A stretch of DNA of 50,243 nt from Nitrospiraceae bacterium (GTDB taxonomy: Bacteria > Nitrospirota > Nitrospiria > Nitrospirales > Nitrospiraceae), in assembly GCA_023248355.1 (NCBI GenBank), contig JAHFES010000005.1, forward strand, positions 1-50,243, in the 5' to 3' direction. The translations under genes were made by a program, and so were the position numbers. Under the pieces are notes generated by a model. The model was not told the DNA's origin, ran no database searches, and was given only the letters and a program-made list of their open reading frames with translations. Positions 1 to 50,243 of the stretch are shown here, piece after piece. Position 1 is the stretch's first letter, and every line of letters starts with the position of its first letter.

Positions 1-37
1 GTTCCTTTGGCCCCTTGTCCGACTCGAATAAGATCAA
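1..37 (-). CDS. 5' part of late gene that continues at 50243..49435 if the window is circular (total 846 nt, 281 aa)
   Basis: TTG at 37..35 overlaps the TGA stop of the upstream Zn-ribbon ORF (TTGA). The frame MILFESDKGPKEPAQLTRDALQ... runs through the window junction. Confidence 0.6.
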   Translation of the reverse strand, partial: MILFESDKGPKE

Positions 38-174
38 GACGCATGCCGCTCACCCTTCTTCGACGGCTCCTTCCGCTCAGGGCTCGTCCATCCACATCCA
101 CAGACCCACGGCGCGGACGCTTCTTCTTTAATCAGGATTCGTCCGCAGGCATAACAGCGCCGTTGCCATACCAT
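34..174 (-). CDS. small zinc-ribbon protein (46 aa, MVWQRRCYACGRILIKEEASAPWVCGCGWTSPERK...)
   Basis: Read directly from the minus strand; below the ORF-track cutoff. CxxC...CxC motif, abuts neighbouring late genes. Confidence 0.6.
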   Translation of the reverse strand: MVWQRRCYACGRILIKEEASAPWVCGCGWTSPERKEPSKKGERHAS

Positions 175-177
175 CGC

Positions 178-534
178 TCAAGTTCCACCCATATTATCCC
201 AGCTCGGCACGACAGGAACGGACGACCGCCAGCGGAAGGCCAGCAGTTCTTTTGGTGTCGTCGTCATCACATAACCGGGAGTCGGATCGCCCAAGTCTCC
301 GCGATTCAGCCGGTAGGTGCGCGAGCCGTCGCATTTCGCCCCGCCCCAATAGATCTGTAGACGCCAGAACCAGAGTGACCAGAACGAGGTTGGCGAACCA
401 TCGCGTGTCGTGAGGTGTGTCCATCGAGTCAGACGCATGACGATCCCCAGATTGATCGGCATGCGCCAGAGCGGTTCTTCCGTTTGCAGATGGAACTGCT
501 CGTCCGGTCTCGCATCTTTCATCAGATCCATCAT
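178..534 (-). CDS. hypothetical late protein
   Basis: 118-aa ORF overlapping the PLD gene stop by ATGA. Confidence 0.6.
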   Translation of the reverse strand: MMDLMKDARPDEQFHLQTEEPLWRMPINLGIVMRLTRWTHLTTRDGSPTSFWSLWFWRLQIYWGGAKCDGSRTYRLNRGDLGDPTPGYVMTTTPKELLAFRWRSSVPVVPSWDNMGGT

Positions 535-1022
535 GGGTGCCGATCCCTCGCTTCGATTCGTTCATACGCCTGTTCAAACTTTTTGGCAATCTCTCTGCAA
601 TTCGTAAAGATCACGTCGCTATTGTCCTGCCGTTGGGCGTTACCGCTCCAATTCCATGATCCCATCACCACGGTCTTCCCATCGACTACCACAAACTTGT
701 TATGTTCTAGGACGCCAATCGGCTTAATCGTCACGTCTGCGCCTGCCCTGGTGAGTTTCCGATGCAGGTCGCTATCCAATGACGATTGTTTGAGATCGAG
801 CGCGACCTTGACCTCGACCCCCACTTTCGCCTTTTCCACGAGCACATCGGCCAATCGTTCGTTGCTGATGCCGAAGAGTGACGCATGAATGCTGGTCTGG
901 GACGACCAAAGCGTGTCGTAGATCGACTGCTCAATGTCGTCGTAGGGGGAAAAGATCGCGTCTGTGGTACAGGCCCAGGAGGAGACAGGGAGACTGCACA
1001 GCAAGATCAGCAACCATCGCAT
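531..1022 (-). CDS. secreted phospholipase D-like (Nuc-type, single HKD) nuclease
   Basis: Start trimmed to MRWLLILLCSLPVSSWA (Sec signal). HKD motif HNKFVVVDGKTVVMGSWNWSGNAQRQDNSD. Confidence 0.8.
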   Translation of the reverse strand: MRWLLILLCSLPVSSWACTTDAIFSPYDDIEQSIYDTLWSSQTSIHASLFGISNERLADVLVEKAKVGVEVKVALDLKQSSLDSDLHRKLTRAGADVTIKPIGVLEHNKFVVVDGKTVVMGSWNWSGNAQRQDNSDVIFTNCREIAKKFEQAYERIEARDRHP

Positions 1023-1026
1023 CGGG

Positions 1027-1335
1027 CTACCTTTTCTCAACGTGTCCCCATTCAATCGGGGCGGACTCGGACTCAATGTGTGCCATCTTCGACCCCCAGT
1101 GATACAGCACCCGACGGCGGCGCTGATCCGGCGGAATGAGAATCCGCACCCACATGGTCGGAGAATACAGCACCAGCGACGCGCCATCAGGATCATGGTG
1201 GACGCCTTGACACGAATCAATCCGAGTAAAGACGACCGCATCGCGCTCGTGGACCCGAACAGCATACCCTTGGACCGAACAGGAACTCACATCGTAAAAC
1301 CCGAAGGCCAGGACCCACGCCATCACGAGAATCAT
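1027..1335 (-). CDS. hypothetical protein with N-terminal hydrophobic segment
   Basis: Start trimmed to MILVMAWVLAF; ATGA overlap with the upstream ORF stop. Confidence 0.5.
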   Translation of the reverse strand: MILVMAWVLAFGFYDVSSCSVQGYAVRVHERDAVVFTRIDSCQGVHHDPDGASLVLYSPTMWVRILIPPDQRRRRVLYHWGSKMAHIESESAPIEWGHVEKR

Positions 1336-1553
1336 CGTCCGGCCTCCGCGTAGCACGCCTTTTGCCTGGCGTTCATCGACTTGTAGCAGTCCCGCGCGAC
1401 ACGGTAACTGCGAGGATCGACGGTGCCCGTGGCATCATAGGCTGTCTCCACAGGGCAGAAGAACTCTTTACTGCTTGTGCAGCCCGTCAAGAGCAGTATC
1501 AACCCGAGCCATACTCGCGTCAGTGTCCTTCGATTCTGCTTTCGCCAGTGCAT
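1332..1553 (-). CDS. small lipoprotein, candidate o-spanin
   Basis: MHWRKQNRRTLTRVWLGLILLLTGC: lipobox LLTGC. Overlaps the upstream TM-helix gene out of frame, as Rz/Rz1 pairs do. Confidence 0.5.
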   Translation of the reverse strand: MHWRKQNRRTLTRVWLGLILLLTGCTSSKEFFCPVETAYDATGTVDPRSYRVARDCYKSMNARQKACYAEAGR

Positions 1554-1656
1554 CGGTGATTCTCCTGGTTGCCGTCGTCCGCGCCTCAATCATCGTGAGG
1601 ATCTGCGGCAACGCCGCAATCAATGCCGCCACGAGGCCAAGGACCACTTCCACCAT
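1468..1656 (-). CDS. small N-terminal TM plus helical protein, candidate i-spanin
   Basis: 62-aa C-terminal part of ORF 1468..1920 starting MVEVVLGLVAALIAALPQILTMIEARTTATRR; overlaps the lipoprotein gene. Confidence 0.5.
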   Translation of the reverse strand: MVEVVLGLVAALIAALPQILTMIEARTTATRRITDALAKAESKDTDASMARVDTALDGLHKQ

Positions 1657-1886
1657 TAGCTCACCGGCGCAGCCGTCGTGGGATTCGGCGCATTGCTCAC
1701 ATTGGCATCCTTCTGCATCCTGCCCCAGGCATAGATCCCCGCGCCAATGAGCGCCTGCTTCCACTCTTCCATCGTCGTCGGCAGCACGATCCCTGCGGTG
1801 GAAAAGTAATAGACGAACGCGCCCACGAATCCGATCAGGCTCGTTTTCCAGCTCGCACCGAACACCTGCGTCAAGAACATTGTCAT
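1656..1886 (-). CDS. holin-like small membrane protein
   Basis: MTMFLTQVFGASWKTSLIGFVGAFVYYFSTAGIVLP...; hydrophobic segment, position next to the spanin-like pair, upstream GGAGG-type RBS. Confidence 0.45.
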   Translation of the reverse strand: MTMFLTQVFGASWKTSLIGFVGAFVYYFSTAGIVLPTTMEEWKQALIGAGIYAWGRMQKDANVSNAPNPTTAAPVS

Positions 1887-1923
1887 GTGATCCTCCTTGT
1901 GGTAGTTGCGACGTAGACACTGC

Positions 1924-2718
1924 TCACTTTCGATACAACAAAGCTCCCACCAGTTTGAATAATTTGCGTCGAGAGAGAGATTCACGAAGCTGACTTGCCG
2001 CGAACAGGCGAACACCAAGCCCCACACCCATGAGAGACCGCATGGGTGTAGCGGTTGCCCCCGCCACCGGCTTCAGTGGCACCGCGTAGATTCCCCATTG
2101 TGGGGCGAAGGCACCCGAACCTGACCAGGACATTGTGGTGGAGGTCCCTGTCGCTGTTTCCGTGGACATCCCCCAGGCGTCATCCAGAAACGGACTCCCC
2201 TCAATCTCTAGCCGCGAGGTTTGGCCTGCTCCAACGGTGAGCAGCGGGGTGGTACCATCGGACCAGTACCCGACCATATCGATCACGAAATCATCCGCGA
2301 CCGTCGTGGCATTGACCGTCGGCGTCTGTGACGCTCCCGTGGCCGACGCAATCGTGCCGGTGGGCGTCGATTGATTGACGCCTGTCGCACTGACGCCCAT
2401 CAGCGCAGTATTATCCTGATTGGACGGCCAGAGGCAGTACAGCGTACTGGATTGAGCGGTAGGAGCCAGCAGCGTCCAGCAGGACATACGCCGAATAGCA
2501 CTGTTATAGGTGAGCGAGGCCCCCTGTTTGCTCATGGCGGTGCCGCCTGATCCGCCCCATCGCACGGCAGTTGGATCGACTGTCGTACCAGCCGCGCTAT
2601 TGGCCGAGGCCACGAGATAGCGATTCGACCCCGCAATCGTCCAGGACGCCGAGGTCAGGCTGGCCACATTGGAGGCCGAACTGACCTTGACGGAACTGTT
2701 GTAGACCGGAGCCGCCAT
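1924..2718 (-). CDS. hypothetical virion/adhesion-like protein
   Basis: 264-aa Ser/Thr/Gly/Ala-rich ORF in the late operon. Confidence 0.6.
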   Translation of the reverse strand: MAAPVYNSSVKVSSASNVASLTSASWTIAGSNRYLVASANSAAGTTVDPTAVRWGGSGGTAMSKQGASLTYNSAIRRMSCWTLLAPTAQSSTLYCLWPSNQDNTALMGVSATGVNQSTPTGTIASATGASQTPTVNATTVADDFVIDMVGYWSDGTTPLLTVGAGQTSRLEIEGSPFLDDAWGMSTETATGTSTTMSWSGSGAFAPQWGIYAVPLKPVAGATATPMRSLMGVGLGVRLFAASQLRESLSRRKLFKLVGALLYRK

Positions 2719-3111
2719 TTAGACTGGCCTTTCTTTCGCAATTCTTCGCGTCTCGATGAGAAGATCCGCCATTGTAGGCTTCGAGATCATCATAGTGGAG
2801 CGGAGCAACCGATTTTTCGCAGAGCCACCGTAGCGTACTACGATGTTAGAGAAGGCCGCTTCTGTTCCGTCCCTGCGCACATGAATCCCACCCCAACAAC
2901 CAAATCCTCCGGCATGGACCCAGGTGACGCCGCCATCGAAACTCGCCTCGGTGTCTACTTGTATCCACGTGTTAGGATCTGTGAAGATCATTTTATTTCC
3001 CGACGTACAACGTGGGACCTTCACTATGATTTCCAGATCCTCGTTCACTTGCGAATCCGGCAGCAACACCGGCGCAAACACTTCCAGCCCATTACGCTGT
3101 TGAAGTGCCAT
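2719..3111 (-). CDS. hypothetical late protein
   Basis: 130-aa ORF, tightly packed with neighbours. Confidence 0.6.
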   Translation of the reverse strand: MALQQRNGLEVFAPVLLPDSQVNEDLEIIVKVPRCTSGNKMIFTDPNTWIQVDTEASFDGGVTWVHAGGFGCWGGIHVRRDGTEAAFSNIVVRYGGSAKNRLLRSTMMISKPTMADLLIETRRIAKERPV

Positions 3112-3127
3112 CTATTTCTTCCTCCAT

Positions 3128-6100
3128 TTAATAGATAGCATAAGCCAACCTTCCAGAAAGTTGTGTCGCTGCGCTTGTGATGACACATACCGAGTCACCT
3201 GTCGCGTTGGTTTGATTGATTGTCCCGAACCCGCTGCCTTGTGCGACGCCCCCGTTTGCCGCGAAGTTGTAGCCCGTAGCGGCTGTGGTGCCGCCCGTCA
3301 TGCCTGTGGTGCCTGTGGCACAGGTTGCTCCTGTGCCAGACACTAGCGCCACATTATTTGCCGCAGCGGTCACGAGGCTGATGCCGCATATTCTAACGTG
3401 TCTCCCGCTGACGCCGGTGACAAGTAGCGTGGTGGTAGCTGAGGACACCGTGACATTCACGAAGGAGTCACAGACCGCGATACCTGTGAGAAACCCACCA
3501 GTTGCCCCGCTCCCTAATCCTCCTACATAATTTGCTCGCGCTGGTGGAGCCGCTGCTGTTGCCCCACTGTTGTCAGGGCGCACATTGAGATTCGCCGCCG
3601 TCGCTTGGGTGGCAATCGTGGTGCCGGTGGAATCACTCGCGACCGTCACACGCTGGACACCAGTCCCAGCAATCCCATTGCCCATTGTTGCCGCAACGCC
3701 GTTGATTTGGGCGACGTTCACGGATTGATTGGCTGATAAGGACCACGCTCCAGACTGCGTAGCAGCGATCGTGTTATTGGGACTGACCGCCACCACGAGC
3801 GCAGTATCCGTGGCCACGGCTGCTGTACTGGCGGCTTTAATAGTGCCTGCATTGGTGCCATCATGAGGTCTTACCAACCATGGTGTCGTATTGGCTGTGT
3901 TCCCAGGCTGCACGGTCCAGGTGCCGGATTGCGCGGCTTGTGTGGCGAACGTGCCTACGTTCGTCACGGCATGGGAACCGACTGTGACTGTATTATCCAC
4001 ACTGACAGTGAGCTGATTGCTGGCATTGACGTTCGCCCCACGTTCGTTGCCTGCCGCGTCTCGCAGTTGAGCATAGGGGACGCGATTCGCGGACATACGT
4101 GGCGCGGCGGCACTATTTTCTGTCGCGGCATTGGGCGCAACATCATCAAAGACATGACCATTGATCGAGATGGCCGTCGTCCCGAATGTAAAAGCGGCGT
4201 TGTCAGCAAAGGACCCACCAGCCGTACATCCAGCCGCGCACTCCACCACGAGTTGTCGAGAACTGTTCATTCTCGGTGCGCCAATATTGCCATCAGTAAT
4301 GGTTGGCGGTGTGGTGTCATAGAGGGCTCCCATCGGGGTGATGGCTGTCGATCCGCCGGTAAAGGTCGAATTGTCTGTTGCGCTGGTCCCGCCTGCGCCG
4401 CCATTCGTGACGGCCACACGCACCGAACCGTCTGTTTGCAGCGATAATGGACTGGTCTGACCAGTTGTATAGGTGGGAGCCGCCGTGGTCACAGCTCCTT
4501 GCGCGAGTACGCCGCTTTGTCCGCTCGTGGTCGCGCCTTGCGTCAGAGGCAGATTGTCGATCAGTTGCAAGGCCGTCGTTTGGGTTTGCTGTTCAGCTAA
4601 GGTCGAGGCTCCGGTGGGAAGCGAGATCGTCCCGCTGACGTTGGTGATGTTCCAGGTGCCGGATTGCGACGCTGGGACGACATCGTTGGTCGCAATCGTG
4701 ACGCGCTGCGTACCAGTGTCACGGACGCCGGTATTCATGGATGTTGCCACGCCACCCATTTGACTCACATTCACGCTTTGGTTGGCGGGAAGCGCCACGG
4801 AATCCGGCGTCACCAGCACTTTTGCTAAACTCTGCGCGGCAATCGTGATTTTTAGATTTCCGGTGTTGTCGCATTGCTTCGGCGAGATATTTCCGCTCGT
4901 GATCGTGGTCGGTGCTGTATTGAATTGGCAAGCATCTAACAGTTCATTCGCGGGCGACGTGGCATTCTGACCGACCGCATCCATCACGCCACCGGCGTTC
5001 CCGACAATACGAGAAGTCCAGGTGCCGGATTGCGTGGCGGCGACTGTGCCGCTATCCACAATGACATTCAACGCCCCCGCTCCATCGGTGACGGTCACAG
5101 TTCCGCTGACCGGCTGGGTGACGCCGGACCCATCCACATTGAGGCGGCCACTGGTCACGTTGGCTTGCGTGGTATCACCAGTCCCGTCCTTGATAATTCC
5201 GTCCTGGTTGGCCGCTGTTGCGGCACCGGTTGGTAAAGGAAGTGAGGCAGCTGAAACCGGTTGAGTATCAGCAGGCGTGGTGGCTTTATAGAAGGCCGTT
5301 CCGTCTGACAAGCGCGTGCTAAAAGGAGCTGCCGCTGTGGTTCTGTCTGTTGACGGACTTGCGGGAATCTTGGTATTGAGTGCGGAGAGAGTGGTTTCTG
5401 TTGCGGCCCCGGTCGGCAAGGCTGAAGAGTCCACGATGACATTGAGCGCTCCAGCGCCATCAGTGACCGTGACGGTCCCTGATACCACATCGACCTGTAG
5501 CCGCCCTGAAGTATTGGTCGAAAGGGGCCGGAGATTGGTGCCATCTGAGCCGTAGACCAGCACAGAGGTATTCACAGCCGTAGTGCGAAGATTAGCCGTG
5601 GTAGTGCCGGTAGTGTAGGCGCTCACGCGCACGCGAGCATGCGAGATCGAGCCGGGCCACATGATCGTATAGCTGCCGCTCGTTGGACTGGAGAGCGACG
5701 TGGCAATGGTGCCATTCGTCGGATCAGCAAAAACAGCGGATACCCAGGTGGTCCCACCGTCGGTGGAGACTTCAGCCACGACCGTGCCACTCAGTGACCC
5801 GCCAGAGGTAAAGTTGAGGTCGGCTCCATTGTAGGTCGAGAGCGCAATGGACACAGCTGCATTGAGCACTCCTAACGATCCAGTAGCGGTGCCATCTCCT
5901 GCCGCACCAGCACAGCCAGATATGCAATTGACGTGCAGGTTGCGGTTGCTATCCATCCGAGGCGCACCGATATTGCCATCGGTGATCGTCGGCGGGGTTG
6001 TGTCGTAGAGGGCCCCGATTGGCGTGACGCCGGTAGTACTGCCCGTAAACGCGCTGTTGTCGGTGGTCGAGGTGCCGCCTGATCCAGCGCCGCCGACAAT

Positions 6101-6286
6101 GTTCACGTCAAGTCCGGTATGGTTGGTGTCCGTCGGGGTGGCTGTCACGGGTTGAGCGGTTGACGTGCCTTTGACGGCTCCGCGTACCGTGGTTGTCTGT
6201 GCCCACACGGGACCGCAGACAAGCAGCAGCAACAGACTGCTAATTGTAATAGATAATGTGCGCTTCACCATTGGTTGCTCCTTCAC
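3128..6286 (-). CDS. 1052-aa repetitive secreted/virion protein
   Basis: Internal repeats GALYDTTPPTITDGNIGAPRM (x2) and GTVTVTDGAGALNVIVDS (x2). N-terminal MVKRTLSITISSLLLLLVCGPVWAQ signal peptide. Confidence 0.75.
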   Translation of the reverse strand: MKEQPMVKRTLSITISSLLLLLVCGPVWAQTTTVRGAVKGTSTAQPVTATPTDTNHTGLDVNIVGGAGSGGTSTTDNSAFTGSTTGVTPIGALYDTTPPTITDGNIGAPRMDSNRNLHVNCISGCAGAAGDGTATGSLGVLNAAVSIALSTYNGADLNFTSGGSLSGTVVAEVSTDGGTTWVSAVFADPTNGTIATSLSSPTSGSYTIMWPGSISHARVRVSAYTTGTTTANLRTTAVNTSVLVYGSDGTNLRPLSTNTSGRLQVDVVSGTVTVTDGAGALNVIVDSSALPTGAATETTLSALNTKIPASPSTDRTTAAAPFSTRLSDGTAFYKATTPADTQPVSAASLPLPTGAATAANQDGIIKDGTGDTTQANVTSGRLNVDGSGVTQPVSGTVTVTDGAGALNVIVDSGTVAATQSGTWTSRIVGNAGGVMDAVGQNATSPANELLDACQFNTAPTTITSGNISPKQCDNTGNLKITIAAQSLAKVLVTPDSVALPANQSVNVSQMGGVATSMNTGVRDTGTQRVTIATNDVVPASQSGTWNITNVSGTISLPTGASTLAEQQTQTTALQLIDNLPLTQGATTSGQSGVLAQGAVTTAAPTYTTGQTSPLSLQTDGSVRVAVTNGGAGGTSATDNSTFTGGSTAITPMGALYDTTPPTITDGNIGAPRMNSSRQLVVECAAGCTAGGSFADNAAFTFGTTAISINGHVFDDVAPNAATENSAAAPRMSANRVPYAQLRDAAGNERGANVNASNQLTVSVDNTVTVGSHAVTNVGTFATQAAQSGTWTVQPGNTANTTPWLVRPHDGTNAGTIKAASTAAVATDTALVVAVSPNNTIAATQSGAWSLSANQSVNVAQINGVAATMGNGIAGTGVQRVTVASDSTGTTIATQATAANLNVRPDNSGATAAAPPARANYVGGLGSGATGGFLTGIAVCDSFVNVTVSSATTTLLVTGVSGRHVRICGISLVTAAANNVALVSGTGATCATGTTGMTGGTTAATGYNFAANGGVAQGSGFGTINQTNATGDSVCVITSAATQLSGRLAYAIY

Positions 6287-6557
6287 GGGTCATTCGCATC
6301 GCTTGCAACTCACCAAGCGTGAACCATTCCTCATAGCCGTCATAGAACGGCACCCCCACCGTCGAGGACGGGTTTACGCCATGAAAGGTGACACGCACAT
6401 TGGCTCCACGGAAAAAGATCTTCGCAATCCGTGAACCAACTGGCGGAGTGGGTGTTTTGATCGTCCCATCAATCGACAGATCTTCGTAGGCGGTCGTACC
6501 CTGGCATGGTTTGTAGTAGCCAGCCGGATCGTTGTGATACCGTGGTTGAAAATTCAT
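6240..6557 (-). CDS. hypothetical protein
   Basis: 105-aa ORF in operon; overlaps the adjacent gene. Confidence 0.55.
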   Translation of the reverse strand: MNFQPRYHNDPAGYYKPCQGTTAYEDLSIDGTIKTPTPPVGSRIAKIFFRGANVRVTFHGVNPSSTVGVPFYDGYEEWFTLGELQAMRMTREGATNGEAHIIYYN

Positions 6558-6856
6558 AGCCGGTTCTGTCTCCGTAAGGCATAGAGACTCAGCCCTTTCA
6601 GAATGTGCCGATGGTCATAGAGTTTCAATTTCAGCGCGTAGCCGGTGACAATGATGGAGAGGATCGCCACGATCACCAGAGCCATATAGTGCGCGAAGGC
6701 CGAGGCTGCGAGCAGGGTCACACTGGCCGCCAGCCACAGCAGGAGCGCCAGATAGGAGGTATCGGTCAACCCTTGCTTCGGCCACTCTTCCAGCACGCTC
6801 AAGACCGTCGCAGCTATATAGGTGAAAATCCCTACGGTGAATAACCATTCTATCAT
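6554..6856 (-). CDS. multi-helix membrane protein
   Basis: Trimmed to MIEWLFTVGIFTYIAATVL...; three hydrophobic segments. Confidence 0.6.
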   Translation of the reverse strand: MIEWLFTVGIFTYIAATVLSVLEEWPKQGLTDTSYLALLLWLAASVTLLAASAFAHYMALVIVAILSIIVTGYALKLKLYDHRHILKGLSLYALRRQNRL

Positions 6857-7374
6857 GGCAAAGCCTCCGTGGTGAGATACCAGTCGATAGACCCGGCGGT
6901 GAGCGCATTGGTATTGCACAGCGTTGTGGTCACCCGTGCAGAAAGATTCGTGGTGGCGGTAAACGACGGCAGGTCTCCCCCTTGCACGGCAGTCGCTCGA
7001 TTGATGGACGTGCCGAGGTCAGCATCCGCCAGCCCGCGCCGAATCGTGGCGGTTTTCGCGTCAAAGGCGATGAGGTATTCCACTCCGCCAGCAGATTTGC
7101 CGAGCTGGGCGGTAATGGCTGTGCATGCGGTTCCGGTCCAGGCCACAGTGGAATCGGCCAGGACGCTGACGAGACGTGTCTTCGCTGGGAGCGTGGCAAT
7201 CGTCAGGTCAAAGGTCGTACCCGCTCCTGAAAAGGACGAATAGGGAGTGGTGATCTTGTAGGTGAAACGGCTGTAGGCGGGGTTCGCCGCAATCGTCAGT
7301 GCGCCAGCGGCCCACGCCTGCGTGACACACAACAGGAGTCCGAGGACTGCGCCGAGTAGTCTCCATCGTGACAT
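6853..7374 (-). CDS. secreted late protein of unknown function
   Basis: Signal peptide MSRWRLLGAVLGLLLCVTQAWAAG. Confidence 0.65.
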   Translation of the reverse strand: MSRWRLLGAVLGLLLCVTQAWAAGALTIAANPAYSRFTYKITTPYSSFSGAGTTFDLTIATLPAKTRLVSVLADSTVAWTGTACTAITAQLGKSAGGVEYLIAFDAKTATIRRGLADADLGTSINRATAVQGGDLPSFTATTNLSARVTTTLCNTNALTAGSIDWYLTTEALP

Positions 7375-7384
7375 TGCATGCCTC

Positions 7385-7780
7385 CTAGTAGACTGCTACC
7401 ACATCGCCCATTGCTGCGGTCCCTGACGTGTTCGTGGTGATGACGTAATAGAACGGGAATACCGCGGTGACGACCGGACACGCATCCTGTGCGCGAGTCG
7501 TGCCGGAGAGCGTTAGGGTACAGAGGAGAATCCCGTTGGCTGCCGTCGCATTCATCGCCCCATAGATGGCTTGCGTTTGCGTACAGGCCCCGGATGAGCA
7601 GACAACTTGCCCAAAGAACGTGCGTGGATTCGGCGGAATACTCCCTGCGACGGCGCTGGTGGTGTTGGTCGTCACGCCACTGACGACGGTGACGATGTTC
7701 GGGAGCCGTTCGGCGTCCACGGTGGATGCCAGTAGGAGCAGTAGGCCGGTCAGCCAGGAGGTCAGGCGAGGTCTCATCAT
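7385..7780 (-). CDS. secreted late protein of unknown function
   Basis: Signal peptide MMRPRLTSWLTGLLLLLASTVDA. Confidence 0.65.
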   Translation of the reverse strand: MMRPRLTSWLTGLLLLLASTVDAERLPNIVTVVSGVTTNTTSAVAGSIPPNPRTFFGQVVCSSGACTQTQAIYGAMNATAANGILLCTLTLSGTTRAQDACPVVTAVFPFYYVITTNTSGTAAMGDVVAVY

Positions 7781-7853
7781 GTGGATCTCCTTTTCCTTAG
7801 CGCGTCATCATCGCGTGTACGAACACCGTCATCAGACGGCCTCACGCGATGTC

Positions 7854-8855
7854 CTACTGTTTAATCATATAATTCAGGCCCATGTAGGGCGGTAAAATCG
7901 AAAACGGTGTCGCAGCCCCCGTGGTATCCGTGGTGCCACTATGCGTATGGCCCACAGAGATTCCTGATGTCGTGCCTCCATACGGATGAGTGTGACCCGT
8001 TGATACACCACCACTATTCACACCACCTAACGGACCACCACCGTCATTACCTACCAATCCGCTTGCTGCCCCACCTCCCCCGTTGCCTGGAACAAAATGT
8101 GAATGATCTGCCGATTGTCCGCCAGTATTACCACTAAAACTGTGAGTATGGTCAGCACTCGCACCCCCACTTGTAAAGGTGTGTGTATGACCAGCCAGAT
8201 TATTCGCATTCAAAGCAACCGTGGTCGTACCACCAGTATTGCCAACGGCATACGTTAACCCTGCTCCAATTATTGTACGATTCCGGAGATCAGGCACATT
8301 GAAAGTTGTCGAACCATCCCCTGCGCCATAGATGGTTCCAATAGTCGTAAAGAGTGCGGCGTAGGTGGTGCGTGAGACTGCCGACCCATCGCAAAACAAC
8401 CACCCAGTGGGCGCACTGGACCCCGCAAACTCGACGATGGTTCCGCTCGGCGGAAACCCGATGATCGTTTTGTTCGTCAGCGTTTCTGCGCCAGCCAATG
8501 TCGCCAGTGTCCCTGTCGTTGGCAATGTCAGTGTCGTAGTACCTGTGACTGTCAGGGTCGTGGCAAACGCCCCGGAGATGGCAAGGTTTCCACCAAGGGA
8601 GAGTGTGCCTCCTGCAACCGTCAATCCTGTTTCGGCCCCATTGATAAGGACTGGCTTATTTGCATTGCCGCCAAACGTCGGGAGCTTGCCGAATCCTGCC
8701 GCAATCAGATCCAGTTCGGCACGCATGGAGGCTGAGGTCGCGGGAGAACCAGGAGACGGAAAAGATCCGTGAGTGTAGAAGTCGTTGCTCCTAGCAACCG
8801 AGACCATTCCACCGACGAACAGGAGAGATAGCAGCACACGTTGCACAACTTTCAT
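7854..8855 (-). CDS. phage tail collar-domain protein with signal peptide
   Basis: PTGWLFCDGSAVSRTTYAALFTTIGTIYGAGDGSTTFNVPDLRNRTIIGAG is a tail-collar signature. Start trimmed to MKVVQRVLLSLLFVGGMVSVARS; ATGA overlap with the upstream gene. Confidence 0.85.
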   Translation of the reverse strand: MKVVQRVLLSLLFVGGMVSVARSNDFYTHGSFPSPGSPATSASMRAELDLIAAGFGKLPTFGGNANKPVLINGAETGLTVAGGTLSLGGNLAISGAFATTLTVTGTTTLTLPTTGTLATLAGAETLTNKTIIGFPPSGTIVEFAGSSAPTGWLFCDGSAVSRTTYAALFTTIGTIYGAGDGSTTFNVPDLRNRTIIGAGLTYAVGNTGGTTTVALNANNLAGHTHTFTSGGASADHTHSFSGNTGGQSADHSHFVPGNGGGGAASGLVGNDGGGPLGGVNSGGVSTGHTHPYGGTTSGISVGHTHSGTTDTTGAATPFSILPPYMGLNYMIKQ

Positions 8856-10924
8856 CGTAATGCCCTCCGTATAGAATAGTGCAGAATCAGCGAATTCAGC
8901 GTGTACGGATAGAGATAATCCGTCGTTGAACGAAGCGTGATCTGGACATTCTCCGCCGTCCCCGTCATTTCTACTTCGGTCGGCGCGAGTGTCATCCCAT
9001 CCCACACAAACGCATCCCAGACAGCAGGATCCCAATAGGCTCCACCAGAAAATGAGGATTCGTACGTGAGGGGAATGAGCTGGTCGATCTCGGACGAGAG
9101 ATAGCCAAACGCATAGCCGAACGAAATGGCGACATAGAAATTCCCTTGTATTTCAAGACTGGCGCGACGATAGCGCTTACGTAGCCGGGGAGATTGTCCA
9201 GTGTTCCAATTCAGCGTGCAATAGGCATCGATGTTGGCCCCATCGAAGGACGAGCCTTTTTCCATCTGATAGACGTAGCCACCGGAGGCGGACCCGAAAT
9301 ACAGCGTTTCATCTCCACCAGCCGTTTCGCCAATCGTGGCGCAGTATGGAGCGTTGGCCAACTGGACTTGCGTACAGCCGAGAAACTTGCCTGACGCGAA
9401 TGAACAATAGAGACCGCTGCCATCGGTGAAGAACAATCGGTACTGTCCGCGATCCTTTGAGACTTGCGAACAGGACAGGATGGCGCGTTTCGACTTGATG
9501 AACGGCTGAATGGCTTGCGTCAAGGTCGATTGGAGAAAATTGCCGAATTCCTGAGCGGTTTGCAAATCAATCACGCCGCGATCATCGAGCAGATAGGTCC
9601 GATCAATGTTTTGTACCGTGTAATCGTATGCTCCCCCACCTTGTAAGTAGGGCACCAAATTCCACGGATTACTGCCTGACGCAGCCGTGCCGTACATGAT
9701 GTTGAGCGTATTTTGACAGGCAAGGAGGAGTGCAGCAGTGGTTTGATTGCCGGGGAGTCCCTTAAAGCCAGTGATGGTATCACCGACGGCGATTTCACTT
9801 GCGCCTGCTGTCGAGGTATAGTTAAACGGAAGGCCGGGACCAGAATGAATCGCTGAGTTTCCGATTGAGAAAAAGAGATGATTGCGATGAATGGAGACAT
9901 GCTTCGGGCTATCCGTTGAAGCGCCTGTGGCAATGGGAGCGAAGGTGGTCCCATCAAACTCAAACCCACGGTTGACCCCATCGCATCCGTAGATCCGGCG
10001 TGTCGAGAGTTGCCCAGAGAAATTCCCGATCTCATATTCCACTTTCCCGCCAGTCGCTAACGTGACCGATGTTTGGACTCCGCTCAACGTCACGGTGATT
10101 GCGCCGATGGTGGCCACACCCGCCGCAAAGTTCCCAGGCGTCGGAGTCGTCACAATGAATCGTCCTGCCGCTGTATTGGCCGCCCAACTCCCAGATTGGT
10201 GCATCACGCGCTGAATCGTCGCGGTATTGGCTCCTTGTGTCAGCGTGGCTCCATCGGCAGGAGCCGTGGTGCCGCCCACGGTAAAACTGACTTCGTTGAA
10301 CATGGTCACAGCGGCCCATCCAGAACCGGATTTCTGGTGGAGGATACAGGCTGTGGCTCCCGCATTGTCGCGGAAGGCATAGACCTTCTCTGCTCCACTG
10401 ACCACCAGACTCATCACGCCGCGCACCGGCCCTGATCCAGGGACCGCGCCGATCAAGGCGCGATACACGTCAGCCGCCGCATTGAGATATTGCGCGTTGA
10501 GTAAAGAGGAAATCGTGACGGCCAAGATGGTGGCTGTGCCAATCGTTGTGGTGCCCACTTTCACCACTTCCGTTGAGGTAAAGGTGCCTGAAACTAGGGT
10601 CAGGACGAGATAATTCGATCCCAGCGCAATGATTTGCCCAGTCGCACCAGATGTATTGCCAGTGAGTATTTGACCCAGTGTCGGCGTATTGGTAAATGAG
10701 GTAATCTGGACGATAGTGTAGGTGGCTGCCGAGGGCGCAACCTGTCCGTCAAAGCGTTCATACCCGCCGATCCGGGTATAGCCTCCCGTCGGCTCACACT
10801 CGAAGTTTTGCACATCACGAAGAAATCCAGGCGGCAGGTCCAAGGTGGGAGTCAGTTGATTCCACCCGCCTTTGAACTTCACCACGTCGTACAACACCCG
10901 TGGCATGGGCATCGTGTCTCGCAT
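8852..10924 (-). CDS. large tail/stabilisation-type structural protein
   Basis: 690 aa, FKGGWNQLTPTLDLPPGFLRDVQNFECEPTGGYTRIGGYERFDG-type N-terminus typical of podovirus structural proteins. Confidence 0.6.
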   Translation of the reverse strand: MRDTMPMPRVLYDVVKFKGGWNQLTPTLDLPPGFLRDVQNFECEPTGGYTRIGGYERFDGQVAPSAATYTIVQITSFTNTPTLGQILTGNTSGATGQIIALGSNYLVLTLVSGTFTSTEVVKVGTTTIGTATILAVTISSLLNAQYLNAAADVYRALIGAVPGSGPVRGVMSLVVSGAEKVYAFRDNAGATACILHQKSGSGWAAVTMFNEVSFTVGGTTAPADGATLTQGANTATIQRVMHQSGSWAANTAAGRFIVTTPTPGNFAAGVATIGAITVTLSGVQTSVTLATGGKVEYEIGNFSGQLSTRRIYGCDGVNRGFEFDGTTFAPIATGASTDSPKHVSIHRNHLFFSIGNSAIHSGPGLPFNYTSTAGASEIAVGDTITGFKGLPGNQTTAALLLACQNTLNIMYGTAASGSNPWNLVPYLQGGGAYDYTVQNIDRTYLLDDRGVIDLQTAQEFGNFLQSTLTQAIQPFIKSKRAILSCSQVSKDRGQYRLFFTDGSGLYCSFASGKFLGCTQVQLANAPYCATIGETAGGDETLYFGSASGGYVYQMEKGSSFDGANIDAYCTLNWNTGQSPRLRKRYRRASLEIQGNFYVAISFGYAFGYLSSEIDQLIPLTYESSFSGGAYWDPAVWDAFVWDGMTLAPTEVEMTGTAENVQITLRSTTDYLYPYTLNSLILHYSIRRALR

Positions 10925-11610
10925 CAGCAGAGCGCCCCTCCGAGTGTATATTCCGGGAGTTGATCCGCTTCTAATCTCCGTAACAGCTTCGTGAACTCTG
11001 TGAGTCCGCGCTGATAGACTTCGGGAGCGGCCTCAAACGCGCCGTAACTCTCCATGGCGTGGTAGACAATGAGCATCGGGTTATGTTTTGCGGGGAGTGT
11101 CGGCACGTCCGCGTCAGCACTGAGCAAGACGGGGGCGCTGAAATAATCACCCAAGATCGTGTAGCCTGAGAGGGGAACAGGACCGAGGCCGATGCCGTCG
11201 TCTGGGGTCACGGTCATCTCAATGGGACGTGAATAGGTCGTGCGATAGGCCCCGAACTGGTACTGATTCCGCCAGTACGTATAAGGCAGATAGGGCATGA
11301 AGATTTCCCCGCTCTGTCCGGTTGCTGTGGGATAGTTGCGAAAGGAGTCCCGCACCCAGGCTGAGAAGGTCCCTGCGGGAATCCCGCATTGTGCCGTGGT
11401 GTAGGTCGCTTGGGCTTGGACCGTGGCCCAGGATGCGGTCGTGCGGAGAAAGCGCCAGTCCTGGTGCATGGCTTGGATGTCAAACCACGCGGAAGCCGTC
11501 CAATCGACCAACCGCTTGAGTTCCCCAGTCTGACCCACCACGGTCAGAGGACCAGTTCCGGCCATTCCGCACTCCTGCCTGAGCCGCTGACAGAGTTGCA
11601 GAAAGGTCAT
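10924..11610 (-). CDS. head-tail adaptor (P22 gp4-like) protein
   Basis: MTFLQLCQRLRQECGMAGTGPLTVVGQTGELKRLVDWTASAWFDIQ pattern; position between capsid and tail genes. Confidence 0.6.
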   Translation of the reverse strand: MTFLQLCQRLRQECGMAGTGPLTVVGQTGELKRLVDWTASAWFDIQAMHQDWRFLRTTASWATVQAQATYTTAQCGIPAGTFSAWVRDSFRNYPTATGQSGEIFMPYLPYTYWRNQYQFGAYRTTYSRPIEMTVTPDDGIGLGPVPLSGYTILGDYFSAPVLLSADADVPTLPAKHNPMLIVYHAMESYGAFEAAPEVYQRGLTEFTKLLRRLEADQLPEYTLGGALC

Positions 11611-11613
11611 CGC

Positions 11614-12162
11614 TTAGAACCCTTGGCGCATAATGCGCTTGGCCCATTCACGGCCCAGCGGATGCTTGTCCTCAATAATCGAGATGGAATGTCCGTTTGA
11701 GACGGTGCGCCGGAGTATGTTTCTTGGCTCACTCCCATCCGCCTTGTCCTCGACGGTATGCACCCCCATCGTCTTGCTGCGGAGCCAGACTTCGAGGTAT
11801 TTGCGCTTGACGATCACATCTTCACCTACGGGGATGAACTTCACTTCCACCCAGCCGATTCCATCGAACCATCGTTCCACGCCCTTCCCGTTGACCCAGG
11901 CTTCGATGTAGAGCGCTGCGTTCGGGTCTGCGGATGGATTCGCCAGAATGGTGACGGGGTTTTCGTTGAAGGCGAGTTGCGTGGCAAAATCATGTTCCAG
12001 CGGCTTGTCCGACACCTGAACCTCTGGGGGCGTGGGTCTGGTAAACGGCGTGTTGCCCATGCCGAGGTCGAGAGCTGAGGGCTGATCGGGCGGCTCCATA
12101 TTAGGATGGAGTTCCCGCCGTCCGTGCTTCGATGCTTTGCTGACATTCACAGTCGTGTCCAT
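11614..12162 (-). CDS. hypothetical virion-associated protein
   Basis: Trimmed start MDTTVNVSKASKHGRREL; in late operon. Confidence 0.55.
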   Translation of the reverse strand: MDTTVNVSKASKHGRRELHPNMEPPDQPSALDLGMGNTPFTRPTPPEVQVSDKPLEHDFATQLAFNENPVTILANPSADPNAALYIEAWVNGKGVERWFDGIGWVEVKFIPVGEDVIVKRKYLEVWLRSKTMGVHTVEDKADGSEPRNILRRTVSNGHSISIIEDKHPLGREWAKRIMRQGF

Positions 12163-12215
12163 ACGCTCCTCCTCTGTGTGAAGGGGGAGGGGGTCAACCC
12201 CCTCCCCGACGAACA

Positions 12216-12728
12216 CTAGCTGACCTGCGGACGATCCGGCAGAGTCATGCAATCCACGTAGGCAATCCCTACGTTGGACGGTGGACCTGTCAGATTGGAT
12301 GTACCGAAGGTCCAGGCCGAACCGCTGGTGCCCACCTTCACGATGATGTACCCAATCGGGCACAACGTGTCTGGAATGGGAGGGAACTGCGGAGCGACAA
12401 CGAACGATGAATTCGCGCCTGATGCGACCAGATCGGTCGCTTGGAGCGGACCTTGCACGGCTTTGAGCGCCCCTGAGCTGTTCCGACAGATCACGAACAC
12501 GCACCCGTAGGCGGCGGTCGCTGATCCGGCAGGAATGGCGACGAAGGCGGCTCCTGTGAGACCGTCTGTCGTGGGTGTGGCCTCATTGGACGTGGCGGCT
12601 TTGGTGTACCCCTTCCCCTTAATCGAAAAGAGTTGGACGTTCGCCGTGGTCAGCGTGCTGGTGGTGCCTGCTGACATGCCAGCCACGGTGGTGCAGAGCG
12701 TGAGAGGGATCTGCTGTAGAGTATCCAT
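12216..12728 (-). CDS. hypothetical structural protein (possible decoration protein)
   Basis: 170-aa ORF downstream of the capsid gene. Confidence 0.5.
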   Translation of the reverse strand: MDTLQQIPLTLCTTVAGMSAGTTSTLTTANVQLFSIKGKGYTKAATSNEATPTTDGLTGAAFVAIPAGSATAAYGCVFVICRNSSGALKAVQGPLQATDLVASGANSSFVVAPQFPPIPDTLCPIGYIIVKVGTSGSAWTFGTSNLTGPPSNVGIAYVDCMTLPDRPQVS

Positions 12729-12758
12729 AGGTATCTCCTCGTCAAAAAAAGTGAACGG

Positions 12759-13274
12759 TTACGGACGCACGGAGGGGTCGAACATGCCGACCACACTCAC
12801 ATGCACGTCGTTTGGAACGACCGTTGCATCGTCCAGGGCAGTTGTGCCCCCAACGAAATTGCCGGTGCCTGTCGGATTGATGATCGTGAAGCCGATCACC
12901 GCTTTGCCGACAGGTGTGACTGGAAAGAGCACTGCGGCCAATGTTGCGCCCGCCGTGCCCATTGCCGAAGTCAGCGCCCCCGCTGAATCGACATAGAACA
13001 CGTAGACGTTGAACGTGGCGTTGACAACTGTGCCTGACAGCGCCGCCATATCGATTGATCCGCCAATGCTCCGCAGGATGCCCTGACAGATGGCATGACA
13101 GGCCGTTGTCCCAGTTTTCACCGTGGGACTCGCGCCCGCTTTACGCACCAGGCCAGCGGAGTTGAGTTGCTTCGTCGCATACCGATCCGCCATCGGCGCG
13201 AGAATGTTGTAGAGGGCGAGGCGTGCGGCCCCGTCCACTACCCCAGAGAGATATCGTGTCACGGTGTCAATCAT
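12759..13274 (-). CDS. hypothetical structural protein
   Basis: 171-aa ORF directly after the capsid gene. Confidence 0.5.
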   Translation of the reverse strand: MIDTVTRYLSGVVDGAARLALYNILAPMADRYATKQLNSAGLVRKAGASPTVKTGTTACHAICQGILRSIGGSIDMAALSGTVVNATFNVYVFYVDSAGALTSAMGTAGATLAAVLFPVTPVGKAVIGFTIINPTGTGNFVGGTTALDDATVVPNDVHVSVVGMFDPSVRP

Positions 13275-13295
13275 GATGCACTCCTCTCTCTTGGG

Positions 13296-14366
13296 TTATG
13301 CCAAGACCTTGACGCCCACGTTGCCAATCGCCATCCAGCCTTCGTTCTGCCGGACCACGGCCTTCCACCACAGCGTGCCTGCATAACCACGCTGACCGAA
13401 CACGTCCGCCTTGTCCTTCTGCCCAGTCGGGAGGAAGGTGGGCTTCAGTGCGGACTCGCCGCGCAGCGACACCTGGCCGAACGCATCGAGCGCCAGCACG
13501 ATGAACGGGTACACGTCGATCAAGCTGCCTGACGTGCTCTGCAACCCTGTTGCCCCGACCGCAGCCCCCGCGTTCTGCAACGGTGGCATGTCTGGATGCT
13601 TGATGAACCGGAAGTCTTCGACTTTGCCGAGTTCACCGGGAAACGGCGTCCCCGACGCATACTTCGAGCTGTCCTCAAACCCCGGCATGTCGCGCACATC
13701 CGGGCTGAGATTGCTGTGGATGTACACGGCATACCCCATGCGGACTGGTGTGGTGCCATAGTCTTTTGAGGATGCGAGCATCTTGTTGATGGGCTTCGCG
13801 TGATTGGCGTCGAGATTGGCGACGATTTTCCGCACCATGCCCAACGTGATCGGTCCGTTGACCGTGCCGATGCTGGTGCCAGTCCCGCCGTAATACTGGT
13901 TCGTCCCCGCTCTCAGCTCACCGTAGATCTTCAGCTCGTTGACGTACGCCACGCGCTCGCCAACCTGAATTTTCATCTGTGCGGGGATATCGTCCTCGAA
14001 CAGATCCGCTGTCTTGTCCGTCCACCCATACAGACAGGAGTACTGCTGCATGACCGCCGGAATATCGACGGGCGTAATGCTTTCTGGAAGCGGCGTCGCG
14101 CCATCCTGGGTTTGATGCTGTTGGACCACAACATTGCCACGGTCCCCGTTGCCATCCTGATAGAACCGATTCTGTGAATTCCCACTGGTCGCCGTGGCAC
14201 CATACGGCAACCATCGACGGAAAATGATGGTGTCGCTGACATTCTTCGGCATGCTGATCTGCGTACCCATCTTGGCCAGAATTTCTTCGCAGACCGCATG
14301 CGCCAGGATCTTCCCAGCGAATTTGCCGATCCGTGCAGCAGCCGTTAGATATTGATGTGTAGACAT
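13296..14366 (-). CDS. N4-gp56 family major capsid protein
   Basis: 356 aa; KNVSDTIIFRRW...PVDIPAVMQQYSCLYGWTDKTADLFEDD... and C-terminal VFGQRGYAGTLWWKAVVRQNEGWMAIGNVGVKVLA. Confidence 0.85.
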   Translation of the reverse strand: MSTHQYLTAAARIGKFAGKILAHAVCEEILAKMGTQISMPKNVSDTIIFRRWLPYGATATSGNSQNRFYQDGNGDRGNVVVQQHQTQDGATPLPESITPVDIPAVMQQYSCLYGWTDKTADLFEDDIPAQMKIQVGERVAYVNELKIYGELRAGTNQYYGGTGTSIGTVNGPITLGMVRKIVANLDANHAKPINKMLASSKDYGTTPVRMGYAVYIHSNLSPDVRDMPGFEDSSKYASGTPFPGELGKVEDFRFIKHPDMPPLQNAGAAVGATGLQSTSGSLIDVYPFIVLALDAFGQVSLRGESALKPTFLPTGQKDKADVFGQRGYAGTLWWKAVVRQNEGWMAIGNVGVKVLA

Positions 14367-14399
14367 CCTCTCGTCTCCTTCCTTACATAATCAGAGCGG

Positions 14400-15245
14400 T
14401 TAGAGCAGTCCCAGCCGTTTTGATTCCGACCGAAAACCTTCTGCAAAACCACTCTCTTCTGGTGGTGCGCTCGCTGGAGCCACGCCGCGAGGCGTCACGG
14501 CAGCAGCGAGACGCTGTGTGCGTTCGTTGGGTTTGGGACTTTCTTTAGGACTCGCGGGAGTCGTCTCTGTCTTGAATCGAGTAAGGGTGCGCGACAGAAA
14601 CGCAGGATCATTGCTGCTCCACAGACGCGCCTGAAACGGTGGTGGTTGCGTGGCCGCCCATGTCCTGAACGGGGTCTCGGAGTCTTGCGCTCCAACAATT
14701 TCCGCCCAGTTCGGATGGTCATCGCTCAACGACTCGTTTGCGGCATGCTGTTGTCGAGTCAGTAATCGTGTTTCAATCTGTGTCGCCATTGTGTCAGGAT
14801 CTATCGAAGGAGCGGTGGACGCCGTTCGCTTGATACGCCCTAGCACGCGATTGAATGCTTTCTTCGTCATCTCCGCTAACTCAGGAAAATCCGCTCGCAG
14901 CTCTGCCAGATCCTCGTCGGTGGCCTCAACGGTCTGCCCGTACGTGGATTGCAGATGCTTGACGATTTGATGGATATTCCCCAAGGTGCCGAAGCCCTCG
15001 TCGAGCTTGCCCATCATGCTTTTCAGCTTGAGTAGATCCGCATGCTCGGCTTCGGTGAGTTGCACATACTTCGGCGCAGGCGGTTCGGGAGCAGGAGAAA
15101 CCTCGACAGCCTGTGGCTCGACGGGTGCGGGTGTTTCAGGAAGCTCCGGCGTTTCCGTCGGCGTCTCTGAAAATCCCTCGGCGAACGCGGCTTTCAGTTC
15201 AGCCTCATTCGCCTCTTCGCTTGGTTCTGGGATCACTTTTTCCAT
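14400..15245 (-). CDS. scaffold-like capsid assembly protein
   Basis: Acidic, Pro/Glu-rich, helical ORF between portal and major capsid genes. Confidence 0.6.
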   Translation of the reverse strand: MEKVIPEPSEEANEAELKAAFAEGFSETPTETPELPETPAPVEPQAVEVSPAPEPPAPKYVQLTEAEHADLLKLKSMMGKLDEGFGTLGNIHQIVKHLQSTYGQTVEATDEDLAELRADFPELAEMTKKAFNRVLGRIKRTASTAPSIDPDTMATQIETRLLTRQQHAANESLSDDHPNWAEIVGAQDSETPFRTWAATQPPPFQARLWSSNDPAFLSRTLTRFKTETTPASPKESPKPNERTQRLAAAVTPRGVAPASAPPEESGFAEGFRSESKRLGLL

Positions 15246-15273
15246 AACGACTCCTTTTCCACTGGCGTCTCCG

Positions 15274-15468
15274 TCAGCGGCTCTCCTGTGTGTGATCGAA
15301 TGCGAGCAATTCCTTCACTTCTTGAATTTGCCCCCGTAACCGTTCGGTTTCCTCGTAGGACAACCGACCATCGTTCTTTTCCCGCAGCACATGGAGCCGA
15401 GCGCGATAATGGACTCTGATCTTGGCCCATGTGGGCGAAAGGTAATCGGCTGGCACCCAATCAATCAT
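15274..15468 (-). CDS. small hypothetical protein
   Basis: MIDWVPADYLSPTWAKIRVHYRARLHVLREK... preceded by AGGAGGA. Confidence 0.55.
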   Translation of the reverse strand: MIDWVPADYLSPTWAKIRVHYRARLHVLREKNDGRLSYEETERLRGQIQEVKELLAFDHTQESR

Positions 15469-15484
15469 GGTCCTCCTGAAACGC

Positions 15485-15526
15485 AAAAACGGCATTCTCT
15501 CCTGTCAATCAGGAAAGAATGCCGTT
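15485..15526 (-). terminator. intrinsic terminator or processing hairpin inside the late operon
   Basis: AACGGCATTCT...AGAATGCCGTT 11-bp stem extended by TCCTG/CAGGA; on the minus strand followed by TTTTT. Confidence 0.65.
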
Positions 15527-15565
15527 CCTCGAACAAACGCCGGGATTAGGCCGTACTGTTAGACG

Positions 15566-15730
15566 CTAGGCTCCGTGACGTTCCTCATCTTCGATATATT
15601 TCTTCACCTTCATCGAGTTCACCCGTAACCCGCTGCAATTAAACTCGAACGTGAGCACGATCTTGCCGTAAGGGACTGGCACAAGTGCCGCAATTTCCCG
15701 CTGGATACGCTCTTCATAGTGTTTTGTCAA
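15566..15730 (-). CDS. small ORF (54 aa; TTG start) missed by the ORF track
   Basis: (M)TKHYEERIQREIAALVPVPYGKIVLTFEFNCSGLRVNSMKVKKYIEDEERHGA, filling the gap below the portal gene. Confidence 0.5.
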   Translation of the reverse strand: MTKHYEERIQREIAALVPVPYGKIVLTFEFNCSGLRVNSMKVKKYIEDEERHGA

Positions 15731-15756
15731 GGCTTCCTCAAGTAAAGTCTGTCGCG

Positions 15757-18144
15757 TTATCGTTCAAAGGCTTGTCCATTCGGGGCTCGTCCGGCTGGTT
15801 CAGTGGGTGGCACCATCATTTCGCTGGCTCGGTCCTGGGCCGACAATTCGCGCTGGACGCGCAGCTTCATGGCGGTTTCAGCCAGTGACGCTTTGACGGC
15901 TTCGAGGCTGATCTGCCGCTCGTTCGCGTATTTGAGCAGTTCCAGTTCTCGCTTGAGCGCGAGTTCCTGCATCCGCATCTCGCGTTCGACCTGCGTGCGC
16001 TGGGTTTCGGCTTGGACATAGGCTGTATCGCGGTCAGTATCGACTTTGGCCCGTTGCAGGTCTGCCTGCGCTCGGATTTGTGCAACTTGGACTTGCGGCG
16101 GCGGTTGTGGCGGCACTTGTGCGAGCTTTTGCTGCTCTTCCTCGGTGTATTGCACGTCCTTTGGATCAAGATGCCGAGAGCGGCGCAACGCGGCGTACCA
16201 TTTCTTCGGGTTGATCCCGAAGGCGGGGTTCATCACAAACTGCGCTTCCTGAATCAGGTATTGATCCTGGATAGACTGTTCCATCAGCGCGGCGCTGCCC
16301 TTTGCCACGATCTGAAAATCGCCTTTGGCATCGTCGTTGATATCCGGGTCGAGCAGCAGCCACTCGTACAGATCGTCAATCAGGGGTTCCACGACGGACT
16401 CATCGACGGTTGACGCGACACTCCGTAGGAGTTGATTTGCGTTATTGTTCTGCAACTGGGTAGCCCCGAACGTGTCTGGCGTCGTCTCACCAGACTGGCC
16501 TTGCGAAATCAGCGGGATGTTCGAGCTGTTTTCCGCGACACGATAGGCGTGCATCACGATGGTCAACATTTGCGGGGTAATGTTCGGAATGGTGAAAATA
16601 CCGAAAACCTTACGCACATCGTCAATCGACGCATCAGCCTTCATAATCCAGAGTTTATCACCATAGATCGCGTAATCACCTTGCGTGGCAGGACTGACGA
16701 GGCCAGCGGTCATCACAATCTGTGATCCAGAGGAGGCCCCGGCGTTGTTAATCATTCCTCGTGTGGCCGCGTTGACTAGCTCTTGCGCCATAAAAATCTG
16801 CTCTGCGACACCCACCCCAAAACATGAACCGGCTCGTCGTTGCCACGGCAGCACGTGATAGGGGACATGGCCGCTTTGCTCCAGCGCATTCATGCTGCAT
16901 CGAATCAGCGAATCATTGACCAGGGTACAGACGACCGAGACTTGGGGCCTGCTCTCATCGAGCTTGAGGGCGTGCTGGTCGGCAGACAACCGCATGGCGC
17001 AGTTGATGGTCGCTGCTTCATCCTGAGTGAGCCATCCGTGGAAATACCAGACTTCATACGGGGTATCCTTTGTCGTGGTGTGGCTGTCATCCCGTGCTCC
17101 GGCGAGCACCTTTTTCCCTGGTCCCTCACGGATCACCTGAGTAATTGCCTCGGCGAAATACCCTGGTTCCTCTTGGAGGAGAACGAGCTGTCGTTCAGAG
17201 AGATAGTCCCGCTCAAACACGCCGCTCCCATCTCGTACAGACTCGCCGCAGTCAGGGTCGGGAAAGAAATCCCACGGGGAAATGGCCTTCACCCCAGGCT
17301 TGAGCTTTTCCACAATTTGCAACATGATCCCGTTCGCGGTTTTGGAGACGGCTTTCGTCTTTCGCAATTCAGGGAATGGGCCTTTCAGAATGCCGGTGCC
17401 GAGCTTCGGGGCGTCATGGAGCACTTTTCGCATGTGCGTGGCGTATTTGCCTTCGAGCAACCAGTCGTAGATGATCGTTTCCCCTTTTTTCGCCTTGGCG
17501 TGCACCATCTCGACCTGTTCGTCCGCCAGGTCTTTCATTGTCAACGGTTTTCCCGGCATGTCCGCTGGACGTTGCGCGTGATTCGGTTGGACTGGGGTGA
17601 GCGGATCAACGGGATTCGGCGGGTTCAGTTCATCCGGTCGAGGATCGCGTTCGAGCGGGAGACCTCGGTGCATCAGTTGTGAGAGATCCGCCTTGGATTT
17701 AATCAGATCCGGGTTTGGTGTGGAGGACACGGAGAATGGTTTCGCATGCTCTGAAAGGACGACTTCAGCAATTTTGGCGAATGCGGCATCAACATACCGA
17801 CCCGTCATCCGCTCGAACGCCGTGGAGCGATTGGAGACGGCAGGCATGGAGCCACGAGTCAACGGGCCATCGAGTGACGGTGATTTGGTCCAACGGCCAC
17901 GTACCACCGTCGCGTCCCCGCCGGATGCTTCATCGATCCCGGCATAATGATCCTCGCATTTGCGCCAGACATCCTCAATGCCGGAGAGTCGCCGCCCATC
18001 GACGAATGTTTTTCGCTTGTCTGCCAGCATGCTCGTCAACGCAGCCATTTTGGCCGCAGTATCAGCTTCCTGCGGCTGCGTCATGGCCGACAGCATGGTG
18101 CGGATGGAGTTGGGCAATGGCGTGTCGGTCATATTTTGGCGCAT
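15757..18144 (-). CDS. portal protein
   Basis: About 800 aa, position between terminase and scaffold/capsid genes. C-terminal coiled-coil (QVQVAQIRAQADLQRAKVDTDRDTAYVQAETQRTQVEREMRMQELALKRELELLK). Start within ORF 15757..18177 uncertain. Confidence 0.75.
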   Translation of the reverse strand: MRQNMTDTPLPNSIRTMLSAMTQPQEADTAAKMAALTSMLADKRKTFVDGRRLSGIEDVWRKCEDHYAGIDEASGGDATVVRGRWTKSPSLDGPLTRGSMPAVSNRSTAFERMTGRYVDAAFAKIAEVVLSEHAKPFSVSSTPNPDLIKSKADLSQLMHRGLPLERDPRPDELNPPNPVDPLTPVQPNHAQRPADMPGKPLTMKDLADEQVEMVHAKAKKGETIIYDWLLEGKYATHMRKVLHDAPKLGTGILKGPFPELRKTKAVSKTANGIMLQIVEKLKPGVKAISPWDFFPDPDCGESVRDGSGVFERDYLSERQLVLLQEEPGYFAEAITQVIREGPGKKVLAGARDDSHTTTKDTPYEVWYFHGWLTQDEAATINCAMRLSADQHALKLDESRPQVSVVCTLVNDSLIRCSMNALEQSGHVPYHVLPWQRRAGSCFGVGVAEQIFMAQELVNAATRGMINNAGASSGSQIVMTAGLVSPATQGDYAIYGDKLWIMKADASIDDVRKVFGIFTIPNITPQMLTIVMHAYRVAENSSNIPLISQGQSGETTPDTFGATQLQNNNANQLLRSVASTVDESVVEPLIDDLYEWLLLDPDINDDAKGDFQIVAKGSAALMEQSIQDQYLIQEAQFVMNPAFGINPKKWYAALRRSRHLDPKDVQYTEEEQQKLAQVPPQPPPQVQVAQIRAQADLQRAKVDTDRDTAYVQAETQRTQVEREMRMQELALKRELELLKYANERQISLEAVKASLAETAMKLRVQRELSAQDRASEMMVPPTEPAGRAPNGQAFER

Positions 18145-18148
18145 CGTG

Positions 18149-18367
18149 TCAGCTCCGAGTTTCCGGCAGTTCGCCACGGATTAACGTGGTGTTGCGGTAA
18201 ATGCCTAACTCAGCTTGGGCCTGTTTTTGTGTTAGATGTGCATCCCGGATCTCGGCGCAGGGCGGATGCAGATAGACCGTTCGCTTCTTGGCGCTGCGGC
18301 CACGCCACATGACCACCGCTAGACCAGTCATCGGCTTGCCGCAATGAAAACACTGAATCATGGTCAC
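18149..18367 (-). CDS. small zinc-ribbon-like protein
   Basis: FHCGKPM...HPPCAEIRD; 72 aa, tightly packed. Confidence 0.55.
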   Translation of the reverse strand: MTMIQCFHCGKPMTGLAVVMWRGRSAKKRTVYLHPPCAEIRDAHLTQKQAQAELGIYRNTTLIRGELPETRS

Positions 18368-18591
18368 ACTCCTAACTGGATCGCCAGGGCCGCACGTTCC
18401 GCTGGCGTCATCTGCTCGACCTTCATCTTGAGCCGTTCGCGCTTCGTCACGTCAGCATCCCCGATCACGCTGATAAGGTGAGCCTGCACCATCGCTGTCA
18501 GGAAGGCGGTCGGAGAGAGTTTCTCTTTCATCGCTTTCTCTGTCAGCCGATCCCATTGCTCTTGCGGAATATCCATACGAAATTGTGGCAT
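18364..18591 (-). CDS. small hypothetical protein
   Basis: 75-aa ORF with ATGA overlap. Confidence 0.55.
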   Translation of the reverse strand: MPQFRMDIPQEQWDRLTEKAMKEKLSPTAFLTAMVQAHLISVIGDADVTKRERLKMKVEQMTPAERAALAIQLGV

Positions 18592-20954
18592 CAGCGCGCT
18601 CCTAACCCGCCCATGGTGCCGTAATTCTGCGGCACCGCAACATGGATGCGTGGTTCGGCTAAATCCTCGTTGGTCATCTGTTCAACGATCAGCGACATAT
18701 ATCCTGATTGGTCACACCCATGGGCATAGGCATCGTGAATTGGTGATGCTGGCTCGCCGTGTTTCGGCACATTCCGTCGGTAGCGTTTCCAGCATTCAAT
18801 CAGGCGAGCGCATTTCGCGGCATCCACGTAGATGCGTGGGAACAATTGTCTGAGCGCCCGAATGCGCGCTTCCTGTGCGTTTTCCACGTTCGGTACCCGC
18901 TTGACGCGCCGACCAAACGATTTGAGGAGTTGGGCGTCGCTTTTCCCAGTCTGACGGCTTTCGGTCCAGCCGTCCCACGGCAGGAAATCATACCCCCAGT
19001 TATACGGGAGCGCCTTCAATTCGCCTGCGATTTCGTCCACCCGCTTGAACTGGTACTCCCGGTAATCAATGCAACGGACATCCGCGAGGCCACGCTGCCA
19101 CATACCGATCGAGGTCTGGTCATTCCACCCTAGATCCCACACCGTATGCACCTTCAGCCGCGGATCATACGGGACTCGTGTGATCCGCCCTTCCTGGACC
19201 ATCGCCGCAACCTCGTTAGCGAAAATGGCACCAGACAGCGCCGCTCGACATTTGCCGAGCCAGGTATGCTCGTAATCGTCCTTGGGCTTCATGATTTCAT
19301 CATGCGCCCGCTCCGCTTCGAGTTCGGCGGAGAACCACGGATTATCGCGGTAGGTTGTGTGGACCACGACGGCCCCAGGAGGCGGCACCGTGATAAATCG
19401 GAGGTAGGTTTCGTCGGTATCCAATTCGGGATTGAACGAGATCCAGATTTCCGAGCCTTCCTTGCGAATCGTCGGGACGAGGATATCCCAGGACTTTTTG
19501 CTCACCGCTTGGGCTTCCTCGATCCACACCTTATCTATCCCCTCGAACGATTTGATCGAGGTCACGGTGTGGTCGGCGAGTCCGGCGAAAATGAACAGGC
19601 TCCCATTGAGGCCACGGATTTCCGTATCGAGCACAGTATAAAATTGGTCGAGACCGAGCAGACTGATTTGATCGCGCAACAGCGTATGCACGGAATCACG
19701 GATGGATTTTTGAATTTCTCTCGCGCACAGGATGCGAAGCGGCGTGGTCGCCGCAGCAATCAGCAACGCACGGGCGTACGTCCACGAATTATGCGTTACG
19801 GTTCCATCGGCCAGCAAAAAGAGATGGTCGCCATCCAAGGAAAATCCTGCCCATTCGCCGTTGTCTATGCGGTCAATGCTGATTTGGGATAACAACCAGT
19901 CTTTATTTTTGTGCATCTCTTCTTGTCTGGCTTGCTTGCGCGGAATTCTGCATGGGATTCGCCACAGATCCCCACCGATCGATACCCGCCACGCAATTCC
20001 ACGAACACCATTATTTGCACAGTGGGTAGAGAATCGTACAATGCGAGTCCGAAACCCAAGCGTATCTGCGAGGAATTTGATCTGATGAGCTAGGCGTTCA
20101 TTGACCTGGCAGATATTGTAATGATGGGTTTTCTTATAGGTTCCATCCGTGTCCAGCAACCCCGCTAATAATTCTAGACGGACCTTATCGGCATTGGCGA
20201 GGTAGGCGTGTGGGATGTGCTTGTTATTCGGAAGCTGATAGGCTTTGAACTTCTCCCACAGCAGATTCTTCCTTCCGTGTTTGCACAGGAGTCCAATATC
20301 ACGGGCGCGAGAATCTTTCTTGTTCACCGTAATGTCCCCGCCGTGCTCTTGTGCAATGGTGCGACACGCTTCCACAATTTCTTGATCCGCCGTCGTCACG
20401 CGCATTTCACGGCTCGTCCCATCTCCGAGCCAGACACCGAGAAAATACGGATCAATCGTGATGGCTTGTGCTGGAAAATACAGGAGGCCTGCTCGATAAC
20501 CTCGGAAATGAGCGAGCCATCGTTGGCTTTGAGATGCCGCCACTGTCACACCCACGTTCGACACATCCGGCCATGAGGGATAGCGTCCTCGTGGGCACTT
20601 AGGATTCCCACTTGGCATCAGGCGAATATCGCGCTTCGAGGATTCCGATTTCTTGAGGGAGAGGATGTGGGCATCGTTGACCACGTAGGTCATGGCTGAG
20701 GTTTGGCGAACTCGATACAGTGGGCCCACACCTCGTGAGGTACCCAACACGGTGCGTGGCAGGCTGTCAGGCCCCATCAGCAACTCTCCGCAGCGCACAT
20801 CCTCAACGTTCCGCAGGGTGCCATCGAACATAATGACTTGCGTCCCGAGCGCGAGGCATTTGAGTCCCCCCCGACCGCCCCACGCAATCTTGTAGCGATG
20901 CGGCTCGACGAGAAACCGGAACTTTCGGGGCAATTTGATTGCGACCTCGGACAT
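18591..20954 (-). CDS. terL: terminase large subunit (PBSX-type) interrupted by an intein
   Basis: Exteins read AWGGRGGLK|SWTYARALL (Walker A), VWIEEAQAVS (Walker B), SFNPELDTDETYLRF, HTVWDLGWNDQTS (nuclease). Intein occupies aa 33-389. Confidence 0.92.
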   Translation of the reverse strand: MSEVAIKLPRKFRFLVEPHRYKIAWGGRGGLKCLALGTQVIMFDGTLRNVEDVRCGELLMGPDSLPRTVLGTSRGVGPLYRVRQTSAMTYVVNDAHILSLKKSESSKRDIRLMPSGNPKCPRGRYPSWPDVSNVGVTVAASQSQRWLAHFRGYRAGLLYFPAQAITIDPYFLGVWLGDGTSREMRVTTADQEIVEACRTIAQEHGGDITVNKKDSRARDIGLLCKHGRKNLLWEKFKAYQLPNNKHIPHAYLANADKVRLELLAGLLDTDGTYKKTHHYNICQVNERLAHQIKFLADTLGFRTRIVRFSTHCANNGVRGIAWRVSIGGDLWRIPCRIPRKQARQEEMHKNKDWLLSQISIDRIDNGEWAGFSLDGDHLFLLADGTVTHNSWTYARALLIAAATTPLRILCAREIQKSIRDSVHTLLRDQISLLGLDQFYTVLDTEIRGLNGSLFIFAGLADHTVTSIKSFEGIDKVWIEEAQAVSKKSWDILVPTIRKEGSEIWISFNPELDTDETYLRFITVPPPGAVVVHTTYRDNPWFSAELEAERAHDEIMKPKDDYEHTWLGKCRAALSGAIFANEVAAMVQEGRITRVPYDPRLKVHTVWDLGWNDQTSIGMWQRGLADVRCIDYREYQFKRVDEIAGELKALPYNWGYDFLPWDGWTESRQTGKSDAQLLKSFGRRVKRVPNVENAQEARIRALRQLFPRIYVDAAKCARLIECWKRYRRNVPKHGEPASPIHDAYAHGCDQSGYMSLIVEQMTNEDLAEPRIHVAVPQNYGTMGGLGAR
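19788..20858 (-). mobile_element. full-length LAGLIDADG intein (357 aa) inserted in the TerL P-loop
   Basis: Cys1 block A CLALGTQVIMFDG; block B VVNDAHILSL; LAGLIDADG motifs YFLGVWLGDGTS and ELLAGLLDTDGTY; block F/G DGDHLFLLADGTVTHN followed by Ser+1. Confidence 0.95.
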
Positions 20955-21346
20955 CAGTCTACGAACTCCACGGTGAGTTTATGCTGCATCGGCCCCCCAT
21001 CTTTTCCAACGTTCTCCACAACGGCCAGACGCGGATGCACATAGGGAGCCGCCGCTTTCGCCGCCTCCAAACACAATTCTTCCCATTGCCGGTAGCGGAT
21101 CGCAAACGCCGTAGTTGGCTCGCAATCATAGCGCGTGGGCGCAGGCGACCTCATTTTGCGCAGCAGAAAATCGAGTGGACTTTCGCCAGAACCGAGGGCA
21201 GCCGTCCTCAGTTCTGCCGTCATGCGGTTCGGGATGCCCTTTTTCCGGCCAGCGCCAGCCCGCGCCCCGCCTGCATTCTGGCGCTTCCCGCCGCGCCGAC
21301 TCTTGGGTTTTTCGTTAGGACCGTTGGCGTCCGTGTGTTTTGACAT
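20954..21346 (-). CDS. putative terminase small subunit / AT-hook-like DNA-binding protein
   Basis: Upstream of TerL; GGKRQNAGGARAGAGRKKGIPNRMTAE motif. Confidence 0.5.
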   Translation of the reverse strand: MSKHTDANGPNEKPKSRRGGKRQNAGGARAGAGRKKGIPNRMTAELRTAALGSGESPLDFLLRKMRSPAPTRYDCEPTTAFAIRYRQWEELCLEAAKAAAPYVHPRLAVVENVGKDGGPMQHKLTVEFVD

Positions 21347-21518
21347 GGGTGCGTAGCTTCGATTCACGGCAGACGGTAATGGAGAGCACTTCTTCGATGA
21401 GATCGCTGGCTGCCATGGCCGGGGCTTTATCCGACCGAGGCACTGAAAACGCAATGACGGATTCGCCATCCTGATCCGACCGGAACGATTTCCCCGAGGC
21501 GAGAAAGGTGATTGGCAT
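21315..21518 (-). CDS. small hypothetical protein
   Basis: 67-aa ORF in operon. Confidence 0.4.
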   Translation of the reverse strand: MPITFLASGKSFRSDQDGESVIAFSVPRSDKAPAMAASDLIEEVLSITVCRESKLRTHVKTHGRQRS

Positions 21519-21547
21519 ACGTAGAAATACCTAGTGCGTAGAAACCC

Positions 21548-21796
21548 CTAGTGAATCAATGGACTCTCCGGCGCTTCGATGTCCCGCTCTCGCGGCACCA
21601 ACGACAGATCCGGGGCATTCTCATTGGTGAGAATCTCCGGTTCCACCAGCGGGACCAGCAGGGTTTCAACGTATCTCACGAGGAGCAGCCCGATTTGGTG
21701 CGCGTGGCTGTCTTTCTGGAATTCCTCCGGCCATTGCGCCCCCATCGCCACCCGGCCATCGACATCTTCGAGATTGAGATGGAATTTCATGCTCAA
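21548..21796 (-). CDS. small hypothetical protein
   Basis: 82-aa ORF overlapping the upstream gene by ATGA. Confidence 0.5.
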   Translation of the reverse strand: MSMKFHLNLEDVDGRVAMGAQWPEEFQKDSHAHQIGLLLVRYVETLLVPLVEPEILTNENAPDLSLVPRERDIEAPESPLIH

Positions 21797-22182
21797 TACC
21801 CTTTCATGTTTTCGCCCTCGAACCCAGCGGCAAAATTCGCCTGCGGACTATTCTCGACGGGGTTCGCCTGATGAATGCGGACCGCCGCTTTCAGTGCGTC
21901 CTCGAACGTCTCCAGGATTTCCGGCTCGGCCTGAGGCGGACCGCCCATGTCTCCACCCATTTCTGGCGACTCCATCTGTTCGTGCGGACCCGTTTCCTTC
22001 TCGACCGTGAACGTACCATCGTGGCGGGCATCAATACAGATCGTATAGGCCACTGGTGATTCGGGCGATTCGGTCGGCGCGGACATCTCGGGGGGTGTGG
22101 AAGCGGACAGGTGTGGGGTCATAGCGATCATCTCCTCGGTGAGTACGGGCACGAACGGATTCAGATAGCTGCCGAATACCAC
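21793..22182 (-). CDS. hypothetical protein, first gene of the packaging block (start uncertain)
   Basis: 129-aa ORF; internal start MTPHLSASTPPE also possible. Confidence 0.45.
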   Translation of the reverse strand: MVFGSYLNPFVPVLTEEMIAMTPHLSASTPPEMSAPTESPESPVAYTICIDARHDGTFTVEKETGPHEQMESPEMGGDMGGPPQAEPEILETFEDALKAAVRIHQANPVENSPQANFAAGFEGENMKGY

Positions 22183-22260
22183 CAGTGGAGCCGAGATGTC
22201 AATAGGGAGTGGGTAGACGACACATCACCCACAATACACGCCCACAACAGCCCGACCAAA

Positions 22261-22306
22261 TCTGTCACAAAGACAGTCACAGAGACTGTGACAGAGCCTG
22301 TGACTG
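22261..22306. repeat. four degenerate 12-bp units with inverted repeat GTCACAG-AGA-CTGTGAC, operator-like
   Basis: tctgtcacaaag acagtcacagag actgtgacagag cctgtgactgag; lies about 30 bp upstream of the promoter at 22337. Confidence 0.5.
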
Positions 22307-22336
22307 AGGCATTGCCCGAATGCCTTGTCCAAGAGC

Positions 22337-22365
22337 TTGACTTTTCACAAGACGCGAGCTATAGT
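22337..22365 (+). promoter_or_regulatory. sigma70-type promoter TTGACT-17-TATAGT
   Basis: -35 at 22337..22342, -10 at 22360..22365, spacer 17 bp. Confidence 0.65.
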
Positions 22366-22371
22366 CCATTC

Positions 22372-22479
22372 AGACGAGTGTGATAGCAGCACATAATTGT
22401 CACGAATGTGTTCGGGGGAAACCCCATCGTGGTCCAATGGAATCTGCTGCTATCAGGTTCCGGCGGACCACTTTTTTTT
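22372..22479 (+). ncRNA. structured ~108-nt leader/small RNA ending at an intrinsic terminator
   Basis: Promoter just upstream. GGGG-GAAA-CCCC GNRA hairpin. 11-bp TGATAGCAGCA/TGCTGCTATCA pairing mutually exclusive with the terminator. Confidence 0.6.
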
Positions 22480-22600
22480 CACCCGCCGTCAGGTGTTCAG
22501 TCGCCTCTCCTGAGTCCACGAAAGACGAAGCCGGACGCCATTCCTCGAACCTGGCACCACGCACCACCGGTATTGATAGGGTCCGCCAAGATCGCATCAC
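22400..22600 (-). CDS. possible small protein, translationally coupled to the next ORF
   Basis: Minus ORF starting at a TGATG overlap. Antisense to the ncRNA, so doubtful. Confidence 0.3.
   Translation of the reverse strand: MMRSWRTLSIPVVRGARFEEWRPASSFVDSGEATEHLTAGEKKVVRRNLIAADSIGPRWGFPRTHS
22429..22479 (+). terminator. intrinsic terminator
   Basis: GTGGTCC-AAT-GGAATCTG-CTGCTAT-CAGGTTCC-GGC-GGACCAC followed by TTTTTTTT. Confidence 0.8.
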
Positions 22601-22884
22601 CGATGCTTGGGAATCCCGTTGGAATCAGAGTTAAGGGAATCTCTGGTTAGCCTCAGATACACCGTTTCGTGACCGCGTGTGACAGAGTGATACCAAACTC
22701 GATATGTTCTGAACTCAGACCGTCCTAAGATCTGAGTATCAAAATCCCTTAATGGGGGAGCGGAGAAAATGAATTGGGATCGGGTCGCGCAAAATTGAAT
22801 CAAACTAGGCATGAGTCTTGTCCCGTCGTTTCCTTCCAATACCCTTTCAGCATTGAGACTCATTCTCATCATCATTTCTCTCAC
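22597..22884 (-). CDS. possible small hypothetical protein (GTG start)
   Basis: AAGGAGG-5 nt-GTG upstream; MREMMMRMSLNAERVLEGNDG...; no recognisable domain. Confidence 0.35.
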   Translation of the reverse strand: MREMMMRMSLNAERVLEGNDGTRLMPSLIQFCATRSQFIFSAPPLRDFDTQILGRSEFRTYRVWYHSVTRGHETVYLRLTRDSLNSDSNGIPKHR

Positions 22885-22939
22885 GTCATCCTCCTTGCAA
22901 ATGAGACTCATTCTCAGCCTACGTAGTCTCACCTACGTA
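22854..22939. promoter_or_regulatory. operator-like cluster: two identical 15-bp TGAGACTCATTCTCA sites and two CCTACGTA direct repeats
   Basis: 22854..22868, 22902..22916 (48 bp apart); CCTACGTA at 22918..22925 and 22932..22939. Confidence 0.6.
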
Positions 22940-22970
22940 TTCAAAGTTTGATCTTTTTTCGTCAGCCCCC

Positions 22971-22999
22971 TTGACACGATCCCACCGCAGTAGTATAAG
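22971..22999 (+). promoter_or_regulatory. early promoter TTGACA-17-TATAAG
   Basis: -35 22971..22976, -10 22994..22999, 36 bp upstream of the first early start codon. Confidence 0.8.
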
Positions 23000-23034
23000 T
23001 ATCCTACCATTATATTTCACCCAGGGAGGACACC

Positions 23035-23286
23035 ATGCACACCCTACCGACGACCGACAGCACGTACATCGGAGAAACACGATACGACAGGAGGGATCTC
23101 CATCGTGAACTTCGCTACTCGAACGGGAGCCAGGTGTGGCCGGGCTATGCGGGCACCACGCTCCGGCGTGGCTACTGGCTCGGCACCCATGCGAGCCATG
23201 AATACCTCGGACGACTACGCGAGGCGCGTGCTTTTCTCGCGCAGAGCCACATCGAAGTGCTCACGTCTCATCCTGTGGGTAGATGA
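23035..23286 (+). CDS. early hypothetical protein
   Basis: GGGAGGACACC-ATG; first gene after the early promoter. Confidence 0.65.
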   Translation: MHTLPTTDSTYIGETRYDRRDLHRELRYSNGSQVWPGYAGTTLRRGYWLGTHASHEYLGRLREARAFLAQSHIEVLTSHPVGR

Positions 23287-23357
23287 TCTGACCACGTACC
23301 GATACCAGCACGGACGGACGCCAACCAACGATCATGAGCGGAAGGAATGGGTGATGA

Positions 23358-23732
23358 ATGACGGTCACACGATACGAACTACAAGCAGAGGTCTCGGTGG
23401 TCGCAGAGGGACAACCTTATGAAACGCCGGATACGCTCCGCAGAGGATCAATTCTTGTCTCGGAGTATGATTATGATGCCCTCTACGCCGAAGCCGAGGC
23501 ATTGAAAGCCAGGATCATAGAATTGGAAGCCCAGCGCGAGACACAGCGTGGGCAGGCATTAGACCAAGCCATAGCCAATCAACTCCTGCAAAAGGAAATA
23601 GACAGGCTGAACGCAGAAGCAGGATTGCCGTGCTCCGCATGGGATAGCCGCTGCATGCAACTCGAACAACAACTCAAAGATGTACAGGCGCTCTATGCTG
23701 AATTGCTGTTCAACGTAGGGAGGACATCATGA
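23358..23732 (+). CDS. early coiled-coil hypothetical protein
   Basis: 124 aa with heptad-like AEALKARIIELEAQRETQ segment. Confidence 0.65.
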   Translation: MTVTRYELQAEVSVVAEGQPYETPDTLRRGSILVSEYDYDALYAEAEALKARIIELEAQRETQRGQALDQAIANQLLQKEIDRLNAEAGLPCSAWDSRCMQLEQQLKDVQALYAELLFNVGRTS

Positions 23733-23872
23733 CACTGCATACCGTCAGCCTGTACCCGCGCCCGAATCGACACCGTGACCCCTCATGCCTCGCCGACGTG
23801 GGCGACCTGGTGGCCGTCGGGGTGCTGGGATTTTTGCTCTACTGCATTGTGATTATCCTGTTCGCAACCTGA
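23729..23872 (+). CDS. small membrane protein (47 aa)
   Basis: Read directly; ATGA overlap; ...DLVAVGVLGFLLYCIVIILFAT*; TM helix. Confidence 0.6.
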   Translation: MTLHTVSLYPRPNRHRDPSCLADVGDLVAVGVLGFLLYCIVIILFAT

Positions 23873-23940
23873 CCAGAAGGTGAAACGGTTGTTCGCAATA
23901 GCGAGGCCCAGCATGGGCAGGAGGAAGAAGGAGAGAACCC

Positions 23941-24141
23941 ATGAAGAGGGAACACGAGAGGCTTGAAGGCACGATTGTCATAGTCGCAGCGTATTCGGGT
24001 AGTGGGGACCCAGTATATCAGCGGAAATTGCACGGTTACCATGCAAAGGATGGGTTACAAATGGCTCTCCATAATACCTTGCATGATTTTCGTAGTTTTC
24101 ACTGTCAGATAGTCCAAGGCCATGAAAGGAAAGGAATGTAG
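23941..24141 (+). CDS. early hypothetical protein
   Basis: 66-aa ORF preceded by GGAGAGAACCC. Confidence 0.55.
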   Translation: MKREHERLEGTIVIVAAYSGSGDPVYQRKLHGYHAKDGLQMALHNTLHDFRSFHCQIVQGHERKGM

Positions 24142-24143
24142 CC

Positions 24144-24575
24144 ATGAATACGTCCGAGAATGAATATGAGGTCCGCGCTCTCAGATTGCGGATTGATGCA
24201 GTTGATCTTGAACGTATCCAGTTACAACGTGATCGATGGAAAATGGTAAATGCTTACGGCCAATTGGAAACGCTCCTGCGGAGTGTGGAGAAAGAGCGAG
24301 ACAACTACAAAAAACTGTGGATCTTAGAGCATGGAGATATGGAGCGCGACCGCGATCAGTGGCGGGAGCTGGCCACGACCCTCGCTGGTGCCCAGAAAGT
24401 CAATCTCAAAGTCATCGAGGCCTTACAGGGATGCCACGACCGGACCGACGGCAAACTCCTCACATCGTGGGAACGGATTATAGTGCTCCGACAGCAACTC
24501 GACACGGCGAACCATCTCGTCATGGCCATGCCGCCTAGAGACACCATCATCCCTCCCACTGGCGGTGTCATATGA
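24144..24575 (+). CDS. early coiled-coil hypothetical protein
   Basis: 143 aa, highly charged helical. Confidence 0.6.
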   Translation: MNTSENEYEVRALRLRIDAVDLERIQLQRDRWKMVNAYGQLETLLRSVEKERDNYKKLWILEHGDMERDRDQWRELATTLAGAQKVNLKVIEALQGCHDRTDGKLLTSWERIIVLRQQLDTANHLVMAMPPRDTIIPPTGGVI

Positions 24576-24724
24576 TGCAGGGAGAAAGAAGATGCCGTGG
24601 GTGCGGCTCGCGATTCAAGCCATCTCCCGCAGTGCTCAAAGATCGTGCGGTCTGGTGCCCAAGCTGCCTGGAGCGATTCGATGATCACAGGCGTCGATCC
24701 ATGAGAGAGAGGATACGACCATGA
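24572..24724 (+). CDS. small zinc-ribbon protein (50 aa)
   Basis: MMQGERRCRGCGSRFKPSPAVLKDRAVWCPSCLERFDD; CxxC...CxxC; ATGA overlap. Confidence 0.65.
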   Translation: MMQGERRCRGCGSRFKPSPAVLKDRAVWCPSCLERFDDHRRRSMRERIRP

Positions 24725-24912
24725 CCCCATTTTACGTTGGATTTGTGGTAGGCTTCGGCCTCGGATTCATGGCGACCTTGTGTGGCCTGGGAATGTGGCT
24801 CCTCTGGCTCCTCTGGCTCGACTGGCGGGCTGAGCGGCGCTGGAAACGGGTCTGGTCCACACACGCTCAACACGCTATGGAGAGGAGGTATCCCCATGAA
24901 ATCGAGCAATAG
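24721..24912 (+). CDS. small membrane protein
   Basis: MTPFYVGFVVGFGLGFMATLCGLGMWLLWLLWLDW; TM; ATGA overlap. Confidence 0.6.
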   Translation: MTPFYVGFVVGFGLGFMATLCGLGMWLLWLLWLDWRAERRWKRVWSTHAQHAMERRYPHEIEQ

Positions 24913-25084
24913 TGGACGAGTGAACTACCTCGACGGCGAGATGGTCGGGAAAGGGCGGCAGATCCTGACACGGATGGACGGGACCACACGCAAAGCGTCG
25001 ATGGCGAAAGCCAGGGGAAAATCCGCCCAAACCCAGCAGGTGAAGGCCATGCTACGCCGATTGGACAAGGAGGGCATTCGATGA
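24896..25084 (+). CDS. early hypothetical protein
   Basis: MKSSNSGRVNYLDGEMVGKGRQILTRMDG..., ATGA overlap with the next gene. Confidence 0.55.
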   Translation: MKSSNSGRVNYLDGEMVGKGRQILTRMDGTTRKASMAKARGKSAQTQQVKAMLRRLDKEGIR

Positions 25085-25542
25085 AAATTGCAGACATACC
25101 CAATGCTCCTGTATGGCTGAAGCGCGCCAAGGTGTCAAACGAAAATGTCTCGGTGGACAAAGACGGATATGTCACCTGGAGGGGCGGCACCTGGTGGGGC
25201 GGCACCTGGTGGGGCGGCACCTGGTGGGGCGGCACCTGGTGGGGCGGCACCTGGAAGGGCGGCACCTGGTGGGGCGGCACCTGGAGGGGCGGCACCTGGA
25301 GGGGCGGCACCATAGGCCGACACCCATCAGAGGCCGCCCCATTCGCCATTTCAGGGCTGAAATGGCCCGTCCTCTATGGATCTCGCGCACTGACAATCGG
25401 GTGCCAATCGCACACGTATGAGCAGTGGGATTTGTTTTCGCCTCAGGATTTTGCTGCGGTGCACCCTGAGGCGTGGGCCTGGTGGCAGACCTGGAAAACG
25501 CGAATCTTGGCGCTGAGGCCAGTGAAGGAAGGTATCCGATGA
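25081..25542 (+). CDS. GGTW(W) pentapeptide-repeat protein
   Basis: (GGTWx)n tract followed by [25 protein letters not shown]... C-terminal domain. Confidence 0.75.
25174..25312 (+). repeat. tandem 15-bp repeat ggcggcacctggtgg, about 9 units
   Basis: Direct reading. Confidence 0.95.
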
Positions 25543-25838
25543 AATCAGGCCCAAAAACAGAAGCAAACCCACAGGAGATGATCCCAGAACTGGCCCTAGC
25601 GCTGGCCGTGGTCGAGCAGGCCCTGCATGATCTCACCCAGCCCACACGACTGCGGGAACGAGGCATGCCTGATGTGGAAATTGATCGGGCCATGCAGCAA
25701 TACATGGACGCGAAAGATTTTCTGCTGGTACGGCTCAACGACGAGGATAATCACTGGGGCAATATCCTGAGGCTCTACGGCTATGTGCCGCTCACGCCGG
25801 GCCGATTGATCCACGTGAGGCGGAATAAGGGTGATTGA
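25539..25838 (+). CDS. early hypothetical protein
   Basis: [32 protein letters not shown]...; ATGA overlap. Confidence 0.6.
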   Translation: MKSGPKTEANPQEMIPELALALAVVEQALHDLTQPTRLRERGMPDVEIDRAMQQYMDAKDFLLVRLNDEDNHWGNILRLYGYVPLTPGRLIHVRRNKGD

Positions 25839-25841
25839 GCC

Positions 25842-26000
25842 GTGATGATGCGCGACGAGCCGGAATCAGATGAAGACTGGGCAGAACGAATCTGTCCAGC
25901 GCACCAAATCGAATATCCCTGCCGTCGATGCCTCGCCGAGGACCGGCTGCAAGCGGCGATTGATCGGGCAGAAGACATCCAGAGAGGAGAATCATCATGA
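25842..26000 (+). CDS. small zinc-binding protein (52 aa, GTG or downstream ATG start)
   Basis: ...ICPAHQIEYPCRRCLAEDRLQAAIDRAEDIQRGESS*; ATGA overlap with the next gene. Confidence 0.55.
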   Translation: MMMRDEPESDEDWAERICPAHQIEYPCRRCLAEDRLQAAIDRAEDIQRGESS

Positions 26001-26437
26001 CCGGGAAAGACCACAAAAAACCGATCACCAAAACAAAAATCAGCGTGACCCTCACGCCCGACATCCTCGCGTGCATTGATGCACGAGGCGACAACCGGAG
26101 CGCCGTGCTCAACCGAGATAGCACACGCTATTACCGGTTCCTGGCCGACACCTGCGCGGCGCTCTCCACGCAATTTTCCTCCGCCGAACTCTCGCTGATT
26201 GTGGACGCCTGCAACAACGGAAATTGTTGGGAAACATTAGATCGCACCGTCAAAACAGAAACCCGACGCCGCAAACTCGATAAAAAATGGAAAGTGCCTG
26301 AGCCGCTGGACCTCATTGAACGACTCTGCAACCTCACGTGGCTCGAAAAAGCCGCCCTCTGTGACGCCGTGGAGCGATTCTGGCATGCCGCCGGAGACGA
26401 CGAGACCGTGTACAATCCAGCACAGGCATTAGACTGA
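25997..26437 (+). CDS. ribbon-helix-helix-like regulator
   Basis: TKTKISVTLTPDILACIDARGDNRSAVLNRDSTRYYRFL N-terminal RHH pattern. Confidence 0.55.
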   Translation: MTGKDHKKPITKTKISVTLTPDILACIDARGDNRSAVLNRDSTRYYRFLADTCAALSTQFSSAELSLIVDACNNGNCWETLDRTVKTETRRRKLDKKWKVPEPLDLIERLCNLTWLEKAALCDAVERFWHAAGDDETVYNPAQALD

Positions 26438-26475
26438 AGAAGTACCATTTTGAATCATTGTGTGCCATTTTGTGC

Positions 26476-26504
26476 TTGACACAATACCTGAGAGCGCGTA
26501 AAAC
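26476..26504 (+). promoter_or_regulatory. promoter TTGACA-17-TAAAAC with TTGTG/CACAA inverted repeat over the -35
   Basis: -35 26476..26481, -10 26499..26504; just upstream of the small RHH gene. Confidence 0.5.
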
Positions 26505-26510
26505 AGAGCT

Positions 26511-26663
26511 ATGAAAAAACCAACCGCCCCCGCACTCATTCGCATTGCCGCCACACTCACTCCCGCGCTCATCGCTAAAATCGACGCGGAACGTCAAGAT
26601 CGCTGTAGTCGCGCCAGCATCGTTCGCATGGCGCTGGTGGATCGCTACAAACGCAAACGGTAA
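26511..26663 (+). CDS. CopG-like ribbon-helix-helix protein (50 aa)
   Basis: MKKPTAPALIRIAATLTPALIAKIDAERQDRCSRASIVRMALVDRYKRKR*. Confidence 0.7.
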   Translation: MKKPTAPALIRIAATLTPALIAKIDAERQDRCSRASIVRMALVDRYKRKR

Positions 26664-26672
26664 GGAGCACCT

Positions 26673-26903
26673 ATGACAAAAGCGGAAAGAGAGTTGCTGG
26701 GCCTCGCCATTGCTACCACCATCGGCGCAGATCATCAATTCGTGTTGCTGCTGCCGCCTCACGATAAGGGAGGGCTGGTGGAAATCATTGCAAACATCGA
26801 CGCACCCGATATTGCACGCCTGCTGATGGAAAGCAGGGAAATGTTTGCGAAGCACGCCTACACTCGGATCGCCCCCAAGCGCAAAAATATTGAGGACAAC
26901 TAA
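26673..26903 (+). CDS. early hypothetical protein
   Basis: 76-aa ORF with AAGGAG RBS. Confidence 0.6.
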   Translation: MTKAERELLGLAIATTIGADHQFVLLLPPHDKGGLVEIIANIDAPDIARLLMESREMFAKHAYTRIAPKRKNIEDN

Positions 26904-26919
26904 GGAAGGAGACGCACAC

Positions 26920-27078
26920 ATGACAGGGAAAGAACTCAAAACGTTTGCCATGGCACTCTACGACGATGCCCTCATCTGTGTGCGAGAGCGATCGTACGGA
27001 GCATGGACAGACGAGTTTCAGATTCAAGCCACGACCGAACGAATCTATCCAGAACCAGACAAGGAGACCAACGCATGA
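26920..27078 (+). CDS. early hypothetical protein (52 aa)
   Basis: MTGKELKTFAMALYDDALICVRERSYGAWTDEFQIQ...; ATGA overlap with the next gene. Confidence 0.6.
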   Translation: MTGKELKTFAMALYDDALICVRERSYGAWTDEFQIQATTERIYPEPDKETNA

Positions 27079-27707
27079 CCACCGTACACACACAGACCGC
27101 TCTCACCGATGCTGGCGCACTCATCACCCGAGCACAACAGGCCGTGACCATACGGACGACCCCGACGAGGCAGGATGCCGCGACGCTCTGGAGTCTCATC
27201 CGCACGGCCAGAAAAGCCCTTGAATCGGAGCAAGACACGGTATGCGGACCACTGAAGGCAGACTATGAGCGCGCTCGCGCCCCCTATCTTGAGGGGAGAA
27301 AGGAGTGTGAGGCGTGGGAATCTCGGCTCCAAAAAGCGATGGGCGACTGGGATCGTGAACAGGAACGGCTTGCGCGGGTCGAACAGGAACGCCTCCAAGC
27401 GAAAGTCGATGCCCAGAATGTGAAAATCCTGGAAAAGGCTGAGGTGAAAGGAATCGAACCGGTGCTTCGCGTGGCTCCCGTGGTCCAGGCCCCGCCGAGG
27501 TCCATCGAAACTCAAGCGGGAACCATCCAGAGTCGGAGTCGGCGAAACGTCTACACGCCGACGAATCTCGTGTCCCTGATGAAGGATTTCCCGCAGCTCT
27601 TTGAGCTGAGCCTATCGAAATTCAATGCCTTGGCGAAAACCGGCATTCTCGACGGGCGGGCGGACGTGACCGTGACAGAGGAATTCATTTATTCCCAAAG
27701 AGGATAA
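27075..27707 (+). CDS. coiled-coil phage protein of unknown function next to the recombination nuclease
   Basis: 210 aa; long helical KADYERARAPYLEGRKECEAWESRLQKAMGDWDREQERLARVEQERLQ. Confidence 0.6.
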   Translation: MTTVHTQTALTDAGALITRAQQAVTIRTTPTRQDAATLWSLIRTARKALESEQDTVCGPLKADYERARAPYLEGRKECEAWESRLQKAMGDWDREQERLARVEQERLQAKVDAQNVKILEKAEVKGIEPVLRVAPVVQAPPRSIETQAGTIQSRSRRNVYTPTNLVSLMKDFPQLFELSLSKFNALAKTGILDGRADVTVTEEFIYSQRG

Positions 27708-27712
27708 AGACC

Positions 27713-27988
27713 ATGCGCCAAGACGAAGATGAAAGCGATCATGCAGGATTCGCACGTGCCTTCCGTGAACTGCGAGCGCGACACGGGTTCACGATTGCGG
27801 AATTGGCCATCATCCTCCAGTTCTCGCCGCAATATATCTCAGACTTGTTGAGCGGGAGACGCGCCCCATCGGTCCTGGTCTGCTCCCGCATTGCGGCGTG
27901 GCAGAGCGAGCGCAAGGTAGTTGATGCCGCGCCGTTCCGACAGTATTGGCATCGGTTAGGTGCCAGGGCGCATGGGTGGGACGTATGA
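27713..27988 (+). CDS. XRE/Cro-family HTH regulator
   Basis: FRELRARHGFTIAELAIILQFSPQYISDLLSGRRAPSVLVCSRIAAW. Confidence 0.75.
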   Translation: MRQDEDESDHAGFARAFRELRARHGFTIAELAIILQFSPQYISDLLSGRRAPSVLVCSRIAAWQSERKVVDAAPFRQYWHRLGARAHGWDV

Positions 27989-28581
27989 AATTGCACTCAC
28001 AGCGCGGGCGCACGCGAGAATACCGCGACCTCGACACGCAGAAGGATTTTTTCAGCGTCTCGCAAATCCGTGCCACGATGCTCGACCCCTATCAGGGTGT
28101 GCCAGCGGCGGCACTGGAAGCAGCCCGGCAACGCGGCACGCTGCTGCATACGCGATTCTGGAAGGTGCTCGCGGCACGGGGAGGACTGTGCGAACATCCC
28201 GCAATGATTGACCTGTATGCAGGCCAGTGCCGAGCGATGGACGAATGGGCCGAGAAAAATCAGGTGGTGCCAGTGCGCCTCGAAGAGCCCGGATGCAATC
28301 TCACCTATGGCTACGCCGGGACACCAGACGCCCTTGTGCAGCACGGCCCACAACAGATCGTGGTGTTGATCGACCTCAAAACTGGCGCGAGGACGGCGAC
28401 CGACGGGACGCAGTTGCTATTATATCGACGGATGGAAGGGTACACGGACGCACGACGGATGATCGATTTATACGTTGTTGCGGATGGGAGCTACAAAGAA
28501 ACGGAGCAGAAAGCAGATCCTCGCGCTTGGGCAGCCGCACTCTCAGCGTTAAACCTGCTCACATGGAGAGCGAGCCTATGA
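27985..28581 (+). CDS. PD-(D/E)XK family nuclease
   Basis: GTLLHTRFWKVL...GYAGTPDALVQHGPQQIVVLIDLKTGARTATDGTQLLLYRR. Confidence 0.75.
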   Translation: MKLHSQRGRTREYRDLDTQKDFFSVSQIRATMLDPYQGVPAAALEAARQRGTLLHTRFWKVLAARGGLCEHPAMIDLYAGQCRAMDEWAEKNQVVPVRLEEPGCNLTYGYAGTPDALVQHGPQQIVVLIDLKTGARTATDGTQLLLYRRMEGYTDARRMIDLYVVADGSYKETEQKADPRAWAAALSALNLLTWRASL

Positions 28582-28973
28582 ATCGCACACCACTCCCCTC
28601 TCGCCGTGGACACATCACGCACAAGGTGAGCATCGGAGGACGACAACGAACACTGTACCTCTCAGTGGACGAAGACGCGCAACCACATGAAATTTTCCTG
28701 CGGATCAAGGGCCAGGGCTGCACCGCCGAACTCGTCAGTCTGTACGATACCCTCGCCAAGCTGATGAGCCTGGCGCTTCAATACGACGTGCCGCTCTCGA
28801 AGATCGGAGAAATGCTGATCGGGACCAAGTGCGCCCCGTCTGGACCCGTGGGGGGACATGCACGAATCAAATTCTGCAACTCACAACAGGATTTTATCGG
28901 GCGGCATCTGCTCCTCACGCATTGCCACCGTGAGGACTTGGCCCATGTCACGAAAAAAGAGGAGGCAACATGA
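28578..28973 (+). CDS. stand-alone TSCPD-like domain (NrdJ C-terminal-like)
   Basis: PLPSRRGHITHKVSIGG...EIFLRIKGQGCTAELVSLYDTLAKLMSLALQYDVPLSKIGEML...PSGPVGGHARIKFCNSQQDFI...EDLAH. Confidence 0.75.
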   Translation: MNRTPLPSRRGHITHKVSIGGRQRTLYLSVDEDAQPHEIFLRIKGQGCTAELVSLYDTLAKLMSLALQYDVPLSKIGEMLIGTKCAPSGPVGGHARIKFCNSQQDFIGRHLLLTHCHREDLAHVTKKEEAT

Positions 28974-29155
28974 ACAACGACGACCTCGACCTCGTGGCGA
29001 CACAACTTGGAAACGAGGTGCCGTGGGAGACCTGCGGGAAACTCATGACGCACGCCGGATGGAGAGAGGCCGTGGAAACCATCAAAGCCCTCTGCCCAGA
29101 CGCATATCTCGGCCTGGTCGCCTACACCAAGCACCAGCAGTCGCTCTTATCCTGA
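28970..29155 (+). CDS. early hypothetical protein
   Basis: 61-aa ORF with ATGA overlap. Confidence 0.55.
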   Translation: MNNDDLDLVATQLGNEVPWETCGKLMTHAGWREAVETIKALCPDAYLGLVAYTKHQQSLLS

Positions 29156-29157
29156 AG

Positions 29158-29222
29158 GGAGAAACCCATGACTCCCAACTTATACATGGGACGTTTTAGT
29201 TCATTCCAAATGGGAGATTCCT
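29158..29222 (+). promoter_or_regulatory. H-type pseudoknot-like leader able to sequester the Shine-Dalgarno of the RDF-like gene
   Basis: CCCATG(29165..29170)/CATGGG(29185..29190) interleaved with CTCCCA(29172..29177)/TGGGAG(29211..29216). Confidence 0.4.
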
Positions 29223-30503
29223 ATGAAATACACCAAAATCAAAAGCGGATTTAGCGAAAATCGGCGCATCCCACGCCTCGGTCGTATTCGTCTCGGCCTC
29301 AAAATGCAAAAGCAGAGGACGGATGGATCAACCGTGGAATTTCCAACGGAAACAGATTATTTCGTCTGCCCGCAAGAAGTGCAGGACGTGTATGGCCCCA
29401 AACCAACTGAGCTAGATATTATGTTGCCGTCTGATCGCAATGAAGATGTGTTTCCGCAAAGTCTCGCCTGGTTTGGCCGGTCTAAAGGGCTCAAATGCAA
29501 AGGAGATATGGAAACAGCGGAGCGATTGAACGAACAGACGGGAATATGGGAGCCGCGAACATGTCCCTGTGAGCACTACAAATCAGACCAGAATCCGAAA
29601 GGCGAGTGTACAGAAAACGGCATTCTCATCTCCATCCTGCCACGAGTCAATATGGGCGGGACGTATCAGCTACGGACGGGCTCCTACCATTCGACGGTGG
29701 ATATCAATTCTGGTCTCGATTATGTCCGGGCCTTAGTCGGACGTATTTCGATGGTGCCACTGAAATTGAAGCGCGTGGCCAGAGAGACCCATAACAACGG
29801 AACACGACAAATCCATCATACGCTCTCACTTACCATCGAGAGCAACATCGAAGGGATCAATCAGTTGCGTGGCGATACCTCACGGATTCTGTCTCACGCA
29901 CAACTGCAAATTGAAGGCCCGCTCGAAGAAAATCCTGTGCTCGATCCTCCCGATGTAACCGAGATTGACGCCATGCCACCTACCGACTCCGACGAAGCCG
30001 AGCTTGCCACAGTGCACGCAAAACTTGCGGTACGACGGACGCCCACACCACAAGAAGCTCCTGCTGCATCCTCAACGGTCGCTGTGCCCGTGATAACCAA
30101 ACCTGTGCTTGACACTCTGATCGCGCAAGCAGCGGGTAATTATCAGACGCACGGCACGGGCGATGCGCTGTATCAGTCGTCTGCACCCACCAGTGTCCCA
30201 ACCTGTCCCACCTGTGGCAAATCAGAGTCCGTCATTAAAAGTAAAGCGGAATATGGCGGGGGCTGGTGTTGTTACAAGAAAAAGAATGGCTGTGGAGCCA
30301 AGTGGTGGGAGGCCACGACTGCGCCCGTCCCCGCCACGCCATTTTTCACCGCCTTCCAGGATGTGATGGACTGGTTGCTGGCCTGCGGGTCCATCGCAGA
30401 AGTGAACGATACGATTGAGCGAGCAGCCAAACAAAATTGGCTCCCAGAACAGGAACATCTCATTGATACCACGGCGCAGGCGGCGAGAGAACGACTGCGA
30501 TGA
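29223..30503 (+). CDS. recombination directionality factor-like (Gp3-like) protein with C-terminal zinc finger
   Basis: CPCEHYKSDQNPKGECTENGILISILPRVNMGGTYQLRTGSYHSTVDINSGLDYVRALVGRISMVPLKLKRV; C-terminal CPTCGKSESVIKSKAEYGGGWCCYKKKNGCG. Confidence 0.7.
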   Translation: MKYTKIKSGFSENRRIPRLGRIRLGLKMQKQRTDGSTVEFPTETDYFVCPQEVQDVYGPKPTELDIMLPSDRNEDVFPQSLAWFGRSKGLKCKGDMETAERLNEQTGIWEPRTCPCEHYKSDQNPKGECTENGILISILPRVNMGGTYQLRTGSYHSTVDINSGLDYVRALVGRISMVPLKLKRVARETHNNGTRQIHHTLSLTIESNIEGINQLRGDTSRILSHAQLQIEGPLEENPVLDPPDVTEIDAMPPTDSDEAELATVHAKLAVRRTPTPQEAPAASSTVAVPVITKPVLDTLIAQAAGNYQTHGTGDALYQSSAPTSVPTCPTCGKSESVIKSKAEYGGGWCCYKKKNGCGAKWWEATTAPVPATPFFTAFQDVMDWLLACGSIAEVNDTIERAAKQNWLPEQEHLIDTTAQAARERLR

Positions 30504-30796
30504 AAAGGGCAAGGACACGTACTCCTCGCACGTTCGGTCGGACGTTTGAACTGTTGTGGGCGCTAGAGAGAGCCGGTCTGTATGCGACTCTCAAACTGTT
30601 TACCGATGGAACTGGGCATTTGCATTTGCATCAAGCCATCATTTCAAGTGCCGTCGTCACGTTCCTTGAGCAGGAGGCGTTGAAACCTTTGGCAGGTCAG
30701 TGGGCGTACGATGAGCGAGGCGATCTCATGCTCGTGTTACGCTACCAGAATAGGAGCGACGGCAGCGGCGGCGACGGCAGCGGCTACGGCGGCTAA
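30500..30796 (+). CDS. early hypothetical protein
   Basis: 98-aa ORF; ATGA overlap. Confidence 0.55.
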   Translation: MKRARTRTPRTFGRTFELLWALERAGLYATLKLFTDGTGHLHLHQAIISSAVVTFLEQEALKPLAGQWAYDERGDLMLVLRYQNRSDGSGGDGSGYGG

Positions 30797-30812
30797 CGAG
30801 AAGGAGCGGCGG

Positions 30813-30968
30813 ATGAAACCCACATCGGCTGAAACGGCGGTGATCGTGCTGGAATTCAAGTGCGGCAAACCGATCAAGCAGATCGCCGACGAATGGGGAT
30901 GGTCGGTGCGAAAAGTGGAACGGGCGATTCGGCGTTGGCTCAATACGTATCCAGAGGGGAAACTATGA
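30813..30968 (+). CDS. small HTH protein (51 aa)
   Basis: MKPTSAETAVIVLEFKCGKPIKQIADEWGWSVRKVERAIRRWLNTYPEGKL*; AAGGAG RBS. Confidence 0.6.
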   Translation: MKPTSAETAVIVLEFKCGKPIKQIADEWGWSVRKVERAIRRWLNTYPEGKL

Positions 30969-31723
30969 AACTCACCACAGATTTTTTTAAGTCACGCAAC
31001 GCTTGTGCCGAGTGGCTGATCTATTTCGAGGCCACATTTGGATTCGAGGCTGACTATCAGGTGGTGCTGGATCGGCTGGCGAAAGAGAACCGGGTATCCT
31101 TGGCACACTGGCTTTTGAAGACGGTGGGGCCAATCGATGAAACATTGGAATTGTCTGGCGATACCAAAATAGAGGGGCATCTATTTGTTGCAGGACATCT
31201 ACATTGTTCAGCAAATATTTCAGTGTCTCTCAGCATCGAGGCTGGGTCAGGCATCGAGGCTGGGTGGGGCATCAAGGCTGGTGAGGGCATCGAGGCTGGG
31301 TCAGGCATCGAGGCTGGGTCAGGCATCAAGGCTGGGTCAGGCATCGAGGCTGGGTCAGGCATCGAGGCTGGGTGGGGCATCGAGGCTGGTGAGGGCATCA
31401 AGGCTGGGTCAGGCATCGAGGCTGGGTCAGGCATCGAGGCTGGGTGGGGCATCGAGGCTGGTGAGGGCATCAAGGCTGGGTGGGGCATCAAGGCTGGTGA
31501 GGGCATCAAGGCTGGTGAGGGCATCAAGGCTGGTGAGGGCATCAAGGCTGGGTCAGGCATCGAGGCTGGGTCAGGCATCGAGGCTGGTGAGGATTTTGGC
31601 ATCTATTGTGGGCTCTCCGTGTGCCTGTCGATGAAAGCGAACTATGCAGTGCTGATCGCCAAGGATCGACCGAAGAATTTGCTGCTAGGAGAATATCGTC
31701 AACTATCAGGATGTAAACTATGA
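30965..31723 (+). CDS. hexapeptide-repeat (xGI[E/K]AG) beta-solenoid-like protein
   Basis: MKLTTDFFKSRNACAEWLIYFEATFGFEADYQ... then about 20 units of (S/W/E)GI(E/K)AG. Confidence 0.8.
   Translation: MKLTTDFFKSRNACAEWLIYFEATFGFEADYQVVLDRLAKENRVSLAHWLLKTVGPIDETLELSGDTKIEGHLFVAGHLHCSANISVSLSIEAGSGIEAGWGIKAGEGIEAGSGIEAGSGIKAGSGIEAGSGIEAGWGIEAGEGIKAGSGIEAGSGIEAGWGIEAGEGIKAGWGIKAGEGIKAGEGIKAGEGIKAGSGIEAGSGIEAGEDFGIYCGLSVCLSMKANYAVLIAKDRPKNLLLGEYRQLSGCKL
31232..31588 (+). repeat. tandem 18-bp repeat, about 20 units with higher-order 72-bp duplication
   Basis: Direct reading of ggcatc(g/a)aggctgg(gtca/gtgg/tgag) units. Confidence 0.95.
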
Positions 31724-31729
31724 AACATC

Positions 31730-31921
31730 ATGATATATAAACACCGAGACAAATGGATGCATTTTGATGAAGGCATCGAAGTGCTTCTGTGTTCGTTTTA
31801 CGCATCAGGCCAGGATGGAATTCATATTCCAGCGACCGTCCTCCTGCGTGCTCTTCAACGTACGGGGCTTCTACGTCAATGGGACCGGAAGCGACAGAGG
31901 TTGAGAAAGATCACACTATGA
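31730..31921 (+). CDS. early hypothetical protein
   Basis: 63-aa ORF; ATGA overlap with the RusA gene. Confidence 0.5.
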   Translation: MIYKHRDKWMHFDEGIEVLLCSFYASGQDGIHIPATVLLRALQRTGLLRQWDRKRQRLRKITL

Positions 31922-32412
31922 CCCAAACCGTATACATCACCGGCACGCTCCCTGGACTGAATGAGATCATTGCCGCATCCAAGGTCAGACGTGGAACCTG
32001 GTCAAAATACCTAGATATGAAAGGTGATTATGGTGCGATCTGCCGTGATGCAATTCTACAAGCAAAGCTAAATACCGTAGGTAATCCAGTCCGTATCACC
32101 TGTGTCTGGTATGAAAAGAACAAACGACGTGATCCCGACAATATCCGCACGGGATTCAAGTTCATCGGAGATGCGCTGGTACAAATGGGAATCCTCGCCA
32201 ATGATGGCTGGGCACAAATCCTGTCAATTGAAGATCGCTTTGTGGTGGATCGGGCGTTTCGGGGGGTGGTGGTGACGATGACGGAGACGGACGCCGGATT
32301 GTCGTGTCCACGAAAACGCCCGGTCTATTCGATTGGGAAACGAGTGACAATATTGCGTGGGAGCTGTGGCATGGCCAATGGGCCGGCCCGCTCCTCCCAC
32401 CAGAGGCCTTGA
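31918..32412 (+). CDS. RusA-like Holliday junction resolvase
   Basis: ITGTLPGLNEIIAASKVRRG...WYEKNKRRDPDNIRTGFKFIGDALVQMGILANDGW. Confidence 0.8.
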   Translation: MTQTVYITGTLPGLNEIIAASKVRRGTWSKYLDMKGDYGAICRDAILQAKLNTVGNPVRITCVWYEKNKRRDPDNIRTGFKFIGDALVQMGILANDGWAQILSIEDRFVVDRAFRGVVVTMTETDAGLSCPRKRPVYSIGKRVTILRGSCGMANGPARSSHQRP

Positions 32413-32660
32413 TGGCAGAACCTGAGTATGACGATCTATTTCCCGTTTCGTACTACCAAAGCAACGTTGCACAGTTTTTGCTGGATCGACACAACGATCT
32501 GATTGCCACATTTGACTGCGTGCGGGATAGGGCTGAGTGTGAACGTGTTGTCGAAGCGTGTAACCAATTCTCGGCTCTCCGTGTCGAGGTTGAAACCCTG
32601 CGACAGGAAATAGATAAGTTGAAGTCGGCCTTGGCTGAAGGCGGCCTTGGCTGTGTGTGA
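32304..32660 (+). CDS. early hypothetical protein
   Basis: 118-aa ORF with coiled-coil end; 109-nt overlap with the RusA ORF. Confidence 0.5.
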   Translation: MSTKTPGLFDWETSDNIAWELWHGQWAGPLLPPEALMAEPEYDDLFPVSYYQSNVAQFLLDRHNDLIATFDCVRDRAECERVVEACNQFSALRVEVETLRQEIDKLKSALAEGGLGCV

Positions 32661-32693
32661 TCACGCGATCAGCACGACAAGGACGGAGGAGCT

Positions 32694-33011
32694 ATGACCG
32701 AAGCACACGCGCTCGCGCTCTTAACCGCATCGGGCTTTCTGTGTGACCCTGATGAGGACGATCCAGACGCCGCCCACACACTACGCATGAACGATGTGTG
32801 GGCATGGGGAACCGCAGACGCCGAGTACATCCCCGACGACGCCTTGCCACACGTGGCCGATCTCTTTCTCTGGTACGGCTGGTGCGGCATCCTCTATTGG
32901 GTCAGTGAGCAACGCGGGCAGATGCGGTCTGAGTGTGACAACGTCAACCGCTGTATTGACTTTGTGCGAACAGAAGAACAGTTGAAGCGGGAACGTCATT
33001 CGGAGGATTGA
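32694..33011 (+). CDS. early hypothetical protein
   Basis: 105-aa ORF preceded by GGAGGAGCT. Confidence 0.65.
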   Translation: MTEAHALALLTASGFLCDPDEDDPDAAHTLRMNDVWAWGTADAEYIPDDALPHVADLFLWYGWCGILYWVSEQRGQMRSECDNVNRCIDFVRTEEQLKRERHSED

Positions 33012-33016
33012 CGAAG

Positions 33017-33169
33017 ATGATGCCCATTTCCGACGACCTCAGCCTGAAGATCGCCGCCTATAATCTCACGGCCTATCTGCAATTCACGCCGGTCGCCGAC
33101 TGGGACATCGAGCAGATCCAGGCGGCGCTGGCGGCGATTGCGCGAGGGGGAGACTCAACTGGTGGCTGA
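33017..33169 (+). CDS. small hypothetical protein (50 aa)
   Basis: MMPISDDLSLKIAAYNLTAYLQFTPVADWDIEQIQAALAAIARGGDSTGG*. Confidence 0.5.
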   Translation: MMPISDDLSLKIAAYNLTAYLQFTPVADWDIEQIQAALAAIARGGDSTGG

Positions 33170-33185
33170 TGGGGATGAAATAACG

Positions 33186-33871
33186 ATGACACAACAAAAC
33201 GAGTGGCTATCACTGCCGGATGGCGTGCGACCCTATTACGAAGAGCCTGGCATTGTCATATTTCATGGGGATTGCCGCGAGATTCTGCCGCATTTACCGA
33301 AGGCGGATCTGACCCTGACTGATCCACCTTTCGGCATTAACCATGCTTCTGGGCATGGAGCCTCATGGCAAAACACAGTCATTCAAAACGACCATTCCGT
33401 AGAAGCCAGGGATGCAATCTTAGATTATTTAAGGGACTTGCCTGCCATAGTATTCGGAAGCTGGAAAGCTCCACGACCAGCCCACACTCGGCAAGTATTG
33501 ATCTTTGATAAAGGCCCAGCGTTCGGGATGGGGGACCTGTCGTTCCCGTGGAAGAATAGCTTTGAGGAAATTTATATCATTGGCGATGGATTCGCAGCAG
33601 ATAGGCGAGACGAGGGTGTTATCCGTGGGCACTTTACGGCGTTCTCTGAAGCTGCAGGAAGAGTCCACCCTAATGAAAAGCCGGTAAGCCTGCTGCAATA
33701 CCTGATGTCTCGCCACCCAGGCGAAACCATCCTGGATCCATTCATGGGCAGCGGGCAACACTTCGTGCTGCAAAGGATCTAGGCCGCAAATGTATCGGTA
33801 TCGAGATAGAATTGAAATACTGTGAAATCGCCGTCCGTCGGCTTCAGCAGGAGGTATTGGAGTTGACGTAG
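33186..33871 (+). pseudogene. beta-group DNA methyltransferase with a -1 nt frameshift after motif DPFMGSG
   Basis: TDPPFGINHASGHG and DPFMGSG present. Adding one nt at 33755/33756 restores [41 protein letters not shown]. Confidence 0.8.
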
Positions 33872-33890
33872 AAACGACTTCGCGCATTAC

Positions 33891-34133
33891 GTGAAAATAG
33901 CCAACTCTTTTATGATAGTGAAGCCACAGCCGGATAAAAGTGTGGGCGGCGAGCCGTACTGGTCCATCGGAGGCTTTCGGCTACGGGCGTCGGCGACGAA
34001 TCCGCTCCGCTGTCCGTATGGCACAGTAGGGGATCGGCTCTGGGTACGAGAGACGCATTATCGGCATGGCCGCTGGGTGTTTCAATCCTTGTTTTGGTGG
34101 AACTCCCTTTCAGACCCTCCTTTCTCTTTCTGA
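33891..34133 (+). pseudogene. remnant of an ASCH-like/hypothetical phage protein truncated by the CRISPR-like repeat
   Basis: IVKPQPDKSVGGEPYW...RCPYGTVGDRLWVRETHYRHGRWV, then the frame runs into the 38-nt repeat. Confidence 0.55.
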
Positions 34134-34189
34134 ATGTGGCTACGCGATCTGGTTTCAATCCTTGTTTTGGTGGAACTCCCTTTCAGACC
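34079..34189 (-). CRISPR. mini-CRISPR array: two identical 37-38 nt repeats, one 35-36 nt spacer
   Basis: GTTTCAATCCTTGTTTTGGTGGAACTCCCTTTCAGAC(C) at 34079 and 34152. Reverse complement ends in ATTGAAAC, typical of CRISPR repeats. Confidence 0.8.
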
Positions 34190-34218
34190 TTGACAGATGA
34201 AGCGATCTCGCGTAGTCT
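34190..34218 (+). promoter_or_regulatory. promoter TTGACA-17-TAGTCT immediately after the second CRISPR repeat
   Basis: -35 34190..34195, -10 34213..34218. Confidence 0.55.
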
Positions 34219-34224
34219 TGCACC

Positions 34225-34343
34225 AACAACTATCACGCTTGGAATCAGCAAGCGGCAGGTGTTTCTGGTTCCATCGTAAGATGGCGCCTGAACACAAAGG
34301 GCGCTCCTGGTGCTGATTCCACCGGATAGCGCCCTTTCTTTTT
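34225..34343 (+). ncRNA. structured leader / attenuator of the replication genes, paralogous in architecture to 22372..22479
   Basis: TGGAATCAGCA (34240..34250) complementary to TGCTGATTCCA (34311..34321) in the terminator loop; CCATC-GTAA-GATGG GNRA hairpin; terminator at the end. Confidence 0.55.
34296..34343 (+). terminator. intrinsic terminator
   Basis: AAAGGGCGCT...AGCGCCCTTT 10-bp stem with inner GGTG-CTGATTC-CACC, followed by CTTTTT. Confidence 0.8.
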
Positions 34344-34377
34344 GGGAACAGAACGGTATGAAGGAGGGTAGACGGCT

Positions 34378-35184
34378 ATGTATCGGACAATCTGTACAGA
34401 GTTATGGACTGATCCCAAAGTTAAAGCCCTATCCACTGACGGGAAATGCCTATTTATCTACCTCATTACAAACCCGCATACGCATATGTCGGGCATCTAC
34501 TATTGTCCCGCCTCGTTCATGGCGGAAGAATTGAAGCTATCAGTCAAGCGCATAAATACCCTATTAGATACCCTATCGATAGGGGATCTAGCGTGGTTTG
34601 ACAAGACAACCTCGACCGTCTTCGTTGTCAATATGTTTGCATATCAAGGCAAGGGGGCAAAAAACTATGCGTGCGCAGCTTCACATCTCGCAACCCTACA
34701 CGCTTCCTCACTAATTCGACGATTCATCGATCAATATCCAGACGTTTCTTCATACGGTATCGATACCCTATCGATAGGGGATACGGTTTTGACTGTTCCT
34801 GTTCCTGTTCCTGTTCCTGTTCCTGATTCTGATTCTGATTCTGAAGATGGGGAGTCTGAGGGGAAGATGATCGCATGGATTGTTGGACAGTGGGGGATGA
34901 TTTCAGGTGTGAAGCCGGTCAGGAAGGTAGGGAAGGATTTGCGAAAGCGTCTCAGGACATCTCTACAGGTGCATACTGAGCGGGACTGGTGGGTCAATAT
35001 GTTTGCCCGCGTGGGTCAATCTGACTTTTTGTGCGGACGAGCGAATACGTTTGCGGCATCATTGGACTGGATTCTCGGTCCGAAGAATTTCGAGAAATTT
35101 GAAGCAGGCAACTACGATAACCGGCAAGGCGGCGTGAGCCGCATGATGCAAAACTTTGTCGCACGAGGGGAGGAGATGGCATGA
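34378..35184 (+). CDS. phage replication initiator-like protein (O-like)
   Basis: N-terminal winged-helix pattern DPKVKALSTDGKCLFIYLITNPHTHMSGIYYCP, low-complexity VPVPVPVPVPDSDSDSE linker, C-terminal FAASLDWILGPKNFEKFEAGNYDNR. Confidence 0.65.
   Translation: MYRTICTELWTDPKVKALSTDGKCLFIYLITNPHTHMSGIYYCPASFMAEELKLSVKRINTLLDTLSIGDLAWFDKTTSTVFVVNMFAYQGKGAKNYACAASHLATLHASSLIRRFIDQYPDVSSYGIDTLSIGDTVLTVPVPVPVPVPDSDSDSEDGESEGKMIAWIVGQWGMISGVKPVRKVGKDLRKRLRTSLQVHTERDWWVNMFARVGQSDFLCGRANTFAASLDWILGPKNFEKFEAGNYDNRQGGVSRMMQNFVARGEEMA
34556..34782. repeat. candidate replication origin iterons inside the replication gene
   Basis: 21-bp GATACCCTATCGATAGGGGAT at 34567..34587 and 34762..34782 (core palindrome CCCTATCGATAGGG) plus an extra half-site ATACCCTAT at 34556. 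Confidence 0.6.
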
Positions 35185-35783
35185 CACGCAAGGAATACAT
35201 TAAGGGCTGGCTGTTGTTGGTGGCGCAACCGTGGGGCACGCGCTATGCCGGAGATACCGAGATCGCCACGGTTCAGGCTGAATTTTACTTTACCCAGTTC
35301 AGCGGGTTTCCGGTGCAGGCCTGGTGGCAGGCGTGTGAACGATTTGCTAGTGCTGAGCATTGGCCCACGGTGGACGAAATCCGCAAGGCGCTGGATGGGA
35401 CGGCCGGCCGGCCAGGGGTCGAAGAAGCCTGGTCACTGATCCAGCAGGTGATGGGCAACGAACAGGCGTCGATCGTCTGGACCGACGAGATGCGTGAGGC
35501 GTATGGCGTGGCTGCTCCACTCGCCGACGATCTCATTGCCGCACGGATGGCGTTTAAGGAAAAGTATACAGCCTTACTCGCACAATCCCGTACCACACGG
35601 CTTCCAGTGAAGTGGTGTGTCAGCCTGGGGTACGACAAAAACCAACGGGCTGAGGCCGTGCAAGAGGCGGCGAGGCGGAATCTGATTAGCCAAGAATATG
35701 CTACGACGCTCCTCCCGCCCAGTGAGGCCGACGCCTTGGCATTGGTGGCGCACGTCGCCCCGAACTTGGTTAGCAAACAGTGA
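35181..35783 (+). CDS. putative replication accessory / helicase-loader-type protein
   Basis: ATGA-coupled to the initiator gene; MTRKEYIKGWLLLVAQPWGTRYAGDTEIATVQAEFYFTQFSGFPVQAWWQACERF. Confidence 0.45.
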   Translation: MTRKEYIKGWLLLVAQPWGTRYAGDTEIATVQAEFYFTQFSGFPVQAWWQACERFASAEHWPTVDEIRKALDGTAGRPGVEEAWSLIQQVMGNEQASIVWTDEMREAYGVAAPLADDLIAARMAFKEKYTALLAQSRTTRLPVKWCVSLGYDKNQRAEAVQEAARRNLISQEYATTLLPPSEADALALVAHVAPNLVSKQ

Positions 35784-35930
35784 CATCATCGAGGAATACC
35801 CGCCATTCTAACAGAATGAGCGCAGGTTGAACGATAGCCAGATAAACGATCCACTCCTAGGCACCTCCTAGAAGATTGAACCTGAGCCAATTATGAGCGA
35901 TCTAGGCCTATATCGAAAAGGATACACAGT

Positions 35931-36167
35931 ATGACCCGCGATGAATTCGGCCTTGATCTCTACGAGACCATCAGGATCGTCGGTGGCCTCCTGGCAATTC
36001 AGGATCACATGAACGTGGCGGTGTATCGCGGGGAGGGAGATCTTATGCCAGTACTGAAACAACGGCGGGAAACACTCCGCACGGAGCTGATTCCGCTCAT
36101 GGGCCGCCTGTCGCCAGGGGATGTGGCGATGGTCACTGACTCCTATCCCATGGTGGCGACGTTATAA
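35931..36167 (+). CDS. early hypothetical protein
   Basis: 78-aa ORF. Confidence 0.5.
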   Translation: MTRDEFGLDLYETIRIVGGLLAIQDHMNVAVYRGEGDLMPVLKQRRETLRTELIPLMGRLSPGDVAMVTDSYPMVATL

Positions 36168-36283
36168 CCATCACGCCACGTCAAGGCCAGGTGGAAAGCC
36201 TACGACCAGAAGAACCCCAGGTGCAGAGTGCATGACCACGCCACGCCTGGGATTCTGGCAATCTCGCGCAAAGGAGGGACGCC

Positions 36284-36583
36284 ATGACGGACCGAGGCAC
36301 GTTTGGACCGGCCTATGACGCCACGTATGATCAACAACGGGTGTCTGACCAACACGCACGGATTCGTGAATTCATGGGCAACGGGCACTGGTATACCCTT
36401 GCAGAAATCAGCGGCTTTCTTGGATACCCAGAAGCCAGCGTGTCCGCACAACTCCGGCATTTACGAAAACCAAAGTTTGGCGGCTGGCTGGTGGAAAAAC
36501 GACGACGGGTTCCGAACTGTGGCACATGGGAATATCGTGTGCTCAGTCCTGTTCCGAATGGGCAATGCTGCTTGGCGATTTAA
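36284..36583 (+). CDS. winged-helix-type phage protein
   Basis: RVSDQHARIREFMGNGHWYTLAEISGFLGYPEASVSAQLRHLRKPKFGGWLVEKRRR...WEYRVL. Confidence 0.65.
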   Translation: MTDRGTFGPAYDATYDQQRVSDQHARIREFMGNGHWYTLAEISGFLGYPEASVSAQLRHLRKPKFGGWLVEKRRRVPNCGTWEYRVLSPVPNGQCCLAI

Positions 36584-36601
36584 CGAACTACGGAGGCACG
36601 T

Positions 36602-36943
36602 ATGCGTACAACTCTAGTTCTATCCACCCTCGTCCTCGTCCTGCTCCTGAGTCTCTGTCTCGCCCAGGCTCAGACGGTGTGTGCGCCTGTCGGACAGGCG
36701 ACGTATTGCTTCGGACCTGACGACTCCACGATTGTGGTGATGCCTCAGAGTCCACGGCAGGGAGTCATTCAGGATCAACAGGGACAGTTCAGGCCGTACA
36801 TGATCCAGCCGACTCCGCTTGCACCGGCGGGAATTCAGTCGCTTGACCTGTTGGAACCCTTGGCCCCGTTGCCGTCACTTGGACTTTCAGCCCCTATGCC
36901 GATGACGGTGCAACCATTTGGGCCGATGATCTTGGGAGAATAA
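36602..36943 (+). CDS. secreted proline-rich hypothetical protein
   Basis: MRTTLVLSTLVLVLLLSLCLAQAQ signal peptide. Confidence 0.55.
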   Translation: MRTTLVLSTLVLVLLLSLCLAQAQTVCAPVGQATYCFGPDDSTIVVMPQSPRQGVIQDQQGQFRPYMIQPTPLAPAGIQSLDLLEPLAPLPSLGLSAPMPMTVQPFGPMILGE

Positions 36944-36967
36944 GGAACATGACGAACGGAGATTGAG

Positions 36968-37159
36968 ATGGCGCAGTACAGAAAAAAGCCGGTTGTGGTT
37001 GAGGCGTGTCAGTGGTTCAAAAACGGGGACCATCCCGATGACTATGCTGATCGAGGCCAACCTGCTATGCAGGAAAGCGAGGGAATGGTGGTCCGTTATT
37101 TCTGTCTCCCTGGAAGCAGGGTAAAGGCATGCCGCGAATCGTGGAGGCATGGATCATGA
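36968..37159 (+). pseudogene. truncated copy of a common phage 'YRKKPVVVEA.QWFKNGDHPDDY' protein
   Basis: Conserved N-terminus, then early stop before the expected C-terminal PGDWI-type segment. Confidence 0.45.
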
Positions 37160-37530
37160 AGTACAAAGGCAAAGCATTCTCCGTGTCCATCTTAATCATC
37201 ACCTCGATTGCCTTATTTGCAATGGCAGCTGTCTATGGTCTCGACCGAAAATTTGCCCCTAAATTTGCCCCTCCCTTATTCACGGATTACTATATCATCA
37301 GTCCAGGTATCGCTGGAGGAGGCATTCCGATCACTGACTATCCTCTTGCAGCCGACTTCATTGAGCGCAGCGGATGTCTTCGGCAAGACCGCTATTTTGG
37401 TTCCGCTGAAATGAATTGCGTCCTTGAAAAAATTGGCGTTCACGAGCGTGTCGCTCCCAATACTGAATCCAGGCCAGCCCTAGAAAAACTAGAATTGTTA
37501 TTACGTAGCCATCATGCAAAGATGAGATAA
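37156..37530 (+). CDS. membrane-anchored hypothetical protein
   Basis: MKYKGKAFSVSILIITSIALFAMAAVYG TM anchor. Confidence 0.5.
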   Translation: MKYKGKAFSVSILIITSIALFAMAAVYGLDRKFAPKFAPPLFTDYYIISPGIAGGGIPITDYPLAADFIERSGCLRQDRYFGSAEMNCVLEKIGVHERVAPNTESRPALEKLELLLRSHHAKMR

Positions 37531-37545
37531 GAAACGGAACCTACA

Positions 37546-37788
37546 ATGAAGATGCTGAAGATGCTGGGCCTACCGGGACATGGACGTTGGCGGTTGCCGG
37601 GACGTGGGAAACGGTTACTATGTGCTATGCGGCGAGACGGATTTGTTAGCGTAAGGACATACTTTAGATTTCATAAACCTGGTAAGCAGTGCCGCTACTG
37701 CGGCTCGATAAAATGTCTCGATGGTCAAATTGGTAGAGTCGAGGGGTTCCGATTCGTGGAGTCCGACATCGCTACAGACAAAGACTAA
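37546..37788 (+). CDS. early hypothetical protein
   Basis: 80-aa ORF with CRYCGSIKC; ends 6 bp from the convergent giant gene. Confidence 0.4.
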   Translation: MKMLKMLGLPGHGRWRLPGRGKRLLCAMRRDGFVSVRTYFRFHKPGKQCRYCGSIKCLDGQIGRVEGFRFVESDIATDKD

Positions 37789-37794
37789 ACCGTA

Positions 37795-40700
37795 TTAGAA
37801 GTTGCCAAACGACCCGACTTCACGCAAGGCGTCTTTCTTGCGTGGCAGATAGAGTCCGCCTGTGGTGCCGCGTTCTCGTTGGAGGCGGCCCTTCATCGAC
37901 CGCACAAGCGTATCGCCGGTGATAGCCATGAACCGATGTCGCTGATTGAAGGCGCGGATGTCCTGCATGACGGATGCTCTAGCTGTCGCATTGCGGGCTT
38001 GCGTGGCAGAGGCGTATTGGTCCAGCAGGTCGTTTCGTCGCATGGTTAGTCGATGTTCCTGATTCCTGATCGCCGTCACGGACTCGTACATCTCCGCGCT
38101 GCGTGAGGGCGCAAACCCAAAGAATTGGCCGAGTTCTTCCAATCCGCTCAGGTCAATCTGTTTGTGCTGGTCGCGGGTCCGTACCCCGCCTTCCAGTTCG
38201 TACCGGAAGGCCTTGACTGCGTTCCGCATCACGGCGGGTGTCAATTCTTCGATACCGCGCAGGAAGTGTCCGGCGTCCACATCCTTGATCCCCTTCATCA
38301 CATCGCCAACCCCTAGATACGCATTGACGGCATAGCCCAGGACGGGGCCGGAAAACGACGTGATCCAATCTATCGCGGCGGCACGGCCTTCGCGTTCACT
38401 TTTTGGCCCACGGAAGAACAGATCATTTTGTCCTAACCGACCGGCCATATCCCACGGGGTAAGACGTGAGACGCCATGCGACAGGACTTCTCCCCCTTCC
38501 TTCCCGAACTGTTCAGCCAGGAGATTCCGCAATTCGACTTCCCAATCCTTCTTCTCGTCGTCATCACCAAACCCATTCATCACCGCCATCAGGAGACTCG
38601 CGCCGGTACCGATGAACGGCAGACCTAACGCCCCAGCCGCAGCAAACTGAAGTCCCGCCATCGAGAGGAGTTGCCGTTTGGCAATCCCCCGTTCCTCTGG
38701 CGAGGCATGGTTGGCGTCGAGCCAGACATACGCGGCCCGTCCGTACAGAAATGCGATACGCTGGCCGTACTGTTTGAACATCGTCAGCGTGCGGAGGACG
38801 TTGCCGCTCATGTAGGGGGCTCGATTGCTGGAGGTGTAAATAAAATGCGTATCCATGATGGCTGTGTCGGCCATCTCTACCGCTTGCTGGTCGGTCAATC
38901 CGTCAGCCAAAGCCAGTCGATAGGTGGCAAGCGCCGTCACTTGCCGATTCGCCACTTCTGGCGCATGAAACGTAAAGCCCAGCATCTTTGCGATTTTTTC
39001 TTGGAGGCTACCAGCCTGTCGCGCCACGCGAGAGAGATTGTCTTGCGCGGCGCGGCCTGACAGGTCCATCGTCTGCGTCAAGTCGATCCGGCCACGGCGT
39101 TGCATCTCCCGTTCCATCGCTCGCTCTGATTCTGATAACCTTTCGCTCTTGGACGCATCAAACAACGAGTCAGCGTTGAGGGTCTTGATGTCCAAAAAGT
39201 CGTTATACGCCACGGCTAAGGCGGCACTGGCTCTCGCAAATCCAAACCGAGCCCCCAGCCACGGCAGTGTCACAAGTGGAACCTGTGTCAGATTGGTCGC
39301 GCCAGTAGCGATGACACCACCGAGACTCATGGTAAAACCGAGCTGTCCGAGCCATGCGGCGACTGGCGAGATGTTCGGGTTCATTATCGTGCCGTGACGT
39401 TGCACCAGATTGTTATACAGTTGTCTGGATTCGGTCACGTCGCCGGTCTGTGTGTCACGAATCCGTGCGTCGAGATCCGTGATGGCTTTCTCCATCGCAT
39501 CGGCATGATTGATCCGTGAAATATGGTGAGCGCCGTGCAAGGCGCTATGGGCAAACGTCCGAAGCGCATCTTTCGAGGAGCCTTTGACGTCCTTCGCGTG
39601 GATAAAATGCTTGGCGTAGGACATTTCTGGGAGTGATTCAAGGGCGAGCTGATTGATGGCGTCGAGGAGTTGCGCCTTCGGAGACACCATGCCGAGGAGA
39701 TTCGTGTCAATCGGCGTCCCTTGGATAATATCAAGCACCTTTTTCACGGCTTCCGAGGCCGCTCCATCCTGCTCACGCGAATATTCTTTCTCAGCCATTC
39801 GCTTCACGGCCCAGCCACGCGCTCGCATCAGTGTGGCGAATCGATCCGCGTCAAGCGGGGATTCAAACTTGTGGACTTCTCGATCCACTTCCTTCCCATC
39901 CCGCATCTGTCTGGCGAACACGATGTGCGGGCCAAAACGGGTGAGCGGGAAATAGATTTTGTCCTTCGTGTAGTCGTACGCTACATGCAATTTGTCAATG
40001 AGGGATTTTGTGTTCTCCGGTGTGCCGCCTGCCCGTGTAATGCGGTTCGCAATCGCCTCAAACCGAGCAGTAGATAACGCGGTATAGAAGTCGCGCACCT
40101 GACGGTAAATATCCTGGGCTGTTGTCGGGAGCGCATCGAACGCCTGTTTCACGGCCTCTTGCTGTGCGCCGTCCGGCGCGATCTTGCCGTCTGGATCGTA
40201 ATTGGTGCGGCGAGCAGCTTCCATCACGCGAGCCATCTTGTCTGACACTGCCACCTTCAGGTGGTCCCATGCCTTGAGGATGTCGTCGGAAGCGCGCGTC
40301 CGTTCGGTAAACTCTGCTTCCATCTTCTGCAAGACATGGTTGTAGCGAGTCGCCTCTTCATGCTCCCTGCCGTACACCGTGGACAACTGGTTCAGCGTCA
40401 AAGCATTTAAGAAATAGGGCCTGATACTCGTCATGGCAGCACGTAACCGATCCCTTACGGTTATCGGATCAATCATGCCAGTATCGGTTGTGGTCGATGG
40501 AGAAAAACCTGTGAATGGTTCTGACGGTTCAGCCACACGCTCGCTGGCTATCTCGCTCATGGGCTGACCCAAGACCATATCGGCTTTTGCCCTCACCCCA
40601 CGCTCAACCCGACTATTTGCAAAAGACCACCCAATATTTGACGTCACATAATCCGTGACTGTCCCATCTTCAATGAGCGCATCCATAACAACAGTCAGGT

Positions 40701-43700
40701 CATCCGCACGCGACTCTCGTGTGCCCGCTTCCCCGCAATGCACAAAAATCTGCGAGGCTCCAAACGCGACGGCTTGCGACTGGAGATAGGGACCGGCCTG
40801 CTCCGCATCAGCGAGAAAATCGACCGCGACTTCCTGAATCGCTCGCGTGGCTCCCGTGCGTGATCCGCTCCGATACAGGACTGTGGCGTAGTCCGGGCCA
40901 GATTTGATCTTCTGTCCCACAGCAGCGACCGCCGCGGCACTGTCGAGCTGACTACCAAGAAGCGGATGTGGGAGAGAGGGCGTGAGGAGTAGGTCAGGGC
41001 CAAGATCCAGCGCGTGTTTCTTCCCCTCTAAGTCATCGGACTCGTTAAGCGTGATGGTGTCGTACTGATTGGAGTCGATAATGACATGTCCCTTAAATCC
41101 TGAAATGTTTATTGCCAAGGTCTCGGTGAGCTTGAAATCTTCCCGCGATGGCGAACTATTCCCAGAGGGATGATTGTGTAGGAGATAGTAACCTGTGGCC
41201 CCTAATGCGTCCATGCGCCGATCAATCGCCGCCAGTTTTTGTTGCGCGTCATCTTTACTTTTGAAGACTATCGCAATCCCCGGCATGCGCGAGGTCATCC
41301 CTTCGTGGCCCACGATCGTTGTGCCTCGGAGGTAGATAATGCGGAAGGTTTCAAAGCGGGGGTCGCGGTAGACTTGAGCGAGTCGCGCTAGGTCTTCGGC
41401 AGAATGGACGGCATAGCCCGTGAGGTCCACCACGCCCTCGTGGATGAGATCGGGTGAAATCCCAAGCGCCAGCGTCCGGGCAGATACTCCAGCCCCCCCC
41501 AGCGTTCCTCCGGTACTGGATAGGACGGTGATACGGTCGAGATCGCCGAGTGCGGCCTTCGCCAAATCGAAGTTGAGTGATTGTTGTTCGCCTTCACGTA
41601 CTGCATACTTGGGACTATTTTCAAACAGAGCTTGCCCTTCTGTCAACACGGAATGCTTCATGGTTGCAGTGATGGGAATGGCATGGACGGTGGCTGTGTC
41701 GCCTTCGAGGTTTCCCGTTGTTTCCCATCCTGTTTTCGTGCCAGGCGTGCCCGTCTGAATCGTGGTCTCACCAACTTTCGCGCCCCATTTCTTACCGTAT
41801 TTATTGAGAAAGGCGGGTAGTATCTCGTCGTAAAAGCCCTTCATCCCAGTGCCACCCACTTTGAGGTCAAGACCGGAATACTCCCCGCTCTTCTTGCCGC
41901 TGGCCTTTGCGTCAAGAATCTTCTTCGCAAGGTCCTTGCCGATGGCATCCTCCAATTCTGCATCCGGTACTCGTTGAGAAAAGAGTTCCGCATCATCCTT
42001 GAAGGCGGTAATCTTCGTTACATCGAATAAAGCAATTTTCGTCAAATTCGATCCATACCCAGCGTCCCATTGCAGACTGTCGATCTGTTTACTTAGATCG
42101 TACCGATTTGCTTGAACGGAACCTGGGGTCCACGCCAGCGAGTCATAGCCATGTTCGGCAGCGTAGCGGAGCATGCGTTTGAGCGCCAATTCATGCCAGG
42201 TCTTTTTGAAGGGAGCATTGGGGATTTGTCTATCCCGACGATAAATTTCCAACGCCTCTGTTTCGCTATCGGCAACTTGTTCAGTAATTCGTTTCCCATT
42301 TTCATCTAAAATTTCATACCAATTGTTTGTATAATGGGCGTCGCCTAGGATCGGTTTTGCAGTAACACGGACCCCCTGGTAGCCCTCTCGCCTCCCTTTT
42401 TGGTGCCAATCGCTCTGCACTTCTTCGAGGAACAGGATCTTCTCGCCGTTCGGTCCCGTGCGGTCATTGAAACGGATATGTACGAGGACGTTGTGTTCGT
42501 CGAAGTGGGACGAACGAAATACACGCCGATGATCCCCCGGATTATCCATAGGACGTTTTTCACGTTCGTATCGCTCACGAGATGTATCAATCGGCTCGCT
42601 CGGTCTTTGCCCAAATAGTTCTCGTGCGGTCTCCTCCATTGGGTCTGGAAGTAGTTGCAACTGCTTCCATTCATCGTACGAAGGAACGGTTTTCTCAGGC
42701 ACCGGCAACGTCAGCAACAGCTCTCGGTAATTCGTACCGCCTGGGAGTTGATAGACGGCGAATCTCGTCGGCCCACCCTTGACAGAATCGACGTATTGCT
42801 GAATAATTTTCCGGTCCTCAGAACCAACATCAGGCCAGACAGTGACCCAATCGTCGCCCTCATTTGCAACATCACGCAGAGCCTCGGTTGCATAGTCGTA
42901 TCCTAGATTATCGTTGCGTCTTAGCGCGGCGAGTGCTGGTTCTTCATCAACATCATCTTCACCCTTCACCACTTCCTGTACCTGCACCTGATTCTCACGC
43001 ACAAACTTCAGGACTTCTTCTTTCGTGAAGTAGTCCTTCGTCTTGATAAATTCATCCATTCCGAGCCACTTCAGTTCATCCGACTTCACTCCGTTGGCTG
43101 GCGAGAGAATGCCTCTCACCTGCTCCATTGAAGCCCGATTCGGCATTTTTGATTCCAGCGTGTTGACGACCTGGCTATAAAAGGGATTAGGACTGGGCAG
43201 ATCTCGCGCAAACTGCGGTCTCTCCACGTCGGCAATCGCCTGGGCATTGCCTGACCGGTAGGCATCAAGGACTTGCGCGAGATACTGGCGCAACCCTTCG
43301 ATATCATCGAAGTAGTGTGAGGAGCCGAATCCCGCCCGATCGAGTTTTCCGGCCACCTGCTTCAGCCAGTCCATGACACGCCGCATCAGCAACCGGAATT
43401 TGCTGTGATTGTGTTCAGCTAATCGTTGGAGGAAGGCGGGATCGGCGAGGGCGTCTCCTGCGAAATCCGAGAGCAGTTCCTCACGCACATCAATATTCGA
43501 TCCGGCCACGTCTGCGCCTGCTGCTTCAAGTCGGCGTCGATAATCGCTTGTGGCGCTGTCTCTAAGATGGGCATCGGCGTGAGTGGCAAACCACTCGTAG
43601 AGGGACGCGTTATCTTTTCTGAGTTGGTGGAGGAGTTCATGCCCGGCAAGTTGGACGAATCCTTGCCTGGTTTGGTCGGTATCAATGAAGATGTTTCCGT

Positions 43701-46700
43701 GGAATTGCATGGCGAGGAATCCACTGGCCACGTCAGACGTAGACCGAATTGGGACAACGGACACGTTGAATGTGTGTTGGAAGGCATCGATGACTCCTTG
43801 GTTACCGTTAGGGGACCACTCAAAGGCGTTCTGGACCCCTTCCTGTGTTTCCATCTGCGCGTTGAGCGCGTCAATCTTGGCCTGGATCTCAGGACTAGGC
43901 AGATCTCGCGCAAAGAGCGCCGTCCCTTGATCTGTTTCCTTCGTCCGCAGTGTCGAAAAGAGTGTGTCGAACGCACGGTTCAAGGTCGTGCGTTCCTCTC
44001 CTTCAGGATACGGTTTCTGCCAGCCCCACGGGGTATCAATCACGGTATGCGTGCCATAGGTGATGAAATCGCTTTGCTTGCCCTCAGCCTTCAACGTATC
44101 TTCTACATAGGCGGAGAAGGCGCGAGCGGCCATCTCGTGATTCGTCATCCAGTAGTATTCATTTCGTCCCTGGTCCAAGCTCTTCGCGTGCATCGCATAG
44201 GAGGTCGGTACGGACTTGGTTTTCTCGTTGCTTGCCTGTGCGTCGGCCAGCATCTTGAGTCGCGCACTATAGAGTTTCATGCTCGTACGCAACTCGTCGA
44301 GCGGGCCGCGCACATCACCTGATCCAAACCCGCTTCGACCCCGCACATCTTTGTAGATCGTGCTGATTTTTTCGAGTGCGTCGTTCGTCCAGCGACCCGA
44401 CATGAGGTTGCGCTTGGATTTGTTCGTCGTCGGTGTATACGTGGTTTCTAGAAATTCACCAGCCAGGATCTTTTGTGCGAGGCCATCGAACTCCGCAAGT
44501 TGTGCGGCGCTGGCTGGCTCGACCTTTCGTTTCGTATAGGTCGTATCCATCTTGCGAGACAGCGCCATGTACCCCTTGTCACGGATATTGGCGAGTTGCG
44601 TGGCAACATCATCCCGCGTCTTCCTGACAAACTTTTCCGCCTGCTCCGCATCTTCCACATACGTTTCGGCTTTGGTCAGCATCGTGCGAATCAGGGCCGT
44701 GTACGCCTCTCGCACGTCAGGACGGACCTGTGAGCCTTCCTTGCGGAATCCATAACTGGCGTAGTCACTCGTGCCCTTGGTTTTGTAGACGAGATCCCCA
44801 CGATCATTCTTCTCTTTCTCACGACTGGCCTTGGTATCTTGTCTCCCGAAGTAATGATCCGCCGCATGAAACCATTCATGGGCCAGGTGCCCCGCGCCTT
44901 GCATCTTCGTGAGGTTAATGACGCCGTAGTCCCGTTCGTAATGTGCGGCAGCGCCAGAAAGTCCACGCCCACGTGCGCCAAAGGCTAGGGACAATTCTCC
45001 GTTGAGGCCAATGGCTTTCGGGGGGATTTTCAACACATCAGCGAGGTCGAGCAACCCATCATAGGCATGATTCATCACTTCTTGGCGTTCATCTTGATTG
45101 TTCCACTTGCCAAATTCCACCGATCTGAGCGAAAATGTCTGTCTGAAATCTTCAGCAGAGACATTCTTCCCGTTGCGCCGCTCGGCACCGACTCGCTGGA
45201 CCGTCTCAGGATGCGGCAAGATCTCTTCGCCGAAATTCGTCTTGGTCTCAATAATCGCTTCGGCGTGCTCGGCCATGTACCGCGTGGCGGCATCGTCGCT
45301 ACTGAACTCCTGCTTCACGACTTGCACGAGTCGGCGATCACCAATCTTGCGATAAATTGCATAGGAGCCGTCGCGCTTCATTTGGTAGACGCGATGGTTA
45401 CGCGACACCGCAGCCAATGGAATAGCGGCTTCTGCTTCAGCTTGCGTCTCGAAGGGTTTGCCGATTTGCTGCGCCTGTCCTTTCCAGTCTTCCTTACGGG
45501 TATCTCGAATAACCCACTTCCCTTTGTCGGTTCCGGCAACAATCTCGGACACGCTGTACCGCTTGCGCCAACCGGGTTCTTCAGATTTTGGCTGTGTACC
45601 TGTCGGTCCTGTCTTTTCGGCGAGGTCTCTTCTAGCACCACCTATCTTTTCACCGATAAAATCTGGTATGTTGGCGTCATGCCGATTATTACTTGTGCGA
45701 GATGTGGGCTGACGTTCAGTAAGATCCCCGCCAAGATCATCCCCACTGGCAACTTCTGCTCTCGTGCCTGCCGAGATGCGGCGGCTGTCAAACGTGCTCC
45801 CCGTACCTGCGCTCACTGTGGGAAGGCTTTCTCCGTCAAGCGGGATCGGGCTGCCGTTCGGACGACCAACTTCTGCACCTTGGCTTGCTATCGTGCCAGT
45901 AGAACTCCGAGACTGACGGTCTCCTGCGATCGATGCGGACTGATCTTTACTAAGTCTCCCTCTAGCTTCGCGCAATCCGTTCAGCACTTCTGTTCGCACG
46001 AATGCCGGAGCTTCGCGCAGCGCGTCGAACAGACGAGCAACGGGTATCGAGAGTATGGCTTGGGGATCGGAAAGCGGATCAGCGAGCACCGAAGGGTCGT
46101 TGAGGAAAGCCTGGGACGCTCCCTTGCGTCCCACGAGATTGTCCATCACGTCGATGAGGACAAGACGAACAATAGCGTCTCGAACTTGCGGCTCACCAAT
46201 CGACGCGAGCACGCTCGCCACCATCATCCGTTGAGTTTCAGCATCGAGCGAGCCAAATCGCTCCGTAGTCATGGATGGACTTTCCAGAAGATTGCTGAAT
46301 GTCTCAACAGCCATCCGGTGACGATCAGAAACGCCTTGCGCCGGTATGGCATGCTCTAACGTCGTCTGTTCCGCCTCAGCCTGTTTCGCCGCTTCGCTGA
46401 AGAGTGGCGCTTCTTCGGGTGTGACTTCTCTTCCGATAAGAGGACGGGAACCGAAGGTTTCCGGTGGAATCTCGATGCCAAGCTGTTCCGGCCCTTTGGT
46501 TTTGGCCTTGGTTTCTTTCGGCGCAGTCAGGGCAAATGGTTCAGCCTCAAGTGCCGGTGGTGCTGGTGGTTGCGCTGCTGGTGCTACGTCTGGTTGAGGC
46601 TCAGGTGAGGGAACCGCTACCGCAGGTTTCTTAGCCGCGTCCCTCGCCAGCACGTCACGCATCTTCTGTATAGCCAACTTTTCCGGCATGGAGCGGCCAT

Positions 46701-49434
46701 CCAGCGAGATGATCTTCTTCCTGGGATACCGGAAGGCTGAACGACCAGTGGACATATAGCGGTCGATCAGTTCACTGATTGCGTCCTTGGCGGGAGCTTT
46801 GGCTGGTGAAGGAGCCGTCTCAGGCTTTGGAGCCGTGGGGACTGTCTGATCGCTGGGGAGGGCAGCGGCAGACGGAAACGCCACAGAAGGGCTCGGCTGA
46901 GACGGCGTTTCCGGTTTCGGCACCCAAGACGGCCAGGTGCCTTCGAGAATGCTGTTGAGATCGTGGCCCCATTGGGTCTTGGCAAACTCCCGATCATTGA
47001 GCAGCGCCGCCTTAACCTTCTCCACAGCGGCCCCACGATCAACGCCTTCGTCTTGAATGATCTTGGCGACCGCCTCTTCAATCTTCTCCCGCGCTGATTG
47101 CTTGCGGGTTCCCCTGATCGCGTTGACACCGGATGTGAGGAATTTATACCAGTCCGCAGTGGGTGACTTAAGGCCACGCACTTCCGACGTGCCGCCATGC
47201 CCTTGTTGTTCAGTGAAGAATCGTCCGCCTCGTTCGGTTCCAGCGATTTCCAAGTCGGCTTGAGCCTTCTCCGCTCGAAGCAGCATCTCGGCATTCTGTT
47301 CAGGCTGTAATTGGCTGCGCGGATGGGTGACTTGCGGTTCCTGCCCTGGCTGGACCTCAACAGGCTGTTCGGCTTTCGGTAGTTCGGTCGGTGAGGTTAC
47401 AGGAAGGAGTGCCGCCTTGGGGCGTTCTGCTGGCTTGATCCGTTGCAGCGCATCATAGAGCTTTTGGAGGTCGCGTGGAGCGAGATCCGTCAAACTCTGT
47501 GCGCCCGTGATCGTGCTCAGATACCCACGAAAGACCGGCGTATCAAGATGGAAGCCTTTCTCGTGGACCAAGGCCCGGACTTCTTGTGTCGAGGGGTACG
47601 CTTTCTCCAAGGCGGACGGGAGGCGTTCCGGCTCGCTAGGAACCGGCGTCGGTGTGATGGGGGAAGGTTCCACGTGGAACGGTTGAGTTGTTGGTTGGGC
47701 GGCTTGTCGCATCGCCACGAGCCGTGCCCGCTCCTGTTCGATCGTGCTCGGCTCAGTGTCAAGCGAAACAGGAGGACGTGACGGGGGAGAGATGACGCGG
47801 ATGCTTTGTGCTGTCTCAGTCGGTCCTTCGAGAATTGGAACAGTGCTGATCCCTTGTAAGAGATTGCCCTGTAGGATTGATGGCGTCTCTTCCGTCAGGC
47901 GCTTCCTCGGTGTTTGTTCCCAACGTGTCAGTTCGGCGGTTGTGGGGAGTTGTGTTTCAACTGGCGCATCAGAAAATCCCTGTGCGGTGTTGATAAATTC
48001 ATCGACCCCGACCGCAGGATTCGTCACTGCTGCCGCAAGATCGTAGTGTTGAAATGGCAGTGGCGCAACCGGAGCGGGTTCAACGGGAGCACCTGGCATC
48101 ACATATTCATTGGGTTGAAATGGCAGTGGCGCAACCGGCTCCGGTGGTTCTTTGGTGGGCGTCGGGATGGGAACAGCGGGTTGTTGAGGAATCGCAACCT
48201 TCGCTGGACCAGTTGCCACCGATTTCACTGCCACCATTGTTTCTGGTGCGCCCAAGAGCACTGAGCCGACAACAGCTTCGGGCACTCCCTCTGACAGCGC
48301 CCGTTCGGGAGCAAAGGTCTTGCTGGCAACCAAATTCTGCGTAAGCTGATCGGCAGTATCGACGCTGACATTCAGTGCATATTGGAGCGCGAGATTATTC
48401 AGTGTGCGTTGAAACGGTGCAACCATCGAGGCGGGAATAGCCAGACTATTGATGACACCAGAGACGAGTCCGGCAATGCCAGAATCGGTATAGGCTTTGC
48501 GGTGTGCCTCTGGTGCTGGAAGCCCATCCTGTTGGTATCGCTCAAAGGCTTCCTTGTAGGTATCACCGGCTTGCTGGAAGTAGATCGTGCCCACCATCGC
48601 CGCCGTTCCGACCGCAGGGCCTCCGGCGAGGGTTCCCGCCGCGAATGCGCCCAAACTCGGCGCGGTTTGCGCCACGATGTTTCCGATCAGATTGCCAAGA
48701 TAATCAGGATTGGTGAGCCGTTGAAACAACGGTTTGTTCGCGGTCTCTGCGTCAGGTGCGTATTTTGCCGCATCCGTCGCAAAGCCTTGGGCGAGCTTGT
48801 CTGAGAGATCGTGCCATTTCGATTCAGGATCTTGCAGACGCTCGAAGGTACTCAGCGCTTCGGATTTGAGCTGATGCCCCCCTTGGAATAGTCCTTCCTC
48901 CACGGAACTGAGAAAGCCCTTCGCGGGCGGGCGATGTTCTCGCGCTCCAAAATCCCCATACGTCACCTCCCAATAGGATTTGATCGCGTCAGGCGTAACC
49001 CTCTGGTCTTTGGCCTTAATTTTCTCCGTGATGTCGTCAAGGGTCGGTAAGGTGAGTGGGTCCACCGTAGAATAGTGTTGTGCCCAGTAGCGATGCTTTG
49101 TCCGATCATCGACCGTCGGAGCTAACCTGTTCATCTCCTCCATGAATTGTGGGAGTGTCGGACGAGTAGGAAGGGGAGTGGCGCGTGTCGGATCCTCCGG
49201 CACGGCGACTGGTTCTGTGCGAGCAATCGGCGTGGCGGCAGGCGGTTCGATGTCAAGCGACGATGGTTCTCGCTGATCGGCTTTGGCATTGGCGGTATTG
49301 ACCGCCCGATACTGCCGGATGTCCTCAAGAATTTGATCGTCTGGGATTTGTCCGCGTTTGCCCGCGACATACTCTTGTTCAGCAGGGTCGAGATCCTGCT
49401 TGGACGCGAGCGACGCGATGGTTAGTGCGGCCAT
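37795..49434 (-). CDS. 3,879-aa large polyvalent virion protein (PLxRFG; LPD-type and RadC/JAB-like domains)
   Basis: Motifs: AHEWFHAADHYF, GHELLHQL (HExxH-type), FLEEVQSDWHQKGRREGY, LLHNHPSGNSSPSREDFKLTE (JAB/MPN), YFPLTRFGPHIVFAR (PLxRFG). Confidence 0.88.
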   Translation of the reverse strand: MAALTIASLASKQDLDPAEQEYVAGKRGQIPDDQILEDIRQYRAVNTANAKADQREPSSLDIEPPAATPIARTEPVAVPEDPTRATPLPTRPTLPQFMEEMNRLAPTVDDRTKHRYWAQHYSTVDPLTLPTLDDITEKIKAKDQRVTPDAIKSYWEVTYGDFGAREHRPPAKGFLSSVEEGLFQGGHQLKSEALSTFERLQDPESKWHDLSDKLAQGFATDAAKYAPDAETANKPLFQRLTNPDYLGNLIGNIVAQTAPSLGAFAAGTLAGGPAVGTAAMVGTIYFQQAGDTYKEAFERYQQDGLPAPEAHRKAYTDSGIAGLVSGVINSLAIPASMVAPFQRTLNNLALQYALNVSVDTADQLTQNLVASKTFAPERALSEGVPEAVVGSVLLGAPETMVAVKSVATGPAKVAIPQQPAVPIPTPTKEPPEPVAPLPFQPNEYVMPGAPVEPAPVAPLPFQHYDLAAAVTNPAVGVDEFINTAQGFSDAPVETQLPTTAELTRWEQTPRKRLTEETPSILQGNLLQGISTVPILEGPTETAQSIRVISPPSRPPVSLDTEPSTIEQERARLVAMRQAAQPTTQPFHVEPSPITPTPVPSEPERLPSALEKAYPSTQEVRALVHEKGFHLDTPVFRGYLSTITGAQSLTDLAPRDLQKLYDALQRIKPAERPKAALLPVTSPTELPKAEQPVEVQPGQEPQVTHPRSQLQPEQNAEMLLRAEKAQADLEIAGTERGGRFFTEQQGHGGTSEVRGLKSPTADWYKFLTSGVNAIRGTRKQSAREKIEEAVAKIIQDEGVDRGAAVEKVKAALLNDREFAKTQWGHDLNSILEGTWPSWVPKPETPSQPSPSVAFPSAAALPSDQTVPTAPKPETAPSPAKAPAKDAISELIDRYMSTGRSAFRYPRKKIISLDGRSMPEKLAIQKMRDVLARDAAKKPAVAVPSPEPQPDVAPAAQPPAPPALEAEPFALTAPKETKAKTKGPEQLGIEIPPETFGSRPLIGREVTPEEAPLFSEAAKQAEAEQTTLEHAIPAQGVSDRHRMAVETFSNLLESPSMTTERFGSLDAETQRMMVASVLASIGEPQVRDAIVRLVLIDVMDNLVGRKGASQAFLNDPSVLADPLSDPQAILSIPVARLFDALREAPAFVRTEVLNGLREARGRLSKDQSASIAGDRQSRSSTGTIASQGAEVGRPNGSPIPLDGESLPTVSAGTGSTFDSRRISAGTRAEVASGDDLGGDLTERQPTSRTSNNRHDANIPDFIGEKIGGARRDLAEKTGPTGTQPKSEEPGWRKRYSVSEIVAGTDKGKWVIRDTRKEDWKGQAQQIGKPFETQAEAEAAIPLAAVSRNHRVYQMKRDGSYAIYRKIGDRRLVQVVKQEFSSDDAATRYMAEHAEAIIETKTNFGEEILPHPETVQRVGAERRNGKNVSAEDFRQTFSLRSVEFGKWNNQDERQEVMNHAYDGLLDLADVLKIPPKAIGLNGELSLAFGARGRGLSGAAAHYERDYGVINLTKMQGAGHLAHEWFHAADHYFGRQDTKASREKEKNDRGDLVYKTKGTSDYASYGFRKEGSQVRPDVREAYTALIRTMLTKAETYVEDAEQAEKFVRKTRDDVATQLANIRDKGYMALSRKMDTTYTKRKVEPASAAQLAEFDGLAQKILAGEFLETTYTPTTNKSKRNLMSGRWTNDALEKISTIYKDVRGRSGFGSGDVRGPLDELRTSMKLYSARLKMLADAQASNEKTKSVPTSYAMHAKSLDQGRNEYYWMTNHEMAARAFSAYVEDTLKAEGKQSDFITYGTHTVIDTPWGWQKPYPEGEERTTLNRAFDTLFSTLRTKETDQGTALFARDLPSPEIQAKIDALNAQMETQEGVQNAFEWSPNGNQGVIDAFQHTFNVSVVPIRSTSDVASGFLAMQFHGNIFIDTDQTRQGFVQLAGHELLHQLRKDNASLYEWFATHADAHLRDSATSDYRRRLEAAGADVAGSNIDVREELLSDFAGDALADPAFLQRLAEHNHSKFRLLMRRVMDWLKQVAGKLDRAGFGSSHYFDDIEGLRQYLAQVLDAYRSGNAQAIADVERPQFARDLPSPNPFYSQVVNTLESKMPNRASMEQVRGILSPANGVKSDELKWLGMDEFIKTKDYFTKEEVLKFVRENQVQVQEVVKGEDDVDEEPALAALRRNDNLGYDYATEALRDVANEGDDWVTVWPDVGSEDRKIIQQYVDSVKGGPTRFAVYQLPGGTNYRELLLTLPVPEKTVPSYDEWKQLQLLPDPMEETARELFGQRPSEPIDTSRERYEREKRPMDNPGDHRRVFRSSHFDEHNVLVHIRFNDRTGPNGEKILFLEEVQSDWHQKGRREGYQGVRVTAKPILGDAHYTNNWYEILDENGKRITEQVADSETEALEIYRRDRQIPNAPFKKTWHELALKRMLRYAAEHGYDSLAWTPGSVQANRYDLSKQIDSLQWDAGYGSNLTKIALFDVTKITAFKDDAELFSQRVPDAELEDAIGKDLAKKILDAKASGKKSGEYSGLDLKVGGTGMKGFYDEILPAFLNKYGKKWGAKVGETTIQTGTPGTKTGWETTGNLEGDTATVHAIPITATMKHSVLTEGQALFENSPKYAVREGEQQSLNFDLAKAALGDLDRITVLSSTGGTLGGAGVSARTLALGISPDLIHEGVVDLTGYAVHSAEDLARLAQVYRDPRFETFRIIYLRGTTIVGHEGMTSRMPGIAIVFKSKDDAQQKLAAIDRRMDALGATGYYLLHNHPSGNSSPSREDFKLTETLAINISGFKGHVIIDSNQYDTITLNESDDLEGKKHALDLGPDLLLTPSLPHPLLGSQLDSAAAVAAVGQKIKSGPDYATVLYRSGSRTGATRAIQEVAVDFLADAEQAGPYLQSQAVAFGASQIFVHCGEAGTRESRADDLTVVMDALIEDGTVTDYVTSNIGWSFANSRVERGVRAKADMVLGQPMSEIASERVAEPSEPFTGFSPSTTTDTGMIDPITVRDRLRAAMTSIRPYFLNALTLNQLSTVYGREHEEATRYNHVLQKMEAEFTERTRASDDILKAWDHLKVAVSDKMARVMEAARRTNYDPDGKIAPDGAQQEAVKQAFDALPTTAQDIYRQVRDFYTALSTARFEAIANRITRAGGTPENTKSLIDKLHVAYDYTKDKIYFPLTRFGPHIVFARQMRDGKEVDREVHKFESPLDADRFATLMRARGWAVKRMAEKEYSREQDGAASEAVKKVLDIIQGTPIDTNLLGMVSPKAQLLDAINQLALESLPEMSYAKHFIHAKDVKGSSKDALRTFAHSALHGAHHISRINHADAMEKAITDLDARIRDTQTGDVTESRQLYNNLVQRHGTIMNPNISPVAAWLGQLGFTMSLGGVIATGATNLTQVPLVTLPWLGARFGFARASAALAVAYNDFLDIKTLNADSLFDASKSERLSESERAMEREMQRRGRIDLTQTMDLSGRAAQDNLSRVARQAGSLQEKIAKMLGFTFHAPEVANRQVTALATYRLALADGLTDQQAVEMADTAIMDTHFIYTSSNRAPYMSGNVLRTLTMFKQYGQRIAFLYGRAAYVWLDANHASPEERGIAKRQLLSMAGLQFAAAGALGLPFIGTGASLLMAVMNGFGDDDEKKDWEVELRNLLAEQFGKEGGEVLSHGVSRLTPWDMAGRLGQNDLFFRGPKSEREGRAAAIDWITSFSGPVLGYAVNAYLGVGDVMKGIKDVDAGHFLRGIEELTPAVMRNAVKAFRYELEGGVRTRDQHKQIDLSGLEELGQFFGFAPSRSAEMYESVTAIRNQEHRLTMRRNDLLDQYASATQARNATARASVMQDIRAFNQRHRFMAITGDTLVRSMKGRLQRERGTTGGLYLPRKKDALREVGSFGNF
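45679..46359 (+). CDS. HNH homing-type endonuclease with three Zn-finger repeats, antisense inside the giant ORF
   Basis: CARCGLTFSKIP...FCSRAC, CAHCGKAFSV...FCTLAC, CDRCGLIFTK...FCSHEC; HNH core ISEHRRVVEESLGRSLASHEIVHHVDEDKTNNSVSNLRLTNRREHARHH; C-terminal HTH. Confidence 0.9.
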   Translation: MPIITCARCGLTFSKIPAKIIPTGNFCSRACRDAAAVKRAPRTCAHCGKAFSVKRDRAAVRTTNFCTLACYRASRTPRLTVSCDRCGLIFTKSPSSFAQSVQHFCSHECRSFAQRVEQTSNGYREYGLGIGKRISEHRRVVEESLGRSLASHEIVHHVDEDKTNNSVSNLRLTNRREHARHHHPLSFSIERAKSLRSHGWTFQKIAECLNSHPVTIRNALRRYGML

Positions 49435-50243
49435 TTAGCGACCAGCCCCTTCCCATCGTTTCTGCAACTTCTCATAATTGTCTTGGAGCATCTTGAGAAT
49501 ATCAGGCGTGGTCTGTGGATTGGCTCGTGCGGCGTCCAGTGCAGCCTTCGCATTGAGGATTTGTTGCTGCCCTTCCTTCACCACATTCGTTCGCGTCGGC
49601 GGCACACGAGGAACGGGTGGAGCGACCGTGGGTTTGACCGTGGATGGGCCTAACGGACTCTTTGACTTAAATGGATCAAGCGAAGAGAGATCTGGTTCAC
49701 CCACCTTCGCCTTCTCAGAAGGAGCAGAGAAGAGACCGAGTTTTTGTTCCGTCTGCTTTCGGATTGACTCAACCACGGCCCGATTATTCACATAGTCCTT
49801 CTTCAAGTCTTCCATTTCTGCGCGTAGCCGCGTCTGATCCTCTGGGGTTGCCAAGGCGAGTTCCGATTCCTTAGCTTTGATCGCGGTGTGGAGGGTGCGG
49901 TTATCATAGTCAAGATTGTGGAGCATCGCGGCATAGAGGGCATTGTCGGATCGGTTCCCCTCTCGGTCCATCACATCCAGATGCCTTTTCGCCTTCAGAA
50001 CACGTGCGGGACGTGTGGGATCTGTAGAGTCCAAGTCCAGCGCATCATTGTATGTGCCTCTCGCATCCTGCACACCTTTTTCCACCACCAACTTATAATT
50101 ATTTAATGCGGCGGTGGACAGGTGTGCTTGGGCCGCAGCTTTTTGTTCGACCGTCGCTTCAGCCGACTTCATTTTCTCAACCGCAGCGAGATACCCTGGA
50201 TCATTCACTGCCGCTTGGAGCGCATCTCGCGTCAATTGTGCCG
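49435..50243 (-). CDS. late virion-associated protein, continues at 37..1 across the circular junction
   Basis: ORF open to the window end (...PAQLTRDALQAAVNDPGYLAAVEKMKSAEATVEQK...); helical; stop directly abuts the giant gene start. Confidence 0.65.
   Translation of the reverse strand, partial: AQLTRDALQAAVNDPGYLAAVEKMKSAEATVEQKAAAQAHLSTAALNNYKLVVEKGVQDARGTYNDALDLDSTDPTRPARVLKAKRHLDVMDREGNRSDNALYAAMLHNLDYDNRTLHTAIKAKESELALATPEDQTRLRAEMEDLKKDYVNNRAVVESIRKQTEQKLGLFSAPSEKAKVGEPDLSSLDPFKSKSPLGPSTVKPTVAPPVPRVPPTRTNVVKEGQQQILNAKAALDAARANPQTTPDILKMLQDNYEKLQKRWEGAGR

Follow-up and report, generated by a model that had tools for sequence, protein, structure and literature searches.

A candidate family of phage RNAs with complementary 5' and terminator loops

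Introduction

Why would a phage carry two unlinked, promoter-driven cassettes, each with an intrinsic terminator whose loop is complementary to the loop of an upstream hairpin? The question is raised by a 50,243-nt stretch of a Nitrospiraceae bacterium assembly (contig JAHFES010000005.1, positions 1 to 50,243; hereafter, the window). The contig is that of a tailed phage, with a large terminase that matches Pfam Terminase_3 and contains an intein, an SU10-type portal, a capsid protein, RusA, and a DnaD-like helicase loader. A sequence-only reading of this DNA had proposed that the two cassettes represent a candidate phage RNA regulatory family, and had likened them to paired early-operon control elements such as the HK022 put sites. 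Here, we ask whether other phages carry the same design, whether the loop pairing is conserved as RNA, and what such an RNA might do.

Results

Two cassettes of one design in a tailed phage

Direct reading of the sequence together with folding gives both cassettes the same order of promoter, 5' hairpin, GNRA hairpin, and intrinsic terminator (Table 1). The common architecture described previously, with sigma70-like promoters having 17-bp spacers, GNRA hairpins, and 7-nt terminator loops, is borne out, as is the location of cassette 2 directly before a replication initiator, the gene for the DnaD-like helicase loader. The gap between the cassette 2 terminator and this gene is ~34 nt, and no promoter was seen within it. 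Cassette 1 is within a few kilobases of the large terminase gene and cassette 2 is far from it.

Table 1. Positions of cassette features and neighboring elements in the window
Feature	Positions	Strand	Details
Cassette 1 promoter, sigma70-type	22337..22365	+	TTGACT 22337-22342, 17-bp spacer, TATAGT 22360-22365
Cassette 1 5' hairpin	22378..22394	+	GTGTG[ATAGCAG]CACAT; loop ATAGCAG 22383-22389
Cassette 1 GNRA hairpin	22414..22425	+	GGGG[GAAA]CCCC
Cassette 1 intrinsic terminator	22429..22479	+	Stem-loop 22429-22471, loop CTGCTAT 22447-22453, T-run 22472-22479
Early promoter, separate	22971..22999	+	TTGACA-17-TATAAG, 5' of ORF at 23035
Cassette 2 promoter	34190..34218	+	TTGACA 34190-34195, 17-bp spacer, TAGTCT 34213-34218
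Cassette 2 5' hairpin	34236..34254	+	CGCTTG[GAATCAG]CAAGCG; loop GAATCAG 34242-34248
Cassette 2 GNRA hairpin	34271..34284	+	CCATC[GTAA]GATGG; tetraloop GUAA in RNA
Cassette 2 intrinsic terminator	34296..34344	+	Stem-loop 34296-34337, loop CTGATTC 34313-34319, T-run to 34344
DnaD-like helicase loader / replication initiator gene	34378..35184	+	Directly 3' of cassette 2

The likeness to HK022 put was not supported. Cassette 1 ends ~490 bp short of the early promoter at 22971, with no convincing gene in between; because the early promoter is separate, cassette 1 is not an early-operon leader. The put RNA acts in cis on RNA polymerase, suppressing pausing and termination (PMC9378689), and the two systems are alike in being phage early-region RNA elements with hairpins (PMC9378689). 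However, each cassette has its own promoter and a strong terminator, and a put-like element is not supported by position, as cassette 1 stands apart from the early operon and is not in an early transcript just 3' of the early promoter.

The cassette 2 promoter is one base away from the last repeat of a CRISPR mini-array. We considered and rejected cassette 2 as a CRISPR leader, since the leader of a related array (in G023) has no similarity to it that is visible by inspection. RNA anti-CRISPRs (Racr) are small phage RNAs that mimic a CRISPR repeat (PMC10651486); the cassettes resemble them in encoding small phage RNAs, one beside CRISPR repeats, but the cassette RNAs have no match to an Rfam CRISPR family and the mini-array is a separate feature.

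Loop-loop complementarity within the window

In both cassettes, all seven bases of the 5' hairpin loop are complementary to the 7-nt loop at the apex of the same cassette's terminator. The sequence-only reading had described an upstream 11-mer in an 11-bp helix with terminator-loop sequence. The perfect pairing stands but the simple helix does not: on folding, the 11-mer is the apical loop plus two closing pairs of the 5' hairpin, which makes the pairing a kissing interaction of 7 bp, and in one variant from other phages (type iii, below) the complementarity spans exactly the seven loop bases. The 11-mers of cassettes 1 and 2 do differ at three positions, as reported, with all three compensated on the partner strand. 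The fold z-scores are -3.3 and -5.1 for cassettes 1 and 2, respectively. The + strand of the window was scanned for pairs of 7-nt loops that are perfectly complementary, with stems of 5 bp or more and no more than 160 nt between them. These two cassettes were the only loop pairs recovered, and 0.033 such pairs per window are expected by chance on both strands (150 dinucleotide shuffles). A model of cassette 1 gives cassette 2 a score of 11.5 bits (E 0.44). Two divergent cassettes in the window are by themselves weak evidence of homology, and the evidence for a family comes from other phages.

The same design in other phages

An IMG/VR search baited with the cassette 2 loop pair and flanking G and C bases, with matches picked by a terminator-first scan, yielded six contigs with the whole design: a TTGAC promoter, a 5' hairpin, a GUAA hairpin, and a terminator whose perfect 13-bp stem is capped by the loop and followed by a T-run. 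Loop identity in these six is a product of selection; architecture, GNRA hairpin, and spacing were not selected, and the loops are 63 to 64 nt apart compared with 64 in cassette 2. The window genes tested have no relative detectable by protein similarity in these contigs. The IMG/VR locus is within a few kilobases of the large terminase gene, recognized here by motifs and not by family match, and the nearest same-strand gene with a family assignment starts ~630 nt downstream of the cassette. Pseudoknot-free folding of the IMG/VR cassettes pairs their two loops with each other.

Further relatives were reached through the terminase of these phages. At one conserved locus with the same promoter, the loop pair is GAATCAG/CTGATTC (type i), GTCGAG/CTCGAC (type ii; L259), or GATCAAG/CTTGATC (type iii; L260, L261, L262, L263, and L275), and L270 has a fourth pair, ATGTCGAG/CTCGACAT (type iv), in a body that can be aligned with type i. 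The loop pairs of L259, L260 to L263, L275, and L270 were not selected by loop sequence, with types ii and iii being reached via the locus and promoter. Complementarity of the 5' and terminator loops is perfect in every member (cassettes 1 and 2 and types i to iv), with the caveat that members other than types ii and iii were recognized by this complementarity itself. A GNRA hairpin is present between the loops in every type, with GAAA in cassette 1, GGAA in type ii, and GUAA in cassette 2 and types i, iii, and iv. The -35 is TTGAC-type in cassettes 1 and 2 and in types i to iii, where the -10 is weak in all three types; the conserved promoter is missing from type iv. Of the 199 terminators called in the loci examined, counting copies, only those of these cassettes show complementarity of the whole 7-nt loop at this distance.

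Covariation and replacement of the RNA body

An alignment of L207, L209, L196, L198, and L270 (A8) shows 100% pairing in the kissing helix, five of whose seven pairs are changed on both sides; these changes are those of the L270 lineage alone, and so amount to one strong event and not many. Over the whole structure there are six doubly changed pairs, compared with a mean of 1.3 after shuffling (0 of 500 shuffles), with none or one in slid controls. The terminator stems covary. Further independent loop pairs come from cassette 1 and from types ii and iii, for which no base-by-base alignment is possible.

Comparison of closely related phages reveals abrupt replacement. Over the 1.1 kb that end at the last base before the 5' loop, the type i contig L198 and the type ii contig L259 share 97.8% identity. 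They then diverge through the RNA body and several hundred bases beyond it, after which identity returns at 99.6%. L259 and L260 have both flanks in common and different RNA bodies. From these alignments, the change looks like module exchange rather than drift. Body swapping by recombination, and the 7- to 11-bp inverted repeats ~60 apart, would also suit complementary stretches that act as DNA, either as inverted operator sites or as an invertible or recombining element. We regard this as highly improbable, since in every variant the stretches sit in hairpin loops (a wide one in L270) with a T-run adjoining, GNRA tetraloops recur, and the terminator stems covary.

Covariance models and database searches

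Covariance models, suggested in the sequence-only reading as a check, connect the window and IMG/VR cassettes in both directions. With short calibrations, and hence rough E-values, the model built from the window cassettes only (R2) has the L207 and L209 cassettes as its best matches (E 0.0006) and, in L260, the cassette as its best match in spite of the different loops (E 0.007). The model built from the IMG/VR family (R3) finds cassette 2 as its best match on the window, at 20.8 bits and a similarly rough E of 0.0058, with all three hairpins in register; the second and third matches, probably due to chance, are already at E 0.022 and 0.025, and this cross-detection of cassette 2 is thus modest when taken alone.

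Other searches returned little. No Rfam family reached its gathering threshold, the best score in E-value mode being 24.0 bits, on the other strand, against a cut-off of 53.1. Phage records hold no DNA similar to the cassettes, and no phage RNA of a kissing-terminator design was found in the open-licence literature. R2 recovered cassette 2 only from 79 Nitrospira genomes, a negative that is uninformative because the filtered search missed cassette 1, itself a training sequence; the IMG/VR cassettes were also missed with filters. A degenerate loop pattern run on 236 Nitrospirales genomes gave only the two window cassettes as recognizable fits to the design, with most other matches resembling coding sequence. 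An IMG/VR bait with the cassette 1 loops gave no cassette; L097 and L098, which have related terminase regions, carry an early promoter at the equivalent place and no cassette; and 2.2 Mb of loci with related terminase regions held no further cassette. A search for tRNA and tmRNA genes in the downstream non-coding stretch was also negative. Apart from the GNRA hairpin, the terminator, and the complementarity of the loops, little is conserved, which explains why sequence-based searches miss these RNAs.

Homologous structures in other phages, clear covariation, and the lack of an Rfam match all support the proposal of a candidate phage RNA family. We conclude that a family of kissing-loop RNAs is very probably real, and that, as far as sequence comparison can tell, it is undescribed, fast-changing, and phage-borne.

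Predicted pairing within and between RNAs

One possible role for an element that can pair with a terminator is as a cis-acting attenuator, in which the nascent 5' element either pairs with the terminator loop and upper stem or frees them, and so sets read-through. Cassette 2 would suit this, being inside an operon and immediately upstream of the replication gene without a promoter between, as would type i, for which a long-range helix of ~17 bp that excludes the terminator is predicted to be 2 to 5 kcal/mol more stable than the hairpins. However, cassette 1 is followed by the stretch lacking a convincing gene and then a separate promoter, and the IMG/VR cassettes are a long way (the ~630 nt noted above) from a same-strand gene of assigned family. 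In type iii, the 7-base complementarity is too short to displace the 14-bp terminator, and the hairpin state is predicted to be favored by 5.6 kcal/mol. Attenuation is unlikely on balance, and its poor fit to cassette 1 and type iii leads us to favor a type-specific RNA that acts in trans.

Placing a self-complementary loop pair on a single RNA is also a classic recipe for homo-oligomers. Copies could be joined head to tail as dimers or rings, perhaps as a structural or packaging RNA or as a copy-number sensor, and cassette 1 and the IMG/VR locus are both close to the large terminase gene. The phi29-family pRNA is a phage RNA with complementary loops and a variable sequence under a conserved structure (PMC12670572; PMC5340915), and strong sequence variation with conserved structure across the phi29 group (PMC12670572) matches the pattern in the cassettes. 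In contrast to pRNA, the cassettes have no Rfam pRNA match, a three-hairpin layout ending in a terminator, and two types per genome, one of them far from the terminase. Packaging proteins of the phi29 type were not seen; the large terminase of this phage matches Terminase_3, and total replacement of the body in near-identical phages is hard to square with a fixed protein partner. The linkers, moreover, look sufficient for pairing within one molecule: an estimate using ~2.8 Å per bp and 6 Å per linker nt permits an intramolecular kiss in every type, with cassette 2 requiring its middle hairpin to open at the basal stem. Intermolecular kissing seems rather improbable overall.

Calculated loop-loop energies are -6.9 to -10.1 kcal/mol for cognate pairs and ~0 to -3 kcal/mol for most non-cognate pairs; types ii and iv would cross-pair because of a common core, GTCGAG. 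Elsewhere in the window, 10-mer matches are near the chance number, and the IMG/VR phages have an approximately two-fold excess of overlapping 10-mers with no consistent target site. Cassette 1 has a 12-nt complement at 8827-8838, in codons 6-10 of the gene that starts at 8855, although this match may be due to chance.

Discussion

The explanation that we favor, and think reasonably probable from sequence and predicted structure, is that the cassettes encode stand-alone, type-specific small phage RNAs that are locked by a kiss between the 5' loop and the terminator loop and that act in trans. Each cassette would be a gene of its own for an RNA of ~90 to 120 nt, the 5' loop of which pairs over its whole length (6 to 8 bp) with the loop of its own terminator. 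For the most part, the kiss would be intramolecular and would tie the 5' end to the 3' end, giving a closed, stable RNA. Because the loop-loop energies separate most types, the loop pair may also provide type-specific recognition, so that each RNA would pair with itself or with RNAs of its type but not with those of a different type. The two RNAs of the window phage would then act independently. Least certain is the regulatory step, in which the RNA would act in trans, most likely on transcripts of its own phage or of a co-infecting relative, with the terminator loop holding or releasing a seed in the 5' loop.

A more tentative and somewhat doubtful possibility is that the hypervariable, strictly self-complementary loop pair is an exchangeable type tag, with entire RNA bodies being swapped between phages that are otherwise almost identical and with genomes carrying more than one orthogonal type. 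Such a tag might let copies of one phage recognize each other, for copy sensing or for the control of superinfection. If so, phages would have an RNA recognition system that is exchangeable in the manner of plasmid incompatibility loops. A partial parallel is in plasmid antisense RNAs, such as the ColE1 pair RNA I and RNA II, whose fully paired 7-nt kissing loops define specificity types; there, the loops are on two RNAs from opposite strands, whereas both are on one RNA in the phage cassettes. Among phage RNAs, the P4 CI and P1 c4 immunity RNAs are likewise short, stand-alone, and type-specific in their pairing. Their pairing partners are separate sites within the leader of an operon, whereas we found no separate target for the cassettes and no Rfam c4 match.

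The cassettes form a natural set of orthogonal kissing-loop RNAs that is simple and testable, and they provide a search rule for all phage genomes, namely a terminator loop that is complementary to an upstream loop. One further regularity is that, in all types, the first two bases of the terminator loop are CU (in L270, one extra U precedes them) and the last two of the 5' loop are AG. These ends are also present in the loops that were not chosen by sequence, and their constancy may reflect a geometric or protein-binding constraint.

Surroundings of the RNA cassettes

Immediately upstream of cassette 2, one of the two small phage RNA genes whose 5' loop is complementary to its own terminator loop, lies a CRISPR mini-array in which a 36-nt spacer is held between two perfect 37-nt repeats. 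The repeat recurs, with two mismatches, in an array of another Nitrospira genome (G023), and a search with the spacer against phage records and the examined loci returned no matches. The phrog_874 similarity of the neighboring ORF stops at about the start of the first repeat; it looks as if the rest of a gene has been replaced by the mini-array, perhaps together with cassette 2.

Near cassette 1, the repeated GAGACTCATTCTCA boxes are possible operator sites. About 0.6 perfect 12-nt complements to the cassette 1 5' loop region are expected by chance in the window, and one was found.

In some phages, the non-coding stretch after the cassette is swapped along with the RNA body. This stretch is long in the IMG/VR phage contigs L259 and L207, where it lies a few hundred bases beyond the cassette terminator; it contains T-arm-like tRNA motifs (GGGTTCAATTCCC, GGGTTCTATCCC) in these two contigs, where tRNA and tmRNA calling on it identified none.

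Other features of the phage

The intein that interrupts the large terminase gene is in-frame. Besides the giant ORF of this phage, proteins of ~3,000 aa are encoded by MW202426.1, a distant relative, and by two IMG/VR phages (G236 and G237).

Features of the cassette surroundings and of the wider phage
Feature	Position	Strand	Remarks
12-nt perfect complement to cassette 1 5' loop region	8827-8838	- (mRNA)	Codons 6-10 of gene starting at 8855
Large terminase gene with intein	18594-20954	-	Intein carries a Hint domain and a LAGLIDADG-type endonuclease
GAGACTCATTCTCA boxes	22860-22925		Upstream of early promoter
ORF resembling middle of phrog_874	33873-34130		
Single-spacer CRISPR mini-array	34079-34188		
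Giant ORF	37795-49434	-	3,879 codons
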